In this document: positions 1 through 64,000 of the stretch, one piece after another
Layout: each line of letters opens with the position of its first letter
Position numbering within the stretch: position 1 is the first letter of the stretch
Assembly: GCF_005960665.1 (NCBI RefSeq)
Contig: NZ_CP040676.1
Location: 1,808,501 to 1,872,500, forward strand
Source: Exiguobacterium mexicanum
GTDB taxonomy: Bacteria > Bacillota > Bacilli > Exiguobacteriales > Exiguobacteriaceae
Direction: 5' to 3'
DNA: 64,000 nt
Made by a program: the position numbers and the translations under genes
The notes under the pieces: generated by a model
The model's database searches: none
The model's input: the letters and a program-made list of their open reading frames with translations, nothing else
What the model was told of the DNA's origin: nothing

Positions 1-2
1 AC

Positions 3-653
3 GGAGAGCAGGCCGGGACGCTCTATACCGTCCTCGCCTTCTTCGGCGGGATGTTGTTGATCGCCTTGATCGACAAGTTCATCCCGTCTCCGGAAAACCC
101 ACACGAAGTCAAATTTGTCGAGACGATGCAAAACGACCCGTCGTCCCAGGAACTTGCGACGACGGCGACCGAACGTGTCCCATTGAACCAAGAGACGAAA
201 CAACGGCTTCATAAAATGGGTCTGTTCATGGCGCTCGCCATCACCATCCATAACTTTCCGGAAGGTTTGGCCACGTTTATCTCGGCCCTCGATGACCCGG
301 CGGTCGGTCTCGCCATCGCCATCGCCATCGCATTACACAACATTCCGGAAGGCATCGCCGTCTCGGTCCCAATCTATTATGCGACCGGTTCTCGGAAGAA
401 GGCGCTGAAACTGTCCTTCTTGTCCGGACTTGCCGAACCGCTCGGAGCGGTCGTCGGTTTCCTTCTTTTGATGCCATTCTTGAGTGACACGGTGTTCGGC
501 CTCTTGTTCGCAGGCGTCGGCGGCATCATGGTGTTCATCTCGCTCGACGAGTTACTCCCAGCTGCCCGTGAATACGGACGGGCCCACCATGCGGTGTACG
601 GCATGGTCGCCGGTATGATGGTCATGGCAGCCAGTCTGATTTTGTTAATGTAA
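3..653 (+). CDS. zupT: ZIP family metal transporter, 5'-truncated by window edge
   Basis: C-terminal part of a ZIP-family divalent metal importer (zinc and related metals) in the cytoplasmic membrane. The frame is already open at the left edge, so the true start lies outside the window. Two hallmark metal-site motifs are visible, IHNFPEG and LHNIPEG, in consecutive membrane helices, followed by further hydrophobic helices up to the C-terminus. A charged loop containing several acidic residues precedes the first motif. ZupT is the best-fitting subfamily; the exact metal is not readable from sequence. The gene converges with the chemotaxis receptor gene across a shared terminator. Confidence 0.93.
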   Translation, partial: GEQAGTLYTVLAFFGGMLLIALIDKFIPSPENPHEVKFVETMQNDPSSQELATTATERVPLNQETKQRLHKMGLFMALAITIHNFPEGLATFISALDDPAVGLAIAIAIALHNIPEGIAVSVPIYYATGSRKKALKLSFLSGLAEPLGAVVGFLLLMPFLSDTVFGLLFAGVGGIMVFISLDELLPAAREYGRAHHAVYGMVAGMMVMAASLILLM

Positions 654-657
654 CCGA

Positions 658-695
658 AACAGCGTCTCCCCGATTGTCGAGGAGACGCTGTTTTC
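658..695. terminator. Bidirectional terminator between zupT and the chemotaxis receptor
   Basis: A 12-bp perfect inverted repeat (AACAGCGTCTCC at 658-669 and its complement at 681-692) followed by a short T-run. It sits between two converging genes, so it can serve both. Confidence 0.85.
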
Positions 696-2454
696 ATGCC
701 TTGAATAAATGAACAAGATCTTTCAACTCGACGGACATATGGCTCATCGTCTCGGCGATGCCGTTGATTTCTTGAATGGCGGCGAGCTGTTCTTCGACGT
801 TCGCGCCTGCTTCTTCCACGCTTCGTTGCGTCGACACGGCATTCGTCGACATATCCTCGACCGAGACCGCTACCTCGGTCGTGTTCGCGCTCACTTCTTC
901 CGTCGCCGCCGCGATCTCACTCATTTGACGAGACGTCTCTTGAATGACAGAGACGATCTCACGGAACGCACCGGCGACTTCTCCCATTTGGGTGACGCCG
1001 CTCGTCACATGCTGGCTTGTGACGTCGAACGCCGCTTCTACTTCCGACGTGTCGCGCTGAATGTCGGCGACGACCGCTTGAATCTGTTTGGCCGACTGTT
1101 TCGACTCTTCGGCGAGTTTTCGGACCTCGGCCGCGACGACGGCAAACCCTTTCCCGTGTTCACCGGCCCGGGCCGCTTCAATCGCGGCGTTTAGGGCTAG
1201 CAGGTTCGTCTGTTCCGTGATGGCGGTGATCGAACGCGTGATTTTCTCGATCTCGAGCGATTGATTCGATAAGCGCTCGACCATCTGTTGCGTCAAGTCG
1301 TTCGCTTGTTGAATCTCCCGCATTTGCTGCTCGGCCAACTGAATTGTCTCCAGTCCCCCACTCGCCGCTTCGAGTGTATGAATCGTCTGCTCGTTCACGC
1401 CTTGCGAGGCAGCGGCGATTTGGTTCAAGCCGACGACGGCTTGATTGACGCCGGACGTCCCTTCTTCGGCCCGTTTCGCCGACACTTGGGCGGCAAGGTT
1501 CATCTGTTCGAATAGACCGGCTACACCTTGCGTCGTCGTGGCGACATGGTCCGTACTGGCGTACAGCTCTTCCGAATAGGCCGTCACTTTATCCGAGGCT
1601 GCACCGACTTGGCGAATCAGGCCGACGAGGTTCCGTTTCATATCGTTGAACGCCGTGACGAGGTCACCGAGCTCATCGTTTGAACCGACCTCGATATCGT
1701 CTCCGGTCAAGTCTCCCTCGGCAACGACGCGCGCTTCGCTGACGAGTCGATTGATCGGCTTCAAGAACAGCTTTTGGAGGGCTACTAGTGAAAGTAGACC
1801 GACAGCGACGCCGATGATGCTGATGACGATCATCCAGATGATCGATTGCCCGGCACTCGCCTGGACCGCTTCCGACTCAGCGGCGAGCGCTTCGCCTTGA
1901 TACGTGACGAGGTCGGTCACCGTCATTCGGACACGATCCGTCGTCGGTGTCACACTCGTATTGAGCACCGTCTTGTATCCGATCTCGTCTTGTTGTTGAC
2001 GGAGGTCGATGACGCGCGCCATCTCCGTGTCGAGATGTTGATTGAACTTCTCGAGATCATCAAGCCAGGCGAGCACTTTCGGATCTTCTGTCGACTGTTG
2101 GAGCGTATTCATCAATTCGTCCCGTTTCGTTTGGGAAGCCTCAAGGCTAATCAACGTTTTCGGGTTCGAGACGAGCAGGTAGTAGTTCAAATAACGCTCG
2201 GCATCGGTCACGGTCAACGCCAAATCTTCGGCGACGAGCATATCTTGGAGCCGCTCGTTCAAGACGCGGTCATACTCTGACGTCGCGTTCTGTAATTGAT
2301 ACGAGCCGAGCGCACCGACGATCAATAAAGCGATCAGTGTCGGCACGAGCGCCATCGCCATCTTACGGCGCATCGACGAGCGTCCTTTCACGCGGTCAGG
2401 GCGACGTCGTACCTTCCATTTTTTGAGTGGGCGTAGCAATCGTTTCACATCCAT
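694..2454 (-). CDS. Methyl-accepting chemotaxis protein
   Basis: Transmembrane chemoreceptor of about 586 residues that signals to CheA/CheW. Order: basic N-terminus, TM1 (about 33-53), an extracytoplasmic helical sensor of about 150 residues, TM2 (about 204-226), HAMP domain, then the long antiparallel coiled coil with the conserved signalling tip ([20 protein letters not shown]). The ligand cannot be read from the sequence. The ATG at 2454 is chosen because AAGGAG lies directly upstream; a longer reading from 2502 has no ribosome binding site and runs through the cre site. Monocistronic between two terminators. Confidence 0.93.
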
Positions 2455-2497
2455 GTCTTCTTCTCCTTCTTTCCAATTCTTCTCAACTTGACGATAA

Positions 2498-2511
2498 TGC
2501 AAACGTTTTCA
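2498..2511. promoter_or_regulatory. cre (CcpA) operator upstream of the chemoreceptor
   Basis: On the minus strand TGAAAACGTTTGCA matches the Bacillus cre consensus TGWAARCGYTWNCW at every position. It lies about 45 bp upstream of the receptor start. Carbon catabolite control of this gene is inferred from the match. Confidence 0.55.
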
Positions 2512-2598
2512 CGATTCAATTTAATTTTTGGAAAACAGGTGGATGATTCGTCGGATTGACGAAGTTTGTCAAAAATAAATCATTTTTCAAAGTATGAC

Positions 2599-2633
2599 AA
2601 AAAAAATACGCCTGACCAGTGATGGTCAGGCGT
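2599..2633 (-). terminator. Terminator of the ruvA-yajC operon
   Basis: Ten-bp inverted repeat ACGCCTGACC/GGTCAGGCGT with a 6-nt loop, followed on the minus strand by eight T residues, just after the yajC stop. Confidence 0.9.
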
Positions 2634-2640
2634 TGTTTGG

Positions 2641-2919
2641 TTACTCGGCGAATGATGAGTTGCCTTTTTTCGTCACTTCAGCAATCGCACTGCGATTGAA
2701 CTTGAGGAGTGACTGGTCACATTTCAATGTGACTTGTGTATCTTCGATTTGGTGGACGACGCCGTGAAGGCCGCCGATTGTTACGACGTGATCCCCACGC
2801 TCAAGCGCGTTTTGCATCGATTGTACTTCTTTCTGACGTTTCGTCTGCGGACGGATCAACAAGAAGTAGAACACGACGAAAATAAGGATCATCGGTAATA
2901 GTGCTACGAGAGTTTCCAT
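2641..2919 (-). CDS. yajC: Preprotein translocase subunit YajC
   Basis: Small membrane protein (92 residues) that accompanies the SecDF part of the Sec translocase. One N-terminal membrane helix is followed by the family signature FLLIRPQTKRQKE and a short cytoplasmic beta domain (VVTIGGLHG). It follows tgt, as in many bacteria. A strong terminator comes directly after it, and secDF does not follow in this window. Confidence 0.92.
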   Translation of the reverse strand: METLVALLPMILIFVVFYFLLIRPQTKRQKEVQSMQNALERGDHVVTIGGLHGVVHQIEDTQVTLKCDQSLLKFNRSAIAEVTKKGNSSFAE

Positions 2920-3003
2920 GCGTAAAATTCACCCTTTCCTTCAATATCAGGTTCATTATACCGTGAAACTGAAACGTTGTCACATAATCGCTGTCAGAAC
3001 AAT

Positions 3004-5204
<2,201 letters not shown>

Positions 5205-5208
5205 ATCG

Positions 5209-6204
5209 TTACTCCTCTTCATAGCCAAAATGCGTCTTTGCGTACTGGGTGATCATCCGGCCGCGCGGCGTCCGTTGCAGAAAACCTTGTTGCAACAAGT
5301 ACGGCTCATACACGTCCTCGATCGTTTGGGCATCCTCCCCAATCGTCGCGGCGAGCGTCTCGAGTCCGACCGGTCCACCGCCGAACCGTTCGACCATCGC
5401 CCGTAACAGCCGATGGTCGACTTCGTCGAGCCCGAGGGCGTCGACATGCAACCGGTCGAGCGCGTCTGAGGCGAGCACCGGATCGATTTCTTTCGTTCCC
5501 GCCACTTGGGCAAAATCACGAACTCGGCGCAACAGCCGGTTGGCGATCCGCGGCGTACCGCGTGCACGTTTCGCGATGGCACCGCTCGCCTCTGGTGAGA
5601 TCGACAGGCGGAACAGTTGGGCCGTCCGACTGACGATGGCGGCGAGCTCATGCGGCTCGTAGTATTCGAGCTTCAACGTCACACCGAAGCGGTCACGGAG
5701 CGGCGCCGACAACATGCCGGCCCGCGTCGTCGCGCCGACGAGCGTGAACGGCGGTAAATCGATGCGGACGCTTCGCGCCATCTCGCCTTGTCCGTAGACG
5801 ATGTCGAGACAGTAGTCTTCCATCGCCGGATAGAGAATCTCTTCAATCGTGCGGCTCAAGCGATGAATCTCGTCGATGAACAGGACGTCGCCCGGTTCGA
5901 GCGTCGACAGGATTGCGGCGAGGTCACCTGGGCGTTCGATGGCTGGGCCGGCCGTCGTCTTGATGCCGACGCCCATCTCGTTGGCGATGATTTGGGCAAG
6001 CGTCGTCTTTCCGAGTCCCGGAGGACCGTAAAGGAGGACGTGGTCGAGTGTCTCGCTGCGGAGCTTCGCGGCTTGGATAAAGATCGACAAGTTGCCTTTC
6101 GCCTTCTCCTGTCCGATGTACTGCTCGAACTTTTGCGGACGCAAGCTCCACTCTTCAGAGTCTTCATATTGTTGATGGGATTGTGACAACAATCGTTCGT
6201 CCAT
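5209..6204 (-). CDS. ruvB: Holliday junction branch-migration ATPase RuvB
   Basis: Hexameric AAA+ motor that drives branch migration of Holliday junctions with RuvA. The 331-residue product shows Walker A ([12 protein letters not shown]), Walker B (LFIDEIHRL), sensor 1 (GATTRAG) and the C-terminal winged-helix domain ([10 protein letters not shown]). AAGGAGGAG precedes the ATG. It sits 10 bp after ruvA, and its last codons contain the queA ribosome binding site. Confidence 0.97.
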
Positions 6205-6214
6205 GGTCTCCTCC

Positions 6215-6802
6215 TTATTTCAATAGCAATTGCAGGGCGCGCTTTATGTAAGCGTCTGTCGTCAATATTTCTGAATTCAGTTCCTTGCGGACACGGGTGA
6301 TCTCACGCTCTGAATACCCGAGTGCGACGAGCGCTTCGCACGCCTCGTCGAGTTCGGAGGCCCCTTGAGCGAACAGTCCGGTATTCGGTACGTAATCCGG
6401 GGCGAGCTCGGACAGCTTGCCTTTCAAATCGAGCGCCATCTGCTTCGCCGTCTTCTTGCCGACACCCGGGAACTTCGTCAAATACTTCTCGTTCTCGGTC
6501 TCGATCGCGTCGATGAGCGCGTCCATATCGCCTGAGGCGACGATGGCGAGTGCGCCTTTCGGTCCGATGCCGTTGACGCCGAGCAGTTTATTGAACAGTT
6601 CGCGTTCCCGACGTGAGCGGAAACCGTACAGTGTCTGTTGATCTTCACGCACATAATGATGCGTAAACACGATTACATGTTCGTCTTGTTCACGATAAAA
6701 AAACGGGTTAGGCACATGTACTTTGTAGCCGACGCCCGAAACATCCAACGTTATATATTCCGCGCACACATAGGCGACGGAGCCTTTTACGAATTCAATC
6801 AC
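6215..6802 (-). CDS. ruvA: Holliday junction DNA-binding protein RuvA
   Basis: Tetrameric protein that binds the four-way junction and loads RuvB. Contains the OB-fold N-domain, two helix-hairpin-helix motifs ([10 protein letters not shown] and [11 protein letters not shown]) and the small C-terminal RuvB-contact domain. About 195 residues. The start is taken as GTG at 6802: AGGAG at 6811-6815 is 8 nt from this GTG but only 2 nt from the ATG at 6808, and the family begins with the MIEFVKG-type sequence encoded from here. Confidence 0.95.
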
Positions 6803-6860
6803 GGTCATATCTCCTCTTCATGGGAAAACTGCATTCATTGTACCATAACCACCGCCACGA

Positions 6861-6886
6861 AAAAAGGACAGGCGATTGCCTGTCCT
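6861..6886 (-). terminator. Terminator of the nadBCA operon
   Basis: Inverted repeat AGGACAGGC/GCCTGTCCT with a short loop, followed on the minus strand by a T-run. It begins at the nadA stop codon and separates nadA from ruvA. Confidence 0.85.
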
Positions 6887-7965
6887 CAGTGCGCGAGCAT
6901 CCGCTCGAGGGCGAGTGTCGCCCACTTCGTCGTCTCTAGATCGACACGGATGACGTTGACCGGATCGGTCTCGAGCGACTCGAGCGCCCAGAGCAGATGC
7001 GGCAAATCGATGCGGTTCATCGTCAAGCACGGACACATGTACGGATTGAGCGAGATGATATCGAGCTCGGGGTGCGTCGCCGCGAGACGGTTGACCAAGT
7101 TCATCTCGGTGCCGACGGCCCACTTCGTCCCCGGCGCGCTCGCTTCGATTTGCTCGATGATATATGACGTCGACCCGGCCTCGTCCGCCGCCTGCACGAC
7201 GTCGAACGTGCACTCGGGATGGACGATGATGCGTCGTTCCGGGTCGTTCTTCCGTAACGCCTCAATTTGGGCGACGTTGAACTTCTCATGGACCGAGCAG
7301 TGCCCTTTCCACAGAATGACCCGCACGTCCTCGATGTCACCCTCATAGACGAGTCGTTCCCGGAGTGGGTCCCAGACGGCCATCGCCTCGAGCGGCACGC
7401 CCAAGTCATATGCCGTGTTCCGTCCGAGATGCTGGTCCGGTAAGAACAGAATCCGCTCGCCCGCCTCGAGTGCCCAACGGACGATGTCATGGGCATTGGA
7501 AGATGTGACCGTCGCGCCCCCGTTCTTGCCGACGAACGCCTTGATCGCCGCCGTCGAATTGACGTACGTGATCGGAATGATATCATCACCGAACGTATCG
7601 GTCAGCTCTTCCCAAGCGACCTCCGTCTGATCGATATCGGCCATGTCCGCCATCGAGCATCCGGCCCGCATGTCCGGCAAAATGACGAGCTGGTCGTCAC
7701 GCGTCAGCATGTCGGCCGTCTCGGCCATGAAGTGGACGCCACAGAAGACGATGAACTCCGCCTCGCTCATCTGTTCGGCGAGCCGTGCGAGCTGGAGCGA
7801 ATCTCCGGTCGCATCCGCGAACTGGACGACCTCGTCTTTTTGATAATGGTGGGCCGGTAAAAACAGGCGGCTGCCGAGCCGTGCTTTGATGGCTTCAATC
7901 CGTTGTTCCATCTGTTCAATCGTCAACTCAGCGTACTGCGCTGGCATCGTTCCGAGTAATTGCAT
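6886..7965 (-). CDS. nadA: Quinolinate synthase
   Basis: Condenses iminoaspartate with dihydroxyacetone phosphate to quinolinate, using a [4Fe-4S] cluster. The 359-residue protein retains the cluster cysteines in [19 protein letters not shown] and NPYMCPCL, and the [10 protein letters not shown] substrate loop. AGGAGGAATCAAAC precedes the ATG. Its start overlaps the nadC coding end by 38 bp. The cluster is presumably assembled with help from the divergent NifS-type desulfurase. Confidence 0.96.
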
Positions 7966-8797
7966 GTTTGATTCCTCCTACAAGATTTAGACTGCAATCG
8001 AGCGCCGTCACCGAATGCGTCAACTGCCCGATCGAGATGACGTCGACACCCGTACCGCGATACGTTGCGATCGTCTCGACAGTGATACCTCCTGACGCCT
8101 CCGTTTTAATATGTGGTGGTACGAGCGCACGCCACGCCTTCAGTTCTTCTGGCGCCCGGTTGTCGAACATGATGATGTCGGCGTTCGCCGCGATCGCCTC
8201 ATGCAGTTGTTCGAGCGTCTCGACCTCGACTTCAATCGGCGTCGTGTGGCCGGCAAGCATCCGAGCTCGTGCGACCGCGGTCGTGATCCCGCCAAGGGCC
8301 GTGATGTGGTTGTCTTTGATCATGATGGCATCGTCGAGACGGAGCCGATGGTTCTTCCCACCACCCGAACGGACGGCATGTTTCTCAAGCATACGAAGCC
8401 CGGGCGTCGTCTTGCGGGTGTCCGTGACGGCGATCGTCGGGTCGTCGAGCCGTTCGACGCAGCGCCGCGTCATCGTCGCGATCCCGCTCAAGTGCTGGAC
8501 GAGGTTCAACAGCACCCGTTCCGTCTCAAGGAGCGTCCGCGTCTTGCCTCGCAAAATAAAGAGCGTGTCACCTGCCGTGACGTTCGTGCCGTCCGGTTGG
8601 CACGATTCGACGACGAGACGTTGCAACTGCGCCAGCTCGAGGACGACGTCCATGCCGCAGAAGACGCCGTCTGCCTTGGCACTGACCGTGGCGAGCGACG
8701 TCTCGCGGTGGTCAATCAAGGCACTCGAGGCGTCCCCAAACCCGATGTCCTCATGTAAAAATGCTGTCAGCTGTTCGCGCAAGGCGATTTTGTTCAT
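7928..8797 (-). CDS. nadC: Nicotinate-nucleotide diphosphorylase (carboxylating)
   Basis: Converts quinolinate and PRPP to nicotinate mononucleotide and CO2. The 289-residue product carries the family landmarks [46 protein letters not shown] and EASGGI. GGAGGATTCAG precedes the ATG. It overlaps the end of nadB by 47 bp and the start of nadA by 38 bp, so the three genes are tightly linked translationally. Confidence 0.96.
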
Positions 8798-10184
8798 CTG
8801 AATCCTCCGTTCTTATGACGGCACTGGCCAACAGGCGTGCCGCTTTCAGACTCAACGTCTGTTCACTTAATTGTCTTGACACGTGTTTCGTCTGTGCCAG
8901 TTGTTGGGTATTTTCTAAGAAACTTACGATTTCGCCAATCTGAGGCGAGATTGTCAACCATTCCCCAATCTGTTGCCGATAGCGGCTGAACAGATCATCC
9001 GAAACCTCATACACGGTCGTCTCGTTCACCGTGAACGGCTTCTCCTCCACCGTCACCGCTGCCGCCACCCGCTTCCCGAACACCCAGCATTCGAGTAACG
9101 AATTTGACGCCAGTCGATTTTTCCCGTGGACGCCCGAATCGGCGACCTCACCAACCGCATATAACCCAGCGACGGTCGTCCGCCCGTCTACGTCGACGTC
9201 CACACCGCCCATATGAAAATGTAGCCCGGGCCGCACTGGGATCCGCGTCGCGTCGAGCCCATACATCCGGCACGTCTCGACGAGTTTCGGGAACCGTTCA
9301 TCAATTCGCTCGACGCGACTCGTATCCAAGTAGACGGTGCCGTCATGACGCGTGAGTGACCGAGCGACCTCGTCCCTAGGGGCGAGGCTTCCGAGTGGAT
9401 GGTGAGCCATCACGTGACGTCCTGACGCATCGACGAGCGTTGCGCCTGCTCCTCTTAACGCTTCCGTGACGAGGTGGGGCGAATCGACCGCGAGTAACGT
9501 CGGGTGGAATTGGATACGAGACAAGTTCTTGAGTCTCGCCCCGACCTCGTCCGCCAAGACGAGCCCGTCCCCCGTGACCGAGCGACAATTCGACGTCCAA
9601 TCGATGAGTCCACCGATTCCCCCGGTCGCCAAGACGACGGCTCCGGCCTGGACGTGAAGACGTGTCTTTCCGTTGAATCCGGTCGCCCCGGTCACGCGGT
9701 CGTCGGTCTTCACCAACGAATCGATCAATACGTGTTCCATGACGGTCACGTTATCCGGCAATTGACGACGAAGCGTAGCCATCACGTGACGTCCGGTCTC
9801 GTCCCCGCCGACGTGAAAGATTCGATTCATGCCATGCGCCCCTTCACGTCCGACGGCGTACTCAGCACCCTCCCGGTCGAAGACGACACCGAAGCGCTCC
9901 AAATCGCGGATCGCGCTCCGTCCTTCTTCGACGAGTGTATAGACACGGTCGGGCACGGCTGCGAGTTTCGAGGCGACGAGCGTATCCCGCTCATGGTCGA
10001 CACTCGACGGCTCCAAATACGAGCTCGCAATCCCGCCTTGGGCCAGATCTGAGTTCGCGCTTGTCACTTCATGCTTAGAGACGACAAGGACGTTCAATGA
10101 ATGAGGCAAATGGAGTGCCACCGTCACGGCGGCCAAGCCAGCCCCAACGATCAACACATCGACCCGTTCAAACTGTAAAGACAT
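8751..10184 (-). CDS. nadB: L-aspartate oxidase, C-terminally short
   Basis: FAD enzyme that oxidises aspartate to iminoaspartate, the first step of de novo NAD synthesis. The N-terminus has the dinucleotide-binding VLIVGAGLAAVTVAL; later come the SDLAQGGIAS loop, GREGAHG, and the catalytic/capping segment GVHGKNRLASNSLLE. At 477 residues it is shorter than the roughly 530 usual in Bacillus. The family's closing RG.HYR.DYP segment is absent because the frame runs into nadC and stops. The active-site residues I can see are kept, so it is probably functional. AGGTGATATACAG precedes the ATG. Confidence 0.93.
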   Translation of the reverse strand: MSLQFERVDVLIVGAGLAAVTVALHLPHSLNVLVVSKHEVTSANSDLAQGGIASSYLEPSSVDHERDTLVASKLAAVPDRVYTLVEEGRSAIRDLERFGVVFDREGAEYAVGREGAHGMNRIFHVGGDETGRHVMATLRRQLPDNVTVMEHVLIDSLVKTDDRVTGATGFNGKTRLHVQAGAVVLATGGIGGLIDWTSNCRSVTGDGLVLADEVGARLKNLSRIQFHPTLLAVDSPHLVTEALRGAGATLVDASGRHVMAHHPLGSLAPRDEVARSLTRHDGTVYLDTSRVERIDERFPKLVETCRMYGLDATRIPVRPGLHFHMGGVDVDVDGRTTVAGLYAVGEVADSGVHGKNRLASNSLLECWVFGKRVAAAVTVEEKPFTVNETTVYEVSDDLFSRYRQQIGEWLTISPQIGEIVSFLENTQQLAQTKHVSRQLSEQTLSLKAARLLASAVIRTEDSDEQNRLARTADSIFT

Positions 10185-10199
10185 CTGTATATCACCTGT
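10168..10199. promoter_or_regulatory. Probable NiaR operator over the nadB start
   Basis: Minus strand ACAGGTGATATACAGATGT (10199-10181) is an imperfect palindrome of the form ACAnnTG-n5-CAnnTGT, followed in phase by another ACAG box (CTTTACAG). Repeats of this kind resemble the NiaR/YrxA boxes of Bacillus as I remember them. The niaR gene is two genes away. It would block nadB translation initiation or transcription when occupied. Confidence 0.4.
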
Positions 10200-10214
10200 T
10201 TTTCATATGTAATG

Positions 10215-10243
10215 TTGACTTGTAAACTAGTTTCGCATAATTT
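10215..10243 (+). promoter_or_regulatory. Promoter of nifS-niaR
   Basis: TTGACT (10215-10220), 17-bp spacer, TAATTT (10238-10243), ending about 37 bp before the nifS start. Confidence 0.6.
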
Positions 10244-10279
10244 TGTGAAGAAGACAACATGAGAAAAGGGGAACTTACG

Positions 10280-11410
10280 ATGAACCGTTACTTTGATTAT
10301 GCGGCGACGCACCCGATGACAAAATCCGCTCTCGACCATTACGTGGCCATGGCACGAAGCGTATACGGTAACCCGTCTTCCCTCCACACGCACGGCTATA
10401 TGGCGGAAGATTACTTGACCGAATCCCGACGGTTGTTGAAGCAGGCGCTCGGGCTCGACATGCTCCGCGGCAAGCTCCTCTTCACCGGAAGCGGCTCCGA
10501 AAGCAACTACATCGCCCTCACGAGTCTCCGGAAGCGCATGAAAGGCAGTGAAGTCATCACGTCGTGGCAAGAGCACGACTCGGTCGCGCTTCTGCTTGAC
10601 GAGTGGGAAGCAGAAGGCGTGATCGTTCACCGCTTGAAGCTGAAGGACGGACGGTTCGACCACGAGACGTTCACGCATTTGCTCGACCGTGACATCGGGC
10701 TCGTCACGTTCCAACACGTCAACTCGGACACCGGATGGACGCTCCCGCTCCACAACATCCTCTGCCAGTTGAAATATAAGAAAGTGTTGTTCCACGTCGA
10801 CGGCGTCCAGGCGCTCGGCAAGATCCCGGTCTCCGTCGACGGGATTGACGCCTATTCGTTCAGCGCCCATAAAGTCGGGGGCCCGAAAGGCGTCGGCGGC
10901 CTCTATATGGAACGGCTGTTGCCACCGCCCTATTATCCGGGACACCATCAATACGGGATCCGTCCCGGCACCATCGACGTGCCCGGCATCTGCGCTTTCG
11001 TCAAAGCGTTCACCGACCGTCACGAGCAACGGACACGTCATGAAAGAAATTTCTTGGCGTTTCGTGCTATCTTGAAAGAGAAGACATCGTCTTACGTGGA
11101 TTGGCTCGAGTTCGACCAGCAAAGCCCCGCCATCTTCTCGTTCGTCTCGAAACAGCGGGACGGGCAATGGTGGATGACCGAACTCGACGGGCTCGGGTTC
11201 CAAGTGTCGGCAGGGTCGGCCTGTCGGGCCGGCCAGAACGGACCGAACCGGATGCTCGAGTCGCTCGGCTATGAGACGAGCGCCTGTCACGGGCTCGTCC
11301 GCATTTCTTTCGGCGAAGACACGACCGTCGAGGCCACGACGGCACTCGCCGAAGCCATCGTCACTTTAGCAAGGAGAGTTGGATCTTATGAACAAACGCT
11401 TAGCCGGTGA
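10280..11410 (+). CDS. nifS: Cysteine desulfurase, NifS/NadS type
   Basis: PLP enzyme that takes sulfur from cysteine for Fe-S assembly; divergence from nadBCA implies that NadA is its client. About 376 residues. Features: N-terminal YFDYAATHPM, the PLP lysine in FSAHKVGGPKGVGGL, and the persulfide cysteine in SAGSACRAGQNGPN. The ATG at 10280 is preferred because GGGGAAC precedes it and the product then starts directly at the conserved N-terminus; an upstream ATG at 10259 adds only seven unlikely residues. Its end overlaps niaR by 23 bp. Confidence 0.95.
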   Translation: MNRYFDYAATHPMTKSALDHYVAMARSVYGNPSSLHTHGYMAEDYLTESRRLLKQALGLDMLRGKLLFTGSGSESNYIALTSLRKRMKGSEVITSWQEHDSVALLLDEWEAEGVIVHRLKLKDGRFDHETFTHLLDRDIGLVTFQHVNSDTGWTLPLHNILCQLKYKKVLFHVDGVQALGKIPVSVDGIDAYSFSAHKVGGPKGVGGLYMERLLPPPYYPGHHQYGIRPGTIDVPGICAFVKAFTDRHEQRTRHERNFLAFRAILKEKTSSYVDWLEFDQQSPAIFSFVSKQRDGQWWMTELDGLGFQVSAGSACRAGQNGPNRMLESLGYETSACHGLVRISFGEDTTVEATTALAEAIVTLARRVGSYEQTLSR

Positions 11411-11927
11411 AGAACGCCGGCGCACGTTACTGGAAATGATTGAACAGAGTTCCGAGCCGATCACAGGCTCCGAGCTCGCCCGCCGCGTCGCCGTCAGCCG
11501 ACAAGTCGTCGTCCAAGACTTGTCGCTCTTGAAGGCGAAGGGCCATCAGATCGTCGCGACCGCCCGCGGCTACGTCTATCTACCAGGTGAGGCGTCACCG
11601 TCCGCCTATACCCGTAAAATCGTCTGTCGCCACGAGGCCGAGGACATGGAAGCGGAGATGAACGCCATCGTCGACGAGGGCGTCACGATTCGCGACGTCA
11701 TCATCGACCATCCGGTCTACGGTTCATTGACCGGGCAATTGATGGTGAAGAGCCGTCGCGACGTCCGTGCTTTCCTCGAACGGGTCGAGGCGAACCAAGC
11801 CGCCCCGCTGTCGCATTTGACGGGTGGTCTCCACATTCATACGCTCGAGGCCGATAGTGAAGACGCCATTGATGCCGCCGTCTCAGAACTTGAACGGCTC
11901 GGCGTCCTCGTCTCCGAGCTCGACTAA
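11388..11927 (+). CDS. niaR: NAD biosynthesis transcriptional repressor NiaR (YrxA)
   Basis: Nicotinate-responsive repressor of NAD synthesis genes. The 179-residue protein has an N-terminal helix-turn-helix (ITGSELARRVAVSRQVVVQD) and a C-terminal 3H domain whose three conserved histidines lie in CRHEAED, IDHPVYG and HIHTLE. The 3H domain binds a metal and the ligand in family members. AAGGAG lies upstream of the ATG at 11388, within the end of nifS. The nifS-niaR pairing opposite nadBCA is the Bacillus arrangement. Confidence 0.94.
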   Translation: MNKRLAGEERRRTLLEMIEQSSEPITGSELARRVAVSRQVVVQDLSLLKAKGHQIVATARGYVYLPGEASPSAYTRKIVCRHEAEDMEAEMNAIVDEGVTIRDVIIDHPVYGSLTGQLMVKSRRDVRAFLERVEANQAAPLSHLTGGLHIHTLEADSEDAIDAAVSELERLGVLVSELD

Positions 11928-11958
11928 GATGTCACAAATACGTGACATCTTTTCTTTT
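11927..11958 (+). terminator. Terminator of nifS-niaR
   Basis: AGATGTCAC/GTGACATCT inverted repeat with a 6-nt loop and a T-rich tail, starting at the niaR stop. Confidence 0.85.
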
Positions 11959-11983
11959 GCTTTCGACTCATGTTCGTTATACT
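11955..11983 (+). promoter_or_regulatory. Possible promoter of the DedA gene
   Basis: A good -10 (TATACT, 11978-11983) with only a weak -35 (TTTTGC, 11955-11960) about 50 bp before the DedA start. Confidence 0.35.
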
Positions 11984-12031
11984 GATGGATGGAATGCATC
12001 CTGTACAAAATTTGGAAAGGGGGAAACGGTC

Positions 12032-12613
12032 ATGTGGCACTTTCTCGAGCAACTGTTGCTCGGGTGTGGCGTTTTTAGCGTCCCGCTCGGCATCTTCATC
12101 CAACTCATCCCGAACGAGCTCGTGCTCGCCTACGGCGGCTACCTGACCGGATCTCTCGACACCTCGTTCCTGTTCGTCTTCCTGCTCGCCTGGGCGGCGT
12201 TCGTCATCAGTCAAATCGTCTTATATGGGATTGGCCGCTACGGAGGACGCCCTGTCGCCCTTCGCCTCTATCGGTCGTTCCGCATCAGCGAGGCGAAGCA
12301 ACGCCGGGCCGAGACTTGGTTCGAGACGTACGGCGCTTGGATCGTCTGTCTGAGCGTCATTTGGCGCCAACTGTTCGCCGTCAGCGCCGGGGTCATGCGG
12401 TTATCGTTCCGGAAGTTTTTGACGGTGACCGTCCTCATCTTCGCCGTTTGGTCGTTCATCTTCGTCAAACTCGGGATGATGCTCGGCGACAATTGGCGTC
12501 ACATCGGTGAAGTCACACACGGGTTCTTGCCGTACGTCGGCATCGGCATCGGGCTGTTCTTTCTCATCCGCTATATCCGTGCGAATCCGCGCCTATTCAA
12601 AAAGTCAGCCTGA
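12032..12613 (+). CDS. DedA family membrane protein
   Basis: Integral membrane protein of the DedA/VTT superfamily, 193 residues. Members are implicated in undecaprenyl-phosphate or phospholipid recycling and membrane homeostasis; the substrate of this one cannot be read. Visible features are the re-entrant acidic motif around LIPNELVLAYGGYL, hydrophobic helices, and the second-half segment RQLFAVSAGVMRLSFRKFL with the conserved arginine and glycine. The ATG at 12032 follows GGAAAGGGGG; a longer reading from 11942 would begin inside the preceding terminator. Confidence 0.87.
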   Translation: MWHFLEQLLLGCGVFSVPLGIFIQLIPNELVLAYGGYLTGSLDTSFLFVFLLAWAAFVISQIVLYGIGRYGGRPVALRLYRSFRISEAKQRRAETWFETYGAWIVCLSVIWRQLFAVSAGVMRLSFRKFLTVTVLIFAVWSFIFVKLGMMLGDNWRHIGEVTHGFLPYVGIGIGLFFLIRYIRANPRLFKKSA

Positions 12614-12640
12614 GCAGATGCGCTCGAGCTGACTTTTTTT
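12601..12640 (+). terminator. Terminator of the DedA gene
   Basis: AGTCAGC...GCTGACT with an inner GAGC/GCTC pair, followed by seven T residues. Confidence 0.85.
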
Positions 12641-12739
12641 GATATAGAGGGAAAACGGATCGTGATGACGAATATAGAGTTATGAGGAAAGCGTTTTTTT
12701 CTCGGAATAGAGACAGCCACCTTCAAAGGAGGAATTACC

Positions 12740-13516
12740 ATGTTCCATCGTCGAAAAACGTACACCATCCGTCCTGAACGCTTAGACGAATTCACCGAAT
12801 TTTTCCATACATACCTGTATCCGATTCAGGTATCGCACGGCGCACGGCTCGTCGGTCGTTGGGTGACCGAAGACAAGAGCGAGGTCATGGCCCTGTGGGA
12901 ATACCGCGACCGCGAGCACTACGAGCAAGTCGAACGCGATTACCGTTCGAGCGGCTTGCGCCGCGAGGCGATGAAGAAGCGGGCCCGTCTCGGCAAAGAT
13001 TTATATATCAAATCGAGTGAGGAGTTCATGATGCCGACCGGTCACTATACGCCACCGCGCACGATCGTCTCCGTGACCGCCTATGTCACGAACGAGGCCG
13101 GTGAAGTGTTGCTCGTTCAAAACACGCACCGGAGCGACACGTATGAGATGCCGGGCGGACAAGTCGAGGAGCATGAATCGATTGTCGACGCCGTGCATCG
13201 TGAAGTGAAAGAAGAGACCGGTGTCGATATTGAAGTCGAAGGCATCACCGGTATTTATCAAAACGTCTCCTCGCGCGTGCTCTGCGTCACGTTCCGTGCC
13301 CGCTACGTCTCCGGCGACCTGCAACCGCAGGAAGGCGAGACGCAAGAAGTCGGCTTCTTCAAGGTCGATGCGTCGAACGTCGGCGACTACATCAAACGTG
13401 AGCACTTCCAAATGCGTCTCGTTGATGCGATCGACCCGACGTATATGCCGCACGCCATCTATAAAGTTCGACCATACGAGCTGCTCGAACGCGTCGAGCG
13501 CCATCATACCGTCTAA
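12740..13516 (+). CDS. NIPSNAP-like domain fused to a Nudix hydrolase
   Basis: A 258-residue two-domain protein. Residues 1 to about 95 resemble a NIPSNAP/ferredoxin-like domain (RKTYTIRP, GRWVTEDKSEVMALWEYRD). The second half is a Nudix domain with a complete Nudix box at about 140-162 (GQVEEHE, then REVKEETGVD), so hydrolysis of a nucleoside-diphosphate derivative is expected. The substrate is unknown. AAAGGAGGAATTACC precedes the ATG. It is flanked by terminators and appears monocistronic; I see no convincing promoter in the 125-bp gap upstream. Confidence 0.85.
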   Translation: MFHRRKTYTIRPERLDEFTEFFHTYLYPIQVSHGARLVGRWVTEDKSEVMALWEYRDREHYEQVERDYRSSGLRREAMKKRARLGKDLYIKSSEEFMMPTGHYTPPRTIVSVTAYVTNEAGEVLLVQNTHRSDTYEMPGGQVEEHESIVDAVHREVKEETGVDIEVEGITGIYQNVSSRVLCVTFRARYVSGDLQPQEGETQEVGFFKVDASNVGDYIKREHFQMRLVDAIDPTYMPHAIYKVRPYELLERVERHHTV

Positions 13517-13520
13517 ACAA

Positions 13521-13552
13521 AAGGAGGGACCGCCAGTTGGCGGCCCCTCCTT
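13521..13552. terminator. Bidirectional terminator between converging genes
   Basis: Long GC-rich inverted repeat AAGGAGGG-CCGCC/GGCGG-CCTCCTT between the stops of the Nudix gene and the CNNM gene. Confidence 0.85.
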
Positions 13553-13560
13553 CAGTTCGT

Positions 13561-14847
13561 TTACGCTTGTTCGACCGGTTCGGATTGACCCGTCTCGACG
13601 AGCAATTTGCGAATCCGACGCTTTTCGACGTGGAGAACGGTGAACGTCATGTCATCGTACGTGACACGCGCACCTTTCTCTGGAATGTCTCCTAATAGTT
13701 CGACGATCCAACCACCCATCGTGTTGGCATCTACTTCAGGTTCTTTAATTCCCATCTCATCAGCGAACTCATCGACATCCATGTCGGCCATACACTCGTA
13801 GACGCCGTCACGGAGTCGTCTCAAATAAACGATCGATTCGTCGTGCTCGTCCCAAATGTCTCCGACGAGCTCCTCGAGCATATCTTCGAGTGTGATCAGA
13901 CCGGCCGTCCCGCCGAATTCGTCGAGGACGACGGCCATGTGCGATTGTTTTTGCTGGAGTACAGGAAGCAGCTCAATCAATTTTGTCTGCGGCGATACGT
14001 ACGTGAGCGGACGAATGAGCGAACGGACGTCCGTCACTTCATCACGCATCATCGAACGAAGGAAATCACGCTCTGACAACACCCCGATGACGTTGTCAAT
14101 CGAGTCTTTATACACCGGCAGACGAGAATGTCCACCGCTAAAGATCGTGTCTTTGATCTCTTCAAGCGTATCGTCAATGTCGACGGCGAGGATATCGATC
14201 CGCGGCGTCAACACATCGTCGACGGTAATGTCGTTGAAGGCGAAGGCGCTATGCACGAGTTCCGCTTCGGTCTCGCCGAGCACCCCTTCTTCTTCTCCCA
14301 TATCGACGAGCACTTTCAACTCTTCTTCCGTCACCGACGGCTCTTTGTCGTTCATCCCAATCATGCGGAGCACCAACTTCTTCAACCCGGTAAAGATCAT
14401 CGTCACCGGTTTCAAGACTTTGACGAGGAACAACAAAATGCCGCTGATGAGAAGCGAATACTTCTCCGCGAACTCTTTCGCGAGCGACTTCGGTAAAATC
14501 TCACCGAAAATCAAGATGACAATCGTCGTCGCGAACGTCGAGATGACGAGTCCGGCCCCACCCGAATAAATACTCGTGGCGATGGCCGTCGATACCGTCG
14601 CGGCACCGATGTTGACGATGTTGTTCCCGACAAGGATCGTCGAGAGCGTGTCATCGAAGCGGTCGACGAGGTGGAGGACGCGCTTGGCGCCCTTGTCCCC
14701 GTCTTCACTCATACGAATCATCCGGACGCGGTTCACACTCGAGAGCGCGGTCTCGGCAGAAGAGAAAAAGGCTGACAACATAACTAAAACTGCATAAAGA
14801 ATTAAACTAGACGAGGGCACAGGGTCCACGTTTACTTCACACTCCAT
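13561..14847 (-). CDS. CNNM/CorC-type transporter with CBS domains (hemolysin family)
   Basis: Membrane protein of 428 residues from the HlyC/CorC (CNNM) family, whose members are linked to magnesium or divalent-cation export. Order: CNNM/DUF21 membrane domain (AVLVMLSAFFSSAETALSS, GEILPKSLA), a CBS pair with the family segments DVLTPRIDILAVD and SHMAVVLDEFGGTAGLITLED, and the C-terminal CorC/HlyC domain. The ATG at 14847 has a poor ribosome binding site; a GTG at 14829 preceded by GGAG is an alternative. It lies 15 bp after obg. Confidence 0.9.
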   Translation of the reverse strand: MECEVNVDPVPSSSLILYAVLVMLSAFFSSAETALSSVNRVRMIRMSEDGDKGAKRVLHLVDRFDDTLSTILVGNNIVNIGAATVSTAIATSIYSGGAGLVISTFATTIVILIFGEILPKSLAKEFAEKYSLLISGILLFLVKVLKPVTMIFTGLKKLVLRMIGMNDKEPSVTEEELKVLVDMGEEEGVLGETEAELVHSAFAFNDITVDDVLTPRIDILAVDIDDTLEEIKDTIFSGGHSRLPVYKDSIDNVIGVLSERDFLRSMMRDEVTDVRSLIRPLTYVSPQTKLIELLPVLQQKQSHMAVVLDEFGGTAGLITLEDMLEELVGDIWDEHDESIVYLRRLRDGVYECMADMDVDEFADEMGIKEPEVDANTMGGWIVELLGDIPEKGARVTYDDMTFTVLHVEKRRIRKLLVETGQSEPVEQA

Positions 14848-14862
14848 TTCATTAATAAAAGA

Positions 14863-16152
14863 TTATTCGACAAATTCGAATTCAAAATCCAAGATAGCGA
14901 CGACGCTGCCGTCTTCTGCACCCAACTTGCGAAGGTCGTCATCGACGCCCATTTGACGCATTTGACGCGCGAAGCGTTTGATCGACTCGTCGTGATCGAA
15001 GTTCGTCATCTTGAAGAGCTTCTCGATGCGCGGCCCCGTGATCACGAAGCGTTCGTATTCATCGACATGAATCTGATACCCTTTCTCTTCCTTCTCGTAA
15101 CGATAAACGACACGTGGTGTGGCCGTCTTCTCTTCGAGCTCTTCGAGTGGGAACTCAGGTGTCGAGTCCACGAGATTAGCTACTTCGATGAGCAGGTTGC
15201 GGAGTCCTTCTTTGGCGAGTGCCGAGATCGGGAAGACTTTGACGTCGTCTCCGATTTTCTTTTGGAACTCTTCCAATAATTCCGGCGCATCCGGCATGTC
15301 CATCTTGTTGGCGACAACAATTTGCGGACGCTCGAGGAGGCGTAAGTTATACGACTCGAGTTCGCGGTTGATCGTCGTGTAGTCTTCGAACGGGTCGCGC
15401 CCTTCCATGCCACTCATATCGATCATGTGGACGATGACTTTCGTCCGCTCGATGTGACGCAAGAATTGGTGACCGAGGCCGACGCCTTGGCTCGCCCCTT
15501 CGATGAGTCCTGGAAGATCGGCCATGACGAAGTCACGGTCGTCTGCCGTCTTGACGACACCGAGGTTCGGTGTGATCGTCGTGAAGTGATACGCGCCGAT
15601 TTTCGGGCGTGCCGACGAGACGACTGACAAGAGCGTCGATTTCCCGACTGACGGGAATCCGACAAGACCGACGTCGGCGAGCAATTTCAACTCAAGACGC
15701 AATTCGCGCTCTTGACCTGGCTCCCCGTTCTCGGCGATCTCTGGTGCCGGGTTGGCTGGCGTCGCAAAACGACAGTTCCCGCGGCCACCGCGGCCACCTT
15801 TGGCGATTGTGGCCCGTTGGCCGTGCTCGGTAAGGTCGGCGATGACCGTATCGGTCGATGCATCAAATACGATCGTACCTGGTGGGACTTTGACGACGAG
15901 CGGCTTCGCTTTTCGTCCGTGCATGCCTTTCGACATCCCTTTTTCACCGTCATGGGCGATGAACTTTTTCGAGAAGCGGAAATCTACGAGCGTGCGCAAT
16001 CCTTCTTCTACTTCGAATACGACGTCACCACCGTGACCGCCGTCTCCTCCTGCTGGTCCACCGTCTGGAACATACTTCTCGCGGCGGAACGCGACCATCC
16101 CTTTACCGCCGTCTCCAGCTTTTACAAAAATATTAACCTGATCGACAAACAT
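14863..16152 (-). CDS. obg: GTPase Obg
   Basis: Essential GTPase that binds the large ribosomal subunit and links ribosome assembly to stress signalling. The 429-residue protein has the glycine-rich Obg fold ([16 protein letters not shown]), the G domain (G1 [11 protein letters not shown]3 DLPGLIEG, G4 NKMD) and the C-terminal OCT domain. AAGGAGGGGAATTAA precedes its ATG, which follows the stop of the spo0B-like gene with no gap, as in the Bacillus spo0B-obg operon. Confidence 0.97.
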
Positions 16153-16593
16153 TTAATTCCCCTCCTTTATAACGAACGTAGAACATTCTACTGTCTGCTC
16201 GTACACTTCGTCTGACGTGAACACGTCGTCCGGCACATGACCGAAGACGCGGACCATCAGTCCGTCCGTGAACGTCACATGAATCGGTCCATCCGTTCCT
16301 GACAGAAGACGGACAAGTTTGTCCGCCACACGCGCGTCGTCGAGCGACACACGGTCGGCCGATACCTTGTAGGTCAACCGTCCTTCCCAATTCGCTTGTA
16401 TGATGACGAGACTCGTCATCGGCAAATCCAAACGAATGAGCGCACTCTCCTCGTCGGCGTGCTGACGATATCGCTCGTACAGCTCCTCGAGTTTTTCAGG
16501 CTCGAGCGCCGCATACAAGGAGATCATCTGAAGCCGATTCATCCATTCGTGACGGACGGTCGATAATAGTTTCAGTGCTGCCTGTGAGTTCAT
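16153..16593 (-). CDS. Spo0B-like histidine phosphotransfer protein
   Basis: A 146-residue protein with the Spo0B alpha-helical hairpin. In Bacillus, Spo0B relays phosphate from Spo0F to Spo0A through a histidine in RHDWMNKLQ; here the equivalent is RHEWMNRLQ with His15. The C-terminal ATPase-like region is short and divergent. Its position directly before obg supports the assignment. If the host is a non-sporulating Exiguobacterium, its partner is not the classical sporulation relay, so the role is open. AGGAGAGG precedes the ATG. Confidence 0.82.
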   Translation of the reverse strand: MNSQAALKLLSTVRHEWMNRLQMISLYAALEPEKLEELYERYRQHADEESALIRLDLPMTSLVIIQANWEGRLTYKVSADRVSLDDARVADKLVRLLSGTDGPIHVTFTDGLMVRVFGHVPDDVFTSDEVYEQTVECSTFVIKEGN

Positions 16594-16618
16594 GCAATCC
16601 TCTCCTAGTAAAACTAGT

Positions 16619-16654
16619 AAAAAAGACTCTAACCAAATAAGTGGCTAGAGTCTT
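16619..16654 (-). terminator. Terminator of rplU-prp-rpmA
   Basis: AAGACTCTA-CCA/TGG-TAGAGTCTT hairpin followed on the minus strand by six T residues, just after rpmA. Confidence 0.88.
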
Positions 16655-16668
16655 CTGCGTGGTTCTAC

Positions 16669-16950
16669 TTACGCAACTGGGTAAACGCTCACTTGTTTCT
16701 TGTCGCGACCAAGACGCTCGAAGCGTACTACGCCGTCAACTTTAGCAAACAATGTGTCGTCGCCACCACGGCCTACGTTTTCACCTGGGTGAATTTTCGT
16801 ACCGCGTTGACGGTAGAGAATCGATCCAGCTGAAACCGTTTGTCCGTCAGCGCGTTTAGCGCCGAGGCGTTTCGAAATCGAGTCACGACCGTTTTTAGTC
16901 GATCCTACTCCCTTTTTCGATGCGAAGAACTGAAGGTTCAATTGTAACAT
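16669..16950 (-). CDS. rpmA: Ribosomal protein bL27 (precursor)
   Basis: Large-subunit protein whose N-terminal tail reaches the peptidyl-transferase centre. The 93-residue precursor starts with the Firmicute extension LQLNLQFFA followed by [14 protein letters not shown]; cleavage after Ala10 by Prp exposes the functional N-terminus. The ATG at 16950 follows AGGAGGTGGACCTC; a GTG upstream lies within that ribosome binding site and is rejected. It is the third gene of the rplU operon, 12 bp after prp. Confidence 0.98.
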
Positions 16951-16962
16951 GAGGTCCACCTC

Positions 16963-17298
16963 CTATTGTTCAATTTGGATATAATCACCGTAACTCTGGG
17001 CGATCGTGTCTAGTTGCACGAGCATCCCTTCTAATAACAATTGGGTGCGAGTCATATCCTCCGGTGATAGGTCAGGATACGTCTCGACATAAAAGTAGCC
17101 ACCCTCTGTTTTGTCTGCCATTTCTACAAGAAGCGACTGACCGGCGAGTACCTCGACAGCGTTGTATGCCCCAAAGATGATGGCAGAAACGCCGGCACAT
17201 ACCAAGTCAGAACCGGGTTCGGCAAAGTTGGCGTGACCTGTCACTTCGACGGAACGAATCGACTTCGTCTCGTCTCGTCTGACCGTTACTCGAATCAT
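16963..17298 (-). CDS. prp: Ribosomal-processing cysteine protease Prp
   Basis: Protease that removes the N-terminal extension of bL27. The 111-residue protein keeps the catalytic pair His22 and Cys34 in GHANFAEPGSDLVCAGVSAI. It lies between rplU and rpmA, the universal arrangement in Firmicutes that have the L27 extension, and its substrate is encoded immediately downstream. The ATG is 1 bp after the rplU stop codon with only a weak ribosome binding site, suggesting translational coupling. Confidence 0.95.
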   Translation of the reverse strand: MIRVTVRRDETKSIRSVEVTGHANFAEPGSDLVCAGVSAIIFGAYNAVEVLAGQSLLVEMADKTEGGYFYVETYPDLSPEDMTRTQLLLEGMLVQLDTIAQSYGDYIQIEQ

Positions 17299-17301
17299 AG
17301 C

Positions 17302-17610
17302 TTACGCTTCGATTTTCTCGATGCGAACTTTCGTGTAAGGCTGACGGTGACCTTGCTTACGACGGTAGTTTTTCTTAGCTTTCATTTTGAAGACAGTGAT
17401 CTTCTTAGCGCGGCCGTGTTTTACCACAGTACCGACAACTTTAGCGCCCTCTACGAGTGGAGCTCCGACTTTAACATCGTCACCACCAACGAAAAGAACT
17501 TCACCGAATTCTACAGTACCCTCGACATCAGCATCGAGTTTTTCGATGTAGATCTCTTGACCTGCTTCAACTTTGATTTGCTTACCACCAGTTTTGATGA
17601 TTGCGTACAT
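17302..17610 (-). CDS. rplU: Ribosomal protein bL21
   Basis: Large-subunit protein binding 23S rRNA, 102 residues from ATG at 17610 ([18 protein letters not shown]). AAGGAGGTGCACGTAT precedes the start. The conserved C-terminal [13 protein letters not shown] segment is present. First gene of rplU-prp-rpmA, preceded by its own promoter and an untranslated leader of about 110 nt. Confidence 0.98.
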
Positions 17611-17720
17611 ATACGTGCACCTCCTTATTAAACTCAGACTCGCCATCCAGGGCAGGGCGAAACCGTTTCAACCCGTTCTGTGCGGTTGTAGCCATTTGGG
17701 TGCTTCCAAACGAACTAACG
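17611..17720 (-). ncRNA. rplU 5' leader (possible L21 leader RNA)
   Basis: About 110 nt between the rplU promoter and its start, rich in complementary segments (GGCTACAACCGC and GGTTGAAACGGTTTC parts, then CCCTGCCCTGG). Bacillales carry a structured L21 leader at this position that is thought to give autoregulation. Assignment rests on position and self-complementarity, not on a model search. Confidence 0.45.
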
Positions 17721-17726
17721 TTATAG

Positions 17727-17756
17727 ATAATACCACTCTCGTTTCATCGTTGTCAA
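17727..17756 (-). promoter_or_regulatory. Promoter of rplU-prp-rpmA
   Basis: TTGACA (17756-17751), 18-bp spacer, TATTAT (17732-17727) on the minus strand. The -35 overlaps the stop codon of the RNase G gene. Confidence 0.7.
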
Positions 17757-19078
17757 TGACGAGATACGAAATTCTGACATTCCTCGAGCGTCCCGTAGAA
17801 CGCCACATCCGGTTCTCCCTCGACGAGGAGGACCGTGCAGGCAAACCCATCCCACGACGCGTCGTGCCACTTGCCCGGAAGCGTCAAGACGACCGCTTCG
17901 ACTTCCGGCGCGAGCTCCATCAAAGCACGTTCAATCCGAGAGAAGACGGCGAGCTTCGACGGCTTCCCGTCGTGCGTCATCCGGTCTTGAATCGAACGGC
18001 CCGTGCGTTCCCGGGACAGCTCGAACAAGCCCATACGCGTGAAACCGTACACTTCGACGCGGCGCGGATCACGGGCGCCGAGCTCTTTCATCTTTTTCAA
18101 GAGCCGGGCCTGCCCGTCTTTTGACCCGCGTAAGAAGTCGATGACGACCATGCCGCCGATATTGCGCAGCCGGAGCTGCTCCATGACCGCGTAGAGGGCG
18201 GCTTCGTTGATTGTGTCGGCTGCCCGCCCCTTGTCCTTGACGGCGACGTTCTTGCCGCTGTTGACGTCGATGACGGTCATCGTCTCAACTTGTTCGACCA
18301 AGACGTAAGAACCACCTTCAAGCCAGACGACGCGCTGTCCGAGCTTTTCAATCGCCCCGTCGAGCCGGGCCGCTTCTTTCATCCGACCTTTGCCGACATG
18401 GCGTTCGACGTTGACCTCGAGCCGTGATAACCGCTCTTGTGCTTCCTTGTCGTTCAACATGACCGACTCGACCGCATGGCGGCGCACGAACTGTTCACAC
18501 AGCAGCTCATCCTGCCCGCGTCGTGCCGTCACGACGTCCGCGGCGCGACGCCGAAGCAAGGCAAGTTCTTCTTGAAGGACGTCCGGGCTCGCTTGCCCTG
18601 ACTCCGTCCGAAACAAGACCCCTTCCGCTTCTTCGAGCTCGAACACTTTCGATAACCGGTCCTGGGTGACGAGGTCGAGCTTCCGGCTATACAGCTTACG
18701 CCGGCCGTATGGGAAGTAGACGATGTAGCGTCCGCCGAAGCGGATGTTTTCCGTCACTTTATGATGTTTGCCGTTGATGCCTTCTTTCGTCACTTGGACG
18801 AGGCGTTTGTCACCGACGACGGCCGCCTGGCCGATGCCTGGCACGTTCGGATACGCCTCGAGCGCTTTGAGCGTCTCGGCAATCGGCAGGAAGAACGTCG
18901 TCTCGCCGGTCGTCAAAAACGCGGCGCCGAGCGACGGGTGAATCCGTTCGATTGCGGCCTCGAGAATCGTCCCGACCGACAGTTGGTCGATGAAGCGTTC
19001 CTCGACCTCGAGGAGACGTTCCCCATCGACGAGCATGGCCCGTTCGATGGACGGGGTCCGTTCATAGATCAATCGCAC
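17753..19078 (-). CDS. rng: Ribonuclease G/E family endonuclease
   Basis: Endoribonuclease of the RNase E/G family, acting in RNA decay or rRNA maturation, about 441 residues. An S1-like N-domain (GTILEAAIERIHPSLGAAFL) is followed by the RNase-H-like/5'-sensor region and the catalytic aspartates in MTVIDVNSGK and GMVVIDFLRG. The usual zinc-link CPxC motif after ELSRERTGRS is missing; the region reads IQDRMTHDGKP. The GTG at 19078 is chosen because AAAGGAGAG lies 8 nt upstream. A GTG at 19099 lies within the minD terminator. Confidence 0.9.
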   Translation of the reverse strand: MRLIYERTPSIERAMLVDGERLLEVEERFIDQLSVGTILEAAIERIHPSLGAAFLTTGETTFFLPIAETLKALEAYPNVPGIGQAAVVGDKRLVQVTKEGINGKHHKVTENIRFGGRYIVYFPYGRRKLYSRKLDLVTQDRLSKVFELEEAEGVLFRTESGQASPDVLQEELALLRRRAADVVTARRGQDELLCEQFVRRHAVESVMLNDKEAQERLSRLEVNVERHVGKGRMKEAARLDGAIEKLGQRVVWLEGGSYVLVEQVETMTVIDVNSGKNVAVKDKGRAADTINEAALYAVMEQLRLRNIGGMVVIDFLRGSKDGQARLLKKMKELGARDPRRVEVYGFTRMGLFELSRERTGRSIQDRMTHDGKPSKLAVFSRIERALMELAPEVEAVVLTLPGKWHDASWDGFACTVLLVEGEPDVAFYGTLEECQNFVSRH

Positions 19079-19097
19079 ACGTATCTCTCCTTTCGAC

Positions 19098-19122
19098 ACA
19101 AAAAGGCAACTTTCGTTGCCTT
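19098..19122 (-). terminator. Terminator after minD
   Basis: AAGGCAAC/GTTGCCTT with a 4-nt loop and a T-run on the minus strand, overlapping the minD stop. Confidence 0.85.
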
Positions 19123-19978
19123 AGGCTTTTTTCATTCCAAACTTCATCATGAGCCGCGTCCAGAAGCCGACCGGTTTTTGTTCGGTTTGAATCGACATGA
19201 GCGGCACCGACTCGCCGAGAATGCGGCGCGTGATGTTGCGGTACGCTTGTCCGGCGTTATTGTCCGGGTTCATCGTGACCGGCACTCCGCGGTTCGCAGC
19301 GGCGATGACTTCTTCATCGTCGACGACGACGCCGAGCAAGTCGATCGACAAGATACGCATGATGTCATCGATGTCGAGCATGTCGCCTGATTCGACGAGG
19401 TGGTTCTTGACGCGGTTGACGATCAGTTTCGGTGCCGCGACATGTTCCGCTTGCTCGAGCATGCCGATGATGCGGTCCGCGTCTTGAACGGCAGCCTTCT
19501 CAGGCGTCGTCACGACGACAGCCTCGTCGGCGCCGGCGATGGCGTTCATGAAACCTTGCTCGATACCGGCCGGGCAGTCGATCAACACGAAGTCGTATTC
19601 GGTCTTCAACTGGTCGATGATCTCTTTCACTTGCTCCGGTTGGACCGACGTCTTGTCTTTCGACTGGGCCGCAGGCAAGAGATACATCTCTTCGAACCGC
19701 TTGTCACGGACGAGCGCCTGATGCAGCTTGCACTGCCCGTTGATGACGTCAACGAGGTTATAGATGCTCCGGTTGTCGAGTCCTAAGATGATATCCAAGT
19801 TCCGTAGACCGATATCCGTATCGACGAGACAGACCGAGTGGCCAGACAATGCGAGGCCCGTCCCGAGGTTCGCGGTCGTGGTCGTCTTCCCGACGCCACC
19901 TTTCCCCGACGTCACGACGATGGCCCGACCTTTCTTCACTTCTTTAGCTGTATGTACAGGCTCTACTACTTGCTCCAT
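19121..19978 (-). CDS. minD: Septum site-determining ATPase MinD
   Basis: ParA/MinD-type ATPase that recruits MinC to the membrane to block division at cell poles. The 285-residue product has the deviant Walker A SGKGGVGKTTTTANLG, DTDIGLRNLD, and a C-terminal amphipathic membrane-targeting helix (FWTRLMMKFGMKKA). It has a longer N-terminal tail than usual, about 20 residues before the Walker strand. ATG at 19978 follows AGAGGGTGAG and lies 5 bp after the minC stop. Confidence 0.95.
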   Translation of the reverse strand: MEQVVEPVHTAKEVKKGRAIVVTSGKGGVGKTTTTANLGTGLALSGHSVCLVDTDIGLRNLDIILGLDNRSIYNLVDVINGQCKLHQALVRDKRFEEMYLLPAAQSKDKTSVQPEQVKEIIDQLKTEYDFVLIDCPAGIEQGFMNAIAGADEAVVVTTPEKAAVQDADRIIGMLEQAEHVAAPKLIVNRVKNHLVESGDMLDIDDIMRILSIDLLGVVVDDEEVIAAANRGVPVTMNPDNNAGQAYRNITRRILGESVPLMSIQTEQKPVGFWTRLMMKFGMKKA

Positions 19979-19983
19979 CAAAC

Positions 19984-20655
19984 TCACCCTCTCTGTAATT
20001 CCATTGCATATGCGTCTTTCAGCCCAGTCATGACTTGACGAAGACGCGTCATTTCAATGCCCTGATTCGTCTGATACGCGCATCCCATCTCGATCTCCGG
20101 AAGCTCTTCGTCGTCGTCCGACGCGAGCACATGTTCACCGATCGCTAAAAACTTCGGATGGAGCAGACTGGCGGTGATGACCGCTTCCTCCCATCCTTCG
20201 ACACCGGCACGCACATTTCCTCGTATCGTCCCTAAACAATATATGCTGCCCGTTGCCCGAACCTCGGACCCCGGGTTGATGTCTCCGATAATGAGCACCG
20301 AGCCATCGAAATCGAGCATTTGCCCGCTTCGAATCGTCCCGCTATGGTAGTGGAACGTCTTTTTGCCGTAGGTCGCTTTCGCTTCTTCGGTCAACATGAC
20401 CTCGCTCGATAGCTCCTCGATATAAAAAACGCCATGACGAGCGACGACTTCACGAATTTGACGTGACAGCTCCTCGTCGATGTAACGAGTACCCGCGTGC
20501 AATTTGAGTGCAATCTTCCCAGAGGGCGGCTCCATTTCTTGTAACGTGGCCTCAAGCTCTCCGAGCACCTCATCGATGCCACTCCGTGGATTGAAGTGGA
20601 TTGCAATACCGTTGCGATGTCCTTTTATCGTAATATGTCGTTTACGCTCCATCAT
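19984..20655 (-). CDS. minC: Septum site-determining protein MinC
   Basis: Inhibitor of FtsZ polymerisation, targeted by MinD. 223 residues: a variable N-domain (IKGHRNGIAIHFNP) and the conserved beta-helical C-domain (HYHSGTIRSGQMLDFDGSVLIIGDINPGSEVRATG split over several strands, ending MGCAYQTNQGIEM). The ATG lies 2 bp after the mreD stop. Classical Bacillus order mreB-mreC-mreD-minC-minD. Confidence 0.94.
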   Translation of the reverse strand: MMERKRHITIKGHRNGIAIHFNPRSGIDEVLGELEATLQEMEPPSGKIALKLHAGTRYIDEELSRQIREVVARHGVFYIEELSSEVMLTEEAKATYGKKTFHYHSGTIRSGQMLDFDGSVLIIGDINPGSEVRATGSIYCLGTIRGNVRAGVEGWEEAVITASLLHPKFLAIGEHVLASDDDEELPEIEMGCAYQTNQGIEMTRLRQVMTGLKDAYAMELQRG

Positions 20656-20657
20656 GG

Positions 20658-21152
20658 CTACCCTCTTTTCGCTACAGGCCGCGGCGCCACGTATCGTGTC
20701 ATCGGCACGTATAACAGTGCGATGGCGACAGCGTTGACGGCGAGCGTCCCTGGAATCTGTTCAACTAATAGTGTTTGAATGGTCATGGTCGTCCCACCGA
20801 CCGCCGTCATGACACTGAAAATCCCGAAAGAAAACACGAGGATCATGAATGTGAACGTGATGGCGACCGAAAAGAAGTTCTCACCTATATATTTTAACAC
20901 GAAGCTGACTAAGAGAGGAATGAGTGAAAAAGTAAATAAGTAAATTCCGAGCAAGTCGGTGTAGACGATGTCGTACAACAGTCCAAAGACGAGCCCGAAT
21001 CCGAACGCCGCCTCGAAGCGACCATACAAACTGACGTACATCAAGCCGATCAACGTCAAATATAAGAACGGCGTCACATAGTGCCATGAGAAAATCGCGG
21101 CCCAAGTCCCTTCAATAAGAAAGAGGAGGAACAGGGCGATGAACACTTTCAT
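20658..21152 (-). CDS. mreD: Rod shape-determining protein MreD
   Basis: Integral membrane protein of the elongasome, 164 residues, with about five hydrophobic helices and few conserved residues. Identified from topology and position between mreC and minC. The ATG at 21152 (MKVFIALFLLFLIEG) matches the usual N-terminus and follows GGGTGAG; a GTG at 21161 preceded by GGAGGAG is a possible alternative. Confidence 0.9.
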   Translation of the reverse strand: MKVFIALFLLFLIEGTWAAIFSWHYVTPFLYLTLIGLMYVSLYGRFEAAFGFGLVFGLLYDIVYTDLLGIYLFTFSLIPLLVSFVLKYIGENFFSVAITFTFMILVFSFGIFSVMTAVGGTTMTIQTLLVEQIPGTLAVNAVAIALLYVPMTRYVAPRPVAKRG

Positions 21153-21153
21153 G

Positions 21154-22044
21154 TTACTCACCCGCTGCTCCTCCTTCCTCGGGACCCGTCAAGAACGGTT
21201 CGTCGAGCGTACGATCAATGACGAACATTTGCGAGAACTCGTTGAAGTCCGCCTCAGGTTTGATACGGGCGACTTGAGACACGCCATATTCATCCGTCTC
21301 GATCGACTCGACCGTCCCGATGACAAGACCGGCCGGGTAACGACCACCGAGACCTGACGTCGACACGATCTCGCCTTCTTTCAACTTGACGCTGTTCGAG
21401 ACCTTCGTGAAGAAGAGCTCGTTCGTCTCACTGTCGAAGCCATCGATTGTCCCGTACGTCGCTTTGCCGTCCTCATCTTTGACGACGGCCGAAACATTGT
21501 TCGTCCGGTTGTTGTCCGAAAGGAGTTGCACTTGTGACGTGTAGGCGCTCGTTTGAATGACGCGCCCGACCATACCTCCGGCGGCCGTGACGGCCATGCC
21601 CTTCTCAACACCGCGCTCTTCCCCGACGTTAATCGTCACATAGCGCTGCCAGTCGTTCGGCGTGCGCCCGATCACTTCGGCGGGAATCAAATCAAAGTCA
21701 CGAAGCGACGTGTCACGCGCCTCGACCATTTGGCGCAATTCTTCGTTCTCACGGCGCAGGTCATCGGCTTCGACCGACACTTCCGCGTATTTCGTCAAAT
21801 GTTGTTTCAATTGACGGTTCTCTTCATAAATGTCGCGTACGTTCGAAATCGAGGACACGGTACTGTCCATCCAGCCGATCGGCACCGTGAACACCCGTTG
21901 GAACGTTCCGACCACATCACGCGTGACGTCCTGGTACCAAGCGGATTCCGACCGTCCTCGAATCGAAACCCCTAAAATCACTACGAATAAGATGATACCG
22001 ATCAGCGTGATGATGAGCTTTTTATTACGTACGAACCGGCTCAT
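21154..22044 (-). CDS. mreC: Rod shape-determining protein MreC
   Basis: Bitopic membrane protein that scaffolds the cell-wall elongation complex outside the membrane. 296 residues: short basic N-terminus, one membrane helix (LIITLIGIILFVVILGVSI), a coiled coil (about 65-105), and the beta-barrel domain (VIGRTPNDWQRYVTINVGEERG, LSDNNRTNNVSAVV, STSGLGGRYPAGL). Starts 13 bp after mreB. Confidence 0.95.
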   Translation of the reverse strand: MSRFVRNKKLIITLIGIILFVVILGVSIRGRSESAWYQDVTRDVVGTFQRVFTVPIGWMDSTVSSISNVRDIYEENRQLKQHLTKYAEVSVEADDLRRENEELRQMVEARDTSLRDFDLIPAEVIGRTPNDWQRYVTINVGEERGVEKGMAVTAAGGMVGRVIQTSAYTSQVQLLSDNNRTNNVSAVVKDEDGKATYGTIDGFDSETNELFFTKVSNSVKLKEGEIVSTSGLGGRYPAGLVIGTVESIETDEYGVSQVARIKPEADFNEFSQMFVIDRTLDEPFLTGPEEGGAAGE

Positions 22045-22057
22045 CGTGTGTCACCAC

Positions 22058-23095
22058 TCATCGACGCGACGAGATGCCTGATTTTGAACGGAGGACGTCC
22101 ATCATTTCAAGTGATTTTCCTGTCCCGATTGCGACACAATCGAGTGGCTCATCCGCGACAAGTGTCGGGATGTGTGTCTCGTCCGAGATGACGTCATCCA
22201 GGTTTTTAAGGAGTGCGCCACCACCTGTGAGGACGATACCGCGGTCCATGACGTCAGCCGCAAGCTCCGGTGGCGTCTGCTCGAGCGTTTGTTTGACGCC
22301 CGCGAGAATCGCTTCAACCGTATCCGAGAGTGCTTCGCACACTTCAGCAGCCGTGACTTCGATTTGTTTCGGAAGACCTGTCACGAGATCGCGACCACGG
22401 ATTTCCATCTTCTCATCTTCGTTCGAAACGTCGATGCGAGCCGAACCGACTTCCATCTTGAGCGTCTCAGACGTCCGCTCCCCGATCATGAGGTTGTATT
22501 TGTTTTTGATGTAACGAATAATGGCGTCGTCCATTTCGTCACCACCGACACGAATCGATTGGCTCGTCACGATGCCGCCGAGTGAAATCACTGCGACTTC
22601 GGTCGTACCGCCACCGATATCCACGACCATCGAGCCCGTCGGTTCCCAAACCGGGAGACCGGCACCGATTGCTGCCGCGAACGGCTCTTCAATCGTGTAC
22701 GCTTCACGCGCGCCTGCTTGCTTGGCTGCGTCTTCCACGGCACGTTTTTCAACTGACGTGATGCCGCTTGGCACACAGATCATGACGTTCGTCTTCGATG
22801 AGAACAAACCGCTCTTCGACTTCTGCGCTTGCTCCATGAAGTATTTGATCATCGTCGCTGTCGTTTCGAAATCGGCGATTACCCCATCTTTCATCGGACG
22901 GCGTGCCGTGACGTTACCCGGCGTACGTCCAATCATATCCTTGGCCTGGTTACCCACGGCCTCAATTCTACCTGTATCTGTACGGAACGCCACTACCGAC
23001 GGTTCACGAACAACGATGCCTTGACCTTTTACATAAACGAGCGTATTTGCCGTTCCAAGGTCGATTCCGATTTCTCGGTTAAAACTACGAAACAT
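22058..23095 (-). CDS. mreB: Rod shape-determining actin homologue MreB
   Basis: Actin-like ATPase filament that guides lateral wall synthesis. 345 residues from ATG at 23095, with the phosphate-binding loops [14 protein letters not shown] and [18 protein letters not shown] and the adenosine motif [23 protein letters not shown] precedes the start; an upstream ATG reading would begin within the promoter. Has its own promoter and heads mreBCD-minCD. Confidence 0.97.
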
Positions 23096-23129
23096 ACGTG
23101 CTGCTCCTCTCTTGGTTACACTATTTTTT

Positions 23130-23157
23130 ATTATAACGGAAAAATCATGTTTGAAAA
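23130..23157 (-). promoter_or_regulatory. Promoter of mreB operon
   Basis: Minus strand TTTTCA (23157-23152), 16-bp spacer, perfect TATAAT (23135-23130), about 35 bp before the mreB start. Confidence 0.6.
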
Positions 23158-23251
23158 CGTTCATTCGATTACAGGTTATTTACAATAACGTTCATCTCAG
23201 TCCTGTCTCACCGTATATTAGTGTGCCTTCTTTTCGACAAAAACGCAAATC

Positions 23252-23278
23252 AAAAAGCAAGCGCGTGTAAGCGCCTGC
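23252..23278 (-). terminator. Terminator of the DUF2785 gene
   Basis: GCAGGCGC/GCGCTTGC hairpin with a 6-nt loop followed by five T residues on the minus strand. Confidence 0.75.
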
Positions 23279-23299
23279 CTAGATTGTTCCGGGTTCTCG

Positions 23300-24136
23300 T
23301 CAAATCTGCTGCAACGTCTCGGAGACGGCGGCTTGAAGCTTCGGGCGATTCACGTCCGCCAATTTCACGAAAAAGCTCTTCAGAAACGTTTTCACGTTAT
23401 GGACGACGTGCCAATAGTACTCGGGCTCGAGTTGCTGTTTTTGCGCGCGCAATCGGGCAGGCAAATCTTCTAACAGGACGATCAGCTCATGTTCGTCCAT
23501 CCCGCGCCCGAGCAAGGCGAAGATGGGATTCAGCAGGCGCTCGTCCTCGTCATGCACATAGACGCTCGGAATCATCACCTTGTTCCATAGCGCCGCGAGC
23601 ATATCCCCGTATTCCGTCTCATCGAGGTGCGGATGCAAAGCGAGCTCGTCGAAGGCATCGGCCACATGGGCGATCGAATGGGCCCAGCCTTTCCCAGGTA
23701 CATAGCCTCTCGTGTCGATTTCACAATCGAGATACGCCATGAGCTTCGCCTTCAACATGTCGATGTCCGTCTCGGATAAAAATCCTCGTTGCCGGTCTTG
23801 ATACACGAGCAAGGCGATCAACAGCGTCGAGAACGCCCGTGTGAAGACGGTATCCGATGCCGTCTCCCCGATGCCGTAAAACAAGTGGTATTTGAGCGTC
23901 GTCCGGAACATCTCCGTCAACTGTTCGTTCGTCAGTTGTTCGTCTTCGATGATGAATCGATAAAACAGCGTGTAAATCAACTGATCTCGAAGTTCAGGGT
24001 CCGTCGAGCCGATGTGATGGAGCATCGATTGGATCACCCGCTCCTCGTCCAAGTCGTGCAACCGAACCGTCCCGTCCTTGATGTCCGTCAATATCACTTT
24101 CAAATCCTGTTCTTGGTAGATGGTTTCCTCACTCAT
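23300..24136 (-). CDS. DUF2785 family protein
   Basis: A 278-residue soluble, largely helical, acidic protein. Motifs match DUF2785 as I know it: IGSTDPELRDQLIY, LFYGIGETASDTVFTRAFSTLL, YVPGKGWAHSIAHVADAFDEL. The molecular function is unknown. No signal peptide or membrane helix is seen. It lies between mreB and a membrane-protein gene, with terminators on both sides, so it is probably transcribed alone. The ATG at 24136 has a distant AGAGGG element upstream. Confidence 0.78.
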   Translation of the reverse strand: MSEETIYQEQDLKVILTDIKDGTVRLHDLDEERVIQSMLHHIGSTDPELRDQLIYTLFYRFIIEDEQLTNEQLTEMFRTTLKYHLFYGIGETASDTVFTRAFSTLLIALLVYQDRQRGFLSETDIDMLKAKLMAYLDCEIDTRGYVPGKGWAHSIAHVADAFDELALHPHLDETEYGDMLAALWNKVMIPSVYVHDEDERLLNPIFALLGRGMDEHELIVLLEDLPARLRAQKQQLEPEYYWHVVHNVKTFLKSFFVKLADVNRPKLQAAVSETLQQI

Positions 24137-24221
24137 GTCTGATCACATTCCCTCTCAGTTAGTCGTATGTAAACGCATACTCTCGGTGTTCGACACTATG
24201 TTTGATGACTCCTCCCAACAC

Positions 24222-24247
24222 AAAAAAGCAGGCGTGGATGCGCCTGC
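24222..24247 (-). terminator. Terminator of the 24264-24707 gene
   Basis: GCAGGCG/CGCCTGC hairpin followed by six T residues on the minus strand. Confidence 0.85.
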
Positions 24248-24263
24248 TACGTTCGAAACATAC

Positions 24264-24707
24264 TTAGAGGCCCGGTTGGAGCGGGAGCAATAGCATGGCC
24301 GCGTAAAAGAATACCGCGAAGATCAATACCGGGCGAAAGAACCGCGACGGTTTTTGTCGGGTCGCCCCCGCCATAAAGCTCGACGTCGTCACGACGAACA
24401 CGTAAATTCCGGCATACATGAAGACGAGTTGCGGAATGACTCGCCACACTTGAAGGTCGAGCGAGGAATTGAACCAGGCGACAAATAGAGCCGCATACGC
24501 GATACAAGCACCAATCCCAATGCCGACACCGACAAGCGGCGAGACGCGGTCGAGCCAATGGTCTTCTCGTTGGAACCGTCGAAACAGTACCACACTGATG
24601 AAGACGAACAACGCGAATACGAGAAGTGATAGTACGCGTGGGTCGAGCCGGACAAAACTTGCGACGAGTGCGACGACAAGCATCAATAACCAAATCAATT
24701 TTTCCAA
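24264..24707 (-). CDS. Hypothetical membrane protein
   Basis: A 147-residue hydrophobic protein with about four predicted membrane helices (KLIWLLMLVVALVASF; LLVFALFVFISVVLF; GVGIGIGACIAYAALFVAW; VFMYAGIYVFVVT region and a final helix) and a basic loop before the last. I do not recognise the family. TTG at 24707 is preferred because GAGGTG lies just upstream and a promoter-like TATACT occurs at 24732-24727; an ATG at 24773 would place that promoter inside the gene. It is the first gene beyond the displaced radC fragment. Confidence 0.6.
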   Translation of the reverse strand: MEKLIWLLMLVVALVASFVRLDPRVLSLLVFALFVFISVVLFRRFQREDHWLDRVSPLVGVGIGIGACIAYAALFVAWFNSSLDLQVWRVIPQLVFMYAGIYVFVVTTSSFMAGATRQKPSRFFRPVLIFAVFFYAAMLLLPLQPGL

Positions 24708-24726
24708 TGTAAACACCTCGTATGCC

Positions 24727-24755
24727 AGTATAGCAAACTGATGTCTCGTTTGGAA
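24727..24755 (-). promoter_or_regulatory. Promoter of the 24264-24707 membrane protein gene
   Basis: TATACT (24732-24727) with a TTCCAA-like -35 about 17 bp upstream on the minus strand, 20 bp before the TTG start. Confidence 0.45.
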
Positions 24756-24769
24756 AATAAATTCCAGTT

Positions 24770-25072
24770 TCAACCGTTCATGTAGCCCTGCTGCTTCATA
24801 CTGACGTAATGGTCCTCCCCGATGATGAAATGGTCGAGGCAGGCGATACCGACGATATTGCCCGCTTCGACTAAACGCTCGGACACGTCGATGTCTTCCC
24901 GGCTCGGTGTCGCGTCCCCGCTCGGATGGTTATGGACGGCGATGAAACAAGCGGCCGATAGTTTGAGCGCTTCGCGGAACACATCGCGCGGATGGACGAT
25001 GGACGAATTGAGCCCGCCGACGAACAACGTCTTCCGGGCGATGAGCTGAATCTTCGTGTTCAAATACAGGCA
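24770..25072 (-). pseudogene. Displaced 3' end of radC (direct repeat copy 1)
   Basis: The last 303 bp of a radC gene, with the JAMM metal site [14 protein letters not shown] and the stop codon intact but no N-terminal half. The frame is closed by a TAG immediately beyond the repeat end. It is a direct repeat of 27353-27655, the 3' end of the intact radC. The half next to the junction is nearly identical between copies and the stop-proximal half is more diverged. It is probably the original gene end, pushed away by insertion of the island. Confidence 0.88.
24770..25072. repeat. radC 3' direct repeat, left copy
   Basis: Pairs with 27353-27655 (both 303 bp, same orientation). Similarity ends abruptly in both copies after TTCAAATACAGGCA, marking one edge of the island. 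Confidence 0.85.
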
Positions 25073-25214
25073 TTTAGACTAGATATAAATACTATTAATG
25101 ACTTTTGGATACTCTCTATTCATTTTGCTTCCATTTTATTCATGGATTATAAGACGGTGCTCAAACACTCAGCTTCACTCATGATTGCCAATCTAACTTT
25201 GCAGCTCAGTCTAG

Positions 25215-25346
25215 GCTAACGGCAATGTACGTCTTGCAAACGAAATTGGTGCATATGAGGGCTCGCAGGTCCAACGCGTCGATGATGCAGGAGTTTACTT
25301 CTTCAATATTACGGCCGATGGCAACTGGACGATTAGTGTTGAATAA
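25215..25346 (+). pseudogene. Orphan 3' end of a gene (43 codons)
   Basis: An in-frame stretch bounded upstream by TAG encodes a C-terminus ending GVYFFNITADGNWTISVE. Its composition is higher in GC and more host-like than the rest of the island. The ending looks like a beta-rich C-terminal domain of a surface protein, but I cannot name it. There is no start codon or ribosome binding site, and it is followed by a terminator, so it is the stump of a deleted gene. The 140 bp before it hold nothing I can identify. Confidence 0.55.
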
Positions 25347-25357
25347 TATACTCAAAC

Positions 25358-25393
25358 AAAAAGAAACTCATCGCATCTGATGAGTTTCTTTTT
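25358..25393. terminator. Bidirectional terminator
   Basis: Perfect 15-bp inverted repeat AAAAAGAAACTCATC with a 6-nt loop and T-runs on both sides. It serves the orphan gene end (+) and the small membrane protein gene (-). Confidence 0.9.
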
Positions 25394-25398
25394 GTTAT

Positions 25399-25587
25399 TC
25401 AATTATCCACAGCCTTAGGCTTCTTATTGCCACCATAAAAAATCATGGATGCGGCGATAATAATACAAATCAAACCACCAAGACCTGTAGTAATTATTGA
25501 AAGCTGTTCGTCAAAAAATGCTTTGCTAATTCCAAGGAATATAAGAAATAGCCACCCTATTAGGTTAATCTTAGTTTTTTTAGACAC
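25399..25587 (-). CDS. Small two-helix membrane protein of the island
   Basis: 62 residues: basic N-terminus, helix 1 (LIGWLFLIFLGISKAFF), helix 2 (IITTGLGGLICIIIAASMIFYGG), basic tail. The start is GTG, with AGGAGGAAATAAA upstream. It lies 46 bp after the secreted-protein gene on the same strand, ahead of a shared terminator, so the two are likely co-transcribed. Size and topology would suit an immunity or accessory protein for the secreted partner, but this is inference only. Confidence 0.7.
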   Translation of the reverse strand: MSKKTKINLIGWLFLIFLGISKAFFDEQLSIITTGLGGLICIIIAASMIFYGGNKKPKAVDN

Positions 25588-25633
25588 TTTATTTCCTCCT
25601 AATAAACCAAAGACTTACTAAACTTTTTAAAGA

Positions 25634-26311
25634 TCAATATCTTACAAGTGTAATGTATGCCGCTGGATAATTAGATGTCGTATTTGGTTTAACTGTTAAC
25701 TTTACTCCAGTAATAGTACCTTTAAGTATCATAATAGCTGAATCTTTCCACCACGAAGTTTGACGATTCATCAAATCAGATGCAGTCCAAGCAGTCACAG
25801 TCGCGGCAATACCCGTGAAGTTCGACATACCAGCAATACGTGTAATTGCATAAATTGCAACACTATCTGATAAAGGATTAGAGATATAAAATGGCCAATC
25901 AAACTTATTGTCAATCGAGTCAATTACTCTTATCACTTCAGCCTTACGAAAATATCTTACATAACCTTTAGTACCACCATCAGGCGGCTGAACCACGGCC
26001 ATTGGTGAAATGCTAGACTTTGATAAAGAAGCAGCTAACTTTGTAGGAGCAGTTAGATTTTCTTCTGGACCTACACTCTTTTGGATTTCTGAATTTCTAA
26101 ACGCTGAATCTTCGAGCTTAGCTTGGTACTCTACTACGTGCTCTTTTGGAACTTCAGACATAATTACTTTGGTGTCATCTGAATAGAGTACAACTTGAAC
26201 TGTTTCTTCTAAACTTCCTTCTGAGCCAATTTCTGCAGATGCTTTTTGGAATGGAACTAAGGTTCCTATCATTAACATCATAGCACAAAAAATAACGATT
26301 AACTTCTTCAC
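25634..26311 (-). CDS. Secreted protein of unknown function
   Basis: 225 residues with a clear Sec signal peptide: MKK, hydrophobic core, and an AxA site (KASA) cleaved after residue 26. The next 80 residues are acidic and hydrophilic; the C-terminal half from about 105 (PPDGGTKGYVRYFRK) is rich in aromatic and beta-type residues and contains a conspicuous WWKD. No cysteines remain after signal cleavage. I do not recognise the family. The GTG start is preceded by AGGGGGAATTGAA. It has its own promoter and a perfect 17-bp palindrome between promoter and start, so it is probably regulated. The low-GC codon use marks it as acquired. Confidence 0.75.
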   Translation of the reverse strand: MKKLIVIFCAMMLMIGTLVPFQKASAEIGSEGSLEETVQVVLYSDDTKVIMSEVPKEHVVEYQAKLEDSAFRNSEIQKSVGPEENLTAPTKLAASLSKSSISPMAVVQPPDGGTKGYVRYFRKAEVIRVIDSIDNKFDWPFYISNPLSDSVAIYAITRIAGMSNFTGIAATVTAWTASDLMNRQTSWWKDSAIMILKGTITGVKLTVKPNTTSNYPAAYITLVRY

Positions 26312-26337
26312 TTCAATTCCCCCTGTATCTCTATTTT

Positions 26338-26354
26338 GTTACCAATAAGGTAAC
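26338..26354. promoter_or_regulatory. Palindromic operator before the secreted-protein gene
   Basis: GTTACC-AATAA-GGTAAC, a perfect 6+5+6 inverted repeat. It lies 27 bp upstream of the GTG and just downstream of the -10, where a repressor would block transcription. Confidence 0.5.
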
Positions 26355-26365
26355 TTACTTTTTTC

Positions 26366-26394
26366 ACAATAATTGTAATTACCATTATTTTCAA
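26366..26394 (-). promoter_or_regulatory. Promoter of the secreted-protein gene
   Basis: TTGAAA (26394-26389), 17-bp spacer, TATTGT (26371-26366) on the minus strand. Confidence 0.6.
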
Positions 26395-26496
26395 CGTGCA
26401 AATTATTATTATCGGGCTTATGTTATATCGTTGTAAATTACTCCAACCTAACGAACTATTTTGCTATTGATATTGAATAACTAAATGAGCGCAAAC

Positions 26497-26578
26497 AAAA
26501 ACCACCCGTATGAACTACTCCATAAAAGCCGGATTTTCAGGTCCAACTTTATGGGGAAATTCAGTTAAGATGGTTTTT
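26497..26578. repeat. Nested inverted repeat, possible IS3-family end relic
   Basis: AAAAACCA (26497-26504) pairs with TGGTTTTT (26571-26578). Inside, TGAACTACTCCATAAA (from 26511) opposes the complement of TTTATGGGGAAATTCA (to 26563). The inner 53 bp look like two abutting ends of an IS150-subgroup insertion sequence. The structure also lies right after the ImmA fragment's stop and could act as its terminator. Confidence 0.5.
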
Positions 26579-26579
26579 A

Positions 26580-26921
26580 CTACATTGACTTGAGCTTCCT
26601 AAGTGATTGAATGTCAGACACGGCTGCTGTAGTTTTTGATTTCAGATTCACTTTGAAAAATTCACTCTCGATTCCAGTAAGAGCATGCAAAGACTTGGAA
26701 TCAGAAGCATAAAAGTTTGAAACAAGCTCCTCAATCGTCAATAACAAATTACAATCTAGTACTTGGAGAATACTCTTAAACTTTACAGGAGTAGCAATAG
26801 GGATTATATCGTCAAGAGGTTCTATCTGCCTGTATTTTTTCTGATTCATCACTCTCCAGAAATAACTACTTTGCTCTGGAGTAATCAAAGATAGTTCTTT
26901 TGCTCTCATTTGTAGCTGCAA
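26580..26921 (-). pseudogene. ImmA/IrrE-type peptidase, C-terminal fragment
   Basis: 113 codons whose start (MRAKELSLITPEQSSYFWRV, then KYRQIEPLDDIIPI) resembles the region that follows the HExxH peptidase domain in ImmA/IrrE proteins. The zinc motif and N-terminal half are missing. The frame begins head-to-head with the recombinase fragment, with the two similarities meeting near 26905-26921, so a deletion probably joined them. ImmA-type proteases relieve repression in phages and conjugative elements such as ICEBs1. The family call is by pattern only. Confidence 0.5.
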
Positions 26922-27335
26922 TAGCTGAATGGGAATCTACCAACTTAGGTGAACGTGTACAGCTCGGTCAGATTGAAAAAGCAAGACAAGGCGCATGGTC
27001 CGCTCCCGCTCTTTACGGTTTCAGTAAGAACAATCAAAAACGCCTGGAAGTAAATCCAGACGAGATTGAGGCAGTAAAACTCATGGTGCGTAAGGTTAAA
27101 GAAGGTTATAGCTTCCGCCAACTATCAATGTATACGCAGAACATTTCGTATAAACCGCGCAGAGATTATAAATGGCACATTGGCATAACCAGTGTTTTAC
27201 GGAGCAATGCAATGTAATGATGAGGTGTATGAAAGCACCCATGAAGAAATCATGAGCAAGGAAAGCTTTATGAGTCTCTAGAAAAAGCAAGAAATGAATT
27301 AAAACCATTCAATCAACAAGAAGTAGACATTTTTA
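26900..27335 (+). pseudogene. Large serine recombinase, internal fragment with frameshifts
   Basis: The reading frame from 26900 gives AAIAEWESTNLGERVQLGQI and a following KARQG-WSAPALYGFSK segment, the end of the catalytic domain and start of the recombinase domain in large serine integrases. Downstream, CNDEVYESTHEEIMSKESF and YESLEKARNELKPFNQQEVD continue the alignment in other frames, so at least two frameshifts are present. The N-terminal catalytic part with the serine and the C-terminal DNA-binding part are absent. It abuts the radC repeat, where an integrase gene would be expected. Confidence 0.78.
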
Positions 27336-27352
27336 TGCCTACCTCCCCTTCC

Positions 27353-27655
27353 TCAGCCATTCATATACCCGCGCTGCTTCATACTGACGTAATGGTCCTC
27401 CCCGATGATGACGTGGTCGAGACAAGCGATGCCGACGATATGACCGGCCTCGACGAGCCGCTCCGACACCTCGATGTCTTCCCGGCTCGGGGTCGCGTCC
27501 CCGCTCGGATGGTTATGGACGGCGATGAAACAAGCGGCCGACAGTTTGAGCGCTTCGCGGAACACATCGCGCGGATGGACGATGGACGAATTGAGCCCGC
27601 CGACGAACAACGTCTTCCGGGCGATGAGCTGATTCTTCGTGTTCAAATACAGGCA
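27353..27655. repeat. radC 3' direct repeat, right copy (within intact radC)
   Basis: Same orientation and length as 24770-25072. It forms the last 100 codons of the intact radC. Similarity ends after TTCAAATACAGGCA in both. Confidence 0.85.
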
Positions 27656-27976
27656 GATGAAATGTTCCTGATTCAACAGCCGGAGCTCATCACGGAGCAG
27701 TTCATAGGCGTCCTGCGGCGAACGGATCGTCGGTGTCTCCACTTTCGGTTCCTCGACGTAACGGAGACCGATTGCGAACGCCGCGAGCAACTGTTCGGCT
27801 TTCTTCTTCGTCATGCCCTCGATTTGACAGAGGTCGCTCACGGACGCCTGCGACAGCGCCCGGAGCGTCGGATATACGTCGGACAGCCGTCGGGCCGTCT
27901 CGTGCGGGTCGCCACCCCTGCCCCCGATTTGGAGCAGCCGGGCAATCGCGGATTCAACACTTCGGTCGAGCACCAT
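27353..27976 (-). CDS. radC: RadC family JAMM-domain protein
   Basis: 207 residues: helix-hairpin-helix N-domain (LCQIEGMTKKKAEQLLAA) and a JAMM/MPN-like C-domain with the metal-site signature [14 protein letters not shown]. Biochemical function in the cell is unsettled; the historical DNA-repair role is not well supported. ATG at 27976 follows GAAGGAATGACC; a GTG at 28009 overlapping the maf stop is an alternative. The last 303 bp may have been supplied by the inserted element, since the displaced original end lies at 24770-25072. Confidence 0.9.
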   Translation of the reverse strand: MVLDRSVESAIARLLQIGGRGGDPHETARRLSDVYPTLRALSQASVSDLCQIEGMTKKKAEQLLAAFAIGLRYVEEPKVETPTIRSPQDAYELLRDELRLLNQEHFICLYLNTKNQLIARKTLFVGGLNSSIVHPRDVFREALKLSAACFIAVHNHPSGDATPSREDIEVSERLVEAGHIVGIACLDHVIIGEDHYVSMKQRGYMNG

Positions 27977-28005
27977 GGTCATTCCTTCACCAACTTTCGC
28001 TTCAT

Positions 28006-28593
28006 TCACAGAAAGCGCGGCGATACCCCGTGTCGCTCGAGCGTCTCGACGAGCGGACGGATCGGCAGACCGACGACGTTGTAAAAGTCCCCTTCGAGCC
28101 GTTCGACGAACAGACCGCCCGACCCTTGAATCCCATAGGCACCGGCCTTATCATACGGCTCCGTCGAATCGAGGTAGCCGTCGAGCCACGCGTCCGGGAT
28201 GTCGATGAACGTGACGTGAGTCGTCGTGACGAATAAGTCATACCGCTCGGGCCCGATGATGCTGACGCCGGTAAGTACTTCATGCGTCGCCCCCGATAGG
28301 CGTCGCAGCATGTCCCGCGCGTCGTCCCGGTCTTTCGGCTTCTCTAAAATCGTCCCGTCCAAGACGACGACCGTATCTGAGCCGATGACGACGGCGTCAC
28401 GGTTGTCGCGGGCGACGTCCATCGCCTTCTCGCGGGCGAGGCGTCCGACATACTCGTCCGGATGTTCCCGTCCGTTCGTCCCTTCGATGACGTTCGATGG
28501 GATGACCTCATGGGTGATCCCGGCCTGGGTCAACAGCTCGGTCCGCCGCGGCGACATCGAGGCGAGGATGACACGTTTCTGTGTTGGTTTCAT
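28006..28593 (-). CDS. maf: Maf family nucleotide pyrophosphatase
   Basis: Hydrolyses non-canonical or dTTP/UTP-type nucleotides to monophosphates, 195 residues. Signature ILASMSPRRTELL, GSDTVVVLDG, and EPYDKAGAYGIQGSGG are all present. ATG at 28593 follows GGAAGGAGTCGCTACA. Next to radC as in B. subtilis. Confidence 0.94.
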   Translation of the reverse strand: MKPTQKRVILASMSPRRTELLTQAGITHEVIPSNVIEGTNGREHPDEYVGRLAREKAMDVARDNRDAVVIGSDTVVVLDGTILEKPKDRDDARDMLRRLSGATHEVLTGVSIIGPERYDLFVTTTHVTFIDIPDAWLDGYLDSTEPYDKAGAYGIQGSGGLFVERLEGDFYNVVGLPIRPLVETLERHGVSPRFL

Positions 28594-28654
28594 TGTAGCG
28601 ACTCCTTCCATATGTGCGTAACGGGCTTCTTTCCCGTATCACACTTCACTGTTG

Positions 28655-28683
28655 ATTGTAGGCAAACGGGCAGATGTTTACAA
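28655..28683 (-). promoter_or_regulatory. Promoter of maf-radC
   Basis: TTGTAA (28683-28678), 17-bp spacer, TACAAT (28660-28655) on the minus strand, about 60 bp before maf. Confidence 0.65.
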
Positions 28684-28696
28684 TCCGCGACGCCTC

Positions 28697-28726
28697 AAAA
28701 AAACGTCCCTTCTTTTCGAAGGGACG
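28697..28726 (-). terminator. Terminator of the type IV pilus operon
   Basis: CGTCCCTTC/GAAGGGACG hairpin followed by seven T residues on the minus strand, just after pilO. Confidence 0.88.
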
Positions 28727-28732
28727 CTCGGA

Positions 28733-29440
28733 TTATGGTGTCGTATAGTCGTACACCGGGATGTCTTTCGGTGTGAACGTCTGGGCCGGCACATAGCGGT
28801 CCTCGACGAGTTGATCGAGGTCCGGGCGATAGAACGCGTCGAGTTCGACCGTGAAATCGAGCGGCTCGGCGGTCTCGGTCGTGTTCGGTCCCGTCTCCGC
28901 CGGTCCGTTGAATTGGACCGTGCGCAAGATGTGAATCCGGTTCATCGACTCGACCGACTCGAGGAACAAGACGAGCGACTCGTACGTGTCCGCTTGGAGC
29001 GAGACCGTCGAGCGGACCGATGAGGCGTTGACCGGCGTGATTTCGACCGGTTCGGCTGGTTCAGCCGTCGCGCTCACATCGTTCGGTTCCGGCTCGTCGA
29101 TGTCTTCCGGCACTTCCGTTTCGGCGATGATGCCGTCGGCGAAAGCGATGCTCGTCACACGGACGTCAGACAGTTGACTCGCCTGCGACAACGTCTCGAC
29201 GACCGTGTCGAGCGCTGCTTCGGTCGGGACACGCGTCTGCAGACGCTGTGAGTCGGCGACGTCGACGACTTCGCCTTCTTGACGCAACAGTTCGAGTTTC
29301 GTCTGTTCGAGTGACAGTTCCCGCTCGAGCGATTTGACGTTGCCTTGGTGGATGAAATACTGGTAACCGAAATAAGAAGGTACGGCGATGGCCGCGAACA
29401 AACAGATTGTGAAAATCAAATAAATCGTCGAACGTTTCAT
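28733..29440 (-). CDS. pilO: PilO-like type IV pilus assembly protein
   Basis: Bitopic inner-membrane protein of the pilus alignment subcomplex. 235 residues: one N-terminal helix (IYLIFTICLFAAIAVPSYFGYQYF), a coiled coil (about 35-55), and a periplasm-type ferredoxin-like domain (SDVRVTSIAF, QADTYESLVLFLESVESMNRIHILRTV) interrupted by an acidic, proline-rich loop. It overlaps the PilM-PilN gene by 4 bp (ATGA) and is last in the operon. Sequence similarity is low, so the call rests on architecture and position. Confidence 0.8.
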   Translation of the reverse strand: MKRSTIYLIFTICLFAAIAVPSYFGYQYFIHQGNVKSLERELSLEQTKLELLRQEGEVVDVADSQRLQTRVPTEAALDTVVETLSQASQLSDVRVTSIAFADGIIAETEVPEDIDEPEPNDVSATAEPAEPVEITPVNASSVRSTVSLQADTYESLVLFLESVESMNRIHILRTVQFNGPAETGPNTTETAEPLDFTVELDAFYRPDLDQLVEDRYVPAQTFTPKDIPVYDYTTP

Positions 29441-31065
29441 TCGCTCACCACCTCCTCATCGGCCGTCTCTTCCGTCTCGCCGTCCGGTGTCTCCCCTTCC
29501 GGAGCCTCCGGTTCGACGTTAAGGAACGTGAAGGTGAACTCTCCGATGTAACGCGGGAGCGGTTCGTTCGTCGAGTCGAGCACGCTCGGCGACAGCGTCG
29601 TATCCATGTCGGTGCCCGTTTCTTCCTGTTCCGTCTCCGCTTTCGTCTCGGTCGTCACGCCGAGCAGTTTAACGTTCTCAAACCGTACGTCGTTCAAAAG
29701 TGAGCGTTGGAACACGTTCAAATCGGCGAGCGTCTCAAACTGGGTCCTCACGCTCATGAGCGAACCGTCGGCGTAGTTATACGTCAGCACGTAGCCCGTC
29801 GGCGGCAGTTGTTCCGTCAACGCCCGAAGCGCTGGCACGGCCAACTTCTCCTCGGCCGTGAGCGCCGTCACCGTCTGGTCGAGCGACAGGACTTGCTGGC
29901 CTTTCGAATTCGCTTGCTCGGTCTGGTAAATCCGGACAAGTTGCAATTGTTCCTCAAGTTGAGCCTCATTCTGTTCTAGCTCGTTTACTTCATAATACAA
30001 GTAGCCCGTCGCCCCGCCACCAATCATCAGAGCGAGCAGGCTCACGATAATCGGCCACCGGAGCGTCACATCGGTCGAGTTGATGAAGTTGGCGTCGTGC
30101 TCCTTGTCGAGCGTCGCCATCCCAAGGAGCGGCAACATCTGATGCGACAACGGCGTCGCGTGAGAGAGCGGAAGCGGGTCGGCGATCCGTTTGACCGGCA
30201 CCATCGCCTCACTTTCAATCGTCCGGACAAGGTCGTCGAGGTTCGGGATCGTCCCCGAGACGAGCAACTCGTCAATCGGACGACCGTCCGTCCGGAGCGA
30301 GTAACGATAGAAATCGAGAAAGCGGGCAAGTTCGTTCAACCACTCGTCCGTCTGCGTCGCGAGCGACTCCTTCGAGTCACTATATGTATACGTGATGATC
30401 CCGTCCGTCGTCTCGGCGCGGTACGGGAGATTAGTCTCGATGGCCCGGATGAAGCGAACTTGCCCTTCCTCAAGGACGAGCAACTGGTGCGCGAACGGCG
30501 TCACGTGCCAGATTAGTGTCGATTTGAGCGGGTCGAGCGTCTCAAGTCGGGCTACCCCGTTCGCGATGGCGACCGGACGCGGCACGATTTTCTTCAATTG
30601 GAATCCGCGTTTTTTCATATAAGCGCGGATGGCTTTCGTCAAATCGACCGAGACGGCGTGTAGCATGACCTCGGTCTTCGACTCCGTCTCACCGAGCACC
30701 TCATAGTCGAAGGCGACGTCGTCGAACGGCAAGATGATTGAGCTACCGATTTCCATGAACAGATAGCCACGAATCTCGTCTTTCGGGATTGTCGATGGAA
30801 TCTCGACTTTACGGGACAACACCTCGGTCTCGGCCATATCGACGGCACAGACCATCCCTTTTCGTACTTTCAATTTACGGCACAGTTCATCGAAAGCGAG
30901 ACCGAATGCGTTCTCGTCTTCAATCCGTCCCCCCGTATAGGCGCCTTTCGCCAATTGGACGGTGGCGCTGCGTTTGAACACGCCTTGCTTAATCACGGCC
31001 CCGTGGATGCTGAGCGCATCGAACGAAAAGTAAGCGACCGTTCCTTTCTCTATAGCCCGGCTCAT
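29437..31065 (-). CDS. PilM-PilN fusion, type IV pilus assembly
   Basis: 542 residues combining two proteins that are normally separate. Residues 1 to about 335 are the actin-like PilM ATPase fold (VAYFSFDALSIHGAVIKQG, DELLVSGTIPNLDDLV). A single membrane helix follows (about 337-358), then a coiled coil and a PilN-like extracytoplasmic domain (TGYVLTYNYADGSLM, FENVKLLGV) with an acidic tail. PilM normally binds the cytoplasmic tail of PilN, so the fusion would make that link covalent. GGGGGAAACCAGC precedes the ATG. Confidence 0.83.
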   Translation of the reverse strand: MSRAIEKGTVAYFSFDALSIHGAVIKQGVFKRSATVQLAKGAYTGGRIEDENAFGLAFDELCRKLKVRKGMVCAVDMAETEVLSRKVEIPSTIPKDEIRGYLFMEIGSSIILPFDDVAFDYEVLGETESKTEVMLHAVSVDLTKAIRAYMKKRGFQLKKIVPRPVAIANGVARLETLDPLKSTLIWHVTPFAHQLLVLEEGQVRFIRAIETNLPYRAETTDGIITYTYSDSKESLATQTDEWLNELARFLDFYRYSLRTDGRPIDELLVSGTIPNLDDLVRTIESEAMVPVKRIADPLPLSHATPLSHQMLPLLGMATLDKEHDANFINSTDVTLRWPIIVSLLALMIGGGATGYLYYEVNELEQNEAQLEEQLQLVRIYQTEQANSKGQQVLSLDQTVTALTAEEKLAVPALRALTEQLPPTGYVLTYNYADGSLMSVRTQFETLADLNVFQRSLLNDVRFENVKLLGVTTETKAETEQEETGTDMDTTLSPSVLDSTNEPLPRYIGEFTFTFLNVEPEAPEGETPDGETEETADEEVVSE

Positions 31066-31077
31066 GCTGGTTTCCCC

Positions 31078-31830
31078 CTACATCAAATCAAAATACCAAT
31101 CAAAAAAGCGTTCGCTGAACCAAAATGTCAGCATCGTGCCGAGTGCGATCGACGGCACGAACGGAATCGGCTGTTTGCGATCCATCCGTTTCAAGCCAAT
31201 CAGCGTCAATCCGACGATTGCTCCGATTAAGCTCGATAAAAATAATGCGACGAGGATGTCGCGTGGCCCGAGGACGAGCCCGATTACTGTAAATAGTTTG
31301 ACATCACCGGCCCCAAGTCCCCCCTTGGAAACGAAAAAAACGGTGGCGAGGACAGAAAAGCCGAGCGCCGCTCCGGCAATCGGGCTCCACCAGGCCACAC
31401 CCGCGCCATAGGCGAGCACAATGAGGACCGGTGCCGTGAACAGCAAGATGACGTTCGGCACGAGCATCGTCGACAAATCGGACATCGCCAAGGCGAGGAG
31501 CGTCGATAAGAAGACGAAAGCGAGGATCGTCGTGAGGCTGAAGCCGTACAGCCAGAAGCTATAGGCGTAACCGACCGCTCCAAGTAATTCAAAGAGCGGA
31601 TACGTCGGCGCGATCCGCCCGCCACAGCCGCGGCATTTCCCGCGCAGGAACACGTAACCGAAGACCGGAATCAGTTCCCAAGCGGATAGGACGTGTCCAC
31701 ATGACGGACAGTGCGAGCGCGGCGTGACGATGGACTGTTTGCGTGGCACGCGGAGCCCGACGACGTTCGTGAATGACGTGATGACGGCCCCAAGGACGAG
31801 GCTGTAAATAAGTCCGATGAATTCAACCAA
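31078..31830 (-). CDS. pilD: Prepilin peptidase / N-methyltransferase
   Basis: Membrane aspartyl protease that cleaves and N-methylates prepilins. 250 residues with the zinc-binding CPSCGHVLS...CRGCGGRI domain, and the two catalytic aspartates in MSDLSTMLVPN and GLGAGDVKL; several membrane helices. Equivalent to ComC, which occupies this place after folC in B. subtilis. The start is TTG at 31830 with AAGGAAG upstream. Confidence 0.93.
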   Translation of the reverse strand: MVEFIGLIYSLVLGAVITSFTNVVGLRVPRKQSIVTPRSHCPSCGHVLSAWELIPVFGYVFLRGKCRGCGGRIAPTYPLFELLGAVGYAYSFWLYGFSLTTILAFVFLSTLLALAMSDLSTMLVPNVILLFTAPVLIVLAYGAGVAWWSPIAGAALGFSVLATVFFVSKGGLGAGDVKLFTVIGLVLGPRDILVALFLSSLIGAIVGLTLIGLKRMDRKQPIPFVPSIALGTMLTFWFSERFFDWYFDLM

Positions 31831-31871
31831 TCAAGGTCACTTCCTTACTTGTAAGTATATGCCAAAAACAG

Positions 31872-31910
31872 AAAACCGGCTAGGCTGAGCGAGTGCCCAG
31901 CGCCAGCCGG
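31872..31910 (-). terminator. Terminator after the major pilin gene
   Basis: CCGGCT/AGCCGG with an inner GCTGGGC...GCTCAGC-type pairing, followed by TTTTC on the minus strand. It lies inside the pilus operon and would raise pilin mRNA over downstream genes. Confidence 0.75.
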
Positions 31911-31917
31911 AGAAAGA

Positions 31918-32400
31918 TTAATTAGTAGTTTTGTCGATTACTAAATCTTTTTTCAATGTATCATCTGCAACCGCTGCAGCTTGTCCAATTGCTTTTTTAG
32001 AACCAACTAACTGAACAGTATACGTATATTTATTTCCATTAGGAGTTATAACAACATTAGCATTTGTATAGTTTCCAGTACCAAATGGATCTTTTAAATT
32101 ATCAACATATTGAGTTCCATCTGCTTCACCGTTTGCTAAAGTGCCTGCAAACCGTAATGTCTTTGCAGAATCAACTGGGTTAGATGCAGTATATAGTTTC
32201 GCCGCACTTACCATCTGCTTCGCATCGGCAACCATCGCATCCTTCTTCGAGTTCTCGATAATCCCACCGATTGCGACAACGGCGATCGCTGCGATAATAC
32301 CCAAGATAACGACGACGACGAGCAACTCGACGAGTGTGAGTCCGCGCTCGTCTTTCAATTGTTTGGCATCTTGCCAAATCATTTTCATTTTCTCCAACAT
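31918..32400 (-). CDS. pilA: Major type IV pilin (class III signal)
   Basis: 160-residue prepilin. The prepilin peptidase site lies after Gly20 (KDERG, then LTLVELLVVVVILGIIAAIA), with the assembly-critical Glu at mature position 5. Position 1 of the mature pilin is Leu, not the usual Phe. The C-terminal domain is small, lysine- and asparagine-rich, with no cysteine pair. AAAGGGGAG precedes the ATG. It has its own promoter in a 141-bp AT-rich gap and its own terminator. Confidence 0.92.
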   Translation of the reverse strand: MLEKMKMIWQDAKQLKDERGLTLVELLVVVVILGIIAAIAVVAIGGIIENSKKDAMVADAKQMVSAAKLYTASNPVDSAKTLRFAGTLANGEADGTQYVDNLKDPFGTGNYTNANVVITPNGNKYTYTVQLVGSKKAIGQAAAVADDTLKKDLVIDKTTN

Positions 32401-32482
32401 GATTCATTCTCCCCTTTTGTGTGTTTTGCTGTGATGTAAGCTAGATTCATTACCTTTGATCTAATACTAGTAGAACAATTTT

Positions 32483-32511
32483 ACTATACATTCAAAATTT
32501 AGGATTGAAAA
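32483..32511 (-). promoter_or_regulatory. Promoter of the major pilin gene
   Basis: TTTTCA (32511-32506), 17-bp spacer, TATAGT (32488-32483) on the minus strand. A second candidate, TTGAAT-17-TACTAG, overlaps it. Confidence 0.5.
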
Positions 32512-32541
32512 GATACAAATCTGCAAATAAATAAAAACTTT

Positions 32542-33759
32542 CTACTGATTTTGGATATCGCCATAAATTTGGAACATCGGGACGACAATCGCGATGACGA
32601 TGACGCCGACGATGCTCGCCAAGACGACAATCAACAGCGGCTCGATAATCGATTTCAGACGGTCCGTCGTCGTCTCGACCTCGGTCTCATAAAACTCCGC
32701 CACCTCGTTCAACATCGAGTCCAAATCCCCGCTCTCCTCGCCTACCGCAATCATTTGCGTCATGAGCGGCGGGAAGCTATCGTTCCGTTCGAGCGGTTCA
32801 TGGAGCGGAATCCCTTGTGCCATCATCTTACGTGCTTGAGCAAGACCTTTGCGGATGACCCGGTTCGAGACGATTTTCTCGGTAATCTCGATTGCCGATA
32901 AAATCGGAACCGCCGCTTGTAGCAAGACAGCCAAACTTCGGGTCAATAAGGCGATTTGAGACTTTAGGACGATCGGCCCGAAAATCGGCATCTTCAACAA
33001 CAATCCATCAATCACATACCGTTCCTTGTCGCGCTTCAACATCCACGTAAAGACGAGCAGTGCGAGAAGCGCCCCACCGAAGATGAGCCACCAATAGGCG
33101 GCAACGAAGTCTGACACGGCGACGACGATGCGTGTGATGAGCGGCAATTCTCCGCCGAGCTGTCCGAAGATGCTCGCGAACGTCGGGACGACGTTCACCA
33201 TGAGGAACGCGACGACGCCGATGGCGACGATCGACACGACGAGCGGATACGTCAACGCCGAGATGACTTTCCGTTTGACGTCATATTGTTTTTGGAGCTG
33301 GAGCCCGATTTGGTCGAGCGCCTCCTCCAAGTTCCCGCTCGCCTCACCCGCAAGTGCCATCGAGCTGAAGAAGTTCGAGAACACGCGCGGATGCTTCTTG
33401 ATCGCCTCCGAGAAAGCGATCCCTTCGCGCAAATCGTCCTCGACTTGGCTGAGCGTCTTCTTCAACACTTTCGACTCGGTCTGGACGCGCAAGATGGACG
33501 TCGCCCGAACAATTGGCACGCCGGCCCGGATGAGCGTCGCGAACTGGCGCACGTACATAATCAAATGTTCAATCTTGACTCGCTCGGGGAGCAAGTTCAC
33601 TTCTTTATTCAGTCCGGTCGACTCGAGTTCAGCGAGCTCGGTGACGAGAATCGATTCTTGGCGCAGCTTTTCTTTCGCCTCCCGGAGCGAGACGGCGGTG
33701 ACCCGCCCTTTCTTACGCTTCCCGTTCAGCAGTTTACCTTCGTATTGGAAGATGGCCAT
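32542..33759 (-). CDS. pilC: Type IV pilus platform protein PilC
   Basis: Polytopic inner-membrane platform on which the pilus is assembled, 405 residues. Two type II secretion F domains: each has a helical cytoplasmic part (FATLIRAGVPIVRA; LAVLLQAAVPILSA) and membrane helices (LVVSIVAIGVVAFLMVNVVP; LLIVVLASIVGVIVIAIVVPMF). AGAGAGGTGACTGA precedes the ATG, which is 4 bp after pilT. Confidence 0.95.
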   Translation of the reverse strand: MAIFQYEGKLLNGKRKKGRVTAVSLREAKEKLRQESILVTELAELESTGLNKEVNLLPERVKIEHLIMYVRQFATLIRAGVPIVRATSILRVQTESKVLKKTLSQVEDDLREGIAFSEAIKKHPRVFSNFFSSMALAGEASGNLEEALDQIGLQLQKQYDVKRKVISALTYPLVVSIVAIGVVAFLMVNVVPTFASIFGQLGGELPLITRIVVAVSDFVAAYWWLIFGGALLALLVFTWMLKRDKERYVIDGLLLKMPIFGPIVLKSQIALLTRSLAVLLQAAVPILSAIEITEKIVSNRVIRKGLAQARKMMAQGIPLHEPLERNDSFPPLMTQMIAVGEESGDLDSMLNEVAEFYETEVETTTDRLKSIIEPLLIVVLASIVGVIVIAIVVPMFQIYGDIQNQ

Positions 33760-33763
33760 TCAG

Positions 33764-34798
33764 TCACCTCTCTTCATTTGGTACGGCGTTCGGGTTGATG
33801 ACGCCTTGACGGACGAGCTGTTCGATCGCCATGTCCATCGTCTGCATCCCGTTCTGCCGGTTCGTCTGGATGACGGTCGGGAGTTGGAACTCTTTCTCGT
33901 TCCGAATCAAGTTGGCGACGGCCGGATTGCCGATCATAATCTCCATCGCGGCGACACGACCTTTCGGCACATCGACGCGCGGGAAGAGACGCTGACTGAC
34001 GACACCGAGCAGGACGTTGGCGAGCTGGGTCCGAATCTGATCCTGTTGCTCGGCCGGAAACGCGTCGATGATCCGACTGACGGTCGACATCGCGCTCGAC
34101 GTATGGAGGGTCGCCATGACGAGATGCCCCGTCTCAGCGGCCGTCATCGCCGTCGAAATCGTCTCAAGGTCACGCATCTCCCCGAGCAAAATGACATCCG
34201 GGTCTTGACGGAGCGCGGCCCGAAGACCGTCGACGAACTTCATGACGTCGGAGCCGATCTCGCGTTGGTCGACGATGCTTTGGTCGTGCGAATGCAAATA
34301 CTCGATCGGGTCTTCGAGCGTGATGATGCGTTTCCGCTGTGTGCGGTTGATTTCATGAATCATCGCGGCAAGCGTCGTCGATTTCCCCGACCCCGTTGGT
34401 CCGGTGACGAGGATGAGCCCGTACGGCTTTTCAATCAAACGTTTCAGCACTTGCGGCAAATCGAGCTCGTTCATCGTCGGGATTTCCCCGGAAATAGAAC
34501 GGAACGCGATCGCGACCGTGCCCCGCTGGTAATAGGCGTTGACGCGGAACCGCGATACGCGCGGGACCCCGAACGAGAAGTCGAGGTCGCGCTGCATCTC
34601 GAGCCGCCCCCGCATCTCCTCGGTCATGATGTCTTTCAAATAGCTTTCGATATGGAGCGGCAACACTTTCTCATCACACATCGTGATGAGGCTCCCGTCA
34701 ACCCGGATGATCGGCGGTGAGCCGGCGGTCAAATGGATGTCCGAGGCGCGTTGTTCGACCGCTTTCGTTAAAATCACTTCAATCGACTGATGGATCAT
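33764..34798 (-). CDS. pilT: Type IV pilus retraction ATPase PilT
   Basis: Hexameric ATPase that powers pilus retraction and twitching. 344 residues with Walker A GPTGSGKSTTLA, the Asp box ITLEDPIEYLHS, Walker B VILLGEMRDLET, the His box ATLHTSSA, and the PilT-type C-terminal segment near AAMEIMIGNPAVANLIR. Its presence next to PilB indicates a dynamic pilus. GGAGTGAGTCT precedes the ATG. Confidence 0.96.
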   Translation of the reverse strand: MIHQSIEVILTKAVEQRASDIHLTAGSPPIIRVDGSLITMCDEKVLPLHIESYLKDIMTEEMRGRLEMQRDLDFSFGVPRVSRFRVNAYYQRGTVAIAFRSISGEIPTMNELDLPQVLKRLIEKPYGLILVTGPTGSGKSTTLAAMIHEINRTQRKRIITLEDPIEYLHSHDQSIVDQREIGSDVMKFVDGLRAALRQDPDVILLGEMRDLETISTAMTAAETGHLVMATLHTSSAMSTVSRIIDAFPAEQQDQIRTQLANVLLGVVSQRLFPRVDVPKGRVAAMEIMIGNPAVANLIRNEKEFQLPTVIQTNRQNGMQTMDMAIEQLVRQGVINPNAVPNEER

Positions 34799-34802
34799 AG
34801 AC

Positions 34803-36461
34803 TCACTCCGTTATCACTGTTCTCAATATTTCCTCGGTATTCGTCAGTCCGAACGCGACTTTCTCGAGCCCATCGGCAAGGAGGAAGCGGGCACCTTGCG
34901 CTTTCGCGTAGGCGACCATCTCGGCTTCCGTCGCCTGGTTCATAATCAATCGGCGCAACCCTTCATCGATTGGCACGACCTCATGGATGGCGAGCCGTCC
35001 ACGATAACCTGTGAAGCTACATGAGGCACAACCGTTGCCGCGCATGATTCGTTCAACCGGAATCCCTTCAGCGGCAAACAGTTCCTGCTCGCGCTTCGAG
35101 ACCGGCTGTTCATGACCGCAGTCGCGACAGACGCGCCGGACGAGCCGCTGGGCGACGAGCCCGGATGTCGAGGCGGCGACAAGGAACGGTTCGACTCCCA
35201 TGTCAATCAAGCGGGTGATCGAGCTGATGGCCGAGTTCGTATGTAGTGTCGACAACACCAAGTGACCGGTCAACGACGCTCGAATGGCAATCTCGGCCGT
35301 CTCGGTGTCCCGAATCTCCCCGACCATGACGATGTTCGGGTCTTGTCGCAAAATCGAACGCAGACCCGACGCGAACGTCAAGCCGACCTTGGCGTTGACC
35401 TGGACTTGGTTAATGCCGTCGAGTTGATACTCGACCGGGTCCTCGACCGTGATGATGTTCTTCGATTCCTCGTTCAGTTCGCGTAGCGACGCATAGAGCG
35501 TCGACGACTTCCCTGATCCCGTCGGCCCGGTGATGAGAATAATCCCGTTCGGCCGTTTCAACATGTCGCGGTACACCGCCTCGTTCTGGTCGCCGAAGCC
35601 GAGCTTCGTCAAATCGGTCAATCCTTCCGACGAGTCGAGCACCCGGATGACGATTTTCTCGCCATACATCGTCGGGAGCGTCGAGACGCGGAAGTCGTAC
35701 GGGCGGCCCCGGAGCGTATATTTGATACGTCCATCCTGCGGCAAACGGCTCTCGGTGATGTCTAAGTTACTCATGACCTTAAGGCGCGTCAGCATGACGC
35801 TTTGAATCTTCTTCGGATAAATCGTTTCGGTCCGAAGATCACCGTCGACCCGGAAGCGGACGTGCAACTGCTTCTCGTGCGGGTCGAAGTGAATATCCGA
35901 GGCGCGCTGGTCGATCGCACTCAAGAAGAGCTGATTGACGAGCCGGATGACCGGGGCGTCATCGCGCGACGCCGTCTCCTCGCGCTCGAGTTCAGGCGCT
36001 TCTTCTTTCAGAATCTCGATGAGTGACGCATCCATCTCATAATAGCGGCTGATCGTTTTACGAATCTGTTCGCGCGTGGCGATCCCGACCTCGATGTTCA
36101 TTCCCGTCTGAAGCCGGACGTCATCGATGGCGATCAAGTCGAGCGGGTCCGCCGTTGCGATGAACAGCGTGTTCCCTTGTAACTCAATTGGCATAATGTC
36201 ATGTTTTTGAGCAATAACTTTCGGGACGAGTTTCGTCACCGTCACATTGATGTCTTGCGCGTATAAAGAAATGACTGGTACATTTAATTGTTCGTGCAGT
36301 ACTTGAATCAATTGTGTCTCGGTCAAATAGTTCAATCGCATGAGCGCATCCCCGAGCTTTTCCCCGGTCCGCTTTTGAACGAGCGCTTCGTCGAGTTGTT
36401 CTTGCGTAATTAACCCCGCCTCGACGAGCATCTCGCCAAGTCGTTTTTTCGTTCGTCTCAC
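34803..36461 (-). CDS. pilB: Type IV pilus extension ATPase PilB
   Basis: Assembly ATPase, 552 residues. N-terminal MshE/GspE-N type domain (LGEMLVEAGLITQEQLDEAL), then the catalytic domain with Walker A GPTGSGKSSTLY, Walker B IVMVGEIRDTET and a tetracysteine zinc site (CRDCGH...CASCSFTGYRG) that distinguishes PilB from PilT. The start is GTG at 36461, 1 bp after the preceding gene, with GGTGAAG upstream. Confidence 0.96.
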   Translation of the reverse strand: MRRTKKRLGEMLVEAGLITQEQLDEALVQKRTGEKLGDALMRLNYLTETQLIQVLHEQLNVPVISLYAQDINVTVTKLVPKVIAQKHDIMPIELQGNTLFIATADPLDLIAIDDVRLQTGMNIEVGIATREQIRKTISRYYEMDASLIEILKEEAPELEREETASRDDAPVIRLVNQLFLSAIDQRASDIHFDPHEKQLHVRFRVDGDLRTETIYPKKIQSVMLTRLKVMSNLDITESRLPQDGRIKYTLRGRPYDFRVSTLPTMYGEKIVIRVLDSSEGLTDLTKLGFGDQNEAVYRDMLKRPNGIILITGPTGSGKSSTLYASLRELNEESKNIITVEDPVEYQLDGINQVQVNAKVGLTFASGLRSILRQDPNIVMVGEIRDTETAEIAIRASLTGHLVLSTLHTNSAISSITRLIDMGVEPFLVAASTSGLVAQRLVRRVCRDCGHEQPVSKREQELFAAEGIPVERIMRGNGCASCSFTGYRGRLAIHEVVPIDEGLRRLIMNQATEAEMVAYAKAQGARFLLADGLEKVAFGLTNTEEILRTVITE

Positions 36462-36462
36462 C

Positions 36463-36756
36463 TTACTTCACCATCCTCTGTGGTTCCTCCTGAGGCACCA
36501 CCTGTGCGGAGCCTCGTTGTTCAACGAACGAACTGAGCGCCGCACCGCTAATTAAAACGAGTGCAAGGAGGGCCCAAATCCACCACGTTCGCTCGAGCCC
36601 TTCGTTATAAACGCTGTATACTCCAAGTGAAAGCAAAGCCACAAAAAGTGAAATAATACCTTTCGTCTCACGCTTTCGTGTGTGTGGAATGGATAAGGCG
36701 AACACGGTCAGAGTTGCGAGTACCCAAAAGGCAACCAATATCAAATATCCAATCAT
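36463..36756 (-). CDS. Small membrane protein in the pilus operon
   Basis: 97 residues with three hydrophobic segments (LILVAFWVLATLTVFALSI; ISLFVALLSLGVYSV; IWALLALVLISGAAL) and a short polar tail. The family is not recognised. It overlaps the VanW-like gene by 4 bp (ATGA) and precedes pilB by 1 bp, so it is translated within the pilus operon and may be a pilus accessory factor. Confidence 0.65.
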   Translation of the reverse strand: MIGYLILVAFWVLATLTVFALSIPHTRKRETKGIISLFVALLSLGVYSVYNEGLERTWWIWALLALVLISGAALSSFVEQRGSAQVVPQEEPQRMVK

Positions 36757-38009
36757 CCGACTGCCCCCTCATTTGGTACCGCGGTTGGATCTTCTTGTTG
36801 AACCGGCGGCTGTTGTTCATATCCGTCGTCGTTGTTATCTTGTACATCGTCATTTAGTAGCCATTCATTTAGCCATTCTTCCGGATTATCCGGCAAAATT
36901 GGAATAATAATCGGTTCAGTCGGTTCTGGTTCAGGCTCGGGCTCAGGAACCGGTACAGAACTCTTTGTCACGATTTCCGGAATTGGTTCGTAGAAATCAA
37001 AACCGAGAAGTTCTAATGACTCACCAGTCTCCGTAATACGGACACGATATAACTTGCCCGACTCACCCGTCTGTCCAGACTGAGTGACAGATGAACTGCC
37101 TGCTGTGAGTGCAGATGAGAAGCGAACGACATTCTGGAACGGTACGCTTGTCACGTCTTCGACACGTGACTCATAAGCTCCAACGAATGCTTTACCGAGC
37201 AATTGAATTGTCATTGTGTTCCCTTCTTCTAATACGATCAGCGCATATGAAGTTTGTTCCGTATTCTGCACAGCGAAGTTCGAACGATCGTCGATTTTGA
37301 CATCGTAGCCGAGCTCAACGCCGGCCGGTAGCGTCTCATGTTGCACACGTTCAAGGATTTGGAACGGTGTCGCTGCGAACAGTTGATACATAGACGAACC
37401 AAGCGTACTGAGTGCGTCAAAGTCTTCTCCGAACGTCTTCAGACTGAAAATATCTCCAGCCTCCATCTCGAAACCATTCATTCGTTCAACTGCTGAACGC
37501 ATCGCAGGCGTCGGACTTATAGTTATGGATGAGACAACTTCGCTCTCGGTAGCCGTCATCTCTAAAATAACATCTGAATTAAAGTTCGAAGCTGCTTCAA
37601 CGAGGGGGGGCGTGACCATGGTGAGCGTCACCGGTTGATTATTGAGGTACGGAGTAAGTCGTTCTTCATCAACCGTCGTAACGAGTGAATAAGTACCGGA
37701 CTCTGTTACTCCGTCGAGGGTTGCCTCGACATTATAAGCGACGGTATCCTTACCGACCTCGAGTACCGTTCCATCGACTAGTGTCAATGCGAATGGTGTA
37801 TTATTAAAATCTTTGATTGCATTATCAAGTCGAATGATCGCCTCTTCTCTCGTCATCCCTGATACATCGATACCGGCAACCGTTGTCTCTTTATATGTAG
37901 CATTTGTCTTCGCTGATGCTTCGAGATAATTGACAAGACCAATCGTTGGCAGCGATACGAGTAAGACAAGTCCGATGAGGATGGAGACATGCATTCCAAA
38001 CTGTTTCAT
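36753..38009 (-). CDS. Divergent VanW-like protein with peptidoglycan-binding-type domain
   Basis: 418 residues: N-terminal membrane anchor (VSILIGLVLLVSLPTIGLV), a PG_binding_4-like domain (GIDVSGMTREEAIIRLDNAI), a VanW-like region, then a Pro-Glu repeat linker (PEPEPEPEPTEP) and an acidic, Gln/Asn-rich tail. In the VanW part the usual GGGICQxSTTLY motif is replaced by GSSMYQLFAATP, losing its cysteine. It probably sits outside the membrane and contacts the wall, perhaps letting the pilus pass. GTGGAGGAATTTAA precedes the ATG. Confidence 0.72.
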   Translation of the reverse strand: MKQFGMHVSILIGLVLLVSLPTIGLVNYLEASAKTNATYKETTVAGIDVSGMTREEAIIRLDNAIKDFNNTPFALTLVDGTVLEVGKDTVAYNVEATLDGVTESGTYSLVTTVDEERLTPYLNNQPVTLTMVTPPLVEAASNFNSDVILEMTATESEVVSSITISPTPAMRSAVERMNGFEMEAGDIFSLKTFGEDFDALSTLGSSMYQLFAATPFQILERVQHETLPAGVELGYDVKIDDRSNFAVQNTEQTSYALIVLEEGNTMTIQLLGKAFVGAYESRVEDVTSVPFQNVVRFSSALTAGSSSVTQSGQTGESGKLYRVRITETGESLELLGFDFYEPIPEIVTKSSVPVPEPEPEPEPTEPIIIPILPDNPEEWLNEWLLNDDVQDNNDDGYEQQPPVQQEDPTAVPNEGAVG

Positions 38010-38036
38010 TTAAATTCCTCCACTTTGTAAAAGTTC

Positions 38037-39551
38037 TCATGGGTTAGCAATTTCTCTAACAGTCCCTTTCTTTACAATCAAGTTTGTTTCTGAACTTGCC
38101 TCTCCGAAGAAAGGTAAGTCGTCTAATTCAATTGATGCTGCATTGACTTTCGCTCCACCGCTAATTGTAAACGTGTCGGAAACAATCCCACCGTTCACTG
38201 TACCGCCTTCAATAATTTCGACATGGGCGTTCGGAGCAAAAATTAATTTTTTTGGTACATTGATTTGAGTCCCACCGGTAACTTTCACATTTTCCCCACC
38301 TGACAAAATACTTCCATTCAGGGAGGCCGAACCAACGAACTCTAAGTTGGCATCTTTCGCATAAATCGAGGCATTAAATTTCCCATAACCAGAACTCTTT
38401 ACTAGTTTCGTTTGACCATTAGAAGGTCCGATATACATGAACAAATCATTCCCATCGCTTTCGTTCACATGACCGTTTAATGAAATGTTGTCAGCTAGGT
38501 ACATCGTCAAACTCCCACCCGGTTGACTCTTCACATCTAAATGTCCGGTTCCTTGAATCGAATTAACGTATAAGGACACATCCTTATCTTTCACGTTAAT
38601 CGTCAAACGATAGTTACTACTCAAGTTAATGTCGTTTACTTTATAATCTTGATCCAAAATGAGCTCATAATCACTGACAATCCAGTTCGAAATATCGATA
38701 TTACCTTTTGAAATCACTTGGTACTGACTGCTGCCCGCTTTAAAAGTAGCATCGGGAATCATCTTATAATTGAAATCATTTGCTGACGGAAAGTCAGGAA
38801 GTGTTAAACCTAAATTAAAGTCTTCTTTGTATATTGTAGGTCGCTTTTGATCCAGCCACCAATTCGGCGCCAAAATAGTTTTGGAATGAGACGAGGGTAA
38901 CGTGTAGACAGCTCCGTTGATTGTCGGATTTCCAGTAACCTCTAACATATTTTGAGCGTTCGATTCTAGCAGGATATTACCTGTCACAACTCCGTTAGCG
39001 AGCTTCATTTTTCCTTTGGAGTATATCCCTAAGTTGGAAGGAAGGGTTGGTCCTGGCATCCGCTCGAGATCCAACGAGTAACTTGTTTGCAACGTTTTTT
39101 TTCGCTCACCGACCTGGCCAGTCGATGTGATGATGTAGTCTCTAACCGTTCGATCTGATGAAACATTACTCATCTTTACAGTTACCATAGCCAATGGTTG
39201 AATGCCTTTCTGTTTCTCAAACGAAGAAAACACTCGAGGTTGAGTACCAGTTAAAATGTTGGCATTTACATAGTTGTAGTACTGTTCATCTGTTATTTTG
39301 TTTAAATCTTCCACCTCGTCGAGCGCTTGTTGAATCTGATCAAGTGTATACGTGATGCCACTTTCAGCGATGTAGTAGGCAGATTGTTCTTTGACTTCCC
39401 CATTCGAAAGCGACACAGAATTCAAACTAGACTGAATCATGCTTAAACCAATTGAAGAAAACAGTAAGATCACTATCAAGACTAAGATGAGAGTATTCCC
39501 TTTTTCTTCTTTGGCGAGGCGCCAATTATTCCAAGTTTTCAACTGCCACAC
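38037..39551 (-). CDS. PilX-like pilus protein with beta-repeat domain
   Basis: 504 residues. The N-terminus (KEEKGNTLILVLIVILLFSSIGLSMI then NSVSLSNG and YYIAESGI) is PilX/minor pilin-like without a canonical cleavage motif. The rest is long and rich in short beta repeats with alternating hydrophobic residues and many Gly/Asn (ISNGNI-like turns), suggesting a beta-helix or polymer-forming domain that could form a tip adhesin. The start is GTG at 39551, or possibly TTG at 39542 behind AAGGTG. It overlaps the preceding gene by at least 17 bp. The gene is AT-richer than the core pilus genes. Confidence 0.7.
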   Translation of the reverse strand: MWQLKTWNNWRLAKEEKGNTLILVLIVILLFSSIGLSMIQSSLNSVSLSNGEVKEQSAYYIAESGITYTLDQIQQALDEVEDLNKITDEQYYNYVNANILTGTQPRVFSSFEKQKGIQPLAMVTVKMSNVSSDRTVRDYIITSTGQVGERKKTLQTSYSLDLERMPGPTLPSNLGIYSKGKMKLANGVVTGNILLESNAQNMLEVTGNPTINGAVYTLPSSHSKTILAPNWWLDQKRPTIYKEDFNLGLTLPDFPSANDFNYKMIPDATFKAGSSQYQVISKGNIDISNWIVSDYELILDQDYKVNDINLSSNYRLTINVKDKDVSLYVNSIQGTGHLDVKSQPGGSLTMYLADNISLNGHVNESDGNDLFMYIGPSNGQTKLVKSSGYGKFNASIYAKDANLEFVGSASLNGSILSGGENVKVTGGTQINVPKKLIFAPNAHVEIIEGGTVNGGIVSDTFTISGGAKVNAASIELDDLPFFGEASSETNLIVKKGTVREIANP

Positions 39552-39981
39552 CTTCCCCGATAAACAGTTTTGTCGTTACGACTTTTGAAGGTTGATTGAC
39601 ACCCTCAAGTTTTAAATCGATTGTTAACATTTGATCCTTGAAATAAAACGTCAACGATTCGATGCCTCGCGCAATCACTTCATTGTTTCGATAAATGACT
39701 CCATTACTCTCTTTGTATGTACGACTATTCACAGTCAAAGCTGAGGAATTCATTTCAAACGCGCTGCTTCTGCGAACATCAGTAGTAATCATCTTAATGA
39801 CTAATCGCATCTCTGCCGTTTGATGATCTCGTACTTTTTCGGATTGATTGAATTGAACAAGACCAGTCAAAATATTTGCCAATACGATTACAACAATTGA
39901 GCTAATGACTATTGTCACCAATAGTTCGACTAAAGTAACGCCTTTTGATTCATTACGGATTTTGATAACAAATTGCTTCAT
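39526..39981 (-). CDS. Minor pseudopilin, PilW/PulJ type
   Basis: 151 residues with a prepilin signal: basic leader ending RNESKG, cleavage after Gly14, then VTLVELLVTIVISSIVVIVLANIL with Glu at +5. The C-terminal domain is beta-rich (VITTDVRRSSAFEMNS, LTFYFKDQMLTIDLKLEG). ATG at 39981 overlaps the upstream stop (ATGA). Expected to be part of the pilus priming/tip complex. Confidence 0.82.
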   Translation of the reverse strand: MKQFVIKIRNESKGVTLVELLVTIVISSIVVIVLANILTGLVQFNQSEKVRDHQTAEMRLVIKMITTDVRRSSAFEMNSSALTVNSRTYKESNGVIYRNNEVIARGIESLTFYFKDQMLTIDLKLEGVNQPSKVVTTKLFIGEGVAVENLE

Positions 39982-40406
39982 CCCCACCTCAAGACGCCCT
40001 CCAGTTTTGTATTAGAGTCAATCGTTGCCTCTTCAAACACTTCGATAATGATTCGATTTAAAGCTGAGGGACTATTCTCCACCCTTAAAACGATGCGCCG
40101 ATTATCAAGTGGAATCGGTTTTGAGAATTCCAGCCATACCGTCCCATTTATTAAGGACGTTTGTCGATAGGTATAGCCGAGTTCTTCAACTATTTGAATT
40201 CTCGTCTTGGCACTAGTCTCCTGCCCTTTTGCTTTCATCAACTCGAATTCATTTTGAGCAACGTAAGATAAATCCATCATCGTCCGAGAAACCGTATTCG
40301 TTTGGGCACTTTGAACGAGAAGTCCATAAAAACTTGTAAAAATAATACCGAGGAGAACAATAGAAACTAATACTTCTACTAATGTGAAACCTTTCTCACT
40401 CTCCAT
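39978..40406 (-). CDS. Minor pseudopilin, PilV/PulI type
   Basis: 142 residues with a textbook class III signal: MESEKG, then FTLVEVLVSIVLLGIIFTSF with Glu at +5, followed by a short globular domain. ATG at 40406 follows GAGGTGCAAT; a GTG at 40418 is less well placed. First gene of the pilus cluster after folC; the 84 bp between them show no strong promoter, so folC read-through is possible. Confidence 0.84.
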   Translation of the reverse strand: MESEKGFTLVEVLVSIVLLGIIFTSFYGLLVQSAQTNTVSRTMMDLSYVAQNEFELMKAKGQETSAKTRIQIVEELGYTYRQTSLINGTVWLEFSKPIPLDNRRIVLRVENSPSALNRIIIEVFEEATIDSNTKLEGVLRWG

Positions 40407-40490
40407 ATTGCACCTCACTACTCCTCAAAGTGGATTCCCATTCAGTTTATCCCAATCTAAGCCTATTATCCCACACCTATAATCTTTTTC

Positions 40491-41711
40491 TTACATTTTT
40501 TGAATATCTTTAGCTAAATGATTTCTGACCGCACTGATAAAGTAGAGCGACCCGGTCACGACGAGCGTCTCGGATTTCGGCGCTTCCAGCCATGCGGCCA
40601 ACCACTCCTGCCAGTCCACGTAGCGGGCCCCGTCGGCAATCAGACTTTCTTTCGTACGGGTACGTGGGAAATCGAACGTCGTCTCATAGACATCCGCCAC
40701 CATCTGGAGCGACGCGATCATCGCTCCCCGGTCCTTGTCGGCAAGAATGGCCGCGAGGACGGTCACGTCACGCTCGAGCTTCAACTGTTCAACGAGCGCG
40801 GCGACCCCTTCCGCATTATGCGCCCCATCGAGCACGATGCGGGGCTGTCTCGAGATGAGCTCATAGCGACCTGGGTGTTGTGCCGCCTCGAGCCCCGCTC
40901 GAATGGCTTCCGCCTTCCAGCCGAGGTGGCGCGCGACGGCGACGGCACACGCCCCGTTATACGCTTGATGGTGTCCGGTCAACCCGAGCGTCACTGGATC
41001 CAATCCATCATATGTGACGACCGTGTCGGTCCCGTCCTCGATTGATGTGACGAGTGGAGTGACGTCGTGAATCGATGCGTCCATCGCCTCTCCTTGTCGC
41101 TTGAGCAACGCGATCAGCCGTTCATCCGTCAAACTATGAAACATCGGCACGCCCGGCTTCATGATGCCGAACTTCTCGAGCGCAATCTCTTCGAGCGTGT
41201 CGCCGAGAATCCCTTGATGGTCGTGCCCGATTGACGTCACGACCGTCGCGAGCGGTCGCGTCAACACGTTCGTCGAATCAAGGCGTCCGCCGAGACCGAC
41301 TTCCCAAATGACGAGGTCAGGTTGTTGCTCATGGAAATAGAGCCACGCCATGACCGTCAGCAGTTCGAACTCCGTCAACGTCTCCGGTGACGCACTCGCA
41401 CAGTCACGGACCCGGTTGGCGATGCGGACGAGGTCATGTTCCCTGATCGGCTCTCCGTTCAACATGATCCGCTCCTCGAACTGGATGATGTACGGTGAGA
41501 TGAACGTCCCGACGTTCAACCCCTCCGCGTGCGCCATCGCCCGCAAGAAAGCGACCGTCGACCCTTTTCCGTTCGTCCCTGCCACGTGAATAGACGGCAA
41601 CTCCTCGATTTGTAGTGCGTTCAACATCCACTCGATGCGTTCGAGCCCGGGCTTAATCCCGAACCGCAGCTGCCCGTTCAGCCATTCCAATACGTCTTGT
41701 CTCGTCTCCAT
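40491..41711 (-). CDS. folC: Folylpolyglutamate synthase / dihydrofolate synthase
   Basis: Adds glutamates to folates, 406 residues. ATP-binding IHVAGTNGKGSTVAFL, the omega-loop segment ISPYIIQFEERI, VWEVGLGGRLDSTN, and SIGHDHQGILGDTLEEIALEKFGIMKPG are all clear. AGGAGTGATGGAAG precedes the ATG. In Bacillus it follows valS; here selO and small genes intervene on the opposite strand. Confidence 0.95.
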   Translation of the reverse strand: METRQDVLEWLNGQLRFGIKPGLERIEWMLNALQIEELPSIHVAGTNGKGSTVAFLRAMAHAEGLNVGTFISPYIIQFEERIMLNGEPIREHDLVRIANRVRDCASASPETLTEFELLTVMAWLYFHEQQPDLVIWEVGLGGRLDSTNVLTRPLATVVTSIGHDHQGILGDTLEEIALEKFGIMKPGVPMFHSLTDERLIALLKRQGEAMDASIHDVTPLVTSIEDGTDTVVTYDGLDPVTLGLTGHHQAYNGACAVAVARHLGWKAEAIRAGLEAAQHPGRYELISRQPRIVLDGAHNAEGVAALVEQLKLERDVTVLAAILADKDRGAMIASLQMVADVYETTFDFPRTRTKESLIADGARYVDWQEWLAAWLEAPKSETLVVTGSLYFISAVRNHLAKDIQKM

Positions 41712-41819
41712 CTTCCATCACTCCTGTTTTCACACTTCCCTCTCATCTTACCAAAATTCGCGAAGCGCTATGCAAGGAATCGGCTGTGCTATACTCGAGG
41801 CGAAGAAGGGGGAATTACT

Positions 41820-43256
41820 ATGACCAACAGTTGGAACTTCGAGGCGACCTACCTCGATCTCCGTGACATTTTTTACGACCGAGGACCGGTCCATCCGGTC
41901 GACAAGCCCGAACTCGTCCTGTGGAACGAAGCACTCGCCAAGACGCTCGGTCTCGACGCCGAAACGTCTCAAGACGTCGCACTCTTCGCCGGGAATCGCC
42001 AGACCGACACATCGTTCTCGCAAGCGTATGCCGGTCATCAGTTCGGCCATTTCACGATGCTCGGTGACGGACGAGCGCTCGTGCTCGGGGAACATGTCGC
42101 CCCGAACGGAAAGCGTGTCGACGTTCAATTGAAAGGTTCGGGTCCGACCGAGTACTCGCGTGGCGGTGATGGACGGGCCGCCGTCGGTCCGATGGTGCGT
42201 GAATTCCTCATCAGTGAGACGATGCACGCCCTCGGCATCCCGACGAACCGGGCGCTCGCCGTCGTCACGACCGGTGAGCCGATCATGCGCCAAGGACCGA
42301 AGCACGGCGCCGTTCTGACGCGCGTCGCGGCAAGCCATTTACGTGTCGGTACGTTCCAATACGCCGCCGCGGCCGGATCAATCGATGACGTCGTTGCGCT
42401 CGCCGATTATGCGATTCAGCGCCACGACCCTGACCTTGCAGGACAACCGGACCGCTATGAACAGTTCCTCGGCCGCGTGATTACCCGGCAGGCGAAACTG
42501 ATCGCGGATTGGCAACTCGTCGGGTTCATCCACGGCGTCATGAACACGGACAATACGTTTATCAGCGGTGAAGGGCTTGATTATGGCCCGTGTGCGTTCA
42601 TGGATACGTATCACCCGAATACCGTCTTCAGCTCGATCGACCGCGAGGGACGCTACGCCTATGCGAATCAGCCGTATATCGGGTCATGGAACTTGGCCCG
42701 CCTCGCCGAGACGTTGCTCCCGCTCCTCGCTGACACACAAGAAAAGGCCGTCGATATCGCCAACAAGCTGTTGAACGACTACACGGAAACGTATAAAGAG
42801 GCGTACTTTACTGGGCTCGCCCATAAAATCGGACTTTACGTGCGAAAAGACGGAGACGACGCACTGACGGATGAACTGCTCCGGCTCATGATGGAGTCCG
42901 AGGCCGACTTCACGAACACGTTCCGCGCCCTCACACTCGGCGACACGGAAGCGCTCGTTTTCGCTAAACAGGACGACGGCAAGGCGTGGCTCGCCGCTTG
43001 GCGGAAACGTCTTGGAGAACAAGGTCTCCCGGACGAAGACGTCACTCGGCTCATGCGTCAGCATAACCCGGCCGTCATCCCGCGCAACCATCACGTCGAG
43101 GCCGCCCTCATGGCAGCCGAACGCGGTGACTTTGAACCGACGCATGCATTACTCGACGTATTGCGGAAGCCATACGATTACGAAGCTGACTATGGACGTT
43201 ATGTCTCACCTGGACCGCCACGGACGTATCCGTATCAGACCTTTTGTGGCACATGA
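41820..43256 (+). CDS. selO: SelO/YdiU family protein adenylyltransferase
   Basis: Pseudokinase-fold enzyme that transfers AMP from ATP to Ser/Thr/Tyr of proteins in studied members, acting in redox stress. 478 residues with the family segments SQAYAGHQFGHFTMLGDGRA, QLKGSGPTEYSRGGDGRA, FIHGVMNTDN (catalytic Asn/Asp) and DYGPCAFMD. The C-terminus ends TFCGT, with Cys where eukaryotic SelO has selenocysteine. ATG at 41820 follows GGGGG-AATTACT. Divergent from folC; a TATACT -10 lies at 41790. Confidence 0.93.
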   Translation: MTNSWNFEATYLDLRDIFYDRGPVHPVDKPELVLWNEALAKTLGLDAETSQDVALFAGNRQTDTSFSQAYAGHQFGHFTMLGDGRALVLGEHVAPNGKRVDVQLKGSGPTEYSRGGDGRAAVGPMVREFLISETMHALGIPTNRALAVVTTGEPIMRQGPKHGAVLTRVAASHLRVGTFQYAAAAGSIDDVVALADYAIQRHDPDLAGQPDRYEQFLGRVITRQAKLIADWQLVGFIHGVMNTDNTFISGEGLDYGPCAFMDTYHPNTVFSSIDREGRYAYANQPYIGSWNLARLAETLLPLLADTQEKAVDIANKLLNDYTETYKEAYFTGLAHKIGLYVRKDGDDALTDELLRLMMESEADFTNTFRALTLGDTEALVFAKQDDGKAWLAAWRKRLGEQGLPDEDVTRLMRQHNPAVIPRNHHVEAALMAAERGDFEPTHALLDVLRKPYDYEADYGRYVSPGPPRTYPYQTFCGT

Positions 43257-43287
43257 ACCATCTCGCTTTCACGGGATGGTTTTTTTG
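43256..43287 (+). terminator. Terminator of selO
   Basis: AACCATC/GATGGTT hairpin followed by seven T residues, overlapping the selO stop. Confidence 0.85.
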
Positions 43288-43341
43288 GAACCTTTTGGCT
43301 ATTCGCCACGTAGAATAGACAAAGTCCGTTTGGAGGTTTTT

Positions 43342-43521
43342 ATGATGCGACTACTCGCTTCACTTATTTCGTTAGGCTTTGCCTGCATGATTTCGCTCGA
43401 GCTCTGGCAAGGTCCGTTTCTAAGCAATTGGGTCTGGACAATGCCGGCTTTCTTCCTAGGTGTCTCGTTCGTCCAGTTCATGAAGCATTTGAACGAGCTC
43501 GAATGGAGTGAAACAAAATGA
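43342..43521 (+). CDS. Small membrane protein 1 of a three-gene operon
   Basis: 59 residues with two hydrophobic segments (LLASLISLGFACMISLEL; WVWTMPAFFLGVSFVQF) and an acidic C-terminus. GGAGGTTTTT precedes the ATG. Its stop overlaps the next start (ATGA). Function unknown. Confidence 0.65.
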   Translation: MMRLLASLISLGFACMISLELWQGPFLSNWVWTMPAFFLGVSFVQFMKHLNELEWSETK

Positions 43522-43718
43522 AAATGACACTCTTGCTCATGACACTTATCGTCGTGTCAACATCCTACCTCGTCTACAGTTTTTATCTGTCGTTGACAAG
43601 TCAGCCGATTCAGTCGCAATTGACTGGCCTTGCGATTGGTGTCCTGCTCACGTCGTCTTACTTCGTGACGACCGGACGATTACCATTTTGGACAAACCCA
43701 GGGGAAGAAGACGTATGA
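43518..43718 (+). CDS. Small membrane protein 2 of a three-gene operon
   Basis: 66 residues with two hydrophobic segments (LLLMTLIVVSTSYLVYSFYL; LTGLAIGVLLTSSYFV) and an acidic tail GEEDV. It overlaps its neighbours by 4 bp at both ends, so the trio is almost certainly translated together. Function unknown. Confidence 0.65.
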   Translation: MKMTLLLMTLIVVSTSYLVYSFYLSLTSQPIQSQLTGLAIGVLLTSSYFVTTGRLPFWTNPGEEDV

Positions 43719-43891
43719 AAGTTCTTTTTCCCATCTTACTAGGATTCGGCAGCATCCTTTATGTCGTCTATGCGATTCATCTATTCCGCATTGGACATAC
43801 TCAACCGTTCATCTTTCACACCTTGATTGCCATCGCCCTATTTGGCATCATCCACATTGGACGCAAACGAACCCCCGAACATCATTCTTGA
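43715..43891 (+). CDS. Small membrane protein 3 of a three-gene operon
   Basis: 58 residues with two hydrophobic segments (VLFPILLGFGSILYVVYAI; FIFHTLIAIALFGIIHI) and a basic, His-rich tail. Start coupled by ATGA to the preceding gene. Ends at a bidirectional terminator. Function unknown. Confidence 0.65.
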   Translation: MKVLFPILLGFGSILYVVYAIHLFRIGHTQPFIFHTLIAIALFGIIHIGRKRTPEHHS

Positions 43892-43910
43892 TGGCGGGGG
43901 TTCGTTATTT
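43868..43910. terminator. Bidirectional terminator
   Basis: CGAACCCCC/GGGGGTTCG inverted repeat between converging genes, T-rich on the plus-strand side. Confidence 0.82.
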
Positions 43911-44698
43911 TATTCGGATTGCTTCAGCGGAAAATCGACCGCCTGCGCCTCCGGTAATGAGTCAGAGAGTTTGAGTAACACTTCTTCTGACACATCACCC
44001 GTCAAAACGATGAGCTTGCCTTGATTCAGATAAAACAAGCCTCTCCCTTCCGGTTGATCCAAGCGATACCGCTCATTTGAAACGTCACGCCGCTCAATCA
44101 ATTCTCCGTCAGCCACACTGGACGCATCAGTCGACAAAATCGTGATGCGCTGCGTCTCATCATACAACGTCCACATCTCCACCGGTCGCTCCAGCTGATC
44201 CATCTTGAGGTGGGCGACAAAGAGCTCCTCTTCGGACAGATCCAACCCGTGACGGACTTTTACGGCCGTCTCGGGAATCGTAATATTTTGGATGCCATGC
44301 AACACCCATTCCTCGCCCCGCGAATAGTTGAACACGCCAAACGCATCGTCGCGGTTTGGTAACTGGATGGCGATGAGCCCGAGGTCATCGATGACCATTT
44401 CATAGAAGACGCCGTCTCTCGACGGTCGTTCGGACGTGCCATCCGTATATTGAAGCGTGTATTGGGCCGTGACCGCATCGAGTAGTCGAACAGTCCCTTT
44501 CGGCACGTCCTCGATGATCGAACCGAACACTTCTTTCGCCGTCGTTTCCTCAACATCGGAAACGGATGAATCCATCTCTTCTTTGTTCACGCTAACCGTG
44601 ATTTTTGATTCCATCGGTTCGATCGGTTCAGCTCGTTCCGCCACACACCCACTCAATCCCACCACAGCCAAACCTAACATCATTCCGATTCGTCTCAT
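43910..44698 (-). CDS. Lipoprotein with DUF4367-like C-terminus
   Basis: 262 residues with a lipobox LSGC, lipidated at Cys18, anchoring it to the outer face of the membrane. An acidic linker (about 20-55) precedes a beta-rich domain. The end (GRGLFYLNQGKLIVLTGDVSEEVLLKLSDSL split at G-D) resembles the C-terminus of DUF4367/outer-membrane-carrier-like domains. Role unknown. AAAGGTGGTGTGAC precedes the ATG. Confidence 0.72.
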   Translation of the reverse strand: MRRIGMMLGLAVVGLSGCVAERAEPIEPMESKITVSVNKEEMDSSVSDVEETTAKEVFGSIIEDVPKGTVRLLDAVTAQYTLQYTDGTSERPSRDGVFYEMVIDDLGLIAIQLPNRDDAFGVFNYSRGEEWVLHGIQNITIPETAVKVRHGLDLSEEELFVAHLKMDQLERPVEMWTLYDETQRITILSTDASSVADGELIERRDVSNERYRLDQPEGRGLFYLNQGKLIVLTGDVSEEVLLKLSDSLPEAQAVDFPLKQSE

Positions 44699-44747
44699 GT
44701 CACACCACCTTTATATCGTCTCCTCTCCTAAATTCCACCAAACGACA

Positions 44748-44787
44748 AAAAAACCTTCTTCGGAGAACAAGTCTCCAAAGAAGGTTG
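44748..44787 (-). terminator. Terminator of valS
   Basis: AACCTTCTT-GGAG/CTCC-AAGAAGGTT hairpin followed by seven T residues on the minus strand. Confidence 0.88.
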
Positions 44788-44792
44788 ATTCA

Positions 44793-47444
44793 TTATTTAC
44801 GCAACTCTTCCAAACGGGCACGGACTGCGTCACGCTTGTCGAGGTAGTCTTTCTCTTTCGCCTTCTCTTCGTCGATGACGTGAGCCGGCGCCTTGCCAGT
44901 GAAGCCTGGGTTGCCGAGTTTCTTCTGAACACGCTCGACTTCCTTCTCGTACTTCGCCACTTCTTTCTCAAGACGGGCGATTTCTTCCTCGAAGTTGATG
45001 AGGTCGGCGAGTGGGATGAACAGTTCCGCACCCGTCATGATGGCCGACATCGACTTATCAGGAGCCGCCAAGCCGCGTCCGATTTCGAGCTCGGTCGCGT
45101 TCGTGAACTTGCCGATCGTCGCTTCGTTTTCGCTCAAGTAACCTTGTGTCGTGTCGTCACTTGTCGCGATGAAGAGCTGAATCGGTTTCGACATCGGGGC
45201 GTTCACTTCCGAACGAATGTTACGGACCGAACGGATGACGTTCATGACCGCTTCGAACGCTGGTACCGAGTCCGCGAAGTGGAGCTCGTCGCGACGTGTC
45301 GGGTAGCTCGCACGGACGATCGAGTCGCCTTCGTGCGGCAAGTGCTGCCAGATTTCCTCTGTGAGGAACGGCATGAACGGATGCATGAGACGCATGATCG
45401 AGTCGAGCGTGTAGGCGAGCACTGAACGTGTCGTCGCTTTCGCCGCCTCGTCCTCACCGTAGAGCGTGAGTTTCGCCATCTCGATGTACCAGTTACAGAA
45501 CTCTTCCCAAATGAAGTTGTACAAGTAACGACCGGCTTCGCCGAACTCATACTTGTCGACGAGACGCGTCACTTGGTCGATCGTGTCGTTCAAGCGTGTG
45601 AGAATCCACTTGTCGGCGAGCGTCTTCTCACCTGACAAATCGATATCCTCATACTTCATGCCGTCCATGTTCATGAGGGCGAAACGGCTCGCGTTCCAAA
45701 TCTTGTTCGCGAAGTTCCATGTCGATTCGATCTTCTCCCAATAGAAGCGAAGGTCGTTCCCTGGTGTCGATCCTGTGAGGAGGAACCAGCGGAGCGAGTC
45801 CGCGCCGTATTGGTCGATGACTTCCATCGGGTCGACGCCGTTACCGAGCGATTTCGACATTTTCCGGCCTTCCGAGTCGCGGATGAGACCGTGGATGAGC
45901 ACGTCGTTGAACGGCTGCTTCCCAGTGAACTCGAGCGATTGGAAGATCATGCGCGATACCCAGAAGAAGATGATGTCGTAACCCGTGACGAGCGCGCTCG
46001 TCGGGAAGTAACGTTTGAAGTCTGCTGAATCCGTGTCCGGCCAGCCCATCGTCGAGAACGGCCAGAGCGCTGACGAGAACCATGTGTCGAGCACGTCTTC
46101 GTCTTGGTGCCAGTTCTCACTGTCCGCCGGTGCTTCTTTACCTACATAGACTTCACCCGTCTCATTGTGGTACCACGCCGGGATGCGGTGGCCCCACCAG
46201 AGTTGACGGCTGATACACCAATCGCGGATGTTCTCCATCCAACGGAGGTATGTGCCTTCGAACCGCTCTGGGACGAAGTTGACTTTCGTATCGTCATGTC
46301 CTTGAGCTTCGAGCGCTGCTTTCGCGAGCGGCTCCATGTCGACGAACCACTGTTTCGAAAGATACGGCTCGATGACTGCGCCTGAACGTTCCGAGTGGCC
46401 GACCGAGTGCGTGTGCGGCTCGATCTTGACGAGCGTGCCGTCCGCTTCCAAATCTTTCACGAGTTGCTTGCGGCATTCGAAGCGGTCGAGCCCTTCGTAC
46501 TTGCCGGCGTTCTCGTTCATCTTGCCGCCTTCGTCCATGACGAGGATGCGCGGGAGCTCGTGGCGGTTCCCAATCTCAAAGTCGTTCGGGTCGTGCGCCG
46601 GTGTGATCTTGACGCAACCTGTACCGAACTCCATGTCGACGTAGTCGTCGGCGACAATCGGGATCTCACGGTTCATGACCGGAAGCATGATCGTCTTGCC
46701 GACGAGGTGCGCGTAACGCTCATCTTTCGGGTTGACGGCAACGGCTGTATCGCCGAGCATCGTCTCCGGACGCGTCGTCGCGATCTCGATGTGGCCTGAT
46801 CCGTCAGCGAGCGGATACTTCATGTGGTAGAATGCGCCTTCGACTTCTTGGTAGATGACCTCGATATCCGAGACGGCCGTCTTTTGTGCCGGGTCCCAGT
46901 TGACGATGTACTCGCCGCGGTAAATCAAGCCCTTCTCATAGAGACGGACGAATACTTCCTGGACCGCTTTCGAGAGTCCTTCGTCGAGCGTGAAGCGCTC
47001 ACGTGAGTAGTCGAGACCGAGACCAAGTTTTGACCACTGGGCACGGATTGTGTCGGCGTACTCGTCTTTCCATTCCCACGTCTTCTCGAGGAACTTCTCG
47101 CGTCCGAGGTCGTAACGCATGATGCCGTCCTCACGGAGCTTCTGTTCGACTTTCGCTTGGGTCGCGATACCGGCATGGTCCATCCCTGGGAGCCAGAGGA
47201 CGTCATAGCCTTGCATGCGCTTGAGGCGCGTCAATAAGTCTTGGAGCGTCGTGTCCCACGCGTGTCCGAGGTGAAGTTTCCCCGTTACGTTCGGTGGCGG
47301 GATGACGATCGTGTACGGCTGTTTTGAATCGTCCTCGTCTGCTTTGAATACGTCGTTCTCTAACCAGTAGTCATACCATTTCGCTTCCGTCGCACTTGGA
47401 TCGTACTTCGTCGGCATGGTGATTTCGTTTGTCTCGTTGGCCAT
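44793..47444 (-). CDS. valS: Valyl-tRNA synthetase
   Basis: Class I aminoacyl-tRNA synthetase charging tRNA-Val, 883 residues. HIGH-type motif [15 protein letters not shown], editing domain with [18 protein letters not shown] motif [11 protein letters not shown], and the C-terminal coiled coil ([21 protein letters not shown]). ATG at 47444 follows GAGGAGGTTGGGCAT. Expression is controlled by the upstream T-box. Confidence 0.97.
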
Positions 47445-47465
47445 ATGCCCAACCTCCTCTAATAA

Positions 47466-47732
47466 TGTGGACAAAAAAACGGCTACTCTCGTCCTTAACG
47501 CTAAGGACGAAAGAAGCCGTATCTTCCGCGGTACCACCTTAGTTCGCCAACAGGTGGCGCCCTCAAAATCGAATAACGGTCGATGGACCGGACCTTCCTA
47601 CTTCGTTCAAAAGGTCAGCTCCGAGGCGACTTCCGCACCATCCTTCGCGGCCTCGCACCAAGCGGCCGCGTCTCTGAAAAAGGATGTTGATTGCGTACTA
47701 TTCCTCATCGTAGCTTTTGTTCGTATCTGTTA
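47466..47732 (-). ncRNA. T-box leader of valS
   Basis: Riboswitch that binds uncharged tRNA-Val and prevents termination. The T-box core AGGTGGTACCGCGG lies at 47540-47526 (minus strand). A long terminator stem (ACGGCT...AGCCGT) with seven T residues occupies 47520-47473. Upstream, about 170 nt form Stem I; a GTC in GGAAGTCGCC (around 47630) is the likely valine specifier. Confidence 0.9.
47473..47520 (-). terminator. Regulated terminator of the valS T-box
   Basis: ACGGCT-CTCGTCCTTA paired with TAAGGACGA-AGCCGT, followed by seven T residues on the minus strand. Confidence 0.88.
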
Positions 47733-47736
47733 AACA

Positions 47737-47765
47737 ATTGTAGCGACAGAAGATGTTTCCGTCAA
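47737..47765 (-). promoter_or_regulatory. Promoter of valS
   Basis: TTGACG (47765-47760), 17-bp spacer, TACAAT (47742-47737) on the minus strand, immediately after the hemL stop. Confidence 0.75.
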
Positions 47766-47767
47766 GA

Positions 47768-49072
47768 TTACAATGAAAACTCTTGTTGCAGCTCTTTGAA
47801 CGTCGCGTCGACCGCTGCGAGCGTCAAGTCGATATCTTCGTCCGTGTGCACGGTCGAGAGGAACAAGCCTTCGAACTGTGACGGTGGCAAGAACACGCCG
47901 CGCGCCGCCATCTTCTGATAGTAAGCACGGAACAAGTCGAGGTTCGCCGTCTTCGCCTTCTCGAAGTTCGTCACTTTCTCGTTCGTGAAGAAGAATCCGA
48001 ACATCGAGCCAGCCCGGTTCGTGTCGTGCGGGATGTTATACTTTTCGGCCGCTTTCGTGTAGCCTTCGGCGAGACGGTCCGCTTTGCGTTCGAACTCGGC
48101 GTAGTGCTCAGGCTTGAGTTGCGACAGCGTCGTGTAGCCGGCGATCATCGCGAGCGGGTTCCCCGAGAGCGTCCCCGCCTGGTAAATCGGTCCTTGCGGC
48201 GCGATTTTTTCCATGATCTCGCGTTTCCCGCCATAGGCACCGACCGGAAGGCCGCCGCCGATGACTTTTCCGAGGCACGTCAAATCCGGCGTCACGCCGA
48301 AGTAACCTTGGGCACAGTTGTAGCCGACCCGGAACCCGGTCATGACCTCGTCAAAGATGAGGAGCGCGCCGTATTGTTCCGTGATCTCGCGGAGTCCTTC
48401 AAGGAATCCAGGTTGCGGTGGCACGAAGCCCATGTTGCCGGCCGCCGGTTCGACGATGACCCCAGCGATGTCGTCACCGAACTTCTCGAACGCGACGCGA
48501 AGGGCATCCAAGTCGTTGTACGGCACCGTGAGCGTCTGGCTCGCCAAGTCTTTCGGTACGCCCGGCGAGTCCGGGAGACCGAGCGTCGCGACGCCCGAAC
48601 CGGCCTTGATGAGGAGCGAGTCGCCGTGACCGTGGTAGCAGCCTTCGAACTTCAAGATTTTCGTCTTGCCCGTGTAGCCGCGTGCGAGGCGGAGTGCCGC
48701 CATCGTCGCTTCCGTACCCGAGTTGACCATGCGCACCATCTCGATTGATGGGACGCGCTCGATGACGAGCTCGGCCATTTTCGTCTCAAGCTCGGTCGGC
48801 GTCCCGAACGTCCAGCCTTTCTCGGCTTGCTCTTGAATCGCCTTCGTGACGACAGGGTCGCGGTGGCCGAGGATGAGTGGTCCCCATGAGAGGACGTAAT
48901 CGATATATTCGTTGCCATCGATGTCGTAGACGCGTGAACCTTCACCGCGTTCAGCGAAGATTGGCGTCATGCCGACTGATTTATAGGCACGGACCGGGCT
49001 GTTTACCCCGCCCGGCATGAGCGGACGTGCTTGTTCGAACGCCGCTTCTGAGCGTGTTTGTTTGTAGGTCAT
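47768..49072 (-). CDS. hemL: Glutamate-1-semialdehyde 2,1-aminomutase
   Basis: PLP enzyme making 5-aminolevulinate from glutamate-1-semialdehyde, 434 residues. [10 protein letters not shown], the [15 protein letters not shown] loop, [22 protein letters not shown] and the PLP lysine in [16 protein letters not shown] are all present. The start overlaps the hemB stop (ATGA), with GGAAGGAG upstream. Last gene of hemCDBL. Confidence 0.97.
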
Positions 49073-50049
49073 GCGTAGTCTCCTTCCAAATAGCGACAGA
49101 CATCTTTTGCGAAATACGTGACGATGAGGTCCGCACCGGCCCGTTTGAAGCCGACCATCGTCTCCATGACGATGCGTTGCTCATCGACCCAGTCGTTTAG
49201 AGCAGCCGCTTTGACCATGGCGTACTCTCCGCTCACGTTATACGCCACGATCGGCATATCGAGCGAATCGCGCATGTCACGGATGATGTCCATGAACGCG
49301 AGCGCTGGTTTGACGATCATGAAGTCGGCGCCTTGCTCGACGTCCGATTGTGATTCACGGAACGCTTCACGGCGGTTGGCCGGGTCCATCTGATAGCCTT
49401 TGCGGTCGCCTTCACCAGGTGCCGATTGAGCTGCGTCACGGAACGGTCCGTAGTACGCCGATGCGTACTTGACGCCGTAACTCATGATTGGGATATGGTT
49501 GAATCCGTTCTGGTCGAGCCCTTCACGGATGGCGGCGACGAAGCCGTCCATCATCGAGCTCGGTGCGATGATGTCAGCGCCTGCTTGCGCTTGCGTGATG
49601 GCCGTCTGGACGTGAAGCGGTAGCGACGCGTCGTTATCGACGTCACCGTTCTTCACGATGCCACAGTGGCCTGTCGACGTGTATTCACATAGGCATGTGT
49701 CCGCGATGACCGTGAGCTGTGGCGCCCACTCTTTCACTTTACGGATCGCTTCTTGGACGATGCCGTGGTCATGATACGCTTCCGTACCTTCCGGGTCTTT
49801 ATGTTCCGGCACGCCGAACAAGAGCACCGATTGAATGCCGAGGTCGACGATCTCCTTGATCTCGTCCTCGAGGCGGTCGAGCGAGAAATTGAAGACGCCA
49901 GGCATCGAGCTGACTTCGCGTTTAATGTCTGTCCCTTCGATGATGAAGAGCGGGTAAATCAAATCTTCTTTCCGAACATGATTTTCACGTACGAGTGCAC
50001 GCATCGACTTCGATGAACGAAGACGACGATGACGATCAAACTGGTTCAT
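49069..50049 (-). CDS. hemB: Delta-aminolevulinic acid dehydratase (porphobilinogen synthase)
   Basis: Condenses two 5-aminolevulinates to porphobilinogen, 326 residues. Zinc-site [14 protein letters not shown], first Schiff-base lysine in [18 protein letters not shown], second in [14 protein letters not shown] at 50049 follows GGGGAGGATTTTTC and overlaps the hemD stop by 4 bp; a longer reading would extend into hemD. Confidence 0.97.
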
Positions 50050-50711
50050 GAAAAATCCTCCCCTATACACTGTATTAATGCATCCATAGTATAACACTCA
50101 GGCACTCGGACCGGTAACGTCGACACTTCCCGGACGGCGCGCTCGGTCACTTCACCGATGGCGTACCACGTCCCGTGGAAATGGTCGAGATATGGCGTGA
50201 GCGCCCGGACGGCGGACGGGCTGAGCACGAGGAGCGCCTCGATTCCTTCGAGCGCCTCGACTTCCGTCTCTGTCAGTTCACGGCCGATCGTCTCATAGAC
50301 GACCCAGTCGTGGACGTTTTCGAGTTGCGTCATATGCGCCGTGTTCGCCAAGTCGCCCCGGGCGAACAAGACGACCTCGTCTGACTTTACGACAGTCGCA
50401 AGGTCATGGAACAACGCCTCGCCCGTAAACGTCTCCGGCATGAGTCCGACAGTGAATCCGACGGTCTCGAGTGCTTGTTTCGTTTTCTCGCCGACGGCCG
50501 CGACTTTGACGTCACGTGGGACGTCACAAAGCGCCGGTACCGCCGTCTGGCTCGTCACGACGAGCCAATCGAACCGGTGAATCGGCATCTCGCGATGTGT
50601 CAATCTCGTCTCGATAAGCGGGACATGATGCACGGAAAGACCGCTCGCGGCGAGCCGGGCTCGTTGCGTAGCGGTCAGTCGTTTTGTCCCTGTGTACCAG
50701 ACGTCACGCAT
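50046..50711 (-). CDS. hemD: Uroporphyrinogen-III synthase
   Basis: Cyclises hydroxymethylbilane with inversion of ring D, 221 residues. Sequence is poorly conserved in this family; visible marks are the paired Rossmann-like halves, [27 protein letters not shown], and the closing [10 protein letters not shown]. Position between hemC and hemB confirms it. Overlaps hemC by 8 bp. Confidence 0.92.
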
Positions 50712-51621
50712 TGACCGAGGCGAGAATTTCGCGCCCGCCGCGTCCGAGAAGATCGTCTGCTACCTCGTTCCCGAGTGCGACCGCGTCAGACGACGTCTTC
50801 GTCACGCGGAGCACTTCTTTGCCGTCGACCGATGCGATGAGGCCCGTCAGTGTCACGTCGTCCCCATCGACCGTCGCATAACCGCCGACCGGAACGTGGC
50901 AGCTGCCTTCGATCGCCTTGAGGAACGTCCGCTCCGCCGTCGCCGCTTTCGCCGTCACGTCGTCATGCAGGAGTTGCAAGACGTTCGTCACTTCAGCGTC
51001 GTCTTTCCGGCTTTCGATGGCGAGCACGCCTTGACCGACCGCCGGGACCATCATATCGGCGTCAAGCGCTTCGAAGTCGACGCGATCTGTCCACCCCATG
51101 CGTTCGAGCCCGGCTTTGGCGAGCAAGATGGCATTGAAGTTTTCCGTCTCAAGTTTTTTGAGGCGTGTATCGATGTTGCCGCGGATCCATTGAATCTCGA
51201 AGTCCGGGCGGGCGGCGAGCATCTGCGCGCCGCGACGAAGTGAGCTCGTCCCGATGACAGCACCTTCCGGGAGCGTCTCGAGCGTGTACCCGTTCTCGCA
51301 GATGAGCACGTCTCGGGCGTCAACGCGTTTCGGCATGCAGCTGATAAAAAGTTCTTCCGGCAACTCGGCCGGCACGTCTTTCATGCTGTGGACGGCGAAA
51401 TCGATTTCCCCGGCAATCATTTGTTGCTGAATCTCTTTGACGAACAACCCTTTGCCGCCGACTTTCGATAACTGGACATCGACGATTTGGTCGCCTTTCG
51501 TCACGATTTCCTTGATCTCGAACTCGTTTTGAGCCCCGGCTTTCTTCAATTGCTCGATGACCCATTTCGTCTGTGTCATCGCAAGTTGTGAACGGCGTGA
51601 GCCGACGATAATTTTACGCAT
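50704..51621 (-). CDS. hemC: Porphobilinogen deaminase (hydroxymethylbilane synthase)
   Basis: Polymerises four porphobilinogens, 305 residues. [13 protein letters not shown] start, [35 protein letters not shown] and the dipyrromethane cofactor cysteine in [15 protein letters not shown] at 51621 follows AAGGGGATATGGACT. A terminator-like hairpin lies between hemA and this gene. Confidence 0.97.
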
Positions 51622-51640
51622 AGTCCATATCCCCTTCATA

Positions 51641-51671
51641 GAAAAAGGCGACGAGATCCGCCGCCTTTTTT
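51641..51671 (-). terminator. Intra-operon terminator or attenuator between hemA and hemC
   Basis: Minus strand AAAAAAGGCG...CGCCTTTTTC hairpin just after the hemA stop and before the hemC ribosome binding site. I see no promoter between it and hemC, so partial read-through is likely. Confidence 0.7.
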
Positions 51672-51680
51672 GATTTTGTA

Positions 51681-53024
51681 TTAGCGCATCAAAGCGCGGA
51701 GTGGTGCTTTCGCTGACATCGCTTCTGTCTCTTCCATTTCTGGCTCGACGTCAGGGACGTCGACATCAAGGCCGAACGTCTCGACGAACTGGTTGATACG
51801 TGTGTTCGCATCCGGTTGCGCCGCGGCGTCTTTGATGTAGTCGATCGGTTCACGAAGCATCTGGTTGATGATTGACTTCATATGTTTGCCGATGACTTTT
51901 TTATCCCGGTCCGATAGATGGTCAAGCTTACGCTCGAGGCTTTCCATCGTCTCTTCTTGAACAGTGAGGGCGCGGGCGCGCAACTCGTTCATGATCGGGA
52001 CGACACCGAGTGTGACGAGCCACGTTTGGAACTCTTGAATCGCTTCGTCGATTTTGATTTCAATCTTCTCCGCTTCGACAAGACGGGCCGCCAAGTTTTT
52101 GTTGACGATCCCGTTCAAGTCATCCACATCGAACAAATGGACGCCCGGAAGCGCCCGGACCGCTGGATCGATATCTCGCGGCACGGCAATGTCGATTAAT
52201 AACAGTGGACGTTCACGGCGAAGCAGTTGTGCGGCGGCGACATCGTCATAGCCGATGACCGCTTCTTTGGCGCCGGTCGAACTGATCAAAATATCGGCGT
52301 CGAGCAACCCACAGGCGATCTCACGGATCGAGTGGGCCCGGCCTTGGAACTTGTCGGCGACCGCTTTTGCTTTGCTCTCGGTCCGGTTAAAGACGGCAAT
52401 CTGTTTCGCACCGGCCTCGAACAAGTTGAGCGTCGTCAACTCGCCCGTCTCACCGGCACCGACGACGACGACTTGTTTATCATCGAGACGGTTGTACATC
52501 CCTTGAGCGAGCGTGACCGCTGCCGAGCTGACCGATACCGACATTTCCCCAATTTGTGTGTCGGTATGGGCGCGTTTGGCGAGCGTCACGGCCTCTTTGA
52601 ACAGTTTATTGAACACCGTTCCCGTCGTTCCGTTCTCTTGGGCGCGGAAGAAGCTTGATTTCACTTGTCCTAAAATTTGTGTTTCCCCAATGATCATCGA
52701 ATCGAGTCCAGACGTGACACGGAACAAATGGCGAATTGCCTCTTCTCCTTCACGAATCGATAAATAAGGGGTGAATTGGTCCATCTCTAAATCAAACCAG
52801 TTCGCTAAAAAGCGTTTTGTATAATAACGTCCGGTGTGGAGCTGGTCTGTGACGACGTATAGCTCCGTCCGGTTACAAGTCGACAAAATAACCGATTCAA
52901 ATATGCTCTTCTCTTCGCGAAGTGCAATCATCGCATCCACGATTTCTTGCTCCCCAAACGAGAACTGCTCCCGAATCGCGACAGGGGCTGTCTTGTTATT
53001 TAGTCCAACGACGACAATATGCAT
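51681..53024 (-). CDS. hemA: Glutamyl-tRNA reductase
   Basis: NADPH enzyme reducing glutamyl-tRNA to glutamate-1-semialdehyde, the committed step, 447 residues. Catalytic cysteine in [31 protein letters not shown], and nucleotide-binding [13 protein letters not shown]-terminal dimerisation helix. ATG at 53024 follows GAGGGGAAGAGGTAC. Unlike B. subtilis, no hemX lies between it and hemC. Confidence 0.97.
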
Positions 53025-53089
53025 GTACCTCTTCCCCTCATCCAAAATCCACCGACGGTTGTCTCTTCTTTTTCACATCTCTACCATAC

Positions 53090-53095
53090 ATTATA
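53090..53095 (-). promoter_or_regulatory. -10 element of the hemA promoter
   Basis: Perfect TATAAT on the minus strand about 65 bp before hemA, in an AT-rich gap; the -35 (around 53112-53118) is weak. Confidence 0.5.
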
Positions 53096-53165
53096 ACAAT
53101 TTTTATTTAGGAACTATAATCTTCTGTTCGATTTTTGTGAAATAATTTAAGAACTTTTTGTGACA

Positions 53166-53203
53166 GAAAAAAGTAGAAACGGACATGGAGACCATTTCTA
53201 CTT
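53166..53203 (-). terminator. Terminator of the AI-2E family permease gene
   Basis: AAGTAGAAA/TTTCTACTT inverted repeat followed by a T-run on the minus strand. Confidence 0.85.
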
Positions 53204-53209
53204 GTTTAA

Positions 53210-54388
53210 TCATTTCAGAGACGACGGATCGGTGATGATTTGACTCTCTGGTTTCTCATCTTCCTCTTCCGCTTCGAGGTAATGTTTTCGCTCCCTCAGC
53301 TTGTAAATCCGGACGATGTTTTGAACGACGACTTTTGCCACCGCATAGAACGGCACCGCGATGAGCATCCCGATAATCCCGGCCAAATTTCCGGCGACGA
53401 GCAAGACGATGATAATCGTCAGTGGATGCACCTTGAGCGACTTGCCTTGGATGAGCGGCGAGATGACGTTCGATTCGATTTGTTGAACGATGATGATGAC
53501 GACGATGACCCAGAGCACTTTGATCGGGTCTTGGATGAAAGCGACGACGACAGCCGGTGCCGCACCGAGGAACGGTCCAACGTACGGGATGATGTTCGTC
53601 ACCATCATGAAGAGCGCGAGCAAGATGGCATAGTCGAGTCCAATGATCCATAGTCCGATGAGCGACGTGATCCCGACGAAGAACGCCACGATCAATTGGG
53701 CATGGACGTAGTTTTTAACCGTCGTATGCATGTCATGCAAGATTTTACGAGTCTCCGTCTCGTAGTTCGACGGCAACAATTTCACGATCGAGTCTGGAAG
53801 ACGTTTCCCGTCAAGGAGCATGTACAAAAGCATGAACGGGATGACGACGATCGTAATGACGGCCGACGTGATGAAACCGACAAGACGACCGAACGATGAA
53901 GCGACATTCCCGAAGACGTCTCCGAGATACGACGTCACATTATTCGTGAAGTCGGTGAACATATCGTCATTCTCGGCGATAAAGCGTGACAAGAACTCGT
54001 TTTGCATGAGCGAGTCACGGACGGCGAACGCCTGTACTTGCAACTCCTTGGCGATACTCGGCATCGCGTTGACGAGCGACGTCACCTGTTCCGCGAGCAC
54101 CGGTCCGAGGATGCTGAAGACGAGCGTAAAAATCAGCACGAGTCCGCCGAGCGTGATGCCGACGGCGAGCGGACGTTTGCCGTCCATCCGTTTTTCTAAG
54201 AAGTCGACAATCCCGACTAAGAAATAATAGAAAAGTCCAGCAATGATGAGTGGTACCGTGACGAGCGCCAAAATGACTTGAATCGGTTCGAACACGAAAG
54301 AAATCTCCGTCCCGACCCAGATGACCAAGAAAATCGTCAGCGTCCAAAATAAGAAGCGGTACCATTTGTTTTGAAACATGATTTGCAT
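53210..54388 (-). CDS. AI-2E family transporter (PerM/YdiK-like permease)
   Basis: 392-residue polytopic membrane protein of the AI-2E transporter family, which includes proposed autoinducer exporters and Na+/H+ antiporters; the substrate is unknown. Several helices surround a soluble loop (about 85-160). The conserved segment TNIIPYVGPFLGAAPA and the later VVQQIESNVISPLIQGKSLKVHP (a PxxxG-type region) are diagnostic. ATG at 54388 follows AGGTGG; a downstream ATG (54379) is possible. The C-terminus is acidic and cytoplasmic. Confidence 0.88.
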   Translation of the reverse strand: MQIMFQNKWYRFLFWTLTIFLVIWVGTEISFVFEPIQVILALVTVPLIIAGLFYYFLVGIVDFLEKRMDGKRPLAVGITLGGLVLIFTLVFSILGPVLAEQVTSLVNAMPSIAKELQVQAFAVRDSLMQNEFLSRFIAENDDMFTDFTNNVTSYLGDVFGNVASSFGRLVGFITSAVITIVVIPFMLLYMLLDGKRLPDSIVKLLPSNYETETRKILHDMHTTVKNYVHAQLIVAFFVGITSLIGLWIIGLDYAILLALFMMVTNIIPYVGPFLGAAPAVVVAFIQDPIKVLWVIVVIIIVQQIESNVISPLIQGKSLKVHPLTIIIVLLVAGNLAGIIGMLIAVPFYAVAKVVVQNIVRIYKLRERKHYLEAEEEDEKPESQIITDPSSLK

Positions 54389-54470
54389 CTTTCCACCTCG
54401 TTCTATATTCTCTAGTCCTATGTATGTAGACAATTATACGATACTTACCCGCTCTCGTAACCCTGAAAAC

Positions 54471-54495
54471 AAAAAAGACGAGGGGTTCCCTCGTC
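54471..54495 (-). terminator. Terminator after engB
   Basis: GACGAGGG/CCCCTCGTC hairpin followed by six T residues on the minus strand. Confidence 0.85.
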
Positions 54496-54508
54496 TCCTC
54501 GTCTTCGC

Positions 54509-55105
54509 TCAATCTTCGTCTTGCGTCAACAAATCATAAATTGCTTTCCACGCCTCGTCTTTTCCTTCGGCCGTCTCCGCCGAGAAGGCGACGAACCGGT
54601 CAGTCGATTCGAACTGAAGCTTGCGTTTGACGGCCGCCTCATGTTTTTGACGTTGCGCTTTCTTGATCTTATCGAGCTTCGTCGCCACGACGATGACCGG
54701 AATCTCGTAATGCTTCAAGAAGTTGTACATCGTCACGTCGTCGCCCGACGGTTCATGACGGATATCGACCAAGAGGACGACGCCACGGAGGGCGCTTTGC
54801 GACGTCAAGTACTGCTCCATCATGACGCCCCACTTCTCACGCTCCGTCTTCGAAACTTTCGCGTAGCCGTAACCTGGAACGTCGACGAACATGATCTCAT
54901 CGTTGATGTTGAAGAAGTTCAGCGTCTGCGTCTTCCCTGGCTTTGAAGACGTGCGCGCGAGCGCTTTCCGCTGACAAATCTTGTTGATGAACGACGATTT
55001 CCCGACGTTCGAACGTCCAGCGAGTGCGACTTCCGGCAACTCGTGAATCGGATAATGGTCCGGTGCGACGGCACTCGTGACAAATTCTGCTTTAGTGATT
55101 TTCAT
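54509..55105 (-). CDS. engB: Ribosome biogenesis GTPase EngB (YsxC/YihA)
   Basis: Small GTPase for late 50S subunit assembly, 198 residues. G1 [13 protein letters not shown], switch segment [14 protein letters not shown]3 [14 protein letters not shown]4 ATKLDKI and G5 [23 protein letters not shown] precedes the ATG, 3 bp after the lon stop. Order clpX-lon-engB as in B. subtilis. Confidence 0.96.
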
Positions 55106-55108
55106 TAT

Positions 55109-57409
55109 TTAATTTCCTCCAAATGCTACTTCTAATACTTGATCGAGCGTCGTGACCGGGACGAACGTCAATTTCTCACGGACGGTGTCTTGAATGTCAT
55201 CGATGTCCCGCTCGTTGTCTTTCGGGATGACGATGGTCGTCAAACCGGCCCGGTGTGCGGCGAGCGCTTTCTCTTTCAACCCGCCGATTGGCAGGACGCG
55301 GCCTCGGAGCGTGATCTCTCCGGTCATGCCGATATCACGACGGACTTTCTTACCGGTCAATGCCGAGATGAGCGCCGTCGCGATGGTGATGCCGGCCGAT
55401 GGACCGTCTTTCGGAACGGCACCTTCCGGGACGTGGATATGCACGTCTTGGCGCTCGTAGAACGTCGGGTCAATCCCGAACCGTTCCGCGTTCGAGCGGA
55501 CGTAGCTATACGCCGTCTGCGCCGACTCTTGCATGACGTCACCGAGTTTCCCGGTCAACTGGAGCTTGCCCTTACCAGGTGCGAGCGCCACTTCGATCGT
55601 GAGCGTGTCGCCTCCGAACGCCGTGTAGGCGAGTCCAGTGACGGCTCCGATCGAGTCTTCCGTCTCGCCTTTGCCGTAGCGGTACTTCGGTTTCCCGAGG
55701 TAGTCGCCGAGGCTCTTCAACGAGACGGTGACGCGTTTTTTCTCGCCGATCGCGATTTGCTTCGCCGCTTTCCGGCAAAGCGAGCCGATGACGCGTTCTA
55801 AGTTACGGACGCCGGCCTCACGCGTGTAACGGCGGACGACCTCGTAAAGCGCGTCTTCTTTGATCGTGAGCTGGCTCTTTTTCAAGCCGTGCTCTTTATA
55901 CTGTTTCGGCACCAAGTGACGTTTGGCGATCTCGACTTTCTCGAGTTCCGTGTAGCCGCCGATTTGGATGAGTTCCATCCGGTCGAGCAGCGGAGCCGGG
56001 ATTTGCGAGACGTCGTTCGCCGTCGCGATGAAGAGCACGTTCGATAAGTCGAACGGTTCTTCGATATAGTGGTCGGAGAACGAGACGTTTTGTTCCGGGT
56101 CGAGCACTTCGAGCATGGCCGACGCCGGGTCGCCCCGGAAGTCTGACGCCATCTTGTCGATCTCGTCGAGCAAGAAGACCGGGTTTTTGCTTTCGGCCTG
56201 CTTCAAGCCGCGGATGATACGGCCTGGCATCGCCCCGATGTACGTGCGACGGTGTCCTCGAATCTCAGCTTCATCGCGCACCCCGCCGAGCGAGACGCGG
56301 ACGAAGTGACGCTCAAGCGCCGACGCGATCGACCGGGCGAGCGACGTCTTCCCGACCCCTGGAGGTCCGGCGAGACAAAGGATCGGTCCACGGAGCGAGT
56401 TCGTCAATTGGCGGACGGCCAAGTACTCGAGGATTCGATCTTTCACCGACTCGAGGCCGTAGTGGTCGTCGTCTAGGACGTCGGCCGCATGCTTGACGTC
56501 GAGTTTATCTTCCGTCTCGATGCCCCATGGGAGCGAAGCAATCCAGTCGAGATAGTTGCGGATGACCGCGTACTCCGGTGACGTCGCCGGGACGACGTTC
56601 AACCGTTCGGCTTCGCGCATGACGTTCTTCCGTGTCGTCTCAGGCAAGTCGAGTGCCTCGAGCTTCTCACGGAGACGATTCGGTTCAGACTCTTGCGACT
56701 GGTCGCCGAGCTCTTGCTGAATCGTTTTCATCTGTTCGCGCAAATAATACTCTTTCTGCGCCTGCTCAATCGTCTTTTTCGTCCGTTCGCGCAACTCTTG
56801 CTCGAGCTCGATGATTTCGACTTCATGCGTCATGATCTCGAGCAGCTCTAAGCCGCGTTTGACCGCGTCGGCTTCTTCGAGCATCGCTTGGCGAATGTCG
56901 ACGTCGACATCAAGTTTCGAAGAGATATAATCGGTCAACGACTCGAGTCGCTCATACATCTCAAAGCGGCGCCGTTCGTCCGGAGACAACCCTTTGATCG
57001 TCCCGACGAGTTTGCCAAACTGTTCTTTCAATAGGCGCACGAGTGCCGTCCGTTCGACTTCTTCCCCTTCGACGAGGTCAAGCGCCTCGACGTCGGCGAA
57101 CCAGCCTTCTTTCGTCTCTTCAATCGAGTTGATCTTGACGCGCTCTTTTCCGACAAGACGAACACGGACCGTCTCGTTCGACAGCTCGCTCATCTTGGCG
57201 ATATGGACGCGTGTCCCGATCGCATATAAGTCTTCCGGTTCAGGTGATTCTTTGCCTGTCTCTTTTTGTGTCACGACAATCAAATCTGTCTCGTGTTCCT
57301 TTGCGGCAAGGAGTGCCCGCAGGGAGAGCGGACGCCCTACGTCGATCGTCACGCCGATGAGCGGATACACGACGACTCCACGCAAAGGAAGGATAGGTAA
57401 CTGTTCCAT
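55109..57409 (-). CDS. lon: ATP-dependent protease Lon
   Basis: Soluble AAA+ serine protease degrading misfolded and regulatory proteins, 766 residues. N-terminal substrate domain ([13 protein letters not shown]), coiled coil, Walker [17 protein letters not shown], Walker [10 protein letters not shown], and the Ser-Lys protease dyad in [14 protein letters not shown] and [26 protein letters not shown] precedes the ATG. Follows clpX across a terminator-like hairpin. Confidence 0.97.
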
Positions 57410-57426
57410 TACAACGCCTCCTGTGC

Positions 57427-57470
57427 AAAAAGGCCCAAAACTCGGATGTGCCGAGTGTTTGAGCCTTTTT
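57427..57470 (-). terminator. Terminator or attenuator between clpX and lon
   Basis: Long hairpin AAAAAGGC-CAAA-ACTCGG/CCGAG-TTT-GGCCTTTTT on the minus strand. No clear lon promoter follows, so either read-through or a weak promoter serves lon. Confidence 0.8.
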
Positions 57471-57479
57471 CGTTAAAAA

Positions 57480-58748
57480 TTATGCTGTCTCTTTATTGTC
57501 GCCTGTCTGTTCGACAGTACCATCGCGAAGCACGTATTTCGGACCGGCAAGACCCGTAATCGTTTCATCCGTGATGATGACTTTCTCGATATCGTCGCGC
57601 GATGGGACAGTGAACATCACATCGAGCATCATTTCTTCGATAATCGAGCGGAGACCGCGTGCGCCTGTCTTACGTTTGATCGCAAGCTTGGCGATTTCAA
57701 CCAACGCCTCGTCAGTGAACGTGAGTTCGACATCGTCGAGTTCGAGCATTTTCTCGTACTGACGAACGAGGGCGTTCTTCGGCTTCGTCAAGATCTCGAC
57801 GAGTGCTTCCTCGTCAAGCGTCGTGAGCGTCGCCATGACCGGTAGACGACCAATGAACTCCGGAATCAATCCGAATTTCTGAAGGTCTTCCGGAAGTGCG
57901 CGGGCGAGCAAGTCTTCTTGCGTCATCTCGCGGTTTTCTTGGTCGTTCCCAAATCCGATAACTTTTTTCCCGATACGGCGTTTGACGACCGCTTCGATGC
58001 CAGCGAACGCGCCGCCGACGATGAACAAAATGTTCGTCGTATCGATTTGGATGAACTCTTGATGCGGATGCTTCCGTCCACCTTGCGGCGGTACGCTTGC
58101 GACCGTACCTTCCAAGATTTTGAGAAGTGCTTGTTGGACACCTTCACCAGATACGTCACGCGTGATCGATGGGTTTTCCGACTTACGGGCAATCTTATCG
58201 ATCTCATCGATATAGATGATCCCTTTTTCAGCCTTCTCGACATCGTAGTCCGCCGATTGGATCAGCTTGAGCAAGATGTTCTCGACGTCTTCCCCGACGT
58301 AACCGGCTTCCGTCAAGCTCGTCGCATCCGCGATTGCGAATGGGACGTTCAAGACGCGAGCCATCGTTTGAGCGAGAAGCGTCTTACCGCTACCAGTTGG
58401 TCCAATCATGACGATGTTCGATTTCGAAAGTTCGACATCATCAGAACGGCCACCGGCGTTGATGCGTTTATAGTGGTTGTAGACGGCTACCGAAAGCGCA
58501 CGTTTCGCCCGGTCTTGACCAATGACATACTCGTCTAAGATGTTACGGATCTCTTGTGGTTTTGGAATGTCTTTGAATTCTACTTCTTCTTCGACACCGA
58601 GCTCTTCCTCAACGATTTCATTGCAAAGCTCGATACATTCATCACAAATGTATACGCCAGGACCGGCGACTAGTTTACGGACTTGTTCTTGCGATTTCCC
58701 GCAAAACGAGCATTTAAGTTGTCCCTTTTCCTCGTTAAATTTGAACAT
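57480..58748 (-). CDS. clpX: ClpXP protease ATPase subunit ClpX
   Basis: AAA+ unfoldase that feeds proteins to ClpP, 422 residues. Zinc-binding domain with CSFCGK and CDECIELC, Walker [14 protein letters not shown], Walker [10 protein letters not shown], the [22 protein letters not shown] pore/sensor region and the ClpP-docking IGF loop (KVIGFGN). ATG at 58748 follows AAGGGG; a GTG at 58757 lies within that site. Confidence 0.97.
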
Positions 58749-58858
58749 TCGGTACACCCCTTCTGAATGAAAATGGATGTAAGTGCGATAAATCGCCTAT
58801 TTGTATTTTCAGGTGCAAAGCACTCTCGAAAAAACATTTACATCTCTGCGTTGCAATA

Positions 58859-58887
58859 ATTGTAGCATGAACAAATCACTTCATCAA
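58859..58887 (-). promoter_or_regulatory. Promoter of clpX
   Basis: TTGATG (58887-58882), 17-bp spacer, TACAAT (58864-58859) on the minus strand, about 110 bp before clpX. Confidence 0.65.
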
Positions 58888-58915
58888 AGATAAACACATG
58901 CAAAGTGTCGTGACG

Positions 58916-58947
58916 AAAAAAAGGACGACTGCTGAGCAGCCGTCCTT
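58916..58947 (-). terminator. Terminator of tig
   Basis: AAGGACG-CTGCT/AGCAG-CGTCCTT hairpin followed by seven T residues on the minus strand. Confidence 0.88.
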
Positions 58948-58958
58948 CTGTCATCCGA

Positions 58959-60251
58959 TTACTTCGCTTTCCCGTTTTCAACGAGAACGTCGATCGCTTT
59001 ACGGAATTTGAGGTCACCTTTAAGTGTCTCGATTCCGCCTTGTGGCGCGAGCATTGTACGGAGTTGATCCGGTGCAATGTTGTAAAGTTTAGACATTTCT
59101 TCGAGTTCTTTCTCAGCATCTTCGTCAGACACTTCGATCGCTTCTTTCTCAGCGATTGCTTTCAAGACGAGACGAGCTTTAACGCGCTCTTCAGCTTGCT
59201 CTTTCATCTCTTCGCGCATCGCTTCTTCAGAAGTACCAGTGAGTTCGAAGTACATGTTGAGGTCGATTCCTTGTGAAGAAACACGTGTGCCGAACTCTTG
59301 AACCATGCGGTCTACTTCTTGGTCAACGAGTACTGCAGGTACGTCGATTGTTGCGTTAGCTGTTGCTTGCTCGACGAGTTGGTCGCGCATTGTGCCTTCC
59401 GCTTCTTGTTTCTTCGCAGTTTCTAAGCGCTCACGGATTTTCGCTTTCAACTCGTCGAGTGATGAAACTGACTCGTCGATGTCTTTTGCGAACTCGTCGT
59501 CGAGCTCAGGAACTTGCTTCGCTTTGACTTCGTGAAGTTTGACTTTGAATGTCGCTGGTTTACCCGCCAAGTTGTCAGCGTGGTACTCTTCAGGGAATGT
59601 TACTTCAACGTCTTTTTCTTCGCCAGCCGTCATGCCAACCATTTGCTCTTCGAATCCAGGGATGAATTGGCCTGAACCGATTTCGAGTGTGTAGTTTTCA
59701 GCCGTGCCGCCTTCGAATTGCTCTCCGTCAGCGAAACCTGCGAAATCAAAGACAGCTGTATCGCCGTTTTCGATAGCGCCTTCTTTGACAGCAAGCTCTG
59801 CGCCTTGCTGTTGAAGCGCGTCAAGTTCAGCTGTAACTTCTTCGTCAGTGACTGTTGTTTCAACAGCTTCGTACTCGAGACCTTTGTATTCGCCAAGCTC
59901 AGCTTCTGGCTCAACAACGAACGTTACTTTGAACGTTACAGGTTGGCCTTTTTCGAGCGTGCCGTCTACATCGATGTTTTCGAGAGCGATTGGTTCGAAA
60001 CCAGCTTCTTCGACCGCACCTTGAACTGTGTCACGGTAGAGGATATCGAGCGCATCTTGATAGAGTGCTTCTTCTCCGTACATTTTGTTGAACATTGGGC
60101 GTGGCAATTTCCCTTTACGGAAGCCAGGCACGTTCAAAGTTTTGACGACATCTTTGAATGCGGCGTCAACTGCTTTATCAAAAGCTTCTGCAGGTGCTTC
60201 GTACGTGAGTACGCCTTGGCTACCTGATGTTTTTTCCCATTTTGCTGTCAT
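58959..60251 (-). CDS. tig: Trigger factor
   Basis: Ribosome-bound chaperone and prolyl isomerase for nascent chains, 430 residues. N-terminal ribosome-binding signature PGFRKGKLPRPMF, FKBP-type domain (ENGDTAVFDFAGFADGE, IPGFEEQMVGM), and the helical C-terminal chaperone arms. ATG at 60251 follows GGAGGGACTTAGC. Codon use is highly biased, consistent with strong expression. Confidence 0.97.
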   Translation of the reverse strand: MTAKWEKTSGSQGVLTYEAPAEAFDKAVDAAFKDVVKTLNVPGFRKGKLPRPMFNKMYGEEALYQDALDILYRDTVQGAVEEAGFEPIALENIDVDGTLEKGQPVTFKVTFVVEPEAELGEYKGLEYEAVETTVTDEEVTAELDALQQQGAELAVKEGAIENGDTAVFDFAGFADGEQFEGGTAENYTLEIGSGQFIPGFEEQMVGMTAGEEKDVEVTFPEEYHADNLAGKPATFKVKLHEVKAKQVPELDDEFAKDIDESVSSLDELKAKIRERLETAKKQEAEGTMRDQLVEQATANATIDVPAVLVDQEVDRMVQEFGTRVSSQGIDLNMYFELTGTSEEAMREEMKEQAEERVKARLVLKAIAEKEAIEVSDEDAEKELEEMSKLYNIAPDQLRTMLAPQGGIETLKGDLKFRKAIDVLVENGKAK

Positions 60252-60304
60252 GCTAAGTCCCTCCAACAATTCGTTTATACGTACAAAAATGTACAACAAT
60301 CCGT

Positions 60305-60310
60305 ATTATA
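60305..60310 (-). promoter_or_regulatory. -10 element of the tig promoter
   Basis: Perfect TATAAT on the minus strand about 55 bp before tig; the -35 is not clear. A GTACA/TGTAC inverted repeat lies in the leader at about 60280-60295. Confidence 0.45.
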
Positions 60311-60339
60311 GCATAAATCCGACGACTGCACACAAGGAT

Positions 60340-61245
60340 TTAGTCTAGAAACGCCTCGGTGAAACGCATGTCCGCCTCAAGAATTTCGGCGGCGAGGCCG
60401 TCCGTTTCCTCATGTTGCAGGATGGCCGTTTTCGCTTGAGCAATCGCTGTCTCCACGGCAGACGCTTCCTCAGGCGTGAACGGGTAGTGCGTATACATGT
60501 AGTTCATGAGCAGCTGCGTCGCGATCTCGTCACCATATACCGCTCGCTGCAACCCGTTGACCATCGTCTCCCACGCTTCCGTGTGGATTTTCGCTTCGTC
60601 ATGCGTCAATCGGTGCCGCGTCCCGAGGTCGGTCCATTCGATGACCGGCAGCTCGTCGAACGCCTTTTGGAGCACGATCAACTTCATCAACTTCGGCCGT
60701 TCCGCGACGAGGAGCTCTTTCAAGACGTTGTCGAGGACGTCATCGATATTGAAATGAACGTGTTCGAGCGTCTCGATTTGTTCGCCGATTCCGCCCCGGT
60801 TAAGGATTCGCTTCACTTTGGCGATCGCGGCCGGGAACTCGGTCAACTTCAACACTTGGAGCACTTGATGTGCTTGCGTGTTGACATGATCGGTCTTTTC
60901 TTGCCACTCGAGATACAGGTTGATCCAATAGGCCGCCTCGAACGGTTGGTCACGCATGATGTAATACTGGGCGATTTGAAGCCCGCCGGCTGCAGGTTCT
61001 TCTGCCACCGTCATCTGTGTCGTGACGAGCTCTTCGAGTTTCTCGAGCGTCTCCGGTTCTTCCGGTCGTTCCATCAGACATTGGAATATTTCCATGAAAA
61101 TAAATGGATCGCCGGGCACTGCCTCGTACCAATCCCACAGAATCGGTTCGACCCGTTGCCGTTCCCCGGCCGCGTCTGCCTCTTGAATCATCTTCTGAAG
61201 CCGCGACCAGTTCCCTGGAAACGGGTACGCTTGCTCTTTTGCCAT
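60340..61245 (-). CDS. YsoA-like helical (TPR-type) protein
   Basis: 301-residue soluble, helical, acidic protein with repeat-like helical pairs (AAGGLQIAQYYIMRDQPFEAAYWINLYLEW) typical of TPR-like folds. In B. subtilis the TPR protein YsoA occupies this place upstream of tig, which supports the name; function is unknown. ATG at 61245 follows AAAGGGTGTGGGGAG; longer readings have no ribosome binding site. Confidence 0.65.
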   Translation of the reverse strand: MAKEQAYPFPGNWSRLQKMIQEADAAGERQRVEPILWDWYEAVPGDPFIFMEIFQCLMERPEEPETLEKLEELVTTQMTVAEEPAAGGLQIAQYYIMRDQPFEAAYWINLYLEWQEKTDHVNTQAHQVLQVLKLTEFPAAIAKVKRILNRGGIGEQIETLEHVHFNIDDVLDNVLKELLVAERPKLMKLIVLQKAFDELPVIEWTDLGTRHRLTHDEAKIHTEAWETMVNGLQRAVYGDEIATQLLMNYMYTHYPFTPEEASAVETAIAQAKTAILQHEETDGLAAEILEADMRFTEAFLD

Positions 61246-61320
61246 CTCCCCACACCCTTTCCATTCATCTCCATCTTCCTTTAGGAATCGATTCGTTGTC
61301 AATCAATACCCCGAAAAACG

Positions 61321-61353
61321 AAAAAAGAGACAACCTCCGTGGAGGCTATCTCT
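61321..61353 (-). terminator. Terminator of the tRNA-Arg gene
   Basis: AGAGATAGCCTCC/GGAGGTTGTCTCT hairpin followed by six T residues on the minus strand, 15 bp after the tRNA 3' end. Confidence 0.88.
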
Positions 61354-61367
61354 ATTTTAAATGGAAG

Positions 61368-61727
61368 TGTCCCAAGAGGGATTCGAACCCCCGACCGACG
61401 CCTTAGCTTACCACCATGGCTTTCGCCACCAACGTGTGTTGTTTGTAGTCTGGACTATATCTTCACCATTTCAGGTGCGACACGTGTAGTCTCTACGGAA
61501 CCTCACGAGCAAACTGCTCCTTCAATGGCTCTACCTCTAAAGGATGACCTTTAGTCCTTCGAACCACCTTGTCCCCGAAAGGAAATAAGTTTCCTCGGTA
61601 TTACCATCAGCATCATCTGTTAAGGCTTCACCGATATAGTGTCGTCCACTCTATAGGTTTCTGTTTCCCTATAAAGGCTCCTATTTGTCTTGAAGGGCGT
61701 TGCTCTATCCAGCTGAGCTATTGGGAC
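61368..61727 (-). tRNA. tRNA-Arg(UCU), interrupted by a group I intron
   Basis: Exons at 61727-61693 (35 nt) and 61406-61368 (39 nt) join to a complete 74-nt tRNA. Acceptor GTCCCAA/TTGGGAC, D stem GCTC/GAGC, anticodon stem ACGCC/GGCGT, loop CTTCTAA giving anticodon TCT, T arm GGGGG-TTCGAAT-CCCTC, discriminator A. CCA is not encoded. The split lies between U34 and C35. This placement is the only one that gives a 7-nt loop with U before the 5' splice site and G at the intron end, the group I rules. It reads AGA codons. Confidence 0.93.
61407..61692 (-). ncRNA. Group I self-splicing intron in tRNA-Arg anticodon loop
   Basis: 286 nt. The 3' half has a classical P7/P8 core: GTAGAGACTACACG (minus strand, near 61495-61481) pairing through GACTA with ATAGTC in the S-type motif AAGATATAGTCC (61463-61452). 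P1 can form from exon CUU plus C and intron GGAG, giving the U-G pair at the splice site. The intron ends with G before the 3' exon. No open reading frame for a homing endonuclease is present. The subgroup is not assigned here. Confidence 0.9.
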
Positions 61728-61739
61728 ATTGACAAGAAA

Positions 61740-61768
61740 ACTATAATAGAAAAATGGTTTGCTGTCAA
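61740..61768 (-). promoter_or_regulatory. Promoter of tRNA-Arg
   Basis: TTGACA (61768-61763), 17-bp spacer, TATAGT (61745-61740) on the minus strand, ending 13 bp before the tRNA. Confidence 0.8.
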
Positions 61769-61786
61769 TTCCTTCTTTTCATTCCG

Positions 61787-62299
61787 TCACAGCTTTCCGC
61801 TCACATCGAGATCTTCGACGGCCGAGCCGTCCTCTGACCGATAAAAGCGGACCGTCGCCTGTCCGTTCTCGAGATCCATCAGTACATACGTCTTGTCACT
61901 CCGTCCGCGCGGCATGCGAATCGAACCCGGGTTCACGTAAAGCACCCCGTCCTCAATCACAGCTCCGGCGACGTGCGAGTGGCCGAACAAGACGACGTTC
62001 GCCCCGACCTCTTCAGCCCGGTAACGTAACCGGTTCAAGTCGTACTTCACGTCGTGGTGATGGCCGTGGACGATGAGAATCGTCCCTTCAGCCGTCTCCT
62101 CGATTCGCTCGAGCGGAAGGTCGCCGCCGAAGTCGCAATTACCGCGCACCGTACGATACGGGAGCAGATGTTCATCGACGAGCGCGAGCTGGGAATCCCC
62201 ACAATGGAACGCGTCATCGATTTCTTGTTCGTGCCGGTTGAAGATGATCGATAGTTCTTCTGTCAATCCGTGACTGTCACTGACTACGAGAAAACGCAT
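61787..62299 (-). CDS. YfcE/YsnB-type metallophosphoesterase
   Basis: 170-residue phosphodiesterase of the calcineurin-like YfcE/MJ0936 group. Metal-binding motifs in order: VSDSHG, HCGDS, RGNCD, VHGHHHD, GHSHVA. Natural substrate unknown. ATG at 62299 follows GGAGGGG; a GTG at 62308 is too close to that site. It starts 5 bp after rdgB, as ysnB does in B. subtilis. Confidence 0.92.
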   Translation of the reverse strand: MRFLVVSDSHGLTEELSIIFNRHEQEIDDAFHCGDSQLALVDEHLLPYRTVRGNCDFGGDLPLERIEETAEGTILIVHGHHHDVKYDLNRLRYRAEEVGANVVLFGHSHVAGAVIEDGVLYVNPGSIRMPRGRSDKTYVLMDLENGQATVRFYRSEDGSAVEDLDVSGKL

Positions 62300-62304
62300 A
62301 CAGG

Positions 62305-62895
62305 TCACCCCTCCATAAACGGAATAATTTCTGCCTCTAACTTTCGTAGTGCTTGACCGCGGTGACTGACCGCCGCCTTTTCGTCGCGTTCAAGTTCTGC
62401 TGCCGTCTTGTGAAGTGACGGAACGATGAAGAGCGGGTCGTAACCGAAACCGTTCTCCCCGTGAGGCGCGTAGCCGATCGTCCCTTCGATCGTGCCGCGT
62501 ACCGTCAATGTCTCCCCTGTTGGTTTGGCGAGACAGAGGGCACAGATGAAGCGAGCCGTTCGGTCGGTCGCTCCGTTCAACTTCTCGAGAAGAAGCGCGT
62601 TGTTCGCTTCATCCGACTTCTCCGGTCCGGCGAAACGGGCCGAATGGACACCGGGTGCCCCGTCGAGCGCATCGACTTCGAGTCCAGAGTCATCTGCGAG
62701 GACGGCGTGGCCGAAATAGCGGGCCGCCTCCGTCGCCTTCAACTCGGCGTTCGCCTCAAACGTCGTCCCGGTCTCGTCCGTCTCTGGTGCGTCCGGATAA
62801 TCTAGAAGTGATTCGACTTCGAATCCGAGCGGCGTGAGCATCCCTTCGATTTCTGCGACTTTTCCTTTATTGCGTGTTGCGACGATCAGTTTCAT
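62305..62895 (-). CDS. rdgB: XTP/dITP diphosphatase (RdgB/HAM1)
   Basis: Removes deaminated purine nucleotides (XTP, dITP) from the pool, 196 residues. [63 protein letters not shown] and the closing [13 protein letters not shown] at 62895 overlaps the rph stop (ATGA), with GGAGGAAACAAC upstream. Confidence 0.97.
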
Positions 62896-63641
62896 GTTGT
62901 TTCCTCCAATTGTTCCCCGACATACCACCACGAGGCACCGAGCGCGTCTTCGGCCGCTTTGAACAGCGTCTCGATTCCGCTTTGGGCCATGTGGAGCATC
63001 TCGTTCATCTCGAGCAACGTGAATGTCGCTTCTTCCCCTGTCCCTTGCACTTCGACGAAACGTCCGCTCGCCGTCATGACGACGTTCATATCGACCTCGG
63101 CCGCGGCATCTTCTTCGTAGTTCAAGTCGAGAAGCAATTCGTCGGTCCGTCCGACCGAGATGGCAGCGACGCCTTCTTTGATCGGCGTGTCGTCGAGCTT
63201 GCCTTGACGGATGAGCGCGTCGACCGCGAGGACGAGCGCGCAGAAGCCGCCTGTGATCGAGGCCGTACGGGTGCCCCCGTCGGCTTGGATGACGTCACAG
63301 TCGATCCAAATCGTCCGTTCACCGAGCCGTTCTAAATCGACGACCGAGCGGAGCGACCGCGAAATCAACCGTTGAATCTCCATCGTCCGGCCCGACTGTT
63401 TGCCGCGGACCGATTCGCGGACCGTGCGGTTACCGGTCGCACGCGGAAGCATGGCGTACTCGGCGTTGATCCAGCCTTGCTTCTTGCCGCGCAAGAAGTT
63501 CGGGACGCGTTCTTCGACGGTGGCCGTGCAGATGACTTTCGTGTCCCCGATCGAGATGAGGACCGACCCTTCCGCATGTTTATTCACATGGGGAACGATC
63601 TCGACGGGCCGGAGCTCGTCATGTTGTCTTTCGTTACGCAT
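62892..63641 (-). CDS. rph: Ribonuclease PH
   Basis: Phosphorolytic 3'-5' exoribonuclease trimming tRNA 3' ends, 249 residues. [11 protein letters not shown] start, [51 protein letters not shown] and [20 protein letters not shown] at 63641 overlaps the end of the racemase gene by 8 bp; a GTG at 63647 is possible. Confidence 0.97.
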
Positions 63642-64000
63642 CGACACCGGACACCTCTACTTTCTCCGCTCTCACGGGTTGACCGAGCCATTCTGTCGCC
63701 AAACGGTCAAAGATGACGACATCCCCGGTCGCATAAAACTGGTGCACCGGGACCGTATCCAAATCGTTCTCGAGCTCTTTAAAGTCAAGGATGGCCGCTA
63801 CTTCGAGCGCCGTCTCGTCACCGGACGAGATCAAATGGACGTCGGGTCCGACGACGTCTTGAATGACCGGTGCGAGCAGCGGATAGTGCGTACAGCCGAG
63901 GATGAGCGTGTCCATCTCGGAAGACTGAAGCGGACGAATCGTCTCAGCGACAATGTCGCGGACGCGCTCTCCATCGAGTTCGCCGGCTTCGACGAGCGGG
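63634..64000 (-). CDS. racE: Glutamate racemase, C-terminal part (start beyond window)
   Basis: Supplies D-glutamate for peptidoglycan. The frame is open to the right edge, giving about 121 residues that begin [13 protein letters not shown] and contain the second catalytic cysteine segment [15 protein letters not shown] and [11 protein letters not shown]. The N-terminal half with the first catalytic cysteine is outside the window. Order racE-rph-rdgB-ysnB resembles B. subtilis without gerM. Confidence 0.95.

Follow-up and report, generated by a model that had tools for sequence, protein, structure and literature searches.

The duplicated end of radC

The window (the whole 64,000-nucleotide stretch of Exiguobacterium mexicanum DNA analysed here) carries an intact radC gene whose last 303 bp are present twice, both copies on the minus strand (Table 1). 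A repeat search, which displays 300 of the 303 bases, places the starts of the two tails 2583 bp apart. The copies are identical at 280 of 303 positions (92.4%, E 7.7e-126, 23 differences), a repeat far beyond what chance would give. They are separated by 2.28 kb of DNA with a GC content of 0.33-0.40, as against about 0.52-0.62 in the flanks. The first-pass annotation had described just such a direct duplication flanking AT-rich DNA beside an intact radC, and this description is confirmed. It had also stated that both similarities end at the same base, and indeed both run from the stop codon to corresponding positions, 25072 and 27655. The sole real junction, however, is the left end (25072/25073), as radC simply continues across 27655.

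The left copy has no internal stop codon. Eighteen of the 23 differences fall at third codon positions and five alter the protein, which indicates that the two tails diverged mostly as working genes. The differences are unevenly spread, with 2 in the 164 sites before nt 519 and 21 in the 139 sites after it (Fisher test, p 3.3e-6), the boundary used for both the counts and the test having been picked after inspection of the data. Later gene conversion has probably made the first ~164 bp of both tails alike. A 14-bp inverted match to radC at 26824-26837 falls in the repressor frame and was judged to be due to chance.

Table 1. Features of the radC locus and of the island between the two radC tails (window positions)
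Feature	Position	Strand	Evidence
Downstream membrane-protein ORF (by eye)	24264..24773	-	directly 3' of radC in 5/19 genomes
Left copy: host half of attR (radC 3' end, displaced, starting at the Cys119 codon)	24770..25072	-	
Phage arm of attR, common to G398 and G010	25073..25095	-	sequence comparison
62-aa membrane protein gene (by eye), phage gene	25399..25587	-	93.5% identical protein in G398
225-aa ORF, secreted-looking by eye, orphan	25634..26311	-	
Phage DNA colinear with G398, no gene recognised	26344..26578	.	86.5% over 237
Phage-type repressor, C-terminal fragment	26580..26921	-	PHROG 2439 3.7e-11; NCBIfam NF052239 1.1e-21
Large serine integrase pseudogene	26897..27278	+	PHROG 95 4.3e-21; open frame 26900-27217
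Terminator-like hairpin after radC, reaching the join with the integrase gene	27315..27350	-	fold -17.7 kcal/mol
Right copy: tail of intact radC	27353..27655	-	repeat; own-clade states at 12/16 diagnostic sites
Intact radC, 218 aa	27353..28009	-	Pfam RadC 6.6e-46, full-length

The island is a collapsed prophage

What lies between the two tails? Because it holds fragments of an integrase and of a repressor, together with pieces colinear with a phage contig, the island is a collapsed prophage of the phi105 kind plus one orphan gene. The contig, IMGVR_UViG_3300037045_000353 (hereafter G398), is the closest of the IMG/VR contigs found with the integrase fragment of the Exiguobacterium genome G010. 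Its genes include those for a tape-measure protein, an endolysin and a CI-like repressor. Comparison of its two ends (1-12000 and 25230-34519) with the insert yields three colinear pieces: the integrase (80.5%), a non-coding stretch (86.5%) and the 62-aa gene (92.5%, 253 bp).

The integrase pseudogene is recognisable by protein match over codons ~121-254, and by DNA alignment up to codon ~275-280; its N-terminal part and the C-terminal ~200 codons are missing. Over codons 121-216 the fragment is 83% identical to the 475-aa integrase of G398. The NF052239 match to the repressor fragment covers residues 286-373 of 377, and stays below the whole-protein cut-off. The 225-aa ORF has no match at E 0.001 in the other 37 family genomes or in phages, and belongs to no Pfam or PHROG family at E 1. 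Neither structural and lysis genes nor tnpA/tnpB tyrosine recombinase domains were recognised in the four island ORFs (Pfam, PHROGs, NCBIfam), and a plasmid search with the 2.28-kb insert gave no match.

The left junction at the Cys119 codon

Sequence comparison identifies the left copy as the attR of a phi105-family prophage; the cut falls at the codon used in phi105, in G398 and in G102, a genome described below. The window, G398 and the second Exiguobacterium genome, G010, have an identical attR layout, in which radC meets one and the same phage arm at the Cys119 codon. Over 41 bases spanning the arm and the radC side, the window differs from G398 at 3 positions and G010 at 4, and G398 is the sole exact match to the shared attR pattern in viral_contigs. 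The G398 record starts with a RadC tail 98% identical to that of the window (residues 116-206) and ends at the stop codon of its integrase, so only one prophage end is shown.

The phi105 record annotates attP as integrating within radC. Its core aligns to radC nt 355-364, the same place as the window's crossover, although this alignment and that of the G102 crossover were made by eye, and the cores given in the phi105 record and in the paper differ by a base or two. Phage phi105 interrupts radC, a member of the ComK regulon, and is capable of specialized transduction (PMC3764409). In G102 a prophage with a 58% identical integrase splits radC into halves about 39 kb apart, with the crossover at the same codon. 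In G403 and G409 radC is cut short at residue ~120-123, and its 5' part lies next to a related integrase.

The radC locus across the genus

A search of named genomes with the window's RadC gave 18 loci, 15 of them from Exiguobacterium. The locus was compared in 19 Exiguobacterium genomes. The order maf, radC, mreB is kept in all 19, in agreement with the first-pass annotation. Five have an empty site, in which radC is directly followed by the membrane-protein ORF (G004, G009, G015, G017, G018); this ORF also adjoins the left copy in the window, and it marks the context of that copy as native. The uninterrupted radC that had been predicted for strains without the island is found in these five genomes, and together with the cut at the phi105 codon they bear out the proposal that an element inserted into radC. 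An integrase remnant accompanied by a second radC tail occurs in two genomes (the window's own and G010), and a remnant without a second tail in three (G002, G008, G011). Two others have radC split by other elements (G006, G007). The remaining seven possess an intact radC with other DNA or deletions downstream (G001, G003, G005, G012, G013, G014, G016), and no integrase remnant was found in them. No Exiguobacterium lysogen with a broken radC and both attachment sites was found in this set.

Could the radC end simply have been duplicated in tandem, with unrelated DNA arriving later between the copies? The copies are direct and equal in length, as such an event would leave them, but the left one starts at the very codon where phi105 crosses over and abuts a conserved phage arm, and the other 17 genomes have no tandem tail. 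Tandem ends in relatives free of any element, the observation that would have pointed to simple duplication, were not seen either: the two genomes with tandem tails both contain integrase remnants. We consider this origin very improbable.

A lost attL and a shared join

On the right side of the island an inserted phage should have left half a radC, together with a phage arm and the terminal part of the integrase gene; found instead are a whole radC, a hairpin, and the integrase gene from codon ~275-280 backwards. Both attL and the end of the integrase gene are absent, and there is no phage arm beside radC. This is not the state of a working prophage, the integrase being truncated, attL missing and radC uninterrupted.

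The join between radC, hairpin and integrase codon ~275-280 is the same within alignment error in the window, G010, G011 and G002, as placed by alignment of decayed DNA, which is weakest in G011 and G002. In G008 it is similar, with about 40 bp more missing. The remnant in G008 spans 56 bp (80%, E 1.8e-8), and that in G011 is weak (tblastx E 1e-6). The hairpin, recognised by its fold, has TTCTT as its tail and is absent from a consensus terminator scan. It follows radC (by eye) in all six comparison-clade genomes (G001, G002, G010, G012, G013, G016), and G010 has it behind each of its two tails. After radC in the four genomes of the window's clade without an integrase remnant (G007, G014, G015, G017) it is missing.

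Native or foreign tails

Seventy sites separate the two clades, and the window's intact radC, scored at 68 of them, has own-clade states at 64. Sixteen of the diagnostic sites lie in the tail. There the intact gene has 12 own-clade and 2 other-clade states and 2 that are neither, and the left tail 11, 4 and 1, respectively. A permutation test for a clade switch is non-significant for the window's radC (p 0.26) as for the left tail (p 0.14). With own-clade states at 12 of 16 sites and no significant switch, the intact gene's tail cannot be recognised as foreign, and it looks native to the window's clade. The four other-clade states of the left tail are clustered at nt 553-600, a stretch for which simple native descent does not account. 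In G008 the states of radC change to those of the other clade towards the end of the gene, with the smallest permutation p (0.005) among the six tests. A crossover inside the tail, suggested by a reciprocal clade switch, had looked promising on few sites; it was rejected as non-significant in the window on the 70-site set.

Related integrases and the source of the intact tail

How general is the association with radC? Matches to RadC occur in 45 phage records and to the integrase in 239. Scanning IMG/VR turned up six contigs whose integrases are 69-94% identical to the G010 fragment, and a further two that are distant; four of the six (G399-G402) are without RadC, although contigs may have been trimmed. 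The integrase matches listed came from 62 genomes, and 29 class-level integrase loci were tested with 1.5 kb flanks: RadC lies within that distance in one (G102). Four integrase loci from the family of G102 are divided, RadC adjoining in G102 and G409 and not in G463 and G464. A radC association general to the integrase family was accordingly rejected.

These loci also bear on the source of the intact tail. The first-pass annotation had proposed that the element restored the gene with its own tail. In such a scheme the attP of the phage would include a tail of radC, and a single step of site-specific insertion, at nt 355, would both break the gene and mend it. The tail copies, equal in length and starting at the crossover codon, are consistent with this scheme. 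So is the radC-hairpin-integrase layout, which recurs in five genomes and two clades as if its parts travelled together, and the record of G398 breaks off with the stop codon of the integrase, at the very point where such a tail would be located. RadC-like sequence, however, is absent from 6.5 kb of phi105 and 4.4 kb of AP45 around the integrase, and in the junctions read in G102 and G403 nothing tail-like lies between the broken radC and the integrase. The gene stays broken in G102, G403 and G409, and G102 has no further RadC-like tail in its genome at E 1. Moreover, the right tail is not recognisably foreign, and the integrase is truncated at the shared join, so that the layout as it stands could not insert itself. 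Repair of radC by a tail of the phage's own is thus unlikely, and this part of the earlier proposal is not upheld.

How radC may have become whole again

The island is what remains of a temperate phi105-type phage, which its large serine integrase inserted into radC at the Cys119 codon, breaking the gene; the left 303-bp copy is the host half remaining at attR. We consider it likely that the radC side was replaced after the insertion or together with it, trapping the prophage, and two routes can be envisaged. By the first, radC+ DNA would enter and recombine, by homology in maf/radC and by illegitimate joining at the terminator's T-rich end. By the second, a wrongly excised prophage in which a radC tail and terminator replace the integrase end, that is, a transducing phage, would integrate by homology through this tail. 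The two routes cannot be told apart here: either would produce a radC+ host and a prophage without attL or integrase. Having lost both, the prophage would be trapped, and it would then collapse from tens of kb to 2.3 kb.

Several observations speak against this explanation. A join common to several species is not expected from a private repair, the integrase remnants do not group, no lysogen at the stage before repair was found among the genomes compared, and the other-clade stretch of the left tail does not fit simple native descent. Perhaps a single event in another species produced the mended layout, which came to the window's lineage by homologous exchange of the maf-radC region rather than through a phage event there. 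The same join in the window, G010, G011 and G002 points this way, as do the clade switch near the end of radC in G008 and the hairpin, usual in the other clade and not in that of the window. Nevertheless, neither the window's radC nor its left tail has a significant switch, and the remnant of the window's integrase does not group with that of G010 (shared derived sites 3 v 5 v 1). Grouping of the remnants, tried as a sign of single origin, was set aside as giving no signal. A single origin followed by import can be held only tentatively; it is compatible with insertion by a phi105-type phage and later replacement of the radC side, and the odds of the two overlap. Alternatively, radC may have been mended repeatedly in Exiguobacterium, lineages independently joining radC and terminator to the same T-rich spot of the integrase gene and locking the prophage in. 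This we judge improbable; if the shared join did arise repeatedly, it would suggest selection for keeping radC.

Relation to known insertions in radC

The element of the window belongs to a known kind of insertion, although its end state is unusual; it is a fossil and not an element of a new kind. Insertion of phi105 in radC is already in print (PMC3764409). That phage shares with the window the crossover place in radC and has a related serine integrase (55% identity over 154 aa, measured on the G010 relative). In phi105, however, the phage is whole and radC broken, whereas in the window it is radC that is whole, and of the phage a 2.3-kb scrap remains that has neither attL nor a full integrase. 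G398 has the same attR layout, the small membrane protein and the colinear pieces, but retains a full 475-aa integrase as well as tail and lysis genes. Among the open-licence literature searched, judged largely from titles and the starts of abstracts, no paper describes a radC that has been mended next to a truncated phi105-type integrase.

A wider parallel is e14 in icd, where the element carries a spare 3' end of its target gene. In both cases a direct repeat of the gene end flanks foreign DNA, but e14 supplies that end, whereas the window's intact radC has an end of native look, and one of the two attachment sites has been lost. Repetition of a gene end does not by itself show that an element carries a spare one. 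If read as proposed here, the window shows a gene broken by a serine-integrase phage becoming whole without a clean exit of the phage. The gene itself is competence-induced in Bacillus subtilis. Its role is still called unclear (PMC3788773).

Tn554-family elements (Tn558, Tn559, Tn6188) are likewise site-specific in radC, but use tyrosine recombinases and another site further 3' in the gene (PMC3788773). An element of Tn554-family look splits radC at nt ~515 in G007. Exiguobacterium is an added genus in which three unrelated kinds of DNA strike radC.

Some further genes at these loci were labelled by eye from translated ORFs: ParA, a holin, an M23-type peptidase and IS3 in G010, IS21 and an MFS transporter in G007, IS3 in G005, and a reverse transcriptase frame in G006.

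Elements in radC and a gene beside it

Three other Exiguobacterium genomes have an element within radC or a further gene next to it. The radC of G006 (by record match E. aurantiacum) is interrupted after nt 502 by a group II intron, whose ends match Rfam RF02004 and RF00029 and to which belongs a 641-aa frame labelled by eye as reverse-transcriptase-like. In G007 (radC locus L038), the gene is broken at about nt 515 by a Tn554-like element that has a pair of tyrosine recombinase genes and a third, small one; the radC halves now stand ~9 kb from each other. IS21-like genes within this element and an MFS transporter frame between the same halves were also labelled by eye. In G008, a gene for a SIR2-domain protein (PF13289, 6.3e-23) directly follows radC and the integrase remnant (what is left of a large serine integrase gene). 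The radC-mreB slot has the look of a hotspot where cargo of different kinds collects.

Other features of the window and its genome

For the 225-aa secreted-looking protein encoded in the window's prophage remnant, neither the phage collection searched nor the family's 37 other genomes yielded a relative. Elsewhere in the same genome (G000) are two further serine integrases. The first, in an open frame of 585 aa, lies ~3 kb from a short RadC-like gene; the frame of the second is 255 aa long.

Coordinates of the features (L037 and L039, radC loci of G006 and G008)
Feature	Position	Strand	Source
Group II intron	L037 11209-14000		Rfam
SIR2-domain protein	L039 2356-3963		PF13289
225-aa protein	window 25634-26311	-	
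L21 leader	window 17626-17697	-	Rfam
T-box leader	window 47500-47720	-	Rfam
Serine integrase, first	G000 C4:2571167-2571601		
Serine integrase, second	G000 1917011-1917379		
Short RadC-like gene	G000 C4:2574845-2575213
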